From Sistotremastrum niveocremeum HHB9708 (taxonomy: Eukaryota > Basidiomycota > Agaricomycetes > Sistotremastrales > Sistotremastraceae): a stretch of DNA of 64,000 nt. The notes under the pieces are model-generated. The model saw nothing but the letters and a program-made list of their open reading frames with translations, made no database searches and was not told where the DNA came from. Location: positions 788,159 through 852,158 of the forward strand of contig KV419403.1 of the NCBI GenBank assembly GCA_001630475.1, given 5' to 3'. The translations under genes and the position numbers were made by a program. Every line of letters begins with the position of its first letter. Position 1 is the first letter of the stretch. This document shows, in pieces, positions 1-64,000 of the stretch.

Positions 1-1137
1 TCTTAAGCCACGGACATTCTTACAAGTCAGCCGTTCCGCGAACGCTTGCCATTCTGCTTCACGTGCGCGATGGAAAAACATCGGGCGAGACGTGGGATTG
101 AAGACCTCGAGCTGGTGAGGATCCACCAGAGCGATGTGCGAGAGGTGTGGGTGCCCGGAAACAAATCCGAGAGCAGATTCCTTGATGGTAAGGGGTGTCG
201 CCGCGAGCGTAGTAAGCCCAGGAGTGGCTTCGGAGAGTTCACAATCAAGCCCCATCTCGTATGCGAGAGCGAGGAAGGACAATTTCTGCCCTTTTTGTCG
301 AAGAAACGCTGGGGCTAGATCGGAACCTGTACCTCCGAGGGAAAGATAACGTAGCCTCGGCATCTCCCATCCATTTGCCATCTCGAGCGAAATTGAATTT
401 TCGAGGTATAGAAATTCCAAGGACGACAAGGTGATGCCCATTGTTGGAGGCCCAGGGCGGTCTTGGACGGAGCTATCGATTGTCAAATGTAACGTCCGTA
501 AGGAGGATAGCTGCGATATGAGATTTCGCTGGAGGGAGGGTCGCATATCGACGTCGGTATACATTTCTCCCATGAAATCCAGGAGAGTTAAATTGGGACA
601 AGCATCCCTGATGAGCGAGAAAACATTTTCATTGGCGTCCATTTGAAACATGATTGGAAATGTTCCAAGCCCAATGCTTCCCGTTATCAAATAGAGAGAT
701 AGTTCCCTGACATGGTGGCCATATGGAAGAGATCCTAGGCTGGGTGATCTCGATTTCGTCAATATCGGTATCAGTTTAGACAATTTAGCGCTGGTATCGA
801 GCATTATCTGACTGTACAGATTTTCGATTGCGAGAGCAGCCCAGGCTCGACAGGTTAGGACCAGAGATAGCTTCACTTTCAGAGCTTCTTCAACTGAGGG
901 ATAAGGAGATAGATCCCAATCAATCCTACAATAAGAATCATAAAATTACTTATGAGACACGCAGGATTTCTTGTGACTCGCGCTGGGAACTCACCATCCT
1001 TGACACATCATCGTTCCCAAGTGTTCGATAGGATTTTCAACTGATTGATCGTCTGCTATCGAAGCTGTCGCGAACCGAAATATGAGCCTCCATATTTCGA
1101 TTGGAAGGCCTTTGAAGGCGTCTGTGGTCGATATCAT
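1..1137 (-). CDS. F-box protein, 3' end cut by window edge
   Basis: Two exons are visible: 995-1137 and 925 down to the window edge, joined by a GTGAGT...TTGTAG intron that splits a Trp codon. The protein starts at Met (1137) and carries an F-box near residues 8-25 (GLPIEIWRLIFRFAT), followed by a second basidiomycete F-box hallmark, LSLVLTCRAWAALAIENLY. The rest, about 300 residues, is a leucine-rich region with LxxLxL spacing (for example PRLRYLSLGG) and no stop before position 1. F-box proteins recruit substrates to SCF ubiquitin ligases through Skp1; the LRR-like part normally binds the substrate. It is not closely similar to the two F-box subfamilies further right. Its start lies 143 bases downstream of the peptidase stop, on the same strand. 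The F-box call is firm; the target is unknown. Confidence 0.8.
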
Positions 1138-1279
1138 TTGGTTCTTTCAGGAGTGTGTAGTTGCGGTGAAACACGTGGACGTATTCTATTTCTCACGCTC
1201 GGTTGTTATCGCTGAGTCTGGCTAGCTACTCGAACGTCGTGAATACAAAACTGCGTCTCGTTATTTCACAACATTTGTC

Positions 1280-2278
1280 TTACGTCTTGACAGAATTCTG
1301 ACAGCACCAATAAATGACTTGACGCATCGCATTTGCCATGTCCGCAACGCTCTGAGGCTTATCGATGTCAGGAACGTGCATAAACAGAACAGGGGTCTTC
1401 GCTGCGGAAGAAGCTTTTTGTCTACACTCGTACTCGGAGTGGACGAGCGAACAATAATATATGTATTCGCCTGGACAAAATGTTCAGTCTTTCATAGAAA
1501 GGTAATCTGTTGATGAGACATACAAAGGAACTTTCCGGCATCGGTGCTTGGGGCGACGGGCTGGAGAAAAAGAGGTAAGAATTTAAGTATTAGATCATAG
1601 ACCCATGATTGAATAGGTACCCCGTTCTCTGAGCTGATCAAATGTTTCACTAATAGATTTACATCGACGCTGTCGTTTATGACCAAGTCGAGGGTTTCTT
1701 GGTAGATTCCGGTGTCCGGGAAACCTCTGACGACTCCACTGCCTAACCCTGGGTGTTATTCAAAGGATTCCACGATATTGGAAATTCTTACCGTCGTCAG
1801 CGCCATCGGACTTAGCTGGCGGTGCGAGTTTTCCTTCCGCATCAGGCTTTTGATAGCCAGCTTTGTGCGCTCTTGTTTCCACTCTCAGACCTCCGGGACG
1901 ACCAACGCCTGTATGCATGATAAAATCGTAACCTTTCTCCGGAATTGGAATAGAAACTCGGATGTCTTCGGGAATGACAGGGGGCGATTGATGAAATCCC
2001 GGCACCAAGGAAAGGATGGCATCGTATGTCACGGGCACTTCGATTGCAGTGACGTGTATCCGCTTTGCCTCTCGATAGCCAGGAGATTTCGGTACATCGA
2101 TGAATTCATCATGTAACTTAGCAGCCGCTAGCCACGATGGATTGGACGTATAATGTGAGAAAGGCTATATAGCATTTCACCTGATAAGTTGTAACCATCA
2201 TGACAGGAACGAGCTCACTCCAAAGCCTGTCAGCAACACTTTGAAAGTATCCGAACCGTCTCTAGGAACTGGGGCCAT
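1280..2278 (-). CDS. Pyroglutamyl-peptidase I (C15 cysteine peptidase)
   Basis: Five exons (2219-2278, 1792-2164, 1621-1742, 1524-1560, 1280-1470) give a complete protein of 260 residues, the normal size for fungal members. The enzyme removes N-terminal pyroglutamate from peptides in the cytosol. The N-terminus reads VLLTGFGPFSHYTSNPSW, the family's TGFGPF...NPS block. The catalytic triad is present: Glu116 in RVETRAHKAGY, Cys198 in STDAGKFLCEYIYY, and His229 in VLFMHVPDI. All phases join cleanly with GT-AG borders. Start chosen at 2278 because it precedes the conserved block by 13 residues. The 37-base fourth exon carries the nucleophile up to the first base of its codon, so correct splicing is needed for activity. 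No signal peptide is seen. Confidence 0.93.
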
Positions 2279-4211
2279 CGTGGATGTCGTCCAGGTGGGA
2301 AGCCTGAGCACTGCATGCGAGACGATGATGATGCAACGATAAGGGTGTCGCGCCGAGAAGCCGAAAACCAATCTCTCGGCTCGGCTAATCAAACATTTGC
2401 CGACGCCGATCCTCGCCGCCACGTGCTTGTTCCGACATCTGCTTCGCCGAGCTCTTCGCCGGCGGACTAAAGGGACCCCGGTTTGCTTGCCCACGACGTG
2501 CAACATTTTCGGCCGCCCACACAGGGTTTTTGGGTGACAAGATTGTCTTAAATCTTGGGATTGCTGATCCAGACTGTCCCTCCTGAACCGGCGGCGTCCG
2601 CTAGTCCATCTTAGAAGCGGTGGAACGGTGACTTCTCCATGCTTTCATCCTGCTACAGCAAATTCACCCTGTGACAAATAAAAACACTCCACATCTCGGT
2701 AGCAGTGTGTGCGCTTACCACGCCCATCCGGGAAGCGAGCTCTCGTGAGACTCTCGGCATAAAATTAAGGACGGAAGGGAGCCTACCACAAACTTGGTGC
2801 TCTATTTCTCAAGCGAGTCGAATTCTTTCCATCCTTTCGTGGAATGACTGGACAAGTATGTTATGCTCACAAAACCCCATATACACCTCGATTTTAAGAA
2901 TTTTGTAAGGCTTCTGAAATGGGCGAGCGCTCTGTCTGAGCCCCAATATCAAGGATAGAAGAGCGAGAGGTACATGATCAATGCATCATCATTGATTGTA
3001 TCCGGAGACTGCCGCAACTCTCTTCGTCGAGCTCCGACTGAGCTGGAGGTGCCTCGTATTTCCGCCGGCCAAGTCAAATCTCTCACAGCGTTTTGGGGCA
3101 GCAGCAACCCGAGAACGTCGAACGAAACGTTCTCCGGTGTAAATCAGGATTCGGGAGCTCCAATGTACTAATCTGTATTCATCCAATCCAAGGAGCCTGA
3201 GTTAGACTCAGGGTTTGCATTCACAGACAGTTCGCTCTACCAGACTATTCACGAATCCTCCCCATGATAACGCTAGCCTCGGGAGCTAATATTTCTTCCG
3301 CTCAGAAAATCTCATACTCAGCGGCGTTGTGTCCGTCACCCCTCACCCTGCCTTTGGAAACGTTTTCGCATATTTAATTAATAAAATGACACAATTAAAT
3401 GAAAAACCTACACAGCGGCATGGAGATGGTCTTCTCTTGTCCCTATCTGACCCGTAGCAGGTGGTCTTCTTCTAAGCCTACATATGTATTCGAGGAAGCA
3501 ATCATGCTCGCTATCAGTCACAAAGCATTTTCGTGATTTCAAAACGAGTGACCCTTCGGATTTCGTTGAAATAATCAGGACGATGAGATGCATCAAAAGG
3601 TGAGATGTAAACTAGAATCATGGATACGTCACCTCGTCTCACTGCCTGGAAACGCAACCGAAACGCACTGCCTTGCGCCATACGGAATATATGCCGGCTA
3701 ATTCTTTATAGCGACGCCGATAATGTCAGAAGAGGTCCAAACGCTGTCTAGAACGGTCTCCCTGCCATCTTCATTAACGACATCGAGCCATTCAAGATGT
3801 CCGATGAGCACACCTGCACTCCCGCAAGTCAGGTTCTTCGATTTCCCTATCGCCCCTAGATCGTGAGGCTCACAGGAACAGACGCACACGCCCCACGTCG
3901 ACGATTTTCTCGTCGATCGCCGAGGTTCTTCCCGCACACGTGCGTCATCCTCAGATTGATAGCTACCGCGCTGAAAGTCACACGATCTTTATTATACCTG
4001 GATCAGAATTAATACCTGTCTAGCAGACAATTCAAGCTTGTACTTCAGATACGAAAATGGAAGGGATCGAGTCAGGACGTAATACTACATGGGGAACGAC
4101 AGAAACATGATAACAAGCCTGCTCATTCTTAATTAATCATCCAAGAAAGAGAACCTAAAATGAAATCATATTGTGCACTTGGCTTGTGCACGGAGGAAGA
4201 CGTGAAACCTG
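2279..4211. other. Intergenic stretch with one possible minus-strand exon
   Basis: Upstream region of the peptidase gene. About 2320-2510 is GC-rich and CpG-dense. On the minus strand 3698-3990 stays open and reads like a protein (for example VLIGHLEWLDVVNEDGRETV), and 3408-3596 is another short open stretch. I could not join them or recognise a family, so no gene is called. Nothing else in this interval is supported. Confidence 0.3.
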
Positions 4212-6323
4212 TCACGACCCGTCCACAATCATGGCATCACTCTCATCAACTTCGCTTGGGGACATATGACACGCTCCAGTTGGCGGTGTTTCGACCACGG
4301 TTTTGTACGACTTTAATTTGTCGAATGGCAGAGGAATGTCCTTCATACGGCTCACAGGAGCGAACCGGCTAGGTCTCCATGGTTCTTTACCGCAAACGAA
4401 GACGAACTTGGGGTTCGAGGTGTAGGGAATGAAGTTGGGAGATTGGAAGTCTGCTGGACGAAGTCTGAATGGAGGCGATGTCGATCTTTGTGAGTGAGGC
4501 TGGATCGGAGGCTCTGGGAGCGATTCAGGTAAAGGAGAATCATAGATTCGGCTTGTGGCCGAAGATTCGGGGGCGAGTTTTGAGCCACTCGCTTGCGCTT
4601 GCCCTGAAGGTGTGAGGGAACGCGGGTGAGGTCGAGGAGTTTCTAACGTCCGCCTGCGTCCTGAGTCATGCTGTGGTCGGCGTTCCACAATCACATCATT
4701 CATCTGAATGTCGTCAGGTTCGCCGAGGCTGATCGTTCGATGGAAGGCAGTGCTTCGAGCCTCTGTGCCACGACCGCTATCTTCGTCATCGCCTCGAGCC
4801 CAAGCATGTATCTGTCTCGGCGTCGTGTGGGTACGATCATGTCGAATCTCTACCTCTTCGGTGAGAGACGACGCCTTACGCTTATCACCCCTGCGGGAAG
4901 AAGTGGCGCCCGAATGAATAGGGGTAAGCGGCAGAACGGGTGAATCGCCGCTGGAGGAGCTCTCGGCTGCGCTGACTACGTCCGCAGAGCGAGGTTCAGC
5001 GTCATCTTGAGCAACCTGCGGACTTCCGTAAGGGGAGGCTAAGAGCACATTTCCTTGGCTATCCGTGATCCCGTGATTAGGTCTAGAACTCGACGGTGTC
5101 GATTCTTGGGTAGATAACATGTTTGAGATGGACATTTTCGCGCGTTGAGATTGACGATCTTGTGTTGGAGACAGCGCGGCGGGAGCAATTGGCGAGTGTG
5201 TCGGCATTGCGGTGCGGCTTGTAATTGGTTGAGCGGAGGTGATCCGAGATGGGCGCTTATGATGGGATGACCTTAATGGTCCTGTACTAGGCTCGTATCG
5301 CCGCGGTGTCAGCGACTGAGTTGATGAGAGCTGTCTGGCGTCATTCGAATAACGATCTTCCAAATGAGATCGGTCGCTCTGGAAATAAGAAGAATAAGCG
5401 TCAGTTTGGACAGTTGAGTAACTCGACTACATGGTAGCTTCGTTCGAAAGAAGATGTCAAGAAATTCACTCACTGATTCCATTCTAGAGCGCATGACTCC
5501 ACTTGGTCTAATATTAATTGATTCACGCTTCTCCGGGAACCTATCTGCACCCGCTCTTCGGCTGGCGACGGAATAAGGTGCATGCGCAGATGAATGTTTC
5601 AAACATTCGGTGCAAGGCATTTCAGGACCAAGCAGAGAGTATGAGCATGGACATCGGACAGAAGAAGACACGGACGATGAGGGTCGACTATAGTGAGGAT
5701 ATGGCCTTGTCATTGATTCTTCACGATGAAAACGTGCATTGTCAACGTGGACGGGAGGAGGATGTGGGTAGGAGGCGGAGACTGGCGGAGTATGAGGAAA
5801 TGGCTGTTGTGGGTAAGGCTGCTGTGTTCGGAACGGTGCGGGACCGTGACGTCGCGGCTCATAGTCATACGACGAGTAGTGCGATTGTTGCAATGCTCGT
5901 GTGTTGATGAGCGGTTGAGTTGGCACCGACCGTTCGACAGTGCGGATGTTATTTTGGTTTGAAGACCGTGGAGCCTTCGATCTGCGGAGCGACTTCGTCA
6001 TCCATTCTTATGGAAAATTTGGGGCAAAATTGACCACCATCAGGCCAGAAAAAGGCTCTGACGACGACTGTGGACATGTAGAATGGCAAGACTTACAAGT
6101 GAGATGGGTTCCTGAGATGGGCCGTCCATTCCGTAATCCAGCGCTGACTCTGCCTGTCATCGTGTGAAGGGGGCGACAAGGATACATGATGTTTGCAGAC
6201 GGAACAGAAGACGGTGTATTTCAGCTTATCGATATAGCCCACCGATGGCTCGTTGATCAGAGTGAGCAGGAGGTCAGACATACTGGGCCGTGCGAGGTGG
6301 TGGTTGGGAGGAAGCGGTGGCAT
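4212..6323 (-). CDS. Large, mostly disordered protein with two Cys clusters
   Basis: At least three exons: about 6093-6323, 5474 to about 6001, and 4212-5378. The join between the last two (TCA|GTGAGT ... CCAG|AGC) is clean and in phase; the join between the first two is not resolved. The N-terminal exon has a small possible zinc site, CSVCKHH followed by Trp and His about 25 residues on. The middle exon is Pro/Tyr/His/Gln-rich with a second Cys cluster (CPCSY...CTEC). The last about 390 residues are Ser/Pro/Thr/Arg-rich with a basic nuclear-localisation-like patch (RRGDKRKAS). No enzyme domain is seen. Composition suggests a nuclear scaffold or regulator, but that is inference. I do not recognise the family. 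The start at 6323 (MPPLPP) is tentative; an upstream Met at 6347 is also in frame. Confidence 0.6.
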
Positions 6324-6347
6324 CTGGATCAAGCGAAAGTAGAACAC

Positions 6348-9300
6348 CGTTGGATCTTAGATCACTTGTCCCGAACTCCGATCAGGGTTCGGTTCCTCAA
6401 TGCCAAACAGGGCCACACTTATTTCCATCCGTCAGGAGTATTCCCGAATTTTTATTTTTCCTTCCCTGCTGTCCTCTGCGACTTTGAATCCGTATGACGA
6501 GCTTTTCGGGAGTCTAACCTTTTATTCAGCCTTATTGCGGTGGTAACTCGTCGATGGTTCGGCAAGGCAACGGCGGCTCACGGAGAAAGAAGCCGGCCCA
6601 TTGTTCTAGGAGTTGCCCATCAATCTCCACTGATTATCAGGCGACAACGTGCTCCTCTTCGGACTCACTCCGACACCAAACCATTTCAGATTTTACAGAA
6701 CTGACTATAAGTACGAAGACCCTACAGCAATCTCACGTCCATCGAACGAACGGAACCTTGGCTAGAGTGAACCGGCATGAGTCTTGGCCTGATAGCTGGA
6801 CGATTGCGAAGATTGGCCGCTAAAGCGAGGCGCGATCGCTCGCTCGCTCAATAAGCTTCCTTTGTCAGGACGTGTGAGTGATTTGAGGTACATCAGACTA
6901 CCTGGCTGAACACCGTATATTATCGCAGATATTCAGTAGTTAAACAAGTCCTGGCCTCATAATCGGTTCATCCCGACCCCATAAAACAGCGACGTGACCT
7001 TGCATACACGATCTGTCGGATTCTGGCCAGGCCCTTACCCAGTCGGCCCCTTCGATCCGCAGTCCCTGCGAAACTCTCCATCCATGCTGATCCCATGTGT
7101 TGCAATATGGCTCATCGCATTGAGCACGACCGTTCGGAACGAGGGTGCCCCTGGAAGCTTGTTCCATGGAGATTATTCTGAATGCCGTTTTCAGGGCAAA
7201 AGGAATATCAATAAGGCAATTTACTAAAATTTGATCGCAGCCATGTGGGAAACCCGCGTTCCTGAAAGCTTGCCCATTTTCTGGCTACAAGTGACAGCAG
7301 AGGACAATCTATCTCAAACCGAGCTATATTCAAGCATCATGCAGTCGACATGCCCTACAGCGCCTAGCTATTGATAACGCTCTCCCCCAACGCACTAGCT
7401 CGACATGCCAAATCGGGAGGCGATGATCGGCCCACGAACTTGGCGCCGACTTACTGTTCCCGAAGAAGTCGGCTTCGGCTTCGAGCCTCTTCGGCTCTTC
7501 CATTTCCCATTTCTATTAGGTAAATCCTATCGGGGCAACCAATCAGCGCAATTCCCCTAATTTAGCCGAAGAAAAGAAGTCAGGGTATGTGGCGTGGGAC
7601 GATCGGTACATTATTTCCTTCCTTTCTCATATGGCTATTTCTTGAGTGGGGCTGTGCTGGCGCCGGGCCTTAGCTCCTTCGTCCTCTTCGTCCGACACCA
7701 TTTTGGATTGGAGATGTGTAAGGGGTAGGGCTACAATATAGGAGCTGTTTGAGACGATTTATAGCCCCAAGAGTCTCGGTCTCACCTGGTTTCAGCTCGC
7801 GCCCCTTCGGCCACGCTCGTAGCTTCCGGAACCGTGCACTCCGTTTTTTCTCGCTGTTTTTCGATGCGTCACATGGGTAACTCCTTCGTCATATATTTCT
7901 GGTGTTCCGTTTATCCCTGTATTCCGTCGAAGCAGGCACTCCTGGGGTTGAAGACGAAGGCAACGGATCCTAGCACTAATACCTGGTTCTGTCAACCTCA
8001 GCGGCTTCATCAGACCGAACGAGCGTATTCGAAGACTTCTGGTCTTCTATCCATCCCTGACCTCGTCAGATTCAGCTTCCGTTCATCTCTTCATCCTGAA
8101 AGGTCATGGCGAATGTAACGACGTCGTTGTATTCCCAGCTGGGGCCTAATTGCCCCTATTCTGCTTATATATTCTTGACAACACAGCTCTCACACAGGCT
8201 TCATCGGTCTTTGATTTCTCGTCTCAACTCCATTGGTCTCACCGTTTCCACTACTGGTTGGACGCACTTGGTATTTGAACGAGGACCGGCGGCGCTTTAT
8301 CGAGCTGTGGTTGGGGTACGCCGAGATGATTCCGGATCGTCATTGCACGAACACTGCTGAAGATGTCAAAGGAGAAGCCCCCGCGATCTCGGTGCTATTG
8401 CTGCCAAATAAATCAACCACCCGGACATCGATGCGACCGAAAGCAATGCATAACTCGACTTCTCCGGCCTGGCAGCTTCGGGAGACTTCATCCCGACAGA
8501 CGGCCCCGCGGAGGGTTCTGCCTTTCTGAAGATAGAAGGACAGTCTCCGGCATCATCAGGTACCATCGGCGTTCGAGGATAGCAAGAGATCATCAATCCC
8601 ATCATCCCATCAGGTACTAGTGGAAGATCAAGAAGAAGATGAGATGGTAGACCCCAGGTAACGCTATGCCTTATTCAATACCTCATCTCGAAATCTTAAC
8701 CATCACGCACTGCAGTTACGTATATATCCGACAAACCTACTCTACCTCGAAATTCGAAACCCCATATACGATATAACGAGACTCGGCATCTCGGGAAGAA
8801 GCGGAGGTATCAAACTCACACTCGGCCAAGTCGGGGATTCTCGCACTAATATAATCATCGCTGCGCTGGGAGTCAAATGGACTCTTATCTGAGTCATTGG
8901 AAGCGGGTGTGTCTACGATACGCTCTTGTTCGGTGCTCTAACTATTCTTGCATAGTGTGTTATGGATCGCTTCCGGCTTCCTATTGACAGCGTAGTTCGT
9001 CATGAGGCCACAATGGTAACTCCTTGCGACGAATGCATGGTCCTGTGCATACGGCGATTCAAGCCGACTCTGCATCCTCGCGCCCATATGGTTCACGTTT
9101 TTCGGGGTGGGCGATTTGTCTGCGTGTTGAGGGCGATCGGTGAGGCAGCTTTTGTTGAACTGAAGGGAGGGGATCGGCAGGATCTCTTCATTTGAATTGA
9201 TACCGCTTTCAAAATGCAGATGCACCATCAGTTCATACGGTTTGCAGCTCGCTGATACTCACGAAGAATTAGGGGAATGACTAGAAGGAGCACGAATACT

Positions 9301-9629
9301 AAATCCGAATGTTGCGTCGACTAACAATAAATGCACTGAATATTCTGATGAGAATTGGACTTTGAGTGAGTTCATAGCAAGGTGAACAGTCCAGGCGACA
9401 TTAAACTCTGCGAACCGTCAATCCAGAACACAAGAGAATGTAAGAGAGAGTCAGCCGAAGCACGCCCTTGTCCGATTTCTGAAATTGAGTCTCCGACTGA
9501 ACGCGTCGAAACGCGAACCTTCACGTTTGTCAATCCTCAATTTCTTGCCACATTGCAAGAAATCATACCGCTCTGTCTATCATCCTTGCCACCAAGTTTA
9601 CCGCACCCCTACTCACCCAAATCATCGAT
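6348..9629. other. Long stretch with no supported gene
   Basis: Only short open frames without consistent splice structure were found. Noticeable items are a CGCTCGCTCGCTC run near 6838, and a Cys-containing short plus-strand frame around 8363-8470 (CYCCQ...HRCDRKQC) that cannot be extended to a gene. A plus-strand frame at 8962-9195 has Cys pairs but no homology I recognise. About 9540-9629 is the pyrimidine-rich leader of the next gene. Confidence 0.3.
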
Positions 9630-11287
9630 ATGGACTCGAAACCTTATGATGTGAACGAACGATTGTCCGAAGACGTTCTTCGGATGATAATGTGGCAATA
9701 CGTGTTCACTGAAAATCTCCAGTCGCTTGATCCATACACCGCTATCTATAACAACCGCCTTCCGTTAGAGGCGATCGTCGTCTCGTCCGTGTATGTCCAT
9801 TCTTTTCCTACTAAGGGGTGAACGTTTGGAACATATTATCTGATCTTGGACTTAGATGCAAGAAGTGGAGACAAGTGGCATTCGGCTATCCTGCCATTTG
9901 GTCTCAAATTCATTTCGCGTGGCCCAGGGACACCATTTTGATGTACATGGCGCTGCGTCGACAGATGCCACTTTCAATCGCAATCAATGAAAGTGCCTGG
10001 CAGTCGAACTACTTCCAGGAATTCCAAGAAACATTAGTAGCTTCGATGAGCACGGTAGAGAGGATGAGCGTCACATAGGGTAGCGGTCTTCTACCTCCAC
10101 CGACTGCTTTGACATCTTTCGTCTCGCGGCTGTTGAACCAAAAGGCGGCGGCCTCGAAGTTGTGGTATCTCCATCTTCTGTTCAGGGGTACCTTACAGCC
10201 AGATATCTCGATTGAGTTCCCAGAAATTTCCGTCATCCGAACACTTGACGTATCTCTCAAATCATTCAGGTTCAACTGGCATACTTTAAAACGTGTTGTT
10301 GCCGAGACTAGTGATCTCAAACTTTCCGAAATCATAGAGTTTCTAGGCGCAGCTCGACGCTTGGAGAACATTGTCCTCTATCATAAAGGCTGGAACTACT
10401 CAGGAGACGATGACGATTCTGAAGTCGCCGAAATCAAATCCCCCCGTTCGCCGGCGACTTTGCCTAACTTGCGAGTTTTCGCTTTGGAATGGTGTGGGAG
10501 AAAATTTGCAGATCAGTTAGTCCAGACTATCCGCTCCCCAACCTCGTCGACAATTGCTCTTTCAATTGTGAGACAAGAGAATGTCTCGATATGGAAGTCA
10601 CTTCCAGATTTCCTTCTGAAGATCCTTCGTTCAGCCCACACTCTTGCCCTCGAGATCATCGGGCACAAGCTCACCGTAACCCCTCCGTTCGCTCTCATAT
10701 TCCAGGCACCGAATTCTCCAAGATATCGAATTTATTTCGACGAAGTGCCGAATATGCGTATGCGCTCTCCCGCCGCACGGGCTGAGCTCTGTTATAGTCA
10801 ATTCGATGATCTCCTCCTAGCCTTATCTTCCATGTCTTTCGATGGCCTCTTGAACGTCGCCATTCACTCGAGACGTGTTCCGAACGTCTTACTCCTACGA
10901 CAGCTCGCTCACGCCTTTCGGGATGTTGAAAACCTCTGCGTTCAAGGCTATAGCGTCGACCACGTCCTTGAAGCACTTCAATCGAGCAATAATCCAGCAT
11001 CCGGTCACTATCCTTTCCCCAAACTCCGATCAATCGACCTACGGGGCTCACGATTTGACCATGATCACCTGAATACAATGCTGATGAACAGGAAGGGATG
11101 GGCCATTGATCTTGAGGAATTGAATTTGACTCTTGATCCGAAGCAAGAAGCTCGGGTGGATTCAAAATTAGCTCAGTCGAGAAAGAGTACTCTCCGAAAA
11201 GTGTCACGCTCAGTGTCAACTTACCAGGCCGAGGAGGGTGACGTCACCGATTCCAGCGAAGACGGCAACTGGGGCTGGGAGGATTAG
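9630..11287 (+). pseudogene. F-box/LRR-like gene, subfamily B, with in-frame stop
   Basis: Exon 1 is 9630-9790 and exon 2 is 9856-11287, joined at a phase-2 GTATGT...TTAG intron found at the same place in the two other subfamily B genes (37828 and 40143, minus strand). The N-terminus (NERLSEDVLRMIMWQYVF) is the F-box; CKKWRQVAFGYPAIWSQIHF is the typical segment after it, and an LRR-like region of about 400 residues follows, ending in an acidic tail. The frame is interrupted by TAG at 10076-10078; the same frame then stays open and matches the intact paralogue to the end. Either the gene died recently, or the stop is read through, or it is a base error. A truncated product of about 127 residues would keep the F-box but lose the substrate-binding part. 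Confidence 0.75.
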
Positions 11288-11873
11288 GATTTACAGGATT
11301 GAGCGTGCGTCTTGTAATTGCATTAATCACCGTCATGATAGCAGTGGGTCAACGCAAGGTCATCGTAGGCCGTGCGACACTCTTGGACTTACATGACCAT
11401 CTTCATTATTCATTATTTTGAACTTATCCCTTGTACAGCGTGATGTGTTTTTAGGTGAATTGGATTCTATCAATATAAGGCTCGTTAGCAGCGATAACCC
11501 CGGGTGATCACATAAGCTCTTCACGATTGTCTATCAAGTTCCAGTCATATCCTGTCGCTCAAAAGAATGTCTAAAGTAGTTCGAAGTATACATAGCAGCA
11601 CTGAGAATCATGCCGTTGAGATCAAACAACGAAGGAAATATTGAATAAATAAGCCACCCGTGTTTCGCGAAGTCTCCCCGAAGCATTCCTTACCAAGCAA
11701 GATATGAAATACTTACAAGCCTGCACTACTCATGGGAGACGTTCCAAGAATTCCCAAAGCTCGGCGGCATTTGAGATGGTGTTTCGAGAGTCCTTGATCT
11801 GGTTTCTACAACGAGACACAATGCATGAGTATTTTTGATGGGCCACTACTAGAATATCATCAATCACGCACCT
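11288..11873. other. Convergent intergenic region
   Basis: Lies between the 3' ends of a plus-strand and a minus-strand F-box gene. AT-rich stretches suit two 3' untranslated regions. No open frame or repeat of note was seen. Confidence 0.4.
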
Positions 11874-13579
11874 CTAGTGATCAACTGGACCAAATCGCTT
11901 CCTCAGCTCCTCATTTTCCATCCGTTGAGATGCCAGCACTTCGCGAGTACATCTCATAGAGGCAAGAATCCTTCTTGTGTCTTGCCACATGTTCCGAAAA
12001 TGTATGGAGGAGTGATCCATCCCTTTGTCGGATTCAACAGGAGCGTAAAGAGTGTCAATGGGATGAGAGACACTGCGCAACTGCTCAGAATATCGGCTGA
12101 GGGTTACTTTAGCGTTTGCCGGGAATCTGGAGGCTAAGTAATCGGCCACCGCACATGGATCAGCTATTCTGCTGCAGAGCACATGCATCGTCCGGAAGCT
12201 TGGGGGGAATGTGTACTGATCTTGTATTAGGGGAGTGTGGTGTGAAATCGAGACGGCATCCAAATATATACCGAAGGAAATCAGCTTGTGACAATTTCTC
12301 GCCAGCAAGGCTAGGCACGCGATAGTGGGGCAGGGCCCGTGCATTAGTCCAATTGCGCGAGGGCATATTTCGATGTGACGAATCTCTGGAAAGCTGATGG
12401 TGATCTTTTCGATGTCCAGATCGCTTAACACAGGCGGAGTCGAGCTTTCGATGACGAGGGTCTCCAATGCCTTCAAAACAAGGATTGGTTCGATCATATC
12501 CATCGAAAAGGCAGTTGGAGGTTCGTGATCTTTTTCAAATATCACGCTCAGAGACCGCAAGTTTGTACAGCGTTCTGAGACCAAGGATAGTAGGCTATGC
12601 GTCCTATCCATGCCAAGCAGTTCGATGTGCAAAGATGTCAGTTGAGGGCCCGCATTAAGTATATCCGGAGTTTCCAACAACAGAGCGCTGTCGATAGAAA
12701 GGTCGGCGAGGGACGAAAAAGCCCCAGATGAAGTGATGGTCGGTGGTTTGGGAAGAAGATGTTGCGATTGGTCGGGCCCGAGGAAAGATGTCCACAGTAC
12801 TTTCAAATCTGGCTTGCGAGACAGTACTTTCATCATTTCGGGGGTCACAAGCTTCGGAGAGAGTAGCGCCGCCCACAAGAATCTGAGGGATTCGAACGCC
12901 TGTAGAATGCTTTCATTTGGTTTGGGACTCGACTCCTCCTCCTCCAGATTCCAGTAGTGAAGAGTTTTAAGGTGTGGTGATTGACTGATGAGACGTTCCA
13001 AGACAAGCCAATTGGGTGCAGCATGACCCGTCACCGTAAGATGAGCATGTTTGATTTTCTCGTGAAACAGTGAGATGACCAACTGTGTGTCGTCATATTC
13101 CATTTCGTTCCATTGCAAGGACGTAAGAGAGGGGAAGATTGCTTGTCCTTCTGGCGCTGTGGCCAAAAGTTCAGCCATAGATCCAGGCGATAATGCCCGC
13201 GGACGGATATCGACAATCAACGATCGGATTCTGGACCTGTAGCGCTCGAATTTTGCCCAATGTGAGGGTTCGAGAGCCTCAACGAAGTCCTGTAGCAACC
13301 ATACGAGTATTAGCAGGGCATATGGTAAGAACGGAAGGTAATTACCAGTGTAATTCCATCTTGTCTGAGCTCAACCGGACAGAGAAGTGTGAGGACTTGT
13401 ATGAAATCGAAGCACTCGTGATACAGGAGGTCGAGGGCATGTTTCGATAGCGTTTTGTCAACGCGAGCGCAAGATGCGAGAGTTGGTTCATCAGCGTGTT
13501 CCAGAGTCATGCGGACCACTTCCGAGATCTGCCAAAAGCTCTGGGATTTCGCAAAGTTGGGTGTTGTTATCGAGTCCAT
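11874..13579 (-). CDS. F-box/LRR-like protein, subfamily A (intact)
   Basis: Exons 13346-13579 and 11874-13289 join in phase 0 (CTG|GTAATT ... CTACAG|GAC) to give 549 residues. Residues about 15-55 form an F-box-like segment typical of this family: SFWQISEVVRMTLEHAD, then SCARVDKTLSKHALDLLY. The rest alternates short strands and helices with Leu-rich spacing (ALETLVIES, RHIEICPRA), as in LRR-type substrate receptors. The closest relatives in the window are the genes at 25279-26969 (same exon structure, shared tail TREVLASQ/TREALASR) and 27637-29004. The C-terminal about 30 residues look coiled-coil (EVLASQRMENEELRKRFG). Role as an SCF adaptor is from family knowledge; substrate unknown. Confidence 0.82.
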
Positions 13580-14611
13580 GGCAGAATTGGGATGATCGAG
13601 CTATTGGGAGGCGACCTGGTCTGCTCACATACCACTGATTATCAAGGAGTTCTCGCATTGGTAGAAGTTGAATAACTCACCTATAAAAGAGGTTTTGAGT
13701 ATTGCTACTAATTATAATTTGCTAGACCTGATCCGTGTAGCAGGACCGTGTTGACTGCGGCAGCGCGAGGGATGTCGGGTATGGGTGACTGGATCTGCAA
13801 ATGAAATGGATAGAATAAGATGGGCTTTCAGAGCTCGCGGAAGCCATAATCATACCTTGGAGGAATTGTGAGGGAGACGCGGGGCATCCACCAGCTAGAG
13901 TAAGTTACAGGCATCCCTTTTCTATCTCAAAAAGCCATCACATGCTCATCAACCCTAAATATTGAGATAAGGAGCGATGAAAGATAAGAACCGAGAATCG
14001 ATAGAGTCTGATTGGTAGGATAGCGATACGTTTATGATTCGGCGAGAGGAGAGCAAAAATTGTGGATTTGGGGTGCCTGTAATTTCCTATGCGAAAGTCC
14101 GCGATGACACGTGCACATATTTCGTGATAAAGTATATATTCATCCCAAAAAGGAGCTGATAAGCAGGGAGAGAATTAATGGCACGAGCAACACCTCTGAA
14201 CGATAAGAAATAAAGTTTCGAGGGGATGTGTCGGAGTTTGAAAGTTGGACCGATGCGGTCAAATCAATAATTATAAGGAAAAACGTAGGAGAATGGTGGA
14301 ATCGAAGTCGTTTGGTCATATCGATTCCAATGCTCTATAGCCTGCATGGGCTGCCTTGAAAATTTAGCGCACATCCTCAAAAGAAGCCGAGCCGATCATG
14401 ACGTCAACCTCGTAGAGTATTAATTTTCGCCAAACCACGGAGCGATAGACAGAAGCTATGAGTCGAGTATGGACATTGGTACTACTTTCATTGAATCCAT
14501 TAGTTTACATTGTGAAACATCGGCAGCCGACATTTTCTGTTCTTCCGGTCAGAATTGAGGTCGACGAATAAAGTGAAGAAAGCAAACGACTTACTCGATT
14601 CATTTTGGACA
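13580..14611. other. Intergenic region between F-box gene and repeat-peptide gene
   Basis: Promoter side of the F-box gene and 3' side of the repeat gene. No coding frame is supported. A canonical GTAAGT donor at about 14592-14597 lies just 3' of the repeat gene's stop and could mark an intron in its 3' untranslated region. Confidence 0.4.
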
Positions 14612-15761
14612 TCAGTCGATATCCGCAATACCCCGACGTCCATGAGAATGCCCCCTTCCATGCGAATCGCCATGACGAGCATTACGCCTTCCATGAGAAT
14701 GTCCTCTTCCGTGCGAATCGCCATGTCTTGCAGACCGCCTATCATGCGAATGACCACGTCCATGCGAGTCCCCATGTCTTGCAGAACGACGGTCATGAGA
14801 GTGACCACGTCCATGCGAGTCTCCGTGACGAGGGGAACGTTCGACGACAGAGCGACGGTCGTGAGATCGACCTCTTCCATGCGAATCTCCGTGTCGGGCT
14901 GAGCGACGGCTATGGGAGTGTCCTCGACCATGAGAGTCTCCATGACGTGCACTGCGTCGGCCATGAGAGTGGCCTCGACCATGGGAATCTCCGTGACGGG
15001 CACTGCGCCTGTCATGGGAGTGTCCTCGTCCATGAGAGTCACCATGACGAGCAGCGCGACGATCGTGCGAATGACCACGACCATGGCTATCACCATGACG
15101 AGCTGAACGACGATCATGAGAATGACCACGTCCATGAGAATCGCCGTGTCTTGCGCTGCGCCTGTCGTGAGAGTGACCGCGGCCATGAGAGTCTCCATGT
15201 CTCGCAGAGCGACGATCATGAGAATGACCTCTGCCATGGGAGTCGCCGTGTCGAGGCGAACGACGTCCGTGAGAGTGACCGCGACCATGAGAGTCGCCAT
15301 GGCGAGCTACGGGGGATCGACGTCCGTGAGAGTGGCCTCGGCCATGTGAGTCTCCATGGCGAGCATCTCGTCTGCCGTGAGAGTTGTGTCTGCCATGCGA
15401 GTCGCCATGTCGAGCTTCGGGTTCAGCCTTCGATAGAGGAGTGTTAGAGAAGTGCTCAGTAGCGGAGAGAATGAGCGTACCTTTCGAGCGTTCAAGCTTC
15501 TTCCTCGAACTTCGATAGCTTCACGAGCTAGTTTGCCATGCGGTATCTCAGCCTAAGGACGATGAGCATCGGGTAAGTCAGAGATCGAAGAATACTTACT
15601 GAAGCAAGAGCTTCTGCAGCCGCAGCTGGTACCTAATAATATTTTCGATTACTATCAGGAATAAATCAAGGTAATGACGAAGAAGTGCTTACGGGTGTCG
15701 CTTGAGCGCAGCTCATGACGGCCGCGATGACCAGAAGAGAGAACTGTCTGTTGAACTTCAT
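14612..15761 (-). CDS. Secreted His/Arg-rich repeat protein, candidate Kex2-processed peptide precursor
   Basis: Four exons (15693-15761, 15600-15632, 15481-15552, 14612-15427) join in phase 0 with GTAAGC, GTAAGT and GTACGC donors; the last intron is 53 bases with a CTAAC branch site. The product is 329 residues. Residues 1 to about 20 are a clear signal peptide (MKFNRQFSLLVIAAVMSC, then AQA). Residues about 24-58 are an Ala-rich pro-region with basic sites (ARK). From about residue 64 there are 15 near-perfect copies of RHGDSHGRGHSHDRRSA, ending in GIADID. Every copy contains Arg-Arg, a Kex2 site, followed by SA, SP, DA, AA or NA, the X-Ala/X-Pro pairs removed by Ste13-type dipeptidyl peptidase. 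Expected mature peptides are about RHGDSHGRGHSHD. Kexin-processed repeat precursors are a known fungal class (alpha-factor, Rep1, dikaritin precursors), but I do not recognise this core. No UstYa-type or other RiPP enzyme gene lies nearby. Metal-binding or antimicrobial roles are inference from the His spacing. Confidence 0.88.
14633..15412 (-). repeat. Tandem 51-bp coding repeat, 15 units
   Basis: Fifteen units of 51 bases (17 codons), two of them lengthened: unit 2 by 2 codons (SPVA) and unit 11 by 5 codons (SVVERSP). Unit 1 differs most (HNSH for GHSH) and unit 11 has GRSH. The array changes mostly at third codon positions while the peptide is kept, which argues for selection on the protein. 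Because 51 is a multiple of three and the units lack stops in several frames, long open frames also appear in other frames on both strands; these are shadows. Confidence 0.95.
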
Positions 15762-15842
15762 TGTTGATCGAGAATGTTGCTAGTAGGTGTTTTAGCAGAG
15801 GATGCGGTGAACTCGGTTAAGCTTCAACGAAGATTGACAGTC

Positions 15843-15850
15843 TATAAATA
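15843..15850 (-). promoter_or_regulatory. TATA-like element of the repeat-peptide gene
   Basis: TATTTATA on the minus strand, about 82 bases before the start codon at 15761. Position and sequence suit a TATA box; no transcription start is known. Confidence 0.4.
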
Positions 15851-16202
15851 CGCCTTTCGTCGAACGAAGAACCGAAGAAGAAAATAAGGGAGGAGTAAGA
15901 CGATTCTCATCGATGCCAGCCAAGACCGAACCAAGATATTCTGCCATAGGACGAAATATCGACGTTCACCAAGGAAATATTGCCCTTCTGAGATATATTT
16001 TGACATGGGCAGACAACGATGAGAGAAGCTTGGCGGGGACCGCAAATGGAGTCGCTTGTTCAGATGGGGAGTATAGCCAGACTTGAGATTGAATTGAAGT
16101 TGAACAGTACAGAGTACGATCCCAATGAAGGGATTCCCACAGGCGGGTTTGTCTTCACAGGATCCGCAGGCAGGAGGTGGATGCGCGACCCCTCGGGTTA
16201 TG
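15851..16202. other. Intergenic region upstream of the repeat-peptide gene
   Basis: Distal promoter of the repeat-peptide gene and 3' flank of the gene ending at 16203. No coding frame is supported. Confidence 0.35.
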
Positions 16203-17023
16203 CTAAGCCTTTCCCAAGTCGGGCGTAATGTGAATATCGTCCTGGTTGTCCGGTATCCAAGAAATGTTTAACATTGAGGCGCAGAACGTTGTGCGAGCGT
16301 GGAGGGCTTCTCCTGCGAGGTTGTCGGAGTCTGAATACGTGTTCTAGTAAAAACCGGCGCTTACCGACTGCATCCTCGCACAACCATGTAGCGCCGCCGG
16401 AATCCCCTAATTTCGTTACCATTTTGATGAATAGTAAACCATACAAGGCTCTATACCGGTACCTGTCTTGAAATCGATCTGGAAGACTTTGGCAACTGTC
16501 CTCTCGGTACCGACCTTTCTTTCCACTTCGAGATGGGCGCTATCGATTGTGAAACGAATACCAGCTTTCTCTTGATTATTTCCCGTGCCTGTCTTCTGAA
16601 CCAATACTCTGTCTCTGTCTCCGGCGATTCAGGTTCTGCAATGGCGGTCTATTATTGTGCTCATCATACGCTCCAGGCTATCCGCCTAGACAACCAATGG
16701 TGTCTGAACTTTCTGTGCTCAACCATTCTTTCGCCTCAAGGCGGCTCAATTTTCCTCTTCTGGGGTCGACGTATAGCCATGATGGTCGCATAGTATGCTC
16801 CAATAGCGCGATTCTTTGAGCAATTCGATGGCATTCTATGATGTTCCTTCAATATCCCACCTAACGAAAACTCTTGTGGCGTGTCTTCCATTCTGATGGA
16901 GCACTGGGAACGCATCTTCGCCTCGCTCAATCTCTCGTTGGCCGTTGCAACGATCGCTAAACTTTGATTTTTCCGCATACCTCGATGACTCCGAGACTTA
17001 GTTTTCGTCCATTCAAGAGCCAT
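16203..17023 (-). CDS. Unrecognised spliced protein-coding gene
   Basis: The 3' half is a phase-consistent model: an exon entered at an AATAATAG acceptor near 16653 and left at GTACCG near 16468, then a short exon from a TTAG acceptor to GTAAGC (about 16366-16407), then a last exon 16203-16343 ending in TAG. It gives a Glu/Thr-rich start (ESPETETEYW), a basic middle (RRQAREIIKRKL) and an acidic end (IPDNQDDIHITPDLGKA). The 5' part may begin at 17023 (MALEWTKTKSRSHR) with a GTATGC donor, but the connecting exons are unresolved. No family is recognised and no signal peptide or membrane segment is seen. An alternative frame of the middle exon also looks protein-like, so the model needs transcript data. 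Confidence 0.4.
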
Positions 17024-17566
17024 TTTTAAGTCACGCGAGCTTGCACGCGAGCAGATTCTATTCCTGAGCCTTATTCCGCATATGGACCTTCCAGTTGATT
17101 AAGCTTATTCCGCCTTCCCTCCGCCGGCGCTCAAATACGGCGGTCTCCAACATGCTAAGGGCAGTACAGTCTCAGACGTAAACCGACGCTCCTTCTCACC
17201 GCGCAGCCTCAAATTCATCCCGGACAGGATCCCGACCAACGGCGCCCCCCGATGCGTAAATATACCTCAAGATGGTCACGCGACCAACTCCATCGAGACA
17301 GACGGCAGCTGGGAAGATGTACCTCCATCATTAACACATCAATGGCCGATGTAGCTTGGCGTATTCAACGAACAATGCCGGTGAGACTCTTTCCACACAT
17401 TCCTCTTGGTCTCTGAAAGTTATTTCCCAAGAATACGATGTCCGGCATCTATTCTTGTTCTGTACTACTTGTCCGAATTACATCGCAACGTCAGGACTAG
17501 TGGATACATCATTATCGCCCCACTTCTTTCACACTTTCAGTGAAGAAACGCAGAGTCAAACGATGC
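17024..17566. other. Intergenic region
   Basis: Lies between the membrane protein's 3' end and the start of the unrecognised gene. No coding frame or repeat is supported. Confidence 0.35.
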
Positions 17567-18260
17567 TCATGCTGTGGTATTTTGCGTCATAACGCTTATT
17601 CGAGGCATCATACTCCCCCGCATTGCGGAATTATCATGCCAAGGACTCCAGCCATGCATGAACCACCCCCATGCTCGATTTACAATCCCGTAATGCATCG
17701 ATATTGCGATGAGGGGTAATAATGGGAGCCAGGTTAACCAGCAGAACGCGACTAATGTCTGAAGGACGCGACATGCGTTGAATTGGGAGCAGAAGGATAG
17801 GTCGGGCCATACCGACTGCGGGATTGTGCGATCGTTGAGTGATGGGAGTGACGGGCGGGAGTGGGGACGTACGGTTGCCATCGCTGACCCGACTAATAAT
17901 GCTGCCCATAAAGTCCACAGCACGACTAACTCGAACCATAGTCTGCTCATAAACCCCGATTCAACTCTCCTACTAATCATCCATCGGCTTCCCAGGGAAT
18001 TACGTCAGTCCCCTCCATCTCTTCATGAATAAAATATAAACAACTCACAAAAACAAAGAGAAAACGATAAGCAGCGTCGAAGTGATCAACAGGATCAGAA
18101 CGCTTGTATCGAAGAAATCGCGTCCTTGGTTTAGTGGATCGCCTCGGGGTAAATGGGTAGTGTATTGCAGTCGTCCAGCCGAAAGACCCATGAGGACGAA
18201 TGAGAACAGACACACGATGGTGTATAGATGAAGACGAGCTTGAGTCACTGTGAGCGTCAT
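17567..18260 (-). CDS. Four-helix membrane protein, MARVEL-like
   Basis: Exons 18049-18260 and 17567-17972 join through a GTGAGT...GATTAG intron (phase 2) to give about 205 residues. Four hydrophobic segments are visible: near residues 10-30 (YTIVCLFSFVLMGLSAG), 50-71 (SVLILLITSTLLIVFSL), 80-100 (LVVLWTLWAALLVGSAMA) and about 140-160 (VLQTLVAFCWLTWLPLLPLI). A polar loop with Cys separates helices 3 and 4. Short length, four helices and an N-terminus beginning close to the first helix are the pattern of fungal MARVEL-domain proteins, which sit in the plasma membrane or secretory vesicles. The family call rests on topology rather than on a diagnostic motif. Confidence 0.65.
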
Positions 18261-19023
18261 CCCATGTACTCGATTATTGGTAGACTAGGGAGTTTGGATT
18301 TTTGACCGTGAGGGACGCTGAGGGTAGAGAGAACGATAGATCTTGAACTGAACGAGGAACAGGCGGGGTATGTGCCTCTATACTGGTACGCGATTGCACG
18401 TGGAAGCCACATTGTTACATAGCTTTTCTCGGCGAAGGCGAGGGTATAATTGGCAAATGGAGATGAATGAGAGTTGTGTTGCCCGCACCCTTGCATGATG
18501 TACCGCAGCCAAGCCGTGAAACGAGGCAAAAGCATGTTGCGGTTGCTTATCTAATGCAAAAAATCCCGTTTCGTGGACTGGTTTAATGTTTGGCGGCGGT
18601 GAAGATGCCGAGTTTGAACCGACAGATCGGTAGGTTTCTGAGATTGGATCTACGGACCTTCTCTGACTGGGAAAAGAGCGCTGAAACGAGACGGGAACTC
18701 AATTTGCGGGTCGGGGTTAACCGACTTCGCAGTTGAGCTCGGATGCAAAAACGGCTTCTGGATGTTCTATTAGAACATAAATTTTTCCAGTGGTTGAGAG
18801 GAAGATCCCTAATAATTTTAGTTAGATATCCACCGAGCCTACAATCCAGATCCGAGGTATATACGGCAACAGCAGAATCGAGTAGGGGACGCAGCCGAAC
18901 GAGAACGAGAACTGAACGAGAAGAAAGCATATAACAAAGCCAAAGCACGAAATTAAAAGAAAAATCCAACCTTAAATCACCGCCCCCTCGCATCATCCGT
19001 CCTCAGCGGCGCGACTCGACGAA
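18261..19023. other. Intergenic region
   Basis: Promoter of the membrane protein gene and 3' flank of the transcription factor gene. No coding frame with support. Confidence 0.35.
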
Positions 19024-22000
19024 TCATTGATACCCGGGCGACATCCCATTATTATTTCTCTGCAACTCCTGCAACCACAGCTGCCATTGATCATTATCCA
19101 CCACTCCACTCCCTCCTCCAACTCCTCCATATTCCCCAGCGACACCTCCACCGCCCGGCCCAGAAAGCCACGACGAAACATCATCTCCAATCCCAACACC
19201 GCCCATAATGACATCCGGACTCCCCGGACTTCCTCCTCCCGCACCTCCCGTCGTCCCCGAAGACAAATACGCACTCCCAAATCCAAGCGGAGACCCTAAT
19301 CCACTCCTCCCAGGCGATCCTCCGCCTCTTAACATCCCGGAAGGTGTAATCGTGTTCCCTCCCAGGAGAGGTAATGATGGAAGAACGATCTCTTCAGATG
19401 GATCGTGAGAACGGAGACTTTGGATGGATGATAGGTCGAAATTGAGATTATTCTGGTTTAGGTGATGCGCGTCGTGTGCGCGGAGGATGTTCCCGCCAAC
19501 TTCGGGTGGGACGAGTGGGAATTGATCCATTGGAGCGCCGACGCCGAATCCGTCCATCCACGAAAAATCATGTTCGTCATGATCACCTACTCCTCCCGCA
19601 CCCAACGCCATCGACCCAGTCCCACCTCCAACGCCCATAATTCCTTCGCTGACAGCGGAGGACGAAGGTAACTCGAGTTCATGCATCGAGTTCGAAGGAG
19701 ATATAGATTGAGTCGTCGGTGCACCGCCGGGGTTGAATAGTTGATGCGTATAGAGTTGATAATTATTATTGAGGTTCTCTCTCAGTTGCGGTTGTGGAGT
19801 GCTAAGCGCTGAATGAAGAGGAGTCGTATGCGAACTATTATTTGCACTCCCTCCGGAGTGACCGTGACCGAAAGGTTGAGGCTGCGATTGACTCCTCGTC
19901 GCTGAATGACCTCGCATGTGCGTTATATTGGGATTGGTAGGGAGGACGTGTCCGTGACTTCGAGGACTTGGTGTACTCGTTGGCGTTTGAGAACCGCGAA
20001 GGGATGATGTGGGTGACTGAGGATGCTGAGTATCGAGACGGACGACGCGGGCTTTACCGCCGTATGCGTCCAATTCGTCGCCATCGGTCGTCTCGGAGTT
20101 CGCACTTCCACCCGGAGAAGCAGCAGAAGACGAAGAAGCGGCTTTGAGGTTCGGAGGAGAGAAAGGATTAGATGAAGGTCCGGGACCGAGTGCATTGATA
20201 GCTTGATCGGCGCGTTGCTTTAATCGGTGAAGGATAGGCTGCGCATTCGTTCGTCTTCGTTAGTATAATATAAGTTTGGTTTGAGGAAGGACGTACGAGG
20301 GCGTGGAGAGATCGACGACTGTATACTGAAGCTGCTTGGAATAGTTCCAAAGCCATATTCAACTGCTGATACGCAACAGGCGCAAGGGAGCTCCTCGGAC
20401 CTCTCGCAACGATCGATCCCGTAACGACCTATTCCGCGCATCGCGATCAATCACAAGTTATCATCGATGCGTAAAGGACTTACGGCAGTAGTCACGACAT
20501 AAGTCCAAGGCAACGAGAATCTCCCAATGAAAGTCGGATTCTTCGTAAAGAGCATCTTGACGACTTGGAGCAGTGCTACCGCACAGCGGAACGTAGCGAG
20601 GACGGAGGGAGCATACGTGCTCTGCAGAGGATCATTGGGATGCTGCGTTAGTGAGCGGGTGAAGAATGATCGATGGACATAGAGCAGAGCTAGGTAGGAG
20701 TGACGTCATCGACTATCCGTAGAACTAGGGAAGAAGGATAACTCACCGAATTCACGCGTACAGCTCATCAAGTGCTTTTGCATAAATATCCCAATCGTCG
20801 GCAAGGCATTGTCGCTCTCCTTGAACAACGTCCCGAAATCGTATTCGCGGACTTTCTTATCGAGTTCGAGAACGGAGGCGTAGCGGAAGGGCTTGATTTG
20901 GTACGTGTGGTCGATGACGGCGCGGATACAGTCGCGGACGAAACAATTTCGGTAGTAGATAACTTCTGGAAAGTTAGCGATGAAGTAAGATGGGAGGAGG
21001 GGGGACGTACAAGTTCGAGCATGGATATGATTCCCCTTCGCATCCGTCACATCATCTTCCGGAATCTGCACATCGACATGACTAGCACTAAAACTCGGCG
21101 GTCTCCCAAAGCCCAGACTCTGAATCAAACAGCGTCATAAGCCCAGTTCCAACAATTCCAGAAATGGGTGTATGACGCACCTGCCACGAATCCATAGCGT
21201 ACAATTCCCAAAACACGAGTCTCCGTCTTTGCGTCTCTTTCGGACCCAGATTCCATTTGGCAGGATCTCGATCTGCATCAGAATCGCCAAGTAGATAAGA
21301 TAAGAGTGGAGATGATAAGGAGTCAGGGGTAACTTACGCAGGCCAAGCTATTTATAGGTTGTCAGGTATTACGTAATATTTATGAGGAGAGAGGGAGGAC
21401 GTACGCTATGTGCGAACTTTGCGAGAGAACCCATTAGGACCCAGGCTACTTCTGGGATTAGCGTTTGTTCCCACATGATACTATCAAATCGTCAGATATC
21501 GAACGATCGTGAAATAATTGCGGAGGGGAAGGACGTACTTTGCATAAAGCATTAAATGCTAAACTCAGAGTCAGTGCTCGAACGAAGAGGACGAAAGACC
21601 GATGACGCACAATAGTCTGTACAAGCGGAATCGTGCATCCATCCCAAGGCGGTTCGATACACAGCGCAGCCCTCGAGAGCGTCTGATATTTATCGCTCTC
21701 CCCATTCAAAGGCGGCAGCGCCAAATCCGTTAGCGCACCAATCGCGAAGACCTGGAACAACAACGCAAGCTCATGAGGACCTGGTCTTCCCTCCTCGCTA
21801 CTATTAGCGAGCGTAGGCGTCGTAGATAACGATCCCGTAAGTCGATAGACGGGCGAGAATGTCTCTTCGATAAATTCATCCTTTGTAATGGGGGAGTAGA
21901 ACCATGAGGCGTGGTTGAAGTAGAGTTCGCAGAGGTTCCATGCTCGCGAGATGGGTGGGAGGTATGCGTATAGATCTGTGATCTTGAGCTCTGAATCCTT

Positions 22001-23147
22001 CGGAACGGAGAATATAAAGCTTTCGGAGACTTTGATGATGTCGTCTGGTAAATCGGGAGGCTTGGATGAAGGAGGGGATGGAGCTGCGAAGGGCGTTTCG
22101 GGGGATTGATGGCGCGATCCTTGACGAGTTGGAGAGCGTTCTGCTTCTGCTTCTGCTTCTTCGTCGTCGCCTGGTTGATGCAGGATGAACTCGATCTTGG
22201 CCGTTTTACCGAGGTAGTTCATACGACCGTCAGAGCCCAGTGTGAGTGTTCCGAGTTCTCCTGCGAGTGTCCCCTCGACATCCGACGCATCTGACGTTCC
22301 ACTATCTTTCGGTTCTCCTCCTCCCCCACTTCCGCCTGCACCTCCCGTCGATGTAGTCGCGATTGTTGAATTGAGAGAAGGGATATTCTTATCCTTGGCC
22401 CCGTAATCGTCTACCGCACTCTGCGTATCAGGCGGCAGCTTAATCCTCAACAACTCTTCTCCCAAAAGCGGATGTTGGCTCGTTGGATCTTTCTCGGTCT
22501 GCAGGATCGTCAACGCATCTTCCAGCGCTGATATACGCTGCGACATCTCGTGGATCTTTCGATGGAGTTGTTCGGATCCATGTAGGATGAAACGGTTGGA
22601 TTGACCAGGGGTTAAGGAGCCGTTGGGACATATTGAGGCGCAGCCTCGTTTTATGCAGGATTGGCAGGGCCATTTGCGGTCGCATTTTAGCTTGAGCCTA
22701 CATCATCGCGAACATGTCGAGTCGAGTCGATTGTCGATAGAGTTGCGGACGACATCGAGTCGAATAGCATCGGATAACATGGAATAATGGGTCGAATAGA
22801 TGTTCAAGTAGGGTCGCAGTGATTCAAAATGACAAGTTCACGACACCAACGACGACAACGAGCAAAGCAGAACAGAACAACATCCATCAGCTCCCTCGAA
22901 GACCAAGCAAGACTCAAAGAACGCACCTTCGGCACTCGGAGCAACTAAGCGTCCGTCCAGCATCGGGCCCCCCAGCAAGATGACCTTCCGTCCTATCCGC
23001 TCGTCGTCGGGGTGCCCTCCCACTTCCCTGTCCGGTTCCTCCTCCAGCTCCAGGCCCATGGCTCGCGCTCCCACCAGCTCCTGATCCACCTGCATTGGGC
23101 GTATTAGTGCCTGACATCGTCGGTAGGAGCTCGTCAGTAGAGGGCAT
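19024..23147 (-). CDS. Zn2Cys6 fungal-specific transcription factor
   Basis: Eleven exons (22927-23147, 21611-22697, 21539-21558, 21405-21480, 21338-21347, 21181-21272, 21011-21119, 20747-20962, 20484-20689, 20297-20428, 19024-20238) give about 1127 residues. The zinc cluster spans Cys69-Cys97 (CSECRR, LKCDRKWPCQSC, SICPNG); its first two Cys and the rest are on different exons. A coiled-coil linker follows (EQLHRKIHEMSQRISALE). The fungal_trans middle domain covers about residues 290-640, with HLMLYA, WEQTLIPEVAWVLMGSLAKF, LGLHRDPAKW, RRRLVFWELYAMDSWQ and SLGFGRPPSFS. The C-terminal about 400 residues are Gly/Ser/Asn-rich and disordered. It acts in the nucleus as a DNA-binding regulator; target genes cannot be read from sequence. 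Two exons are only 20 and 10 bases long. Start at 23147; a second Met at 23117 is possible. Confidence 0.92.
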
Positions 23148-23658
23148 CGACGTCGCCCTCAGCAGACGTGATATCGAGAAGAGAGAGTCTGATAGGGGGA
23201 TGCGAAATGAGGCGACTCGGCGCGAACGATTGGGTGATGGATGGCTCTTATCTTCGGCTAACCCCTGCCTTTGAGCCGAACTCTGGTAAGCGTCCCTTTT
23301 CTCTGCTATTTTTGCTTATTTTTTGAGCTGAGGCTTATATAGTTCGGCCTTCGGATGTATAGGCCGATACTTGGATTAGGATTAGTATACGATAAGCATT
23401 GATCGATCGATTGAAGCTGTCAAATTGTATAACGTTAACGTAGCAACCGTGAAGATTTACAATGCATTGTATCGTGGATCTGATGCTTCGGTATCCCTTG
23501 CACATGCTTTGACAGCCCGCAGCTCCTTGTACGTAACTCGTTGATCAATTCGATTTCTAGGAGTCCCAACGGGAGCATCTGTTACCATATGCATCTGTAT
23601 ATCGACCTCGGCGGGCGGAAAACTCACGCATGAACGTGCAGGAGAACAACGTGAAATT
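23148..23658. other. Promoter region of the transcription factor gene
   Basis: Lies between the RPB7 stop and the transcription factor start on the same strand. No open frame is supported. Confidence 0.4.
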
Positions 23659-24867
23659 CTAGTCGATTACACCCAAGTGATCTTCTTTTATCGTTCCGAT
23701 CGCAAACTGTCAACCCCACCAACCCCAGTCGATCAAAGGGCCCATCAAGGGCGATCAGGAAACAAGAAAGCGAAAAGCCAATGGGGGGAGCCGAAGAAGT
23801 CGAGAGACAAAGAGAACACGATCGGAGACCAGAAAATATTAATCAAAAGATAGTTCGTGAATCGGAAGTCAAGATAGAGAATAATGAGGAGCGGACACAA
23901 TCAGCGCAAAGCCACAATGAAGGAACAGGAAACGCACGATCTCAGTAGCATCCACCCTCGTGCCGACAATCTTCAGCCTCACTTTCGTATTCTTCTCAAT
24001 TATCTATCCACCAATCAGCCCCCTCCTTCCAAGAAGAAAACCGAGCACGGCGAGGGTATGCGTACCTGCTCATCGGAAGCAAAAGACGGAGGATTCGAAT
24101 TGGGATCGAAGCGCATGTCGGGATGGATCAACTATAAATTTAGAAAGAAATTCCGTGAGTTATAGCTAGATATCATGCAAGGCGAACGGAAGGCAGACTG
24201 ACTTGGTGTGAGACGAATACTTGGAGGGGTCCAACGTCCGCGAAGAAGCCCATCTAAAATCAATCATCAGCCCCATCCAACACACACAAGCCCTCCACAC
24301 CCCCTCCCTCTCTCTCTCAAATTTTTCCAGAAAGAAAAAAAAAAAAACGAAAAACACCGACTTTAGTAACATTATTAACAACCCCATCCACAACCTCCCC
24401 CTTAAAAGGCTTAAACACAATAGCCCTATACCGACTAACGAACTCCGCCTGTCCACTCCCACTCAACACCGTTCCTTTTCCTATATCGAGTATACCGATG
24501 ACGGAGATTATGTAGCCGAATTGACCGGAACAGGTGCCTTCGACGTCGGAGTAGAGTTTGGTTTCGAGGTAGTGTTGCATTCGGGGACCGAAGTAGGAGG
24601 GGTGGAGGAGGATCGTGTGCGTCAGCTCTTTCTGCGGGGTGAACCGGGTGGAGGGATGTGGTAAAGACGGTTTGAGGACCGACGAGATTGATGAACGCGA
24701 CCAGCGACCGGTGACGAACGAGGAGATGAGTGGCACATATAGAATGAACCGCAGAACGAGCGAAGACGAGCAGAGACCAAGAATGAACGAACAAGACACA
24801 ACCAAGCAACCATCCAATCAGCGAAAAATTAAAACCAAGCTCATCGAGGACATACAATGAAGAACAT
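23659..24867 (-). CDS. RPB7: DNA-directed RNA polymerase II subunit RPB7
   Basis: Six exons (24856-24867, 24362-24631, 24203-24253, 24066-24131, 23938-24003, 23659-23706) give 170 residues, the normal size. With RPB4 it forms the polymerase II stalk that binds emerging RNA and helps initiation. The N-terminal tip domain shows [23 protein letters not shown] and [14 protein letters not shown]; the OB-fold half shows [44 protein letters not shown], and the end DHLGVID. All are hallmark RPB7 blocks and distinguish it from the Pol III (RPC8) and Pol I relatives. The first coding exon encodes only MFFI. The donor of exon 2 (AAA|GTCGGT) is non-consensus; other joins are standard GT-AG. A single-copy housekeeping gene, useful for placing the organism. 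Confidence 0.97.
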
Positions 24868-25278
24868 CCTGCGCGCGCGATGGCCGACCCGACGATGAAG
24901 CTTCAATGAAGCTAAACGACGCCCGTTGAGTGTCGACGGTTTGAGGGTCGTGGGCGTTGGGCTCGTCTCGCCGTCGCCGTCGCGTCAGGGCGGAGGCGGT
25001 TTCGGCGGAGTTGGAGGACGGGAGTTGCCGAAGTCGTTCTCCTCCTGACTCGACTTGTTTCGAATCCATTATCCGTCTGCTTTCATGGCTACTTTGATCA
25101 GCTGGCTCGTACTTTGGGACTACACAGTTAGGAATATATCAAGAAATAACCAAGAATATTGCTGCGTGAACACTCTTTCGGTAATGGTACAAATTATGAA
25201 AATTACATGTAATGTCATGGACCTTGAACCAGCGATCGGGCGATTACGAAAGTACCCGCTTTCGGTGATTTCACGCCT
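24868..25278. other. RPB7 upstream region
   Basis: 5' leader and promoter of RPB7. It has CpG-rich segments around 24940-25010. It also holds the 3' flank of the next F-box gene. No separate gene is supported. Confidence 0.4.
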
Positions 25279-26969
25279 CTAATGGATCAAAGATGCGAGC
25301 CGTTTCTTCAGAACTTCAACTTCGGCCTGCCGCGATGCCAATGCTTCACGGGTATGCTTGAGAGCGTCCAGAAGTTCGCTCGTTTCCTTCCACAGCTTCC
25401 GATATTTGATTGAGTGAATTTCCAGCCCAACATCGGAATCGACATGCGGAAAAAGAATGTCCATAGTCCGAGCAACACTCCGCAAGTGGGGGGAATATCG
25501 ACTGAACGATAAAGTAGTATGGGGCGGGAAGATGGAGGCCAAGAAATCGGCAACGGAGGAGGGGGCAGTGATCTTGCTACACAAAACGTGCATCGTCTGG
25601 AAGGTTGTGGGGAATGTGTGTTCCGGTCGAGGAGAAGGACTCGGAGGTGGTGAGGAGGATGCATCCACGTACACTCCGACTGAGATCAGGTTCCTGCAAC
25701 TTCTCGCTATTGATGTGAGGCATGCGAGGGTTGGACATGGTTTTCGAGGCTGTCCAGTCGCTCGAGGACAAATCTCGAGATGACGTAACGCTGGAAGACT
25801 GTCAGCGAGCCTTTCGATGTCGAGATTGCTCAGCAAGGGCGGGATCGGACCGTCTATGACGAACGTCTCGAGCGTCTTTAAACCGAGCAACGGTTTGATC
25901 ATACCCCATGAAAACGGAGTCCGAGCAGAGTCTACTATTGAAAACATGCTAAGATGTTTCAAGTTTTTGCATGAAGTTGGTATCAACACTGTGAGTGACT
26001 TCACGTTGTCCATGAGGAGGATGTCGATATGTAAAGCCATTAGTTGAGGACCTCCGAGGTAGTATCCTGGGTAGGCCAATAAAATTGCGCAGTCAACAGA
26101 AACCTCCAAGAGACTGGGGAAAGTGGGGTTTAAAGGACCGTTTATCACCTCCATAAGGGGCCGCGGTGGCGCCTTGGGTCCGTAAAGAGTTGTCCATAAG
26201 CGCGTCAAAGGTTCGTGTGTGGACAGCTCTTGCAATAGTTCGGGTGTCACTAAATCGCCGGATAGCTCTACCGATTGCAAAGACTTGAGAGCCTTGCATG
26301 TCAGGCGAAAACTCTCTTTGGTTTGCGGAGTTGGCGCTCCTTGTGTGCCGTTCCAGTATCGGAGCGATTGGAGGTATGGTGCTCTGCGTGTAAGATGCTC
26401 CAACATATCATTGGCACATTTTTCGCTGCTGATCGGTAACAGGGTAACATGCTGCAGCTTTTCATGGAAAAGCGAGATGACCAACTGGCTGACCGCCGAA
26501 TCGATTTGCTCCCACTGGAATACAGTGAGAGAGGGAAAAATGGGTTCTCCCACCGGACAGGTTGCAAGAAGATTGATGATAGACTCTCTTGACAGCGTCA
26601 AAGGGTGAATTTCAACCCGAAGCGAGCGGATTCTGGACCTATAACGCTGGAATCTATCCCAGTGAGAAGGTTTGAGAGTTTCTGAAAACCCCTGCAGCGC
26701 AACAATTAGTGAGATACCGTGAAGGAAAAGAGGGTATCTACCATGGTCTTTCCGCCAAGCATCAACTTCATCGGACAAAGAATCTGAACGACCTTTAAGA
26801 AGTCAGGGTTTTCTCGATACAGGAGGTCGAGAGAGTGTTCCGATAGCAAGCGGTTCAGACGGGCACAAACTGCCAGAGTTCTCTTATCAACGTAATTCAG
26901 AGTCATGGTGACGAGCTCTGGGACATTCCAAAAGCTAGAAGGTCCAACGAGGACCGATGATGAGGCCAT
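25279..26969 (-). CDS. F-box/LRR-like protein, subfamily A (intact)
   Basis: Exons 26742-26969 and 25279-26691 join in phase 0 (ATG|GTAGAT ... CTGCAG|GGG) to give 546 residues. The F-box-like segment is SFWNVPELVTMTLNYVDKR then CARLNRLLSEHSLDLLY. The body repeats the subfamily pattern (LKPSHWDRFQRYRSRIRSL, PIFPSLTVFQWE, LETFVIDGP, RHLEICPRATG) seen in the 11874-13579 protein, and the C-terminus is again a short coiled coil (ALASRQAEVEVLKKRL). Shared intron position and tail show the two are duplicates. Likely substrate receptor of an SCF ubiquitin ligase; substrate unknown. Confidence 0.83.
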
Positions 26970-27636
26970 GCCACACTGGAAGAGGACGAGAAGAATCGAA
27001 CAAGCGCGTCTACGCGTGCAGATTTGAAGATCAGGGCAGGCCAGACCAAGATGAACACATCCAACTCACAAAAGATTTAGATTCCTGCCCCCTCCCTGCC
27101 GCTTCTGTCGTATACGGTTCCCAGAGAACTCCGTGACGCGTTCTTCTCGAATAAAATTGTTTCAACTATTTTGATGTGCCACGCCTTGGAAATGATACGT
27201 AGTAGGAGGAAGAGTTCTATGAGAACGAGTGTTGTTTATGATATTCGAGGGGCATTTCAGACGAACGAACTGACCTAGGTTTTGAAAACCCTTTTATAAC
27301 GGATACTCGCTTTTCACCAGGGATTTCTCTGTTTTCCAGCTATGATGCTACGGTTGTCACGAGAGTATATCACTAATGAGCACTAGCAGCAAGAGAAAAG
27401 CCAAAATGAGCCGACGTCCGCGGATGACTTGGGTAACAAGTTGGACACGCGAAGAGTATCGGAGTTATCGGCAATATTTGCCGACTTCCGCCGAATATGA
27501 ATGATGTACCCTCAGCAAGGGCCTCGAGTTTGTGAAGGATGAAGTTTTGGTGAACATGAAATACATGGATCACATATACAACTCTGAATACAAAGGTACA
27601 TCGTAAAAGACCAGTGGCTTCGGAAATGACTCTGTT
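26970..27636. other. Intergenic region between two subfamily A F-box genes
   Basis: Promoter of the gene at 25279-26969 and 3' flank of the next. No supported coding frame. Confidence 0.35.
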
Positions 27637-29004
27637 TCAATCATCAATGTCACGTCGATGCGCTATCAAGGTTTCCCTCGTTCGACTGAGACCCGAAAGG
27701 ATCGTATTTGCACGCCGCCATTCGTCTCGATATATAATCGAGGTTATTCCCAAGTCATGATCAGAGTCTGGAGGCGGGAAACCAGTGTAATCTCCCCTCA
27801 AGTATCGTACCTGGAGTGGGCCCCGAGTAATTTGTATCGTTGCCTGCAGGGGAAACAGCGCGATTAGGAAGTCCACTACCACGCTTGGTTCATCTATCCT
27901 ACTGCAGAGCACGTTCATCGTTTGGAAGGAACAACTGAAGGAGTGATATTCGTGGGGGAGCGCTGGAGGTGGGATAGAAGCATCCATATAAATGCCTATT
28001 GAGATCAAGCGACGACAATGTTGAGCGAATGGGATGAGTGATGCTAGTGTCGGACTTTGGATTTGTGGTTCGCCCTCTGCTCGTGGGCAAAGTTCGAAAT
28101 GCTGGAGCCGAGGAAAGCTACGGGCAAAGACGTCAAGATCCTCGTCGCTAATTCGAGGAGGAATACTAGTATGGTCCACGACAAAGACTTCGATGTATTG
28201 AAGGGCGAGAAGAGGTTTCAGTGTGTCCGCCGTGAAAGCCGTGTGAGAAATTGAGCGAGGAGCGGTCATCAGACTGAAATGTCTCAATTTGATACACGAT
28301 GCTGAAACCAATGCCAGAAGATCTGGTATATTGGACTCATCGACCACGTAGACGTTGAGATGTGTCAAGGAGGGCCCTTCGAGGACGTCCTTGGGCAATC
28401 GCATTATGCGAGAGCAGATGCCTGCAACGTTAGAGAGCGCTGGAAAGGCACCCTGGTGATCGAGCATCTGTTCGGATGAACCATGAACGGGTATGTCCTC
28501 AGCTCTAAAAGCGCAACTCCACAAATTCAAGAAATGTGGTCTGTGCGATAGTTCCTTTAGGACTTCTGGTGTCACTAATGTGTCACAGGTATCCAGTGTG
28601 TGCAAGCGAGGTAACGACTGGATTGCGCTGTGGAAATCCACTTCGATTTGGTCGTACCAGGATGGACCAGGCCAGAATCCTAAGGATTCTATGTTCGGAC
28701 ATCGACGTACAAGATGTTCTAAAAATGCGCCACATTCGAAATCGTCCGTTGCAGTCGAAAATTCCACATTGACAATCGTTGCATGACATAATAATGATGT
28801 CACGAAGGGCCGAGTGAGATTAGTGGCTGATTGCCATTCCAACGTATGTAGGAATGGAAAAATTGCCTCTCCAGCTGGTATAGTGGAAATGAGATCCAAC
28901 ATGGACTCACGGGACAGATCATCAATTCCTGAAAAATATTCCTCCGAAAGACGTCGGACTCTTGGGCTGTAATGTCGGAAGCGGTCTACGGTTGCCCCTG
29001 AGTC
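27637..29004 (-). CDS. F-box/LRR-like subfamily A, main exon only
   Basis: An open exon of 455 codons plus stop begins at a CTACTAAG acceptor, exactly where exon 2 starts in the two intact subfamily A genes, and in the same phase. It carries the LRR-like body (AIFPFLHTLEWQ, HFELCPRAEGEPQ, SRTRETLIAHRRDID) but no F-box. The matching first exon is not directly upstream; a suitable one on the same strand lies 2.7 kb away at about 31742-31965, beyond the assembly gap. Either intron 1 has been enlarged by a rearrangement, or the gene is split and dead. A Met at 29022 lies inside the presumed intron and is unlikely to be the true start. Confidence 0.6.
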   Translation of the reverse strand, partial: DSGATVDRFRHYSPRVRRLSEEYFSGIDDLSRESMLDLISTIPAGEAIFPFLHTLEWQSATNLTRPFVTSLLCHATIVNVEFSTATDDFECGAFLEHLVRRCPNIESLGFWPGPSWYDQIEVDFHSAIQSLPRLHTLDTCDTLVTPEVLKELSHRPHFLNLWSCAFRAEDIPVHGSSEQMLDHQGAFPALSNVAGICSRIMRLPKDVLEGPSLTHLNVYVVDESNIPDLLALVSASCIKLRHFSLMTAPRSISHTAFTADTLKPLLALQYIEVFVVDHTSIPPRISDEDLDVFARSFPRLQHFELCPRAEGEPQIQSPTLASLIPFAQHCRRLISIGIYMDASIPPPALPHEYHSFSCSFQTMNVLCSRIDEPSVVVDFLIALFPLQATIQITRGPLQVRYLRGDYTGFPPPDSDHDLGITSIIYRDEWRRANTILSGLSRTRETLIAHRRDIDD

Positions 29005-29071
29005 CTTAGTAGAAAAATTCAAAATTCATTTTACGTTTTCATTTCTCACGATAGGTTACCCGATGAGTTTC
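28986..29071 (-). repeat. 86-bp inverted repeat, left copy
   Basis: Spans the end of the F-box intron and the first 19 bases of its main exon. Its reverse complement recurs at 31546-31631 with about 4 differences over 86 positions and no length change. The copies flank the assembly gap. Confidence 0.9.
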
Positions 29072-29497
29072 CCCGAGGCCTGGTTCTGGGATTCTGGTTG
29101 CATTCGGGTATGGGCTCGGAGAAGAGCGCCCTGCTAGCGGAGTTTGAATGACCAGGGAGCTGTGCTTTGCTGGCGTCGACAGTCGTGTCTCAATATCTTA
29201 CTGTCAGCCTTCTTTCTCTTCTTCTTTGTATCAGCGAATGAGCGTCCAGCTTTCCGGCATCTCTCAACTCGGACTCATCACTAGTACTGTCAACTTGAAG
29301 AGCCCATCATGGCAACACGAACTCAAGGGCGACTGCATCGGCCAACGAGTCGTATGGACATACGGTCGCGAATAACCATCTTATTCCCTACTGAATTCTG
29401 CTCTGGTGTTATCATCGAGGTGTATCTCAATGGATGGCGCTCCGTGACACGACGAACATCGAGCCAAATTCACAAAACAAGGCGGTACCTCGACCTC

Positions 29498-30302
29498 NNN
29501 NNNNNNNNNNNNNNNNNNNNNNNNNNNNNNNNNNNNNNNNNNNNNNNNNNNNNNNNNNNNNNNNNNNNNNNNNNNNNNNNNNNNNNNNNNNNNNNNNNNN
29601 NNNNNNNNNNNNNNNNNNNNNNNNNNNNNNNNNNNNNNNNNNNNNNNNNNNNNNNNNNNNNNNNNNNNNNNNNNNNNNNNNNNNNNNNNNNNNNNNNNNN
29701 NNNNNNNNNNNNNNNNNNNNNNNNNNNNNNNNNNNNNNNNNNNNNNNNNNNNNNNNNNNNNNNNNNNNNNNNNNNNNNNNNNNNNNNNNNNNNNNNNNNN
29801 NNNNNNNNNNNNNNNNNNNNNNNNNNNNNNNNNNNNNNNNNNNNNNNNNNNNNNNNNNNNNNNNNNNNNNNNNNNNNNNNNNNNNNNNNNNNNNNNNNNN
29901 NNNNNNNNNNNNNNNNNNNNNNNNNNNNNNNNNNNNNNNNNNNNNNNNNNNNNNNNNNNNNNNNNNNNNNNNNNNNNNNNNNNNNNNNNNNNNNNNNNNN
30001 NNNNNNNNNNNNNNNNNNNNNNNNNNNNNNNNNNNNNNNNNNNNNNNNNNNNNNNNNNNNNNNNNNNNNNNNNNNNNNNNNNNNNNNNNNNNNNNNNNNN
30101 NNNNNNNNNNNNNNNNNNNNNNNNNNNNNNNNNNNNNNNNNNNNNNNNNNNNNNNNNNNNNNNNNNNNNNNNNNNNNNNNNNNNNNNNNNNNNNNNNNNN
30201 NNNNNNNNNNNNNNNNNNNNNNNNNNNNNNNNNNNNNNNNNNNNNNNNNNNNNNNNNNNNNNNNNNNNNNNNNNNNNNNNNNNNNNNNNNNNNNNNNNNN
30301 NN
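29498..30302. other. Assembly gap (805 N)
   Basis: Run of N. Any open frame crossing it is meaningless. The gap sits between the two arms of an inverted repeat, a common cause of failed assembly. The gene-free stretch around it (29072-31545) holds no recognisable coding sequence. Confidence 0.99.
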
Positions 30303-31545
30303 GTTTGGGCGTTGCATCTAAGATTGGGAGGTGGAGATGTCGAGAGCGATGCGGATGAGGACGCAATGATTGCGGTGAGGCTGGTTCATATGATCTTCTG
30401 GCGACGTCAATCCTCTCCAGATACTATACCTCCAAGCACATCAAATCCTAAGAAACGAGGGCTGAGTTCGCACCACTGAAACAGGCTATACGCGTCCTCT
30501 CGTTGACCGACACGCTATCCTGTGTTCTGTAATCATGCTCCTTGATGACTCGACGTACGTCCACCTGTCAAGAACTTCAGATCTACACCGTATATCTCTG
30601 TCAAATCGTGTCAATTAAGGTACCTAGTCTACTGCATCAGAAATAGATTCTAATTTCCACTCCGTCCTCCACAAGACCTCTGCAATGCCCACATCCAATG
30701 ATGAGAAACGGATCGTTACATTTTGAACGGCTCAGACAGTGGAGAACCAGTACAATACAACAGCACTCTCCTCAACTACATTGTACTTCAACGATTCAAT
30801 CATCCAAATTCACCCTTGCTTGTGCCGCTGAGCAGGTTTTTTTCAGATGATATTATCATTCTCCTCCGCTCCAATTCGAAAATCAGGCATGTCTCCTGTA
30901 TCTTATGGAGTTATGTAATACAATGCTCCAACATTCAAAGAACTCAGTTGTCTAATTGATCCGTAAGTGGTACTTTTACTATACTGCCTGCAATTGGAGT
31001 CCAATCGGCTTACGTGTGTCTTGAACATTACGAGATTACGACTCTGCTGAGCGAAGGTTTCCGGACGCCAAGAGAGTGGTTCTCGTAGTTCATATCAAAA
31101 TGCATCGCATGTAGGCCAAACCTGAAACAAACCACGATAAAAATGCCAGCGACGGAGACGAGGGGAGACGAGGGGATTGAATAACTTGGCTAATAAAGTT
31201 CAAATGGCGGGTCAAAAAATTCAGAAATCAATGATAGATTTCATTGGACACACCGGGTATGCGACTGTCAGATAGTTTAGCGTGGCCGATTCACTTCAAC
31301 GACAGATGTGTTCCGCACAGCAGATGCTCGTGATCCAACTACGAGTTTTGCCTCCATCAAACCTGCGCCTGAGGACCCACAAGGAATTTCATGCTTTCAA
31401 GGGAGTTTGGATCAAACAAAGGGGCAAGGTTAGGCTCCTTGAAGTATGATACAGGAGAGTCGTATACATGTAGTACTGTACACCCTCGACATATCGATCC
31501 AACCTACATCCGATAACTTGGCTGAACCGAAAAAGTGGTGTCGGC

Positions 31546-31631
31546 GAAACTCATCGGGTAACCTCTCGTGAGAAATGAAAACGTAAAATGTATTTTGATT
31601 TTTTTTACTAAGGACTCAGGGGCAACCGTAG
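31546..31631 (+). repeat. 86-bp inverted repeat, right copy
   Basis: Partner of 28986-29071 in opposite orientation. It contains an intron 3' end (ACTAAG) and the first 19 bases of a subfamily A main exon, then changes abruptly to unrelated sequence, so it is a fragment carried by a rearrangement. Confidence 0.9.
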
Positions 31632-31741
31632 CGGTCCCAGTCTGTGGGAGTGAGGGGCCTCACAAATCGCTATTCGGTCATCAGCTGTGGTTGACGGCAA
31701 AAAGAAAAGAGCCAACTAGTATCAACGAGGCGTTAGAGTAA

Positions 31742-31965
31742 TCAACGAGGTGCTCCATTGGAGCCAAAATCTTCAAAAACTCCGTCAAGTAAGGCGAGTT
31801 GCTATAAAGAAGATCGAGAGCATGCTCGGAGATGAAACGATTGACCCGGGCGCAAGAGGCCAGATCATTCTCCGATAGATGTTGGAAGGCCATCGCTACA
31901 AGTTCCGCGGTGATCCAAAAATACGAGCAACATGAGACTGAGCGATCCATGTTACGAGCTAACAA
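31742..31965 (-). pseudogene. Orphan first exon of a subfamily A F-box gene
   Basis: Encodes the F-box segment of subfamily A (YFWITAELVAMAFQHLSEND, then CARVNRFISEHALDLLY). Start Met at 31965. The donor side is weak (no GTRNGT at the usual phase-0 position), and the downstream sequence is the inverted repeat instead of a main exon. It could be exon 1 of the gene whose main exon is 27637-29004, now separated by 2.7 kb including the gap, or a dead fragment. Confidence 0.6.
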
Positions 31966-32306
31966 GAATATGTGTGACGCGTTTGATCTCTGTTTTGGGC
32001 GATCAGGAATGGATCAGGGCTCCTGACTGCCGGCACCTACGGGTCCTCACAACCTCAGCGACCTTGATCTTGAATCTTGATATGGAGCGCAATTGGATGT
32101 ACGAATGGCTACAGCCGCGGAGACGTTTTCAAGAACAAGAATGTCAATTATTCACTTCCTCTAAAAGGGCAATGAGCATGCCAGTGAGCCGAGGTGACTG
32201 TAACAACGGATGGCTAAGATACCTCGAGGCGCACGATGTTGCCGGGAACAAAAGTTCGGAGTTTGCCGATTACAGGTTGATCGTCACGGTGATCGATGAT
32301 CTCACA

Positions 32307-32362
32307 AACCCGGGCCACGAGTTTCGTACGCGTTCGAGCACGTACTCGTCCGGGCCCGGGTT
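32307..32362. repeat. GC-rich imperfect hairpin
   Basis: Arms AACCCGGGCCACGAG and CTCGTCCGGGCCCGGGTT pair with a 3-base bulge around a 23-base loop that itself contains GTACG...CGTAC. No coding role is seen. It could fold in RNA or extrude as a cruciform. Confidence 0.55.
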
Positions 32363-32611
32363 CACTCACCTGTAGCTTCTTTGATTTTCCTAGGGAATTT
32401 TTTACAATATCTGAAAGGCCTCGATGCACTATAAAAAGGGGCGCGAGATTGTCTTCAGCTCCATTAAAGGTTCAAGCTTGGTTTTGGCATGAATTGCTTA
32501 TCATTCGACCTGGGATCCCATTTCCATTTGCGCTGCAATAGAATTCAAACTGATCGGAAATATGTAGAACAGAGAGATCAAGAAAGCGCTCGCCGGCTAA
32601 TCTAATTACAG

Positions 32612-33665
32612 GCTTCTTTGCTCTCGACTTTGAGCTTGCCCCTGAACTACACCGCATTCATGATGCAATCGTATGCGTACTTAGCCACACACAGCCCGCA
32701 GCTCTCACGCAGAGCGCAGGACCTTGCACGTACCCATACGCACTCATCGACGCTCTGGTATGTCTCTATCGACTCAATTCCCATTACTCGTTCCAATTCG
32801 TTTGTTGGGAGATAAAGGAAGTCTTAAGGTGTGGAAGCGTCTCGCACCATATGCATGTTGATCACAAACTCAGACCATGAAACATCATACAGGAATCCTT
32901 ACTTGGCGCTTACGTGTCAAAGCACTGTCGATACATCGATGGTTCTGGAGGGCAAAATCAGGTGCGTTCCGAACTATATGTATACCTCCAACCATGATCA
33001 CTTAGACACCTTTGCAGCCAGTCCACCCGGATCATCTAGATACTCTCAAGGATCCCAAGGATTCTCCAGTTCAGATCATATTCCATGGGCGCGGTAGCGA
33101 TTTCGTTACTTCGATCGTCTTGAGCAGGACTCCAGTATTCTCTTTCATATCGCACGAGCTTGAAAGTAAGCATCACTAACCGCCTCGATACTGAAGGATT
33201 TCATTAATATGACTATTCTTATCAGCCGGGCCCATGAAGAAATTGTCACCTTCTGTCATCATCATCTGCGTCAGCGTGAGATCGCGACCATCATTTCAAG
33301 AGATAAAGAGATCCTGGGGTCCGCCGTCGTCCAGGATTAAGCGTATCCGACGAGCCTGGGACAAGACCCCTATGGTCCTCGTTGGCACGGATATCGAATC
33401 ACGAGCTGACCCTGAGATCGTGCATGGGCTGTTTATGAACGGCAACCATGAGGGTCCGGTTCTTCACGAAGAAGGAGAGAGACTTGCGAGGGAAATCGGA
33501 GCCTCGAAGTATCTTGAGTGTTCACTTGGGGATAGAGGTCAAGTGAAACAGGTTTTTGAAGAAGTACGTGATGGCATCGCGTCGGACAGTCATCACAAAC
33601 TGACGCTTAATCGACAGGCATTCCGGCTCATTTCTACGAAGTGGTCCACATGCTTCTTGCAATGA
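32612..33665 (+). CDS. R1: Rho-derived GTPase-like protein, motifs lost
   Basis: Exons about 32612-32757, 32893-32961, 33018-33165, 33226-33563 and 33618-33665 reproduce the five-exon structure and phases of the other family members. The second half is plainly Rho-like: SVIIICVSVRSRPSFQEIKR aligns with the Rho segment [20 protein letters not shown], then MVLVGTDIESRADPEIV and GERLAREIGASKYLECS. The TKxD motif is replaced by TDIES, and the P-loop and DTAG motifs are absent. R1 is the most divergent copy: its third exon has IIFHGRGSD where others have a WCCP-type box, and its last exon is short, lacking the RLGWN segment. The 5' end is open: no in-frame Met was found, so a further upstream exon is likely. 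It cannot be expected to bind GTP. Confidence 0.65.
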
Positions 33666-33769
33666 TTCGTTGAGTTGGGACTTATGGGATCGAGGCTCGC
33701 CTTTTGCGTACACGATAAATTATTGTATATCAGTATTCCTTTGAATTCGAAAGACTCATTCGGCTCATC

Positions 33770-35060
33770 CTAAAGAATTCGTTGGGGCGCATGTTTCAGG
33801 GTCTTATCGGATGTCAACATTGATACGACTGTCCTGTGTCGACTTTTGTCATACATGTAAGCCTGTATCTGTCGATATCGCTGGATCACACCGGAAGAAA
33901 GGACTACGAGAATCAAGCTAGCCACAGAAAAGGTAGTCGACAGGAAGGCTAGAACCATCAGGAATGAAGTAACGGCGCGATCGATAGGCAAGTTGCGCTA
34001 TATCTCGGACTCAGGTAAAGGTGAAGGATGTACTTCTGGATCTACGGCCAGAAGCTATGCCACCACATGAGCCGCCTGGTGTCAAATTTCCTGTAAGGAT
34101 AACGCACCTCAGGAATTTGCTTCCCCAAGTCTTCTCTTCGCCTTCGGACGGCTTCCGAGTGCCGCTTCCGAGAACGCAGTAGAAATTATGACGCTAGGAG
34201 ATGATACTGGATCGATGTTCGTCGTTCGAAGCTCTCAGTGTATACCTCTATTGACTCGGAAGGTCCTTCTTCCTTTACAGCTCGCTGCGTCTATAACCCC
34301 CACTGAGTCACCGGACCCGGCAATAACAAGCAGAATTGCCGTACGAGACGCGTCGGCGGTGAGAGTCACGAGGAGGAGCATGGCTTTATGGATAGGGGAA
34401 GCTTCTTCCGTCGTTCGGCTCTTCGCGTCACGCGATAGCACGAGATCGCTCTCGATCAGACTGAAGGATGTCATCGAGTAATTCGGCATCGGCTCGGTTT
34501 CATCGCCAGTGATGGTTTGACAAGGTTCCGAAGAATCGAGGGAGAGTAAATCAAAGAACAAGGGTCGATTAGCAAGCAGATAGGAATTGAATGGAAGCCT
34601 GCAAGACGGCATAGGACGGGCGCCTGTGGAGGCAAGGTGAAATTCGGAGTGGCTGTGGGAGAAGATAGACTATCGAAAACAGAAGATAAGCGCAGGATAA
34701 ATGACGGTAATCTCAATGATGGCTCACAGCTTCATCCTCCCCTCGACATGCGTCAACCCCATCCATCAACATTGACTTGGCTGCGAGCGACACAATGCGA
34801 GAGTCGTGGGAAGCAGACTCGTGATACTGTGCCAAATACGTTCAGTAAAGAGGTATATGGTGCGCGACCGAAATGTCGGAACATGGGATAGACCTACGCA
34901 GTATGCGACCCCTATCCTCTTCATTCCACCACCGTACAACAAGGATACCGCATGGTAAAGCTCGCGGATCGATGATATACTACCAAGTAATGTAGCGGTG
35001 ATGAAAAAGAGCCGGGTGAAGAGATATGGCAAGGGCGCAAAGATCACATTCTCGGGAGGT
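33770..35060 (-). CDS. Probable multi-pass membrane protein, gene model incomplete
   Basis: Three minus-strand stretches carry membrane segments separated by likely introns: 33770-33991 (VTSFLMVLAFLSTTFSVASLILVV), 34255-34480 (KAMLLLVTLTADASR, TAILLVIAG) and 34925-35060 (YLFTRLFFITATLLGSI). A linking exon around 34110-34190 reads NFYCVLGSGTRKPS and ends in a GTGCGT donor. I could not resolve all joins or the start, and I do not recognise the family. It may be one of the fungal 5-7 helix integral membrane proteins. Convergent with R1. Confidence 0.35.
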
Positions 35061-36150
35061 CGGCTGAGATGGCAGTCTTGAATCCAATGATTGCAACAGA
35101 GCGGCCGGGACAGGTTCTCATGATAGCAGACGAGTTGCGAAAGACGCGAGATCCTTCTTCTTGAATGAATCAGCCAAGGACTTGCGATGCATAAGAAGAT
35201 AGCTCACCCTTTACGTGTCAGCCACCCTGCCCCGTTCTCATGAGTATCCGATCTCCTAAGTTTGCTACATGGTTGGTTTGAGACGCTGGGTAGTCTTCTG
35301 ACGCTTCTATATGGCCGTCGAAGCCCTTGTCTTGCAGGGACAATCCTTCATGCGAAGGTTGTCGCAGGTGTCGACGGTTGAAATATAAGCGGCTTCGACG
35401 CGTCGACGGCGGCATGCCTTGCAAGCGGATGTAGGGCTTTGGACAGTCAATATTGGACTTTGATGGGTTCTGAACCGTAACGTTCTATGTTCCACGGTTG
35501 AACGTTGAGTGAGCTAGTGTCAAATAATCGAGGCTTACCTTGCAACGAGCGAGACCGAATTGGATGGCACAGCTATCTGTACCACCCTTTATCTCTCCTA
35601 AACTCGATTGAGGGGATCACTTCATAATAAAAGCCACAAGATCATAGCGGAAATGAAAATGCTATAGCCTGTTCACTGCGAGGTCACGGTCAGCGCGATG
35701 CCTCACTCTGTAGCGAGTAAGGATGAACATACAGTACTCAGAGCTCATACGTAAGTGAGTGGACGTTTCGATGCCTCCCATGGCTGATGTCTATCAGACA
35801 CAGGTCGTTGAGTTCGTGGGTGAGCGCAGAGCTAGAGCGAGTAGTCTCGAGTAGAGCAGCGGACGTATCGGACATAAGAAAAATTCTTTGCTTCCACTGA
35901 CTCGCCAACCTCAAGCTCGATGAAATCAAAGCACTATTCATAACAGATGTATCGAAAACCAGCTCCTCGTACAGTGAACGGGGTCGTCGAGTGGGGTATA
36001 GAATATATGAATAAAGATTATGATCATATATGTAAGATTATTGAGCACGTCGCACGGCCGCGCTCAAGCCCTCGTCGACTCAACCGCTATCACGATTACG
36101 ATCGTCAATATCGGAAGACGCAGGATGTAGAAACGCAAATTCATACCTGC
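35061..36150. other. Region with no resolved gene
   Basis: Probable 5' part of the membrane gene to the left (short minus-strand exons near 35500-35590 and 35750-35940 are possible) and the 3' flank of the F-box gene to the right. No complete model can be supported. Confidence 0.25.
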
Positions 36151-37828
36151 CTATATAATACCACTCCATATATCCGGGTCCGAGTCGTTATCACTTGACC
36201 CAGTAACATTACCGTCCTCGGCCTCATACATAGTCACCATGCGCGATACCTTCCGCAGAGTACTCTTCCTCAATTTGCGATCTTGAGGCTCCATTCGTTT
36301 TTCTTTCTTCCGATCGAGGGTCATCTTTAATTCTTCGAGATCATTGGCCCACTGCTTTCGGTCCGTCAACATCTTCTTCAAGCGAATATGATCAAATTGT
36401 GAGCCCTGTATATCGAGTGATCGAAGCTTAGGGCAAGGTCGGTTTTCGATAGAGGAGTCTTTGACCGCTCGAAGTGCCGTAATGGCACTGTCGGCGACGT
36501 ATGCCCGAACGGTGAGTTTTTCCACATTTCGGAATACTTTGAAAAGACTGTGCATGACGGCTGTAGTTGGAATAAATCTCGAATTGATGGTGGCATCAAG
36601 GAGTTTATCGAACATTATCGAAGTTAAATCTGCGAGAAGGGCGTTGCCCTGAGGATATATGACTTCGGCCCGGTCATTCGGTGTGAGCAAGAGGTGATCC
36701 CCTTCGTTGAATTGAAGGCGATAAGACGGTGAATCGGCAGTTTGGAAAAAGAGAAGGAAGGCCGGGAATGGGACGTACTCGTCCGTATGGACATCGATAC
36801 GAAGAGTATGAGCTGAGCGAAGATTGTCCGCAACGAATCTCGGGAGAGACTCGAAAATCGAGTCATCCTCTCGTCTCGCAATCGAGAGGACGACGGACGA
36901 AGAGGAAGGGAAGCGGATCCTTCGCAAGATTTGGTCCGCAAATTGATCCGAGCACCAGTGTATTTTGAAGTGCTTCAGATTCGGAAGACTTGTTGGGGGG
37001 TCATTCAATTTGGATGCGGCGACCTCGGCGTCGTCGTCTTCATCGCGTATGTATCGGCGATCACGATGATACAGAACAATATCCTCCAACATTTGAGCCG
37101 CACCTAGAAATCCAAGGATTTCAGATAATGTGAGATCTGAGCTGTTGACAATGACATCAGTCAGGCGGTGCCAGCTCGGCCGGAAGGCTTTCAAAGATAT
37201 GTTTCGGACGTTGATGTTGGAGAGCTCTGGGAAGTCAAGTGAGATGTCTGACCGCACGAATCCATTGAACCGCAGCTCGAGTTCCCTCAGCTTCGGTTTC
37301 GACATTTTCTTGGTCAAAAGCGAAAATACCCAAGATATCAAACCCGCCGGGGCACATTTATCTGTGTACCAGCCGTGACACCACTCGATACTGATCCGTT
37401 CCACGGTTTCCAGTGTGTCGGACAGAGTTAGCCCGAATGCCGGAAATTCATCTGCGTTCCAGGCCCGTTCGTCGATGGCTATTGAGAGCGGCATCTGTCG
37501 ACGACGGGCCATGTACATCAGGATCGTTGTCCGCGGCCAACGGAAGTGAATTTGAGACCAAAGGGTAGGGTGATCGAGTGCCACTCGTCTCCATTTCTTG
37601 CATCTAAATCAGGGTGAGATAAAAAGGGTCATGATTCTGCCCAGCCTCCTTTAACAGAAGGGAACGAACGTACATGGATGAGATAACGACGGCATCGAAA
37701 GGGAGAGGTTTCGGATTCCATATGATACTGATTTGACCAAGCGACTGAAGTTCCTCAGTGAACACGTAATCCCACATTATCATGCGTAGAACGTCTTCCG
37801 ATAGCCGTTTGTTCACATCGTATGGCAT
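36151..37828 (-). CDS. F-box/LRR-like protein, subfamily B (intact)
   Basis: Exons 37674-37828 and 36151-37603 join at the phase-2 intron shared by the subfamily (CAT|GTACGT ... TTTAG|ATG) to give 535 residues. F-box: NKRLSEDVLRMIMWDYVFTE; following segment CKKWRRVALDHPTLWSQIHF, where Trp-Ser-Gln-Ile-His is diagnostic in this subfamily. The LRR-like body shows repeated LKLREL/LPNLKHF strands, and the C-terminus is acidic (GNVTGSSDNDSDPD). It is the best intact reference for the interrupted copy at 9630-11287, with which it shares MARRRQMPLSIAI almost exactly. Probable SCF substrate receptor. Confidence 0.84.
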
Positions 37829-38474
37829 GTCGTTCGATTGCGAGACGAATTACTGGATGAGAGGAGTTGTGACGTAAGAAAGTCTTGGAAGGGTATCCCA
37901 ATGTTCTGATGCTTGATGACTCTTATCAAACTGGGTTTCAGAGCCTGCAGGGCTGAGCGTTGAAGCTAGGTAGGACAAGTACGCGTCGACGCGGTCTGTC
38001 GGAGACTCAAATGGATCGCGGTAACGTGATCATGACGTCAACCAAAAACTCTGTTGCTTGCTCTATTGCGAATTGATTTGTAACTGGAACCTGGTGACTC
38101 TAGCTGTCTTCTCGAGTGAATTGTTCTGAGCTGTTGATAAGGATCGAGTATATTATATCGGTCAGGGAGAACAAAGGGAAAAGGACGGGCGGCATACTGT
38201 AACAGTACAGTGGGTACAAATTAACGAGCCTGGAAATATATCAGGCAAGCCTGACTCTGCAAGAAAGGGTAAAGATTGATTCGAGGATAAGGCACGTAAC
38301 TTGACCGGATTTTAGAATTAAGACATTAAGTAAGTCAAGTACGTCCCAAGCACTTGGATAGGAAGGGCATCCGATTTCTTTTCTGCACTGTTAAACTGAC
38401 GTGTATCATTACGGATCATGCCAATGAGTGGATGAGTCTTACTTACATCATCATAATACTATCCCCACGACCTC
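37829..38474. other. Intergenic region between two subfamily B genes
   Basis: Promoter of the gene to the left and 3' flank of the gene to the right. No coding frame supported. Confidence 0.35.
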
Positions 38475-40143
38475 TCACAAGTCGGAATCACTGTCATTGG
38501 TGTCCCGCCATTCTCCCTCCTTGGCCTCGTAAAGAGTGACCAATCCAGCAACGCTTCGCAATGCTTTTCGCCTCACATTTCCTACGTTCTCTTCACAGCT
38601 TTCAAACATCCGAGGATCGATCGTGACCTGCAGGTGGCGTAGATCAGGGGCCCATTCTCGCCGGTTGATGAGTGTTTTCTTCAGGGTGACCGGATCAAAG
38701 CGACATTCGCGGAAATCTAGTTTCCGGAGAGCGGGGCAGGGGTGACGGTGATCGCTGTCTCCCGGGTCTGAAGCGAGAGCTTCTATGACATTTTCCGCTC
38801 TCTTGGCTCGAAAGGTGAGATTTTGAACGGTCTGGAACTCTCGGAAGAGCTTTCTCATTATTGAGGCATCCGAAGAGTATGCTGAATAGATGGAAACATC
38901 CACGAGGCAATGAAACGATTGTTGACCTAAGGAATCGAATATCTCGTCGGCTTGTTCTTGGCTGTAGCAATCCTGGATTTCGGAATCCATGTCGGAAAGT
39001 CCTCGAGGTTCATTGAATTTGATCTCGTAGGACGGAGAATCTATCGAGTTGAATGAGAAGGCGCAATCTGAACGCTCGGCCTCAATGTCAAGAACAACGA
39101 CCGAGCGGAGAACGCCAAGAAGGTAGTTTGGAAACGTCTCGATGAATCCTGCACCCTGCCTCCTGCAAATGCAAAATTCGACCAAAGAGGTGGAAGGGAA
39201 AGTGATGGCGCGGAGAATGCTCTCTGCGAGTGTGACTGGACACCATGCTATTTGGAACTTGTTCACCTTCGGGAGGAAGGTGGGAGACAGCTGCGTGTCC
39301 CCGGCAATGTCATCATATTCCTTGTCTTCGGGAACGTCTTCCTCCTCGTAGTGAACGAGCTCAATACTTTCTAGATTTTGAGCCGCCATCAAGAAGTCGA
39401 TGACTTCTGAGTCGTCCAGATCATGGCTCCTCGCCTTGACACGTTCGAGACGTCCCCAGTTAGACTTGACAGCTCTGAGGGATACAGAGTTGAAGCGAAT
39501 ATCGGAGAGCTTCGGCAGATTAGGAGTCTTCTCCGCGTCTTCCGCACGCTCGTAGAGATCACAGTGGAGTTGCCACAGTCTCGGAGCTGCAGTGTCCCCA
39601 CTGTGAACTCGAGTGACCCAATCCAAAAAATCCGTGGTTTCTTTGCGAGAATTGTAATCCAGATATAGGGAGTTGCCACATTCGATACTGAGGCGCTCCA
39701 CGCGGGATAACGAATTGAGTAAGGTTGGCTCGTGGATGGCGAAGTTCTTGGATGTAACAGAGTACGAGTTGATTCCGATAGACAGTATATGTGTCTTACA
39801 ACGGCTCGTATACATCCGGATAGTGTCTGTCGGCCAGCTGAGGTGAATCTGCGACCATATACGAGGATAGTTAAGAGCAACAGTTCGCCATCTTTGACAT
39901 CTGTTCATAATGGTCAGCCTCCAATTAGAGAGAGGATTAACATGCGAACATAGAGGAAACTAGGACTGCTTTGAACTGGCGACGTCTCCAAGATGGCCTA
40001 TGCGCATCCCAGTTCGATCTATACGTAGGGATCTGAACGCGCACGAGCGATTGAAGATCGTCTTCAAATACGAACTCCCACATGACCATAGTGAGAAGAT
40101 CGTCAGGCAAACGTTTTGTGAAGTCGGTCCGGAGTCTTTTCAT
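38475..40143 (-). CDS. F-box/LRR-like protein, subfamily B (divergent, intact)
   Basis: Exons 39950-40143 and 38475-39900 give 539 residues. The intron is at the subfamily position but uses a weak GTTCGC donor. F-box: TKRLPDDLLTMVMWEFVF; following segment CQRWRTVALNYPRIWSQIHL. The body has the same LRR-like pattern (LWQLHCDLYERA, LESIELVHYEEED, LRKLDFRECRFD) and an acidic tail (DTNDSDSDL). It is more distant from the other two subfamily B members than they are from each other. It starts 579 bases from R2, which runs the other way, so the two share a divergent promoter region. Confidence 0.82.
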
Positions 40144-40721
40144 CGCTGTTGATGTTGGAGCGTTGTTCGTTCAACTTCGTTGATGCAGCTTACTATAGTA
40201 GACTGTCAATCAGTCTACGGAGATTTTCAAGGAAGACCGGAGATTGATGTACACACACTCAGTGTACGAATAACGCAAGGGCTGACTGACTTGCAGTGCT
40301 TGGATACTGGTAGTATTGCGAGCAGAGATGGCTGTGTTTGTGGCTGTGAGCCTCCTTGCGCAACTCGTCGGAGTTCAAAACCCAAATGTGTCATCTGTAC
40401 AGAGGAGACTCGCACGCCAGGGGCTGAAATTTATTCATCTCGTTCTAACTCTCTCTCTCTCATCTGCAATTTTTTTTGTGATATTGCCGGACAGAAAAGA
40501 AGAAACCCCGGAAGTCTATCGAGTCCCTTTCCTTTGTTCTCGTTTTCCTGCCAGTGCTTCCTGTAGGCTTTCGCACGGCATCTTGATTGACGTAACCTGC
40601 CCCGCGTTTCGGCGCTTTCTTCCTTTCTTTCCTGCAAGCCTTAGTCGTCCAGCAGCGGAAAGCTTGAATTCTAGCTATAGTAAATCGTCAACCCTCTCGA
40701 TGACGAAGACTCATTCTCGTC
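40144..40721. promoter_or_regulatory. Divergent promoter region between F-box gene and R2
   Basis: The start codons at 40143 (minus) and 40722 (plus) face away from each other. The region has long CT-rich tracts (about 40440-40480 and 40610-40640) typical of fungal promoters and leaders. No gene inside. Confidence 0.4.
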
Positions 40722-41817
40722 ATGCCTGAAATATCTTGGGATGACTTTGTGAATTACGTTGCGAGGGAAGGTCTATCTCAACCGGCCGCCATAGAGCTTG
40801 AAATCATCGGAAGTGAAAGTAGCCTGAATGTGCGTCTTCTATTCAAAAAATTCAGATTGATTCAAACCGCTCAGACTCACTGGCACAACGAAGTTCCGAC
40901 AATCTTTGTGTACGCGTCTGGTGCAGAACGCGTTCAATTACAACAAACCGCAGGAAGTCCTCGAGGATGGGGGCTCGGATCGTGTCAGCACCTTCACCCC
41001 ATGGAACTCCTCATACATGGCTAAGCCGAACGTCATCTGCAGCCGCGGTCTATCAAGGCGATGCTTCACCGAGCTATCATCCGGAACCGGCATCCGATTC
41101 GGTTCCAGTTGTGGTGCTGTCCTCCTAAAGGTGTCATCAAATCTAGGAGAGGGAAAGCAGCGAAGTTAGAGTGTATTCCTCCTGAATTCGATTACTATCT
41201 TTCTTATGTTGGGGGTACGTATGACATATGGCATTGGCAATCATCAGTAACTCGACTAACTTACTCTAAAAGGCGGCGGCGAATACTCTCTCAGTCATTC
41301 AGCAATACTCTGTTTCAATGTGACATCCCGACTGTCGCTCGAAGCAGCCCAAGCTCAATGGGCAGAAGAGCGGCCAAGCACCCGTAGGCAAGGCCTCGGA
41401 GCTTCGGATCGCAATATATTACCTGTTGTGGTCGTTGGCTTTGGCATCGAGTCGAGATCGGATCCCGAAATAATGCACCAAGCACTGACGAGCGATAATA
41501 ATGACGGTCCGGTACTTCCAGAGGAAGGCGAACTTCTTGCGCGTAAAATGGGAGCCAGTAAATATATCGAATGTTCGGGGGATGATCCGCAACAGCTCGA
41601 TGGAGTATTGCGAGAGGTGTGCATGGATATTGATTCTGTATCAGATTGAAAGTTTAATTTCTCTTGCTTGATTTATTAGGCGATGCGTCTGGGTTGGAAC
41701 CACCAGAGACGTCGATTTGAAGGATCTGCCATCGACCGTGCTCGAAGGCGATGCACTACAATGTGGTCTGTCTTTCGTTTGTTATGGTCTTGTGGTTGTG
41801 CTATTGCAAGGGCCTAG
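40722..41817 (+). CDS. R2: Rho-derived GTPase-like protein, motifs lost
   Basis: Exons 40722-40829, 40894-40983, 41043-41214, 41273-41616 and 41680-41817 give 283 residues. The first strand (AIELEIIGSESSLN) occupies the place of the Rho P-loop but lacks GxxxxGKT; exon 2 (FRQSLCTRLVQNAFNYNK) matches the following helix. Exon 3 has HPIRFQLWCCPPKG in place of the DTAGQE loop. Exon 4 is strongly Rho-like: SAILCFNVTSRLSLEAAQ, VVVVGFGIESRSDPEIM (TKxD lost), LARKMGASKYIECS. The last exon begins AMRLGWN and ends in a basic, Cys/Trp-containing tail different from R5 and R6, with no CaaX box. Ser is kept in the G5 position but not SAL. Nucleotide binding is unlikely. Confidence 0.8.
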
Positions 41818-43675
41818 TCGTTCTCGGAATAGTGGGCCGTTGAAAATAATGAGTTTTGGTGTATTTCCAGGACGTCCATATCAAATAGAGGCTCTTTCTT
41901 ATTCATCCCTCGGAGATCATTCAATTGGAAGCCCGGTATAGAGCACCGATGCTGGGGCAGGTTCAGCAAGGACGGTCGGGACAGCATCTCGATTTTGGGC
42001 TCTCACACAGATGAAAACAATGTCCTTTACAAACGTCTCGCCGATTGAACTCCCTGGTAAGATCACGAAGGCACAGAGGAGAGGTAAGAGGCAGCAATCC
42101 GCTGGAACCGAAGGGTCAAAGCGCTGATCCTCGTCGAGTTCATTCATTAATTGCCTGTAACCGAGTCGTATGCTAGCAATGTATAAACGAGAGAGAGAAG
42201 TTTTGTAGGCAGGTCTTGTCTGGGTTCATGAGTTTCAGCATCCGAGAGAATACGACCGACGGTTTGCGGTGACTGAAGAGGATAGGCGGAACAAAGGTAC
42301 CAGATCAGTGGCATGAATCGATAGAGGGCTTGATTGAAAGAGCGATCCAGAAATAGGTAGATGCAAATCCAATAGATCTAGTCGCAGGTTCAAGAAATTC
42401 TGTTCGAGACTCTAATCGGATCCGTCAGTAACGAAGGCCAAGACAATGAGAGAAAGCACAACGACGCACCATGTTCCCATTATCCCGATTACCATGCCAT
42501 TGATCTGCGCTAATTCTGCACTCATAGCGCACCGTACAACGCCTACGATCAGACTCTATCGATCCTGGATCAGTGGGATGTATGAGGAGTAGCTCAAGAC
42601 ATAACTCACAAAAGGAGCCCATGATCGTGCTCTCCGATGGAAGCCGCTTCGTCTTGAGACACATTCTTACGGTGCAATGGTCGGTCCCTCGAAAATTGTA
42701 GGACGACTCAAGCCCGCTCAATATCAGTCAGGGGAGCATATAGCAGCACATAAGAGACTCCCTCAACAGAATAATTGAGACCAGATGGTTACGGTGTGCA
42801 AAGTGATCCATAGTGACAGAAGAGGTGTCGCCAGAAACCTGAGGGCAAAAGCTCAACGTTTTGAAGCGCTGTATTGAAGTAGCCGGCGCAGATGGATTCT
42901 GCCAGACGAAGTGGACTTCGAAACAACAATACAGCAGGTCAAGATTTCATTTGAGGATGAGGAGGGTGAACGGTGATGGATGATCGACTTGGATGACAAC
43001 TTGGAACAGGCGCGCAAGGGCAAAATATTCGCTTACGTACAGGCCTCGTGTTTCCTGACTTGCACTGCGGGCATGAGGGCGATGATGCAGCACAAAATTT
43101 TTGAAAATATCATGTAGAGATAAATAAGCACTGCATTATTTAGTCAGTGAAATATATTCTGTAAGATCCTTGAATTGTTTGCAAAGACCGCTTTTACACT
43201 GAAAAAACCTGTAATGTAAGCAGATTCTTCAGGCTTTATCCATGGATCCCAATGGATAGAAGTTATTTATCTTTACAAGTTTATTTCAGAATTTATGCAC
43301 TGATTCATCCACCCTATGCCTGCTGTGTTGGGACACGACAACTGCCAGTGAACACGACGTTATGCGGCCATCAGGACAAGCCTGTCAGGCACAGTGCCTC
43401 TACTTCACTCCGGAAGTGCTGTCTGATTTCATATGTAGATGCCATGAAGTCGATCGACGGTCATGCAAATGCGGCAGAAGTTGCCGCAGAATAACCACCA
43501 ACACCTAGATACTATTTGATGGATATTCTCTCATTTTTCTACTGATCTATGTGGCACCGCCTCCGTGACAGGAACATAGAATCTCGAACCTGATTCCGCA
43601 GACTCTGGACCCCTCGCTCAATCCTCGTATCTCACTAACTCCCACCACGTCTTGCACCAGTTGCGCCGCCGACTC
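41818..43675. other. Stretch with a possible small membrane-protein gene
   Basis: On the minus strand 42400-42525 encodes a convincing hydrophobic segment (INGMVIGIMGTWCVVVLSLI), and 41917-42147 another (CCLLPLLCAFVILPG). Introns are likely but joins could not be fixed, so no gene is drawn. About 43050-43250 is AT-rich and featureless. Nothing else is supported before R3. Confidence 0.3.
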
Positions 43676-44754
43676 ATGAGCTCGAATTCGGTCGCACATC
43701 CTTTTTTTACAGAATCAGTGGACCCTTTTGCCATCCACATAGACAGCTCGGGACTGATTATATATGTTCCCGTGCATGTTATCCTGCTGGGCGCTGACGA
43801 CTCAGAGGTTGGTACTTCTGGTCATTCGAAAGCTTTTCGCCTCACTGATGTGAATGATAGTTCTTGACAGCGCTTCTCAAGGAATTCGCAAGGGGCGCCC
43901 ACAATTACGATTCAGAGACCGAGATATTGGGGGGGAGTCACAGCTCGAATTTCCATGTGAGTGAACCTTCGAAGTCTTCATGGCCTCATCGAAACATGAT
44001 TATTGTAGCCAATACCTCTCAGCAAACTCCTTTCAGACCAGGGACCAAATTCAGAGCTCCAAATCGATACCTACTGTGCTCCCCCTAGGGAATGCATAGA
44101 GGGACGATCATGGGGTCGCCCACCAAGAGTTCCAAGCGCCGCTCAAGCGAATTTCTACTATTGTCTCAACAAATCTCGCCAGTCCATTCCTTCTGAGCAA
44201 AGGGTCCCTCATTGACTTTTTTCCGTTTGTAGAACTTGAATTCAAGCACATTCCGCCATTTTCGGTCCTCCTGCTTCATTTCAATGTCGCTTCTCGATCA
44301 TCGTTTCGTGAGGCGCAAGAGATGTGGAAATCAAGGCGGCCCGAGCTCAAAGAGATTCTCAATTCAAAGATATTCATCATGCCCTCCATTGTACTCGTCG
44401 GTCATCACACGCAGTCGAGATCCGACTCTGAGATCATGCACAAAGCGTTCACGAACGGCCGCGGCGAAACAGGTCCTATTCTTCCAGAAGAAGGGGAACG
44501 CGCAGCACGAGAAATGGGAGCTGTGAAATATATGGAATGCGATACCGGGAATGCGGTGCACCTCAACTATATTATTCGAGAGGTATGCATTCTCTCCGAA
44601 TAATCAACCGATCTCACTGACTGGAGGCTGACAGGTCTTGCGAATCGGATGGAATGATGTACAGGTTCAATTAGCTGGCTCATCGCTATATCGAACAGTG
44701 CATCGATATGCTTCGAGAAGGTCCGCCATTTCCTCCGGCATCCTTGACGGATAA
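43676..44754 (+). CDS. R3: Rho-derived GTPase-like protein, motifs lost
   Basis: Exons 43676-43807, 43861-43956, 44009-44203, 44247-44582 and 44635-44754 give about 292 residues; the exon 3/4 join is the least certain. The first strand is VPVHVILLGADDSE where Rho has the P-loop; exon 2 is FLTALLKEFARGAHNYDSE; exon 3 has LQIDTYCAPPRECIEGRSWG, a weaker form of the WCCP box. Exon 4 shows SVLLLHFNVASRSSFREAQE, IVLVGHHTQSRSDSEIM, PILPEEGERAAREMGAVKY and MECDTGN, so TKxD and SAL are gone. Exon 5 begins VLRIGWN. An in-frame Met at 43652 is an alternative start. Tail to tail with the GNAT gene at 45228-46550, 473 bases between stops. Confidence 0.76.
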
Positions 44755-45227
44755 TTGAAGATCACCGTGTTGCACAACGACGGCGGATTTGGGCGGGACA
44801 AATGGAAGTGTATGATCAGTAAGAGACGATAAGATAGAATCTGTATCCTGGATATATGAAAAGCATTATCAGAAACCAAGCCCAGATGCGGTCATAATGC
44901 TTCCAACGATGCTTTCGGGGGATTGTCAATGGGAGGATCTGAGGACAGAGGGGGCATTCTCCGACGAAAACCACGAAAATTTCCAGTGCTGGAGCAGACT
45001 TATCTGCAATCTAGGATGTTTACAACAGATTTGACTCAAACACGACCGAAAGGAATCTGGACTGTCGAGAGATCGTCGGTACTCCAGAATCGAGCTGAAT
45101 TGGCAGGGACTGGACCCAAGTAGATGATCATAGCGGCCCGAGTCTACGTTCAAATTAGTATTAGAGAAAGACAAATTAGACACCTATGTGGGTTCTCGAG
45201 CAAAGCTCGTCGTTCACATCACAACCC

Positions 45228-46550
45228 TCATTGACAGGCGTCACCAGTTCCTCCAACACTACACCTCGTTGTCGACCACATCATCCCAATATCCAACTTT
45301 CCCTCCTTTCCAATCCCAGACGCAACACCAGCCTCCCTCACCATCTACGATAAATACCACAATGTCATTCTCTATATCCACCGGATCCAGAGGCGCGAAC
45401 TTACCACAGGACATATCACCTCCCCTTTCGTCCGATCCGGATCATCAGAACCCAACGTCAATTCTCCAACAGTAACGTATCCATGTAGGTTATAAAACGG
45501 GACATTATGGCGACTGGTAGAAAGCAGCCACGTGGCTCGTCCTTCAGCGTCAGCCTGTCATCGACGAACCGACCGTCAATATCAAGAAGGGTAATAGAAG
45601 GAGCAGGGAGCGTACGATCCGGAAAATGGCTTTCAATAATCGAGAAGCATATCCATGCCCTTGATACTCCGGATCCGTAGCGAGTAGATGAACGCAGTAC
45701 ATATCTTTCCCTCTCCCATCAAGCCAACTCTCTATCGCCGCTTTCTGTCCTTCAAGCTCTCTTCGTCTCTGGATCAATCCAATCAACTCATCAGCTCGAT
45801 TACGTTAGCGAACAGAAGAGAGAACGTACGCGCTTGACGATCTCCCCGTCGAATTTGGCTAGGATCATCGCTATTCCGCCGAATATAAGATCGATGAACT
45901 TGTCTTTCCACCTTTCATTCTGCAGGAGGGCTGGAGGTGGGAAGGCGATGATGAGGGAATGGGCGTTGTCGATTTGGAGGGATATACGACGGGTGATGAA
46001 GTACCAGAAATAGAAAATATATTTGAGCTTCGCGAAAGTAGTGGGAGGAGGAGGCGAATCGACACCCTATGATGCAGAAATATTAGCAATCAGAAGGAAA
46101 GTGATGCAAGAAAGAATGAGGGTCGAAAATATGACCGCTACGTTGCCAAGGAGAGCCAAAGATATTACGAAAAGATATGTGGGGATACGTACCGTTTGAC
46201 CTGTCACATATCTCGTGAACGCGTCAAGTTTGAATGCTTCTAAGATCGTATCAACGGCGGTATTAATTTGTCCTATAATGCCAAGGGAAGAAGTCGATGC
46301 ATGAGTGAGCATTACGTATCTTCACGTGAAGAGGAGGCATATCGCACCGTAGCTCAGACTCTTGACAAGAAGATTGGGAGCCGCAAATTCGGCGGGTACT
46401 GTTTCTGGGGAGGTCATAGGGCTATTGCTATCGCAGTCCTGAGGTTGCAAGCTCAGCGGTTGAGTCATAAGGATAGGCATCAAGACATCTACTCACTGTG
46501 AAAGATTGCTGATCAGGCTTCAATGGAGAATTTGCTTCAATGCCATCCAT
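45228..46550 (-). CDS. GNAT-family N-acetyltransferase, copy 1
   Basis: Seven exons (46497-46550, 46348-46438, 46193-46272, 45830-46066, 45616-45768, 45405-45554, 45228-45344) give 293 residues. The acetyl-CoA binding motif A is LLATDPEYQGHGYASRLL near residues 183-199 (Q-x-x-G-x-G/A form), and motif B is WLLSTSRHNVPFYNLHGYVT with the catalytic-type Tyr. The N-terminal about 150 residues form a family-specific helical part (DTILEAFKLDAFTRYVTG, YFWYFITRRISLQ, HSLIIAFPPP). GNAT enzymes transfer acetyl groups from acetyl-CoA to amines; the substrate is unknown. Exon borders and phases are identical in copies 2 and 3. Convergent with R3. Upstream DNA (46740-46990) is shared with copy 2. Confidence 0.87.
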
Positions 46551-46739
46551 ATCGTCCCCTCGAGTGCAGTCGCTTTGGTGTCGATGCTCCAGTGATCAGT
46601 GAAACCGCTATTGAGCTATGAGCCTTGCGGTACAAGAAAATCGGATGGGTACAACGACTCACGAAAGCAATCAAACGAGTTTGCTCTTATCTCTGGTCAC
46701 TGAGCCACACTTTTGACGATTAGAAGGTAGCCTTACCAG

Positions 46740-46990
46740 AGAGTCGGATGATGCAGAGGCATTTTAGCCACGACCACGATTTTAACTCTGTTGAGTCGCC
46801 CTTCTTGATGGTTCCTAAACCTTTTCAAGCTAGTCCAGCGCTCCATCGACCTCGATTCTCAGTCTTCAATTCAAAATTCCACGTATTTGGGCGCGTTTCC
46901 AGGACGTTGACAGGTGTGGGAAGAGCAGGTCTCAATGCAGGAGAGTTAGAGTTCAAACTCCGGTGCCAACCTGCTTTTGCCCACTTTTTT
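46740..46990 (+). repeat. Duplicated GNAT 5' flank, copy 1
   Basis: Matches the reverse complement of about 57790-58040, including GGCATTTTAGCCACGA, TTTTAACTCTGTTGAGTCGC and AATTCAAAATTCCACGTATT. With the genes it marks an inverted duplication of about 1.8 kb. Short open frames here are not supported as genes. Confidence 0.85.
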
Positions 46991-47349
46991 TTTGCCCAGC
47001 TTCGGTAGCGCGACGCCATCAGCTCACGACTCATCGATCCAAGGATTGCAAACGATCTGAATCGTGGAGGTACATGACAAACTGAGGGAAGAATCTCTCC
47101 GGTCCTGGCTGGCGCATCAACATTCTCTGGAAGCCGAGGCATCACTCGAACTCTTGGGCTCGTCTCTTGAATCTGCGCCACGTCCTCGATCTCAGGCACC
47201 AAATTCATTTATCTCAGTATCTGCCGAACCCGCTCCAATAACCAAGAACGACGCAAAACGATCTAGATACTAGTTCGAGTCTCAGCCGATCCCTCAGACT
47301 CCTCCGAGCTTTCCCTTGCTTTCGAGTGCCTCCATGCAACGGGGTCCAA

Positions 47350-48563
47350 TCACAGTCCGACACTCCTCACGTTCGACAGCGTAGCTTCAACCAACTCCGA
47401 TAGGACAGAGTTCGATGGATCCGCTCTATGAACTGAGCCCCCAAAAATCCCATCGTAAGTACCACGTCACATCCTGATTATCGAACGATAGCGAGATCTT
47501 ACCTGAGCTTAATTTAATTACAGCATGCGGAGGAACAGGCAAAGCCATCAACGGAGCTTTGAAGCGACTTCCGAATAAAGATTCGGCTTCCTCTATCGCT
47601 CGGGCTTGTCTCGCTTCTTCTGATTCTCTGACTTCACCTTCAAGTTCGGTTTCGGGATCAAGTCCTTCTCTCATGCTGTACTCGCATTCTTCGACGAGGT
47701 AATCGAACTTGGTCACGACCGCTACCACTGGAGCTGTCAATTGATCAGCGCCAAGACGAGGCTGAGTGAAAAAGCTTTGAATGCAAACAAACTGTCATAC
47801 CTGAACTTAAGGACTCGGAAAAGAATGCTCTGTCTTCTAGACCTAAAGGCCTTGATTTGCTGGCTGAGAGGCAATACCTATCGAGACATCGACTTTGTCA
47901 GCTCTATACATCAAGAGAATATACAGGGGATCAAATCAATTCGAGATCGTCTCACCAAACCATGTGCACTTTCTCAAACTGATCCTCCTTTTTATCCCTC
48001 CTCTGCAAGAACTCTTTGACGATATCAAACTCCGCATGAGAACCCGCCTCAAATCCGTTCGAGTCATGTGCTATGAATCCCTCCTTGGTCACTGCGACTA
48101 GCTCCTTGTCTATCTTGTTTCCAACACACTTATCGATCAGGATGAGTTTACTGTCCGATATATTGGTACCGTCAACGGCAAGAGGACGCACCTTCCCATT
48201 CCGTGCCGCTTCGAGCTATGACAGAAGTGCGAGAATTTATAGTTTATCGGAACACCCCTTTGGATGATCAACTCACAATCTTATCACCACAGAATTTCTC
48301 GAGAATAGTCGTCTTCCCACATCCCGTCGGACCGATGATTAACACACGAAGACTAGTTTTCGATGACGAGCTATCGAGAGATTTGATACAGTCAGCATAT
48401 CCAAATGTTAATCAATGAACCATTTTGCGACACGAGTGAACAATGAGACTTACCGGGAGCCGAAGATCTTCGAGCGAATTTTCTCGAGAAAATGGTCTAT
48501 CGAAAATGAAACGAGATCGGCACTTCTACTAAGCAGTGTGTGTTCGAGATTCATACCATACAT
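47350..48563 (-). CDS. G-domain (AIG1/P-loop GTPase-type) protein
   Basis: Six exons (48454-48563, 48277-48352, 47956-48215, 47801-47877, 47503-47733, 47350-47432) give 278 residues. Nucleotide-binding motifs are intact: G1 GPTGCGKTT at residues 44-52, G3 in AHDSNGFEAG, and G4 TKFD at 182-185 after APVVAVV. The blocks FDIVKEFLQRR and VHMVWYCLSASKSRP are typical of the large basidiomycete family of G-domain proteins related to AIG1/Era-type GTPases. It should bind and hydrolyse GTP in the cytosol; its role is unknown. It contrasts with the neighbouring Rho-like genes, which have lost all these motifs. Start at 48563; a second in-frame Met follows two codons later. Confidence 0.88.
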
Positions 48564-50598
48564 TCTTTCAAGTCAGCTGATCAGATTTCGAATCCAAGAA
48601 CACTAGTAGTAATCGAAGGGGAGTGAGAAAGCGACGTGGCGAGAAGGAGAAGAGATCGTCCAAGTTGCATTACCCAGGTTGCAGTACCATGACGAGTCTT
48701 GACCACGTGTTTAAGATGCCATAGCCTCACGAGCGCTTGTGTACAGGCTGTGGTATAAAAATTCCCGCTACGTTAGTAAGCGGGTCTGTATACCTGGTCA
48801 TTAAGGGGTTATCTTAACTTAATAAGTACAAAACTGGCGGATTTTGGGGAAACTTTCAAATAAGCTTTCAAATAATCCTTTTCCCATAATTACTTTGGAA
48901 AGGCGAGAAAATGGGACAAGCAACACCTGTTGTATGTGAGTGGTTGTAAGGAGGGTAACAGTAGACCGCTCAGTCCTTTTGTGAAACACCAGAATATAAT
49001 GGTTGGGAGAGCAAGAACATGATCTGTACGGAGATCTAAGACTTCCTGAATGGCGTGGTCCGAGTCTGGCAGCGTTCAAATCACCTCCCCTCTTAGGTGC
49101 TCGTCGTCGAGACCGAGTGGAAGGTCGTAGCGGGACTTGCTGCGTGCGCGCAGCTTTTACGGTAATTATCTATAAATGACGAGCATAGCATCAACGTGGT
49201 TTATGGTCAGACTCTATCAGGCTGATGATCGCATGGACTGAATACTGAACTCGGGAGTGAACCCTTGGCATTGGAACTGAAGCCTAATTATAGGAGCGAT
49301 GAGACGGTCCTTCGCTACTTCGGATCCGCTTTCCAACCAGCCTATTTTCGCTCATTTTTCAGTCCTGCTCTTGGAAGAATCCTCGGCCGATCTACGAGAA
49401 GTCATAATAAGAATGAGAATGACTTAATAGACGGTCCCTCACAATGAGACAGAAACGAGCACTCTCTTCTAGTGGGTGCCGTTCATCTTTGCCGTCTCCG
49501 TTTCCTGCGACTCCAAAGGATACCTTGCGGAACTACGGCACGCATCCGCTCGAATCAGGAGATCAATTGAAGCCAGCAGCTATTTATGAAAGAGCCATTC
49601 AGTCGTACGAATGACCTCAGTGCTCTACGTGTGCGACATAGTCCGGTACTGCGAGTAATAAACTGCATAGGAAAAGGTCGCCAGAACCCAGAGCAAGAGA
49701 ACAAGCATACGAGGCCCTTCTAGCTTTCGTTTTGGTGGTTCGAGTCAGCCTTTCCCGCTGAGTGACTGGTTGAGCAAGAGGGATCACTGGATTTCAGATA
49801 CTAGTCTTGAGAAACAGGGCTCTGCAGGAGCACAACCCAGTCGCACTGTTGATAGATGACCTGCGATGGCAGTGAATATCTTCTGTGACATTACGAGACG
49901 CGACGTCGTATGTCAAGTCCGCTTATAATAGCTTCACTCTGCAGACAAGCCAGACATTCGTCCGTGCTGATAAACCCAGAAGTCTCCGTGTGCGAGGTAA
50001 TACATTGCAGTGAGTGATGAACATGATATGCATCCGAAAGTGTCGACAGAGACCAGAAGCAGACAAGGCCATTTTCGTGTCGTGTCGTTCAAGCCAGCGT
50101 TTCGTGATGATCTATTGAATGACAGACAGAAAAGTCGGGATTTTGAGTGAGGATATTGCCAATGATGCGTTTACAGGAGGACACTACGGCCGCACCATTG
50201 AAAGGTGAACGATTGCTCGTCCGAGGCAAGTGCAAGGCGTACGCGGGTGAGGACAAAACGTTTTGCTTACATAATGCTCTCGCGTTTCCGACTTTGCGAT
50301 GCTCATGTCTTTGCTCATGTCTGAAAGATCTTGCTTGTCTTCGATGCTTCAAGCCTTCGACCTCGATCTTGCCTCGATCAAATTACTCATGCTACCATTA
50401 TGACACCTCAACGACAGCGAGATATTCTCCTGAATATCTCTCATATTTTCCTGTGCATGGCGGCGTCGGCGCTATCTGTTGCACCGCCTCTATTGAATGG
50501 CACCATGGTGCCCTAACCCTAGCTCTCACCCCTTTCGACCTCTCGTTTCGCTCTGGTCCATCTTCAGCCCCAAGCCCCCGCTCACGTCTCATGAAGCC
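48564..50598. other. Long intergenic region; right part is the duplicated R5 promoter
   Basis: 48564 to about 50300 contains only short frames. About 50330-50598 is highly similar, in inverted orientation, to 60898-61380 upstream of R6 (shared TACCT/GCCTCGATCAAATT.CTCATGCT and CACCTCAACGACAGCGAGAT), so promoter and leader were duplicated with the gene. No other gene is supported. Confidence 0.5.
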
Positions 50599-50602
50599 AT
50601 GA
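50591..50602 (+). promoter_or_regulatory. Minimal uORF overlapping the R5 start
   Basis: ATG AAG CCA TGA; its stop overlaps the main ATG at 50599. R6 has the equivalent ATG AAG TGA overlapping its own ATG. Such stop-restart overlaps usually lower or regulate translation of the main frame. Confidence 0.5.
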
Positions 50603-51624
50603 GGTCAGTCTCGCGCTGGCGCCGTGAAAGACAAATTCCTTCACATCCGTATCCTCCGATCGAGTTCAGCATTGGTCTTCAGAACCTTGAATTGCCTGCA
50701 GCCGTCTCTTTGTCTATCAGGCTGCTTACTTTTGGTGATCTCTCATCCGTACGCCCAGGTTTGTGAAAGGATCTCATGTCATTCTGATAAATTTGGTAGC
50801 CTCGGAATGAGTTGTTCGCGGGACTGGACAGGGAAAGCTTTGGTGGGCATTATCGCGGGCTCAGGCCTTTGGTACGCATTCCTCACGACTCAATCCCAAA
50901 GACCTCATAATCCCCTATGTTTATTCCAGACAGTTGATGGCACAGATAGAAACATTAAGTTCGATTTGTCGTGTTGTCCACGAAAGGAATGCGTAGAAAC
51001 ACGTTGGGGCAGACCGATGAGAGTACCAAGGAGTCAGGCGAGTTTCTATTACTATACCATACACCGGCTCTGTAAGTTCATCTACCACGTTCGTATGAGT
51101 TTCCTAACGGAGAGTTACTCTTCACCAGTCGCTTTGAAAACCATCGTTGTGGTCTTAAACTTCAGCGTTATTTCTCGAACTTCCATTCAAGAGATGAAAG
51201 AGACCTGGGAAGATAGGTACTTTCATCTCACACAATTCTTCTCCTCGTCGGAACGTGCAAAGCCAATTCTTCTACTGGTTGGTTCTGAGACGCAATTGAG
51301 ATCCGATCCTGAGATCATGCATAAAGCGTTATCAACCCCAGGAGAAGGCCCGATCCTCCCAGAAGAAGGAGAACGAGTAGCAAGAGAGATAGGGGCGGCT
51401 AGATATATGGAATGTGAAACGGGAAATGTTGATCACCTCAACGCGATCCTTCAAGAGGTATTCCTTCTGCCATTTGCAAATGCTGAGTTGGATAACATCT
51501 TGACTGACAGACCATGCGACTCGGATGGAATCTCGCTCAAGATCGAATGACAGACACTCTTATATACCGAGCTGAGAAGTGGTTGACTGCGAAATGGTCG
51601 ACTTTCAAAGGCTCTGACCGCTAG
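50599..51624 (+). CDS. R5: Rho-derived GTPase-like protein, motifs lost
   Basis: Exons 50599-50748, 50800-50871, 50930-51071, 51129-51457 and 51511-51624 give 268 residues with all phases consistent. Exon 1 ends in LPAAVSLSIRLLTFGDLSS (P-loop position, no GKT). Exon 3 has IKFDLSCCPRKE then TRWGRPMRVPRSQASFYYY, the family's replacement for the DTAG loop. Exon 4 is the Rho-like half: VVVLNFSVISRTSIQEMKE, LLLVGSETQLRSDPEIM, PILPEEGERVAREIGAARY, MECETGN. Exon 5 encodes a conserved tail (MRLGWN..., AEKWLTAKWSTFKGSDR) with no prenylation box. Nearest relative is R6, including promoter, introns and tail. It keeps an intact frame, so it is probably expressed despite lost GTP-binding motifs. Confidence 0.87.
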
Positions 51625-52227
51625 TAAATCGTTGTCTCCCGTCATGGTGTAATCCTTGCCAATTTCTCGAGTTTCTTCTATGTATGGTTACCGTGTTTGT
51701 TATTTCTGCACGTAGATGTGATAGCCCTTATTATTTGGATCAACCGGTCTGAACTTAAAATTCCACCGCGTGGACGAAAATTCGATTCACGTACCTCGTA
51801 GTGGTCACTCGCAGCAAAGGACAGTGCGACCAATTGTCGTCACTATAGCTTTGTAGCAACATGATAAGTTTCAGTCAGTCATATGCTCATGAGATGACAA
51901 CACGTGTTGGAATTTTGAGCGTTGATCTCAAAAGATCGACAACACGCCTTCTGAAATCAATTCTCGCTGAACAAAAGCCTCCGCATGGAGAGTGTATTAG
52001 GTGTATGAGCCAGCGCGTCCGGGTCGGTACGATCGAATGATGAGCTAGATAATACGAGGCCTTTTGGATTCATAATTTTGACAGGGGTTGGTAATGTTCC
52101 CGGGTCATCTCGCTCGAACGGTCATTACGCATTTTATTCGTTAACACCCAAGAGTCAAGACATATAACAGGAAACACAACATCATCATCCTCGTCTCGGC
52201 ATCAAACCAACATAAAAACCGAAAAGC
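51625..52227. other. Convergent intergenic region
   Basis: Between the 3' ends of R5 and the peptide transporter. No coding frame supported. Confidence 0.4.
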
Positions 52228-54393
52228 CTAATGCTCGATCTCCTGATGCTTTAAAACCTCATCATTCGTCCTATGTCCCTTCCCAATAGCATTCTCACTC
52301 TCCTCATACTGATCCCTCTTATAGAAACACAGATAAAAGGCCATTCCTGCTAGGAACGATGCGATTGCGATGCCGGTGTAGTTGCCTACGAGCTTAGGAT
52401 CTTCGGCAACAGGTCTACATAATAAAGTTTAGTGAAATTCGACGAAAGGGAGGGATGGGACGTACGAGAGGGCAGCGTTAATAGCATTACCGATGGCTGT
52501 CATGAACAAGAACACGCTCATGACGACACTCTTCATGCGCTTAGGAGCCTTGTTGTAGGCGTACTCAAGTCCGGTAATAGAAGCGAAGATCTCCGAGATG
52601 GCAATCAACACATACGGCGGAACCTGAATCCAAACCGACAACGACGACGGAGTATCACAAGATGATACGAACGATCCACAAGGGTTCGTTTTGTAGATAA
52701 AGTGTTGGAGGACGGCGGAGTAGACCATTGCGAGTGCACCGAACATGAAGCCGAGCCAGATTCGGAAGATGGGGCGTGCGACGAAGCCCATACGTCTGAG
52801 GCCGGGGTAGACGAGGGTGTCCATGATGGGGATGAGGATGATGAGTGCGATTGGGTCGAAGTTTTGGATGAGGTCGTTGGGGGTTCCATTGAGCGTCATC
52901 GTTCCGGCCATCGAAACCAAATTGGTGGTGATTTGGTTGTATGAGATCCAGTAAAGCTATGATTGACTGGTTAGATTTGAGAACGAAGGGAGGGGAGGGG
53001 AGACGTACGGGGTAGAAGAGGAAGATCTGACATGCGCGAGCGGTACGCTTGACTTCTTCGACGAAGGCATCATCCCATGTGATCCAGTGTTCTCGGCGGC
53101 TGTCAAGAGCGCGACCAACGATCTTCTCATCGGCAGCTCCGGAGCCTTGAATGGTTTTGTGGAAGTGAGGCTTCGCACGATTCCAAATGCCGGTCTCCTT
53201 AGTCTACGATCACAAAATATATAAGTCAAACGAAATGTGAAAGATTAGGGAGAACGTACCTCGCGAAGGAAACGGATGGGATGAGTCCAGAATCCACCCA
53301 TGGCGATTCTCCAACATCTCCATACCTCCATTACGATGCTACCCTTAGGAGGTACCTTGTAGTACGCCTTTCGGCTTGCGATAAGCACGATAGGTGTACC
53401 GAGGAAGACGACGGTAGGGAGGAGGTAAGCCAACCAGAAACCGACATGTCGTTCAGATTCGGTGGTGGCAATGGCGGAGAGTGAGCCGACGTTGATGCAC
53501 CAGTAGAAGATGTTATAGATACGGGTGATAGTGACGTTAGGGTCGACGATGACTCGTTCGCCTGAAGGGAGGGTACGGACGAACATCCTCGACTTGCGAT
53601 ACTGATCCGCAACGAGAGGAGAGACGTTTGCTTTGATACCACCCGTACCGGTAGCGACGATGATGGCGCCGACGATCCATCCTGGGAATCCGGCACCAGC
53701 TCGGAGGGCCGAAGGAATGGAAGTGAGAGTGATGATGAGAAGGCCGATGAAGTAAATGAAGCAGAAGACGGTGATGGTCTTATATCGGCCCCATTTCGAG
53801 TCAGCGATGATCGCACCGATAATGGGAGTGATGTAGGCCAAGAACGAGAACATGTTTTGGAGGCCTGTCGCCGTCGTCTGTGTTCGGCCTAGAGCACCGG
53901 CAGGGGCGGGTGAGCCTGGGGGAGGTGCGCCGGTGCCTGAACCACCGTCTGGAAGTGGGTTTTGGAGGTAGTTCTGGAAGGGGCCTGAGAGACCATAGTA
54001 CGCAAATCGTTCGCAGAGTTCGACGATGACGACGGAGTATGCGGCGATGGGAATTTTGTCGGCTATGCGACGGAGAGTACGTTGGTCTTCTTCGGTTGGC
54101 TCTTCGAGAGGGTTGCCATCCTCGTCGACGAAAGAGTCGGCGTCGATGTCGGTCGATGAGGCCTCGTAAGTATTATGGTCGTGATCGTCTGATGAAAATT
54201 TTTTCTCAGAGGGGTAAACAGAAGTAGATTGGTCGTTAGAAGGCCTCAGAGCAGTGTCAGCATTGACGAGGTCAACTTCGCGAGCGGTGGCCATGTTGAC
54301 TAGCAGTAGCTCGTTCTCCTCGTCGTCAGACCTAGTCTTGGTACGGTGGGAGGGGAAGAGAGAAGTGGGGTTCTTGAGAAGACGATTGAGCAT
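52228..54393 (-). CDS. POT/PTR2 proton-coupled di/tripeptide transporter
   Basis: Four exons (53260 to 54294 or 54393, 53009-53203, 52466-52956, 52228-52414) give 635 residues from Met 54294, or 668 from Met 54393. Family motifs are present: ExxERFxYY in VELCERFAYYGLSGPF (residues 92-106 of the shorter form), the second PTR2 signature FSFLAYITPIIGAIIADSKW, and FYWCINVGSLSAI. About 12 hydrophobic helices are visible, with the usual cytosolic loop rich in charged residues after helix 6. An acidic about 70-residue N-terminal extension precedes the membrane part. It imports small peptides with protons across the plasma membrane, a natural partner in nutrition for the pyroglutamyl-peptidase, though not in the same cluster. 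The start choice is open. Confidence 0.93.
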
Positions 54394-55809
54394 GATATAT
54401 CCATTCCTTGCCTGAGCTTCTGTGCCCCTGTGTCGTCGACTAAGTGGAGGGCAGAACGCTTGGTCACTGTAAGAGCCAGAGTGCTCCACGCGATTCCTGT
54501 GATTCCCTTTCCGGATATGGCCGCCAAGCCGTTCCCGGTCGGCGCTCGGCAAGTCGTTTGAGCAAAGAGGGCGTGTTCTTCGTGCGACCTTTGCACTTGT
54601 CCATGCGGTGAGCTTTCATGCGTAATACGATGTGTTTCATTGGCTGATTTGTTTCACTTTGAACGTTTCGAAATTTGAAGAAGACATCGATAATATACAA
54701 GCAGAGGCTTGGACGCACTCAGGAGAGCCGGATTGAAAGGAGTTATCGGTATCTTCTCCTCAATCGATCCAGAATTCGCTCCTTTCTTTCCCTGTTTCAT
54801 CGCTGTCATCTCCTGAGCCCGACACTCTGCTCAATTATTTACTCCTGCCATCCCTCGGTTTCTCCATACCCGACGTAGCCGCTCCGATCCAATATCGGAA
54901 AGGAATATGCCGAACTCCGGAGCCGGAGCGGAAATTAGATCACCGATCGCGATCGACTTACTCGATTAGATCGATCTGGCTTATCGCCGAGCCGCGGAGC
55001 GCATGGATAATCTTGATTCTGACCTTCTGCGTCATCCGTGTTGTCTCCAATTGCTCGTGTGAGATGATAAGCATATGGTCATTTTGACGTCGTGTGGATT
55101 TGGTTCCGTTCCATCTGAGGTCATTTCTAATCCACCTGCCCTGATCGTTCTGACTAAAAATATCTCAAAGACTCGCTTCGTCTCGTCTAATGTCTAATTG
55201 AAGTCTCACACGACCAACATTCAGCTCATTAACCAGCATCTCGTCGTTCGAGTACTGACAATGACATGTGATCATCTGTTGAGACAATGACACCTTATCT
55301 CGCTTCTTAGTACTTCTTGCCATTGATTATGCTCTGACCGAAACTGTCAATTAGGGCCCAGTATCTCGTTTCCGACCCACACCGTCAGGCGAACTCCTTA
55401 TCAGACCTTGCGTCACACGAATTTACAACGTCTGGAACAGTGTCTTGGCATCAGTCTAGAGTAAGTCTTGAGACTTTCTTACCTTATTTGCTTCCGGGAC
55501 CGAGTGGATCGGCTTAAGCGTACGATTACTGGTTTCGTCACAAAGAATCTGGATAGTGAAATCTTGGAAATCCAGAAATCAGCAATTGCCGCTATCGTCA
55601 AGAAGGTCTTATTACTGGGAGTGCTTTACTAGAATTCATTGATGCGAGAGACGCACTTGCCAAGTTCCAGACCGAACTCAACCTCGGACGGCGTGAATAC
55701 CGTTGAATTCTTTTCGAATCAGTATATCGAACACAACACAACCTATAAACGCAAATATCCCGTTTCTTCAACCCATTCATCCTCCAATGGATTCCATTCG
55801 CCCTGCTGG
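54394..55809. other. Intergenic region, transporter promoter
   Basis: Upstream of the transporter and 3' of R4. Palindromic GATCGCGATC-type sequence near 54944-54955 and repeated GGAGCCGGAGCGG could be regulator sites; no regulator can be assigned. No gene is supported. Confidence 0.35.
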
Positions 55810-56852
55810 CTATAATACACACATCCTGTCTCGACCATAAGCCAAACTCAACGCCTACGAAAACAAAATCAGTTTCTCAAAGTCCGTATTCCGAATGAAG
55901 AACTCCAGACCTCACAAATCACTGCATCAAGATGATCAGGATTCCCCTGCTCACATTCAATATACTTCTCATATCCATATTTCCCTGCGAATCGTTCTCC
56001 CTCTTCAGGAAGCACAGGCCCTGGCCCGTTCTTCTCGTTCTTCGGATCGCTGGTACCAGTCATGAGTTCATGGACTAGTTCAGGTTGGGATCTTTGTTCA
56101 ATTCCCCAGCCTGTTAGGATTGCGCTTATGGGATTTATCCACCAGCCCCTGGAGTGATATGTTTTGTGAATATCCTTTAACGAAGAGCGAGACATAACGT
56201 CGAAGCAAAACAGGGCGACAGAGTCACTATGCATCTGGGGACTAACTATTAACGATCATGAGTGACTGAGTTGCAAGAGAGTTTTGGAGGATGGGACGCA
56301 CGGTATACGTCATGGAAATAATAATGAAACGCTCGAAAGAACGTCCGACTTTTCGGTTTATGCACCGAGACCCGACGTTCGAGTCTCGTTGTTCGTGATC
56401 GGATCTTTGAATTTGGCCAGCATGTGAACAGAAGGTCGACGACGAGATTCGATCGAGTTATGAGTGTGCTCATGGTTGAGGGTACCCAGACGGACTGTGT
56501 CAACGTCGTTAAAAGGAATAAAAATTCAAACATTGAGGGGATGAGAATTATACCTTCTTCTTTTTATCGACACGTTCTGCATGTTGCCAGACATACGGCT
56601 CAATATTCTCATTCGCATTATAAGCTCTCGCAATGATATGAGAAATGAAAAGCTCCTGTTTCAAAATCGTAAAAAAATCAAATTTATTACATAGATTGGA
56701 TGCCATACCATTCGAGTCGGGGTACATCCGATAATCCGGATTCGTAGCTCCCGACGATCAGATCGAGGGATACGTGAGCGATCTAGGTGAGGTTTGAACT
56801 TTGATGGATAGGGATTGGCTCGTTCGAGGATTGACGTGACGGTTGGGTGCAT
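55810..56852 (-). CDS. R4: Rho-derived GTPase-like protein, motifs lost
   Basis: Exons 56709-56852, 56554-56655, 56309-56494, 55911-56234 and 55810-55854 give 266 residues, all in phase 0. This copy best preserves the Rho layout in its first half: RELRIRIIGCTPTRM at the P-loop position, then ELFISHIIARAYNANENIEP like the Rho helix and effector loop (LLISYTTNKFPSEYVP). Exon 3 has LVVDLLFTCWPNSKIRS in place of the DTAG loop. Exon 4: SVALFCFDVMSRSSLKDIHK, ILTGWGIEQRSQPELVHEL, PVLPEEGERFAGKYGYEKYI. TKxD is replaced by WGIEQ. The last exon is only 14 codons and lacks most of the tail seen in R5 and R6. The exon 4 donor GTCTGG is weak. Confidence 0.8.
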
Positions 56853-57058
56853 GATCGTGAGTCGTGACGGCGGGAAGCAGGGAAGATGTTGATCGGCGTC
56901 GTGGATGGGATTGTTTGTGAGATGCTGTGCTGCTTCTATTATTAATACTAGTACACGTAAATGGGCGTCAGATTTCGACGATCTGTGCCTGAACGACAGA
57001 ATATCCCGTAGATCACGAATACAGTAGAGGTATAAGAGTTATAATCGAGACTTCTTCC

Positions 57059-57292
57059 ATGGGTGGCGGAGGAGATGAAGTCGTGTTACAGGACATAGCA
57101 AGAATAACCGGTAGGACCGAGGTCTCCTCAACCGTCTTGCTATATTGCGCACAATATCACACTTCGAAGAGAACCGAAATGAGAACAAGAATCGAGAGAT
57201 TGCTACGACGCCTTGTACCAATCGAAGACGCTGATGGTCTCGCAGAGAGGCTATGTGAGACAGGGGTCCGAAGGAAGGTGAATTTCGCGTAG
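57059..57292 (+). CDS. Possible small protein
   Basis: A single open frame of 77 codons with helical, charged composition (MRTRIERLLRRLVPIEDADG). No homology recognised and no splice or promoter support. It may be a chance frame. Confidence 0.2.
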   Translation: MGGGGDEVVLQDIARITGRTEVSSTVLLYCAQYHTSKRTEMRTRIERLLRRLVPIEDADGLAERLCETGVRRKVNFA

Positions 57293-57789
57293 CAAAGAGT
57301 TTTAGAACCTTGAGCATGGGAGGGAAAGTACTGGAGTCGGACTTTTGAGTAAATTGTGACGGAGGAAAACCATTTAAACATCTGCCCACTCGGATGTCAA
57401 GGGAAATTTTAGAGATAGGGGGGTTATTAGGAGAGATACATGAAGGTCAATTTTGACGTATTGAACCGCTACCGCGTGCAAAGTTTCTGAAAGGCTGAGA
57501 GTCGAGCTAGCATCTAGATCGTTTCATTTCGTTCCTGCTTCATGGCAGAGTTTCAGCAGATACTGAGGTAGGGAAGCTTAGTGCCTGAGATTTTAGACCG
57601 AGGAACTGGTGCAGAGTCGAGTAAACTGAAGAGATACGTATACGATAGTACCAGGTTATTCATGCCAGATCCCTCGGCGTCCAGAGAACATTGACGAGCC
57701 GTCCAGATCCGTCTCTATTCTCCCTTCACTCTGTCGTGTGAGCCCACAGTTTGGCTGGTTTTAGATTCTCAAATCGATGATCTGTGAGC

Positions 57790-58040
57790 GTTGCGTGGCC
57801 CTACCGAAGCAGTTTGGCGTCGGAGTTTGAACCATAACTCTCCTGCATTTCGACCTGCTCTTCCCACACCTGTCAACATCCTGAGCAACCCGCCCAAATA
57901 CGTGGAATTTTGAATTAAAGAATGAAATCGAAGTCGACGTAGCGCTGGACTAGCTTGAATAGGTTAAGGAACCATCACGACGGGCGACTCAACAGAGTTA
58001 AAATCGTGGCTAAAATGCCTCGCTGGCAGCATCATCTCTG
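57790..58040 (-). repeat. Duplicated GNAT 5' flank, copy 2
   Basis: Inverted partner of 46740-46990. It lies just before GNAT copy 2 as copy 1 lies before GNAT copy 1. The rest of 56853-58207 holds no supported gene apart from the doubtful frame at 57059. Confidence 0.85.
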
Positions 58041-58207
58041 CAGTGAGGCTACCGAATCGATTGTGTGCTTGAAAGATAAGGATAGCTGATTTGACAGCTC
58101 TGGTGAGTCGCTGTGCTCGTTGTTCATCTCGCGTTTCTGATTCTTTTTCGTTAGGCCTCATCTCCTCGAGACTGCAATATTCGATTTGACCGCATTCTAA
58201 AAACCGC

Positions 58208-59504
58208 ATGGCATCCGCCACGACAGGCGAAACCGACGTCTCTTATCTCAATGATGCCTCCGAGTCTTCACCTTCTCCGCCTCGTCCTCAACCCCTGATG
58301 GTGCGCCTGCCATGGGTCTCTGCATACCGTCCTGAGTCCTGACCGCACAACCTCAGAATCCCGATGTCAATACCTCACTAGACGCATCTACGACCTCCAC
58401 AGAAACATCGGCCACCGAACTCGCGTCCCCTAATATTCTTGTCAAAAAGCTGAGCTATCGTACGATATACCTCCTCTTTATGCGAAGACACGTAATTCTC
58501 ACTCATGCCTCGACTTCTTCCCTTGGCGTTATAGGACAAATTAATATCGCCGTTAATACAATTTTGGAAGCGTTCAAGTTCGATGCGTTCACGAGATATG
58601 TAACGGGACAGACTGTACGTGTCGCCAAGTTTCTTCTCGATCATTGGCAGTGCTTGGCAGTGCTTGTCGTTATATGTCTCACCCTTATTCTTTTGCGCAT
58701 CGCTTTTTCGTCTGATCACTCATGTATCTGCATGATAGGGTATTGATCCGCCTCCTCCCCCTTCCACATTCGCAAAACTCAAGTACGCATTTTACTTCTG
58801 GTACTTCCTCACTCGTCGCATATCCCTCCAAATCGACGACGCCCATTCCCTCATCATCGCCTTTCCACCTCCATCCCTCGTCCAAAACGGAAGCTGGAAA
58901 GACAAATTCATCGATATCGTATTCGGCGGGATGGCGATGATCCTAGCCAAATTCGACGGAGAAGTGGTAAATCGAGTATGTCATGCCGTTGCCTGTCGGT
59001 GATTGAACCGTGCTGAGACGATGTTGGAACTCTTAGAGACGAAGAGAGCTGGAAGGACAGAAAGCGGCGATAGAGAGTTGGCTTGACGGGAGAGGAAAAG
59101 ATATGTATTGCGTTCATCTGCTTGCTACGGATCCAGCGTATCAAGGGCTCGGATACGCTTCGAGATTACTAGACGCTATCGCACGGATCGTACGCTCGTT
59201 CCTCCATACATCCCTCTTCGTAATTATTGACAATCGGTGTGGAAATGATAGGCTGATACGGAAGGACGATCGACGTGGCTTCTTTCTACTGGTCGACATA
59301 ATGCTCCGTTTTATGAGTTACATGGATATGTCACTGTTGGAGAGTTGAGGTTGGGCGGTGAGGATCCGGATTGGATGGGAGAGGAGGTGATATGTCCTGT
59401 GGTACGTTTGTCTGCCCCTAATTTTGGGTGCATGGACTGACTGTTCTGCGATAAAGATGGTGAGAGACGCTCGTTGTGCGTCTGAGATTGAGAAGGCGGA
59501 ATGA
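58208..59504 (+). CDS. GNAT-family N-acetyltransferase, copy 2
   Basis: Seven exons (58208-58300, 58357-58459, 58535-58614, 58739-58975, 59037-59189, 59252-59401, 59457-59504) give 287 residues. Motif A is LLATDPAYQGLGYASRLL and motif B is WLLSTGRHNAPFYELHGYVT. Exons 3 to 6 have exactly the same lengths as in copy 1 (80, 237, 153, 150 bases). The N-terminal exons and the last exon differ most: copy 2 has a Ser/Thr/Pro-rich start and a shorter end (ASEIEKAE). Convergent with R6, 342 bases between stops, mirroring copy 1 with R3. Confidence 0.87.
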
Positions 59505-59846
59505 TAGGGCGCTGAGGTTGAGGTGATGTTTGTTCATAGTGAGGTGTAGTGTCGGGGGAACTGGGTGATGCATGTCAATGAGAGTTATGATGTGACCGAT
59601 GATCATGTGCTTCATACGAGAACTCTCGCTCACCCAGCTCTTGAATTCGTCTTTCTTTGAAGTCGAATAGGTATCTATCCGTATTGCCCCGATTTCAAAC
59701 GCAATGTTGTCCCACCGTCAGAATTTTTTCACTCGTCTTCGTTCGATGTAGGCTTCTTCCTTGTAGAAAGCTCACAATCAAATATATCAGAAACTTGACG
59801 GACTTTTGCAGGATTACGTATACAGCATAGCGGGAGACAACGTTTC

Positions 59847-60889
59847 CTAGCGATCAGAACCTTTGAAGGACGACCATTTCGAACTCAACCACTTCTCAGC
59901 ACGAAATATAAAAGTGTCTGTCATTCGTTCCTGAGTGCGATTCCATCCGAGTCGCATGGCCTAGGAAACAAGAATCACTGAATCATAGTCCTAGCAGCTA
60001 ATGATGATGATAGACCACATACCTCTCGAAGCACTGCGTACAGGTGATCAGGATTGCCCGTCTCACATTCCATATATTTCGCAGCCCCCATTTCTCTTGC
60101 TACTCGCTCTCCTTCTTCTGGGAGAATTGGGCCTCCTCCTGGGGTCGAAAACATTTGATGCATTGTCTCTGGATCTGATCTTGATTGCGTCTGATAGCCA
60201 ACAAGTAGAAGGACTGATTTTGGATATTCACTCTCAAAAGCCATGGCGCGTTGTTTGGGTTTAGAGAACACTGTTTGCGAGGCCTCCCGCACCTCTTGAA
60301 AGGAAGCTCGAGAGACGACGCTGAAATAAAGGATCACAACTGAGACGGCTATGTTCATAGCCTCTGGTGAAGAGTTAATTTCCATGAGAAACTCTGACAA
60401 CCGCGATAGATGAACTTACCGTTGTCTCTCCTGTCACAGTAATAGAAACTCGCCTGACTGCTTGGAACTCTCATTGGTCTGCCCCATCTTGATTCTATGA
60501 ATTCCTTCTGTGGACAACACCACAAATCGAACTTAACTAGCCTATGTATGCCATCAAATAACTGGAATAACCATACGGGATTGTGAGATCCTTGGGATTG
60601 AGTCGTGAGGCATGCGTACCTCGGCACTTTCAGGATCGTCCGAATGGCCATGATAGGCGTTCCTTTCCAATTCCTCGAGCAAATCCATCCAGAACTACCA
60701 ATTTTATAAGATTGACATGAGCTCCTCTCACGAACCTGGGCGTACGTATGGGAAATCACCCAATTCAGGCAGCCTGATAGATAAAGGGACGGTTGCAGGC
60801 AATTCAAGAGTTTGAAGACCAATGTTGAACTCGATCGGAGGAGGCGGATGTGAAGAGTTTTGTCCTTCAGGTTGCGAGCCCGAGCTCAT
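59847..60889 (-). CDS. R6: Rho-derived GTPase-like protein, motifs lost
   Basis: Exons 60746-60889, 60620-60694, 60420-60561, 60023-60363 and 59847-59960 give 271 residues. Exon 3 carries the clearest form of the family box, LVKFDLWCCPQKEFIESRWG, where Rho proteins have LFDTAGQEDYDRLRPLSY. Exon 4: VVILYFSVVSRASFQEVRE aligns almost residue for residue with Rho FLVCFSVVSPSSFENVKE, followed by LLLVGYQTQSRSDPETM, PILPEEGERVAREMGAAKY and MECETGN. The tail is AMRLGWNRTQERMTDTF...KWSSFKGSDR, with no CaaX. Exons 3 and 5 equal those of R5 in length (142 and 114 bases). No frame damage; probably functional as a non-GTP-binding protein. Confidence 0.87.
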
Positions 60890-60897
60890 CACTTCAT
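60889..60897 (-). promoter_or_regulatory. Minimal uORF overlapping the R6 start
   Basis: ATG AAG TGA, with the final A being the first base of the main ATG. Equivalent to the uORF at R5. Confidence 0.5.
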
Positions 60898-62976
60898 GAG
60901 ACGTGGGAGGGGGCTTTGGGCTTGAGAGGGAGCAGCGCGATACGAGAGGTCAAAAGGGATGAGAACTAGGGTTAAGGCACCATAGCAACCATTCCATGCA
61001 AGAGATGGCGCCGACACCGCCATACCCATAAAAGTATGAGAGACGTTCTCACAGCGGGCCGGACGCAAAAATCTCCAGATATACTGCTGAGGTTATGATG
61101 AGATTCTGCCCAATCAATTCGGTCGTCCTTCACTTCGAGATCGGCCCAATTTCAACATATTCCCTGAAAGTCCACTGTTCTCAGCATTTTTTCCAACATG
61201 TGTATTCTCCTAAAGGAACACAAGCTCACAATGTTCCCACCATCCACTCTTGGTGAAAAGGGGTCCAGGGTCCGCTGTGTCTTCTTCATATCTCGCTGTC
61301 GTTGAGGTGGCACAATGGAAGCATGAGCAATTTGATTGAGGTAGAAGGCCTGAACCTTCAAAAACCTTGTCGAAGACAAGGTGTGTCTTTGTGACCTGAG
61401 CCCGGCAGAGCCAACTCATTTTTGAGAAATTCCGAGGGAAGTTTCACTGAATGCAGTCAATCCAAGGGACTACAAATTTCACGTTCGTACGTTCAACGCT
61501 AGGCGTTGAGCCGTATGCCGCATGGGCGAACTTGTGGGCGAACCGAGAACACCAGGCCATTACGTCAGCAGAAAGTTTTCTCCTCACGCCTTGCCTCAGG
61601 CGAATCATCCATCACCTGTCGACGATGCGGCCGTGTGCTCCTGTACCGTAAACGCATGATTCGCAACATCCTTCCCCTTCCTCCTGTTTTCTCTGTCTGA
61701 AAATCGATATTATTAAGGGAACGCTGGCTTGACCGACGGACGGAGTCGAAAATGGCCTTGCCTGCTTCTGGTTTCTGTCGACACTTTCGGATGCAACTCA
61801 TCACACACTGGGCTATATAACTTCCTTGATTAATTCACATGCACAGAATTCTTGGTCTATTCGCCCTGACGAATGTCTCGATCGGCTTCAGAGTGATACT
61901 CAGAGAACACGTCGCGTCTCATAATCTCACGGAAGTTAGTTACTGACATCGCACGAATCTAGCCCAAGAGCATGAGTGGCTTGGTTGAAGAGAGATCGTG
62001 TGTCTGCCATGGTATGTCACTCCTCACGCTGTACCTTATTTCTTCGCATCTTGATTCTTATTCAGATGTCTAGCAGATGGTCCGAAGTTACATATCAATG
62101 GTTCCCCCGCTGAACCGCGCATTGTCAACGGGGAGACAACCGACCCATGGACCCTCTCATCACTCTGAGGCTTTGTTTTCAATGAAATCTAACATAGTGA
62201 GGAGTCCGAATATTCGAGCTGCCAGCTCACAACTACTTCAACGTTTAGGTTACGAACCTATTATCTTAGTTTAAACGACGCTCTTAAACACACTTCATCG
62301 TCCCCAGGTCCTTATCCAAGACTCATTCATCTGACATACGTATTTTCGGTCCCACGGCCTAATAAACCGAAAGCGATGCCTACTCCTCGGTCATTAAATA
62401 GGACAACCCGCTTGAGGCATTGGCCAATGGAGCCTCAGCGAAGTCATTCACATCATCTTCTCAGCTGCATAATAAGTGGCCATCGTAGATCTCCGCGAGC
62501 GATTTACCTCGGATTCAAGTTCCAAGTGCTTTATTTTGTCTCGCAAAGCAAATTCTAGTGTACTGTTTTTCTCGAGGGCTGGGTTTCACTGTTACTGTGA
62601 CTACTATTAAGAGTAATCCTGTTAGCAAAGTTCACCTTTGTTCTAAATACACCGATCAACGTACACACAGCAGCGAATTTAGTCGGATAAGAAGACCGGC
62701 TTTTCCGGCCGCCATCGATCGCTGGGAACGCCGGGCCGATCACGGTTCCAGCTTCTGCCGAAATCAACGACGCGTCCGAGTCTGTTGCGCAGCTGCGGTC
62801 ACTTTCGTTCAGTCGTCCCAACCAGATTGAAGCTGGAGACGCTTCCTATATCCTCTGATTCTGGTCTGTAGTTCACGGCGGGACCTTAAAGCTCTCAAAC
62901 CAATCCAAGAACCCTTGAAAACTGAAGCAGGTTTGTCCCCACTTTTTCAGCATCTGCGAAAGCTTCAGCTCACAGG
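60898..62976. other. Duplicated R6 promoter and gene-free stretch
   Basis: 60898 to about 61380 matches the R5 upstream region in inverted orientation. 61380-62976 contains short frames only; none shows splice structure or a recognisable motif. Confidence 0.5.
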
Positions 62977-64000
62977 TTGCTTAGCATGATATCAAGCGCG
63001 CCTGGACTCGTGCTGGGAGGGAGTGAAGAAGGAATCCAACTAGGTCGAGGGTTGGAGGAAGGCCATGCTCGGTGGAACGGACTAGACAATGGCAGCCACA
63101 CGACAACGGAAGCCGACGAAAAGCGGGACAGTCATTCATATTCTGAACTCCTCACCGCGAAGCCGCTCGTACCCAGCCCCTTAACATATAGTGCGTATCT
63201 CTCTGCTCCACGTCTTGAATGCTGAATCAACGCGATTTAGAGCAAATCCCGACTGCTTCCACGACTATATTCGAGGCGTTCAAATACGATACGCTTTCGT
63301 GGTACACAAGTGGTCGTAATGTACGTTGTCTCCAGATTCCCATTACTATATCCCTCACTTAAATCATAGGGTACCGAAACCTCCCCTCCAAAGCCTACCA
63401 GAACAGACCGTTTCGTCTTTTATCTTATGTTTTGGTACTTCATCACGCGTCGCATCACACTTCAACTCGCATCCGGTCATTCTTTGATCGTCGTATATCC
63501 TCCTAAAAATGGCTCAAAGAAACGGAACCTCTTAGAATGGCTCATCGACACGATCTTTTCGGCGCTTGAAAAGCTCCTCGGGGCTCTGCGATCTGATATC
63601 GTAAAGAAGGTAAGGGTTCTGTTGTCTGAACGAGAATCACGCTTATATTTTCTGATAGCGGATTGAGGAGATCAGAGTGAAAGAAGGTGTTATTGTTGAA
63701 GCTCATCTAAAGGATAAAATCGACGACATGTATTATGTGCATATTCTTGCGACAGACCCGGAATATCAAGGACAAGGGCACGGTGGGACTTTGCTTGATA
63801 TAATTGGAGATAAGGTTCGTATTTCTCTCTTGTAGAGTCTGTGCTATGCTTACTCTATGTCTTTGTAGGCGGATGCGGAGGGACGCGATGCATGGTTGAC
63901 ATCGAGCGGACCGCACAACGTTCCGTTCTATAATTTACATGGGTACGAAACGGTGGCCGAGATAAAGCTTGGGGAGGACGATCCAACTTGGCAGAAGGGC
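62977..64000 (+). CDS. GNAT-family N-acetyltransferase, copy 3, cut by window edge
   Basis: Five exons (62977-63190, 63241-63320, 63370-63609, 63659-63814, 63869 to the edge) match copies 1 and 2 in order and phase; the 80-base exon is conserved exactly. Motif A is ILATDPEYQGQGHGGTLL, with the classic Q-x-x-G-x-G/H core, and motif B is WLTSSGPHNVPFYNLHGYET. The N-terminal part is divergent (YFITRRITLQLASGHSLIVV is the best-conserved block) and the acidic/basic spacer is different. About 50 C-terminal residues should lie beyond the window. Start at 62977 or Met 62986. It is the most divergent of the three, so the oldest split. Confidence 0.82.

What the first reader, a model, noticed from the sequence alone, without database searches (positions are those of the whole stretch)
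14612..15761. Undescribed secreted precursor with 15 His/Arg-rich repeats cut by Arg-Arg sites
Seen directly: signal peptide, three introns in phase, and 15 copies of RHGDSHGRGHSHDRRSA in one frame. Known: Kex2 cleaves after Arg-Arg in the secretory pathway, and fungi release peptides from repeat precursors this way. Inferred: the gene yields about 15 copies of a 13-15 residue His-rich peptide. The core matches no peptide family I know. This is the strongest candidate for a new system here.
Basis: partly seen in the sequence, partly recalled or inferred. Interest (0 to 1): 0.92.

Follow-up and report, generated by a model that had tools for sequence, protein, structure and literature searches.

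The report
Fungal His-rich repeat peptide precursor
This intact-looking gene encodes a protein with a secretion-signal-like start and 15 near-identical histidine-rich units laid out for cutting into short peptides, much like yeast mating-factor precursors; the precursor type is known, but this peptide sequence seems undescribed and its job is unknown.

Summary
In detail: a minus-strand gene (15761 to 14612), four exons, three phase-0 introns each with a branch-site match, a signal-peptide-like start and 15 copies of a unit close to RHGDSHGRGHSHDRR. Selection at protein level in this frame is strong: between copies pS is 0.79 and pN 0.082, and third codon positions carry 924 of 1222 differences. 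Synonymous sites are near saturation, so the copies are old and look held by selection, not homogenised. Against this, a codon-usage score prefers another frame.

The predicted product is a 13-mer, RHGDSHGRGHSH[D/G/S], made by Kex2, Kex1 and STE13-like trimming. Cleavage is inferred.

This is a KEX2-processed repeat protein (KEP) of the STE13 type, already described in Basidiomycota (PMC6339444, PMC9769878). The His-rich core has no Pfam or PDB match, and four fragments of it occur in 0 papers of the library. Function is undecided between signal and metal-binding/antimicrobial; I lean to signal. New member of a known kind.

The parts
15843..15850 (-). TATA-like motif (TATTTATA) 82-89 nt upstream of the start codon
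   Evidence: read from the sequence; a consensus match only
15693..15761 (-). exon 1: start and signal-peptide-like segment MKFNRQFSLLVIAAVMSCAQA|TP, cut placed by eye after A-Q-A
   Evidence: 17 of 1052 open ATGs pass the same rule
15633..15692 (-). intron 1, 60 nt, GTAAGC..TATTAG, branch match CTGAT
15600..15632 (-). exon 2: VPAAAAEALAS; part of an X-Ala/X-Pro run (TP-VP-AA-AA-EA-LA-SA) if the signal cut is after residue 21
   Evidence: run of 7; 34 of 200,000 leader shuffles reach it
15553..15599 (-). intron 2, 47 nt, GTAAGT..CCTTAG, branch match CTGAC
15481..15552 (-). exon 3: non-repetitive pro-segment AEIPHGKLAREAIEVRGRSLNARK
15428..15480 (-). intron 3, 53 nt, GTACGC..TCGAAG, branch match CTAAC
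14612..15427 (-). exon 4: AEPEA spacer, 15 repeat copies, tail GIADID, stop
14615..15412 (-). array of 15 copies, consensus RHGDSHGRGHSH[D/G/S]RR, usual unit 51 nt, each preceded by X-A or X-P; the range includes the tail GIADID

Best explanation
The gene encodes a KEP of the STE13 (alpha-factor-like) type. Shown by sequence: signal-like start, 15 copies with an invariant RR, X-A/X-P directly before each copy, and purifying selection on the peptide. Inferred: the precursor enters the secretory pathway; a Kex2-type protease cuts after each RR; a Kex1-type carboxypeptidase removes the RR; a STE13-type dipeptidyl aminopeptidase removes the X-A/X-P dipeptide; and mainly RHGDSHGRGHSHD and RHGDSHGRGHSHG are released as linear peptides outside the cell. 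Function, inferred and weaker (about 45%): an exact-sequence ligand sensed by the same fungus or another organism, because the first eight residues are invariant and the N-terminus is set by trimming. The main alternative function (about 35%) is metal-binding or antimicrobial. The confidence given is for architecture and processing, which that rival shares.
For: Gene model with consensus introns and branch-site matches. pN/pS 0.10 in the claimed frame, lowest of six. RR and RHGDSHGR in 15 of 15 copies, the eight residues of the latter each with 2-5 codons. X-A/X-P before 15 of 15 copies while X takes six residues; 17 of 17 Ala/Pro of the 266-residue repeat region lie outside the 15 cores. The two most variable positions, 13 (D/G/S) and X, sit either side of the RR. 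If the signal is cut after residue 21, the leader starts TP-VP-AA-AA-EA-LA-SA. Published precedent: Pichia cut the RR site of a Coprinopsis KEP and removed its XA/XP motif, and Pleurotus KEPs with putative XA/XP motifs gave detected short peptides (PMC9769878, passages).
Against: No transcript, peptide or trained signal predictor was available. A codon-usage score from nine window ORFs prefers another frame of the same strand (39.2 against 6.4; synonymous-only 21.0 against 15.1). Copies 12 (SVVERSP before RHGD) and 1 (RK site and AEPEA) do not give the 13-mer under strict rules. Whether this genome has KEX2, KEX1 and STE13 could not be checked, since no genome is held. No relative was found, though neither collection is a fungal one. 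The copies descend from a common unit, so 15 of 15 are not 15 independent observations.
Confidence: 0.8

Rival explanations
1. Same precursor and processing, but the released peptide works by chemistry rather than by a receptor: a His-rich Cu/Zn-binding or antimicrobial peptide, in the manner of alloferon or histatins (the latter recalled). Trimming would give an N-terminal Arg-His, a potential copper site (recalled chemistry).
For: 4 His in the 13-mer and no hydrophobic residue in 225 core residues. Alloferon, a linear insect 13-mer rich in His-Gly, is described as an antimicrobial peptide, and a cited title reports its Cu(II) complexes (PMC10904621, passages).
Against: A generic chelator should tolerate changes at Gly, Asp and Ser, but positions 1-8, 11 and 12 are invariant in 15 copies. 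Two copies lose His10. No metal-related family was matched among 19 neighbour ORFs, but 11 of the 19 matched nothing at all.
Confidence: 0.35
2. The protein acts uncut, as a secreted or wall-associated His/Arg/Gly-rich disordered protein; RR and Ala are just part of the repeat.
For: Core composition without hydrophobic residues suggests disorder. Secreted fungal repeat proteins without Kex2 sites are mentioned in PMC5293756 (passages).
Against: Invariant RR, followed by a free X and then Ala or Pro only, is a processing fingerprint and not expected of a structural repeat.
Confidence: 0.12
3. Cyclised RiPP precursor (dikaritin/ustiloxin type).
For: Same precursor layout (PMC7329392, passages).
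Against: No Tyr, Trp or Phe in the core. None of 19 neighbour ORFs scanned matched DUF3328; only two HxxHC hits (motif recalled) in 771 ORFs of 45 or more residues, one antisense to the array. The STE13 signature is reported absent from precursors of cyclic toxins and epichloecyclins (PMC6339444, section 15).
Confidence: 0.02
4. Not a gene in this frame: a DNA-level tandem repeat, or a gene in another frame.
For: Other frames are also open over long stretches, and a codon-usage score prefers the minus frame 14503-15306.
Against: That frame has pN/pS 3.2 and the claimed one 0.10; third positions carry 924 of 1222 differences, 0 of 100,000 shuffles. The codon score rewards ordinary amino-acid make-up, which a His/Arg-rich array lacks.
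Confidence: 0.02

Closest known systems
KEPs with a STE13 signature in Basidiomycota (Le Marquer 2019, PMC6339444; Vogt 2022, PMC9769878)
   Same: Signal peptide, repeats separated by dibasic sites, XA or XP after the dibasic site. Peptides detected from Pleurotus members, and from a Coprinopsis member expressed in Pichia.
   Different: The STE13-type cores named in the parts I read (SGVAADW, QYKAPSW, QMRPPSW, QSWGGCGGRGTPCW) end in Trp. This core is His/Gly/Arg/Asp/Ser with no Trp or Cys. Supplementary tables were not readable here.
Ascomycete alpha-factor-type pheromone precursors
   Same: Processing layout Kex2, Kex1, STE13; 13 residues lies in their 9-24 residue range (PMC6339444).
   Different: No Pfam match for the precursor. 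Basidiomycete mating pheromones are a-type (PMC6339444).
KEP types G-3 and G-8 with a di-histidine motif (Umemura 2020, PMC7329392, passages)
   Same: His in a repeated Kex2-bounded peptide.
   Different: Our core has no HH; those types are accompanied by DUF3328 genes, none matched here.
Alloferon (insect; PMC10904621, passages)
   Same: Linear 13-mer, four His, Gly-rich.
   Different: Insect origin, no Arg or Asp; resemblance of composition only, homology not tested.
Rep1 of Ustilago maydis
   Same: Multi-copy Kex2-processed secreted precursor.
   Different: No STE13 signature in Rep1 (PMC6339444); its peptides form amyloid-like fibrils (PMC9769878), whereas this core has no hydrophobic residue.

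Membership tests
KEP (KEX2-processed repeat protein) | N-terminal secretion signal | tested here: met
   own rule-based filter only; no trained predictor
KEP (KEX2-processed repeat protein) | at least three near-identical repeats | tested here: met
   15 copies
KEP (KEX2-processed repeat protein) | repeats separated by KR/RR/KK | tested here: met
   RR in 15 of 15 copies
KEP (KEX2-processed repeat protein) | peptides actually released | not testable with these tools
   needs mass spectrometry
STE13-type KEP | XA or XP after the Kex2 dipeptide | tested here: met
   13 of 14 inter-copy spacers begin X-A/X-P; 15 of 15 copies are directly preceded by one
Ascomycete alpha-type pheromone | match to the mating-factor Pfam models or known pheromone cores | tested here: not met
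   0 Pfam families at E 0.01; cores compared by eye only
Basidiomycete a-type pheromone | C-terminal CaaX, no signal peptide (recalled) | tested here: not met
   C-terminus GIADID, signal-like start
Dikaritin / ustiloxin-type RiPP | Tyr-bearing core | tested here: not met
   core letters are only R, H, G, S, D and one N
Dikaritin / ustiloxin-type RiPP | DUF3328 (UstY) gene within 15 genes | tested here: inconclusive
   none among 19 neighbour ORFs and no convincing HxxHC frame; introns may hide one and one flank is only 14.6 kb
Alloferon | homologous precursor | not tested
   composition resemblance only

The most novel reading that the evidence does not exclude
The gene founds a family of His-rich 13-mer fungal peptides whose N-terminus (Arg-His) is unmasked only by STE13-type trimming, giving a secreted copper/zinc-responsive ligand. 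Each of the 15 copies is individually constrained because off-sequence copies would interfere.
Probability: 0.15. Interest if true: 0.7.

Novelty: new member of a known kind. Interest (0 to 1): 0.42.

Why it matters
STE13-type precursors in basidiomycetes are a small open puzzle: their layout is that of mating factors, but mating in that phylum uses another kind of peptide (PMC6339444), and knockouts of six Coprinopsis KEPs showed no apparent phenotype (PMC9769878, Discussion). This precursor makes one clear prediction of a synthesisable 13-mer. Its copies are near synonymous saturation yet almost identical in protein, which points to long selection on the peptide itself.

Tried and rejected
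Relatives: searches with exon 4 (271 residues) in genome contigs and viral contigs gave 390 and 11 pattern matches, none confirmed by tblastn. Neither is a fungal collection, so this says little about how widespread the gene is. PDB with exon 4: 0 matches up to E 1. Pfam with the whole precursor: 0 families at E 0.01. Own genome: none held, so paralogues and the KEX2, KEX1 and STE13 genes could not be looked for.

Papers: four core fragments in 0 papers. A five-term search on His-rich Kex2 repeat peptides listed one paper on mycorrhizal fungi (passages read), and a variant listed the same one. A search on concerted evolution of pheromone repeats found 0 with four of five terms. Two alloferon searches led to the review seen. 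Supplementary tables of the KEP surveys could not be read, so this very motif could be listed there.

Rejected: DNA-level repeat or another frame (although codon usage points the other way); dikaritin; a-type pheromone; Rep1-like amyloid peptide (0 hydrophobic residues of 225). Recent expansion or gene conversion is rejected as the main cause of identity: same-residue codons differ in 0.594 of comparisons against 0.635 (sd 0.010) for random dealing. Saturation is not complete, as 0 of 300 dealings were as low, and near copies are slightly more alike (42 of 5000 permutations; lag means 0.53 to 0.66), so some exchange or later duplication did occur. GC3 of the gene is 0.37 against 0.53 in nine window ORFs; not interpreted.

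Full report
What is there. The minus strand from 15761 to 14612 holds a complete-looking gene. Four exons (69, 33, 72 and 816 nt with the stop) are joined by introns of 60, 47 and 53 nt, all GT-AG and phase 0. Three CTRAY branch-site matches occur in the first 420 nt, one in each intron, 20 to 29 nt before the acceptor. The protein has 329 residues. Its start, MKFNRQFSLLVIAAVMSCAQA, has basic residues, a hydrophobic stretch and, by eye, A-Q-A before a likely cut. Of 1052 open ATGs in the window 17 pass the same simple rule; the rule's own first allowed cut is after Ser17. It is no substitute for a trained predictor.

Is it coding, in this frame? The 15 copies were compared in all six frames. 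In the claimed frame pS is 0.79 and pN 0.082, a ratio of 0.10. The other five give 3.2, 3.0, 1.4, 0.29 and 2.6. Differences by codon position are 200, 98 and 924; none of 100,000 column shuffles reached the third-position share. Eight residues, RHGDSHGR, are invariant in 15 of 15 copies although each uses two to five codons. One result goes the other way: a codon-usage score trained on nine window ORFs ranks the minus frame 14503-15306 above the claimed one (39.2 against 6.4 for exon 4; 21.0 against 15.1 when only synonymous choice counts). That frame has pN/pS 3.2, so I trust the selection test more, but the score gives the claimed frame no help.

How old is the array? At columns where two copies carry the same residue, codons differ in 0.594 of comparisons. 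Dealing codons at random within the array gives 0.635 with sd 0.010, and 0 of 300 dealings were as low as observed. The copies are thus near, but not at, synonymous saturation. Near copies are somewhat more alike (42 of 5000 permutations reach the correlation). Homogenisation by gene conversion would have erased synonymous differences too, so the amino-acid identity is best explained by selection on each copy. This is an inference; selection for codon diversity, to keep a tandem array stable, would leave a similar mark.

The second processing signal. The two residues before RHGD are EA, DA, VA, SP, SA, SA, SA, AA, SA, SA, SA, SP, SA, SA, NA: X-Ala or X-Pro in 15 of 15. X takes six different residues while the second position takes only Ala (13) or Pro (2). 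In the 266-residue repeat region 17 of 17 Ala/Pro lie outside the cores. XA or XP after the Kex2 dipeptide is the published STE13 signature (PMC6339444: sections 4 and 15 read). If the signal is cut after residue 21, the next residues, TP-VP-AA-AA-EA-LA-SA, form a run of seven such dipeptides; 34 of 200,000 shuffles of the 37-residue leader and 2147 of 200,000 shuffles of those 14 residues do so. This last pattern was noticed after the fact and hangs on that cut.

Predicted products. With cuts after RR, removal of terminal Arg/Lys and removal of X-A/X-P, 13 of 15 copies give a 13-mer starting RHGD: six RHGDSHGRGHSHD, five RHGDSHGRGHSHG, one ending in S and one with Arg in place of His10. Copy 1 stays attached to the leader because only an RK precedes it, and copy 12 keeps SVVERSP. 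In both, X-A or X-P still directly precedes RHGD, so a cut elsewhere upstream could rescue them; that is speculation. The two most variable positions are the last residue of the product and the discarded X, either side of the RR.

What it works like. The layout is that of alpha-factor precursors and of STE13-type KEPs. The 225 core residues are only R, H, G, S, D and one N, so a folded domain or an amphipathic amyloid peptide is unlikely. Two functions fit. Exact-sequence conservation and a defined N-terminus favour a recognised ligand. Four histidines, and an N-terminal Arg-His after trimming, favour metal binding; alloferon, an insect 13-mer of similar make-up, is described as an antimicrobial peptide with reported Cu(II) complexes (PMC10904621, passages and a reference title). 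I favour the ligand reading slightly.

Membership. It meets the KEP definition and the STE13 signature at sequence level. It is not shown to be an ascomycete pheromone (no Pfam match), an a-type pheromone (C-terminus GIADID), a dikaritin (no Tyr; no DUF3328 among 19 neighbour ORFs) or a Rep1-like repellent.

Surroundings. Of 19 neighbour ORFs given to Pfam, 11 matched nothing. Matches above the curated cut-off are a POT-family peptide transporter about 37 kb away (two ORFs) and a Ras-family ORF; an F-box-like and a Fungal_trans match (E 0.083) are below cut-off. None points to a dedicated cluster, but only part of the window was scanned. The species is unknown; fungal origin is inferred from the introns, the precursor type and that weak match, and basidiomycete origin is unverified.

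Novelty. The kind is known: 7878 KEPs have been counted (PMC7329392, passages) and STE13-type ones described in basidiomycetes (PMC6339444, PMC9769878). The core is new as far as reach; the surveys' supplementary tables could not be read.

Noticed in passing
14572-15447 (+): A 291-codon antisense open frame covers the array; copies compared in the three antisense frames show pN/pS 0.29-2.6, so it looks like a shadow of the codon structure.
   Followed up: partly
11877-13370, 25282-26802, 27640-29025 (-): Three long ORFs related to one another (32-45% identity over 461-494 aligned positions); no Pfam family at the curated cut-off.
   Followed up: partly
10079-11284 (+), 36154-37608 (-), 38478-39959 (-): A second set of three related ORFs (32-47% identity); one has an F-box-like match below cut-off.
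   Followed up: partly
33213-33662, 44100-44600, 50603-51547 (+), 60358-60885 (-): Ras-like ORFs: the first matches the Ras family (E 3e-9), the second just below cut-off (E 5e-4). 50603 is 54% identical to 44100 over 110 and 61% to 60358 over 166 positions, so local duplicates.
   Followed up: partly
52429-54615 (-): POT/PTR2-family oligopeptide transporter split over at least two ORFs.
   Followed up: partly
29498-30302: Run of N; it probably accounts for much of the low GC reported at 28-32 kb.
   Followed up: partly
14612-15761 (-): Codon use of the gene is skewed (CGT, TCT, GCT; GC3 0.37) against nine other window ORFs (0.53); could mean high expression, untested.
   Followed up: no
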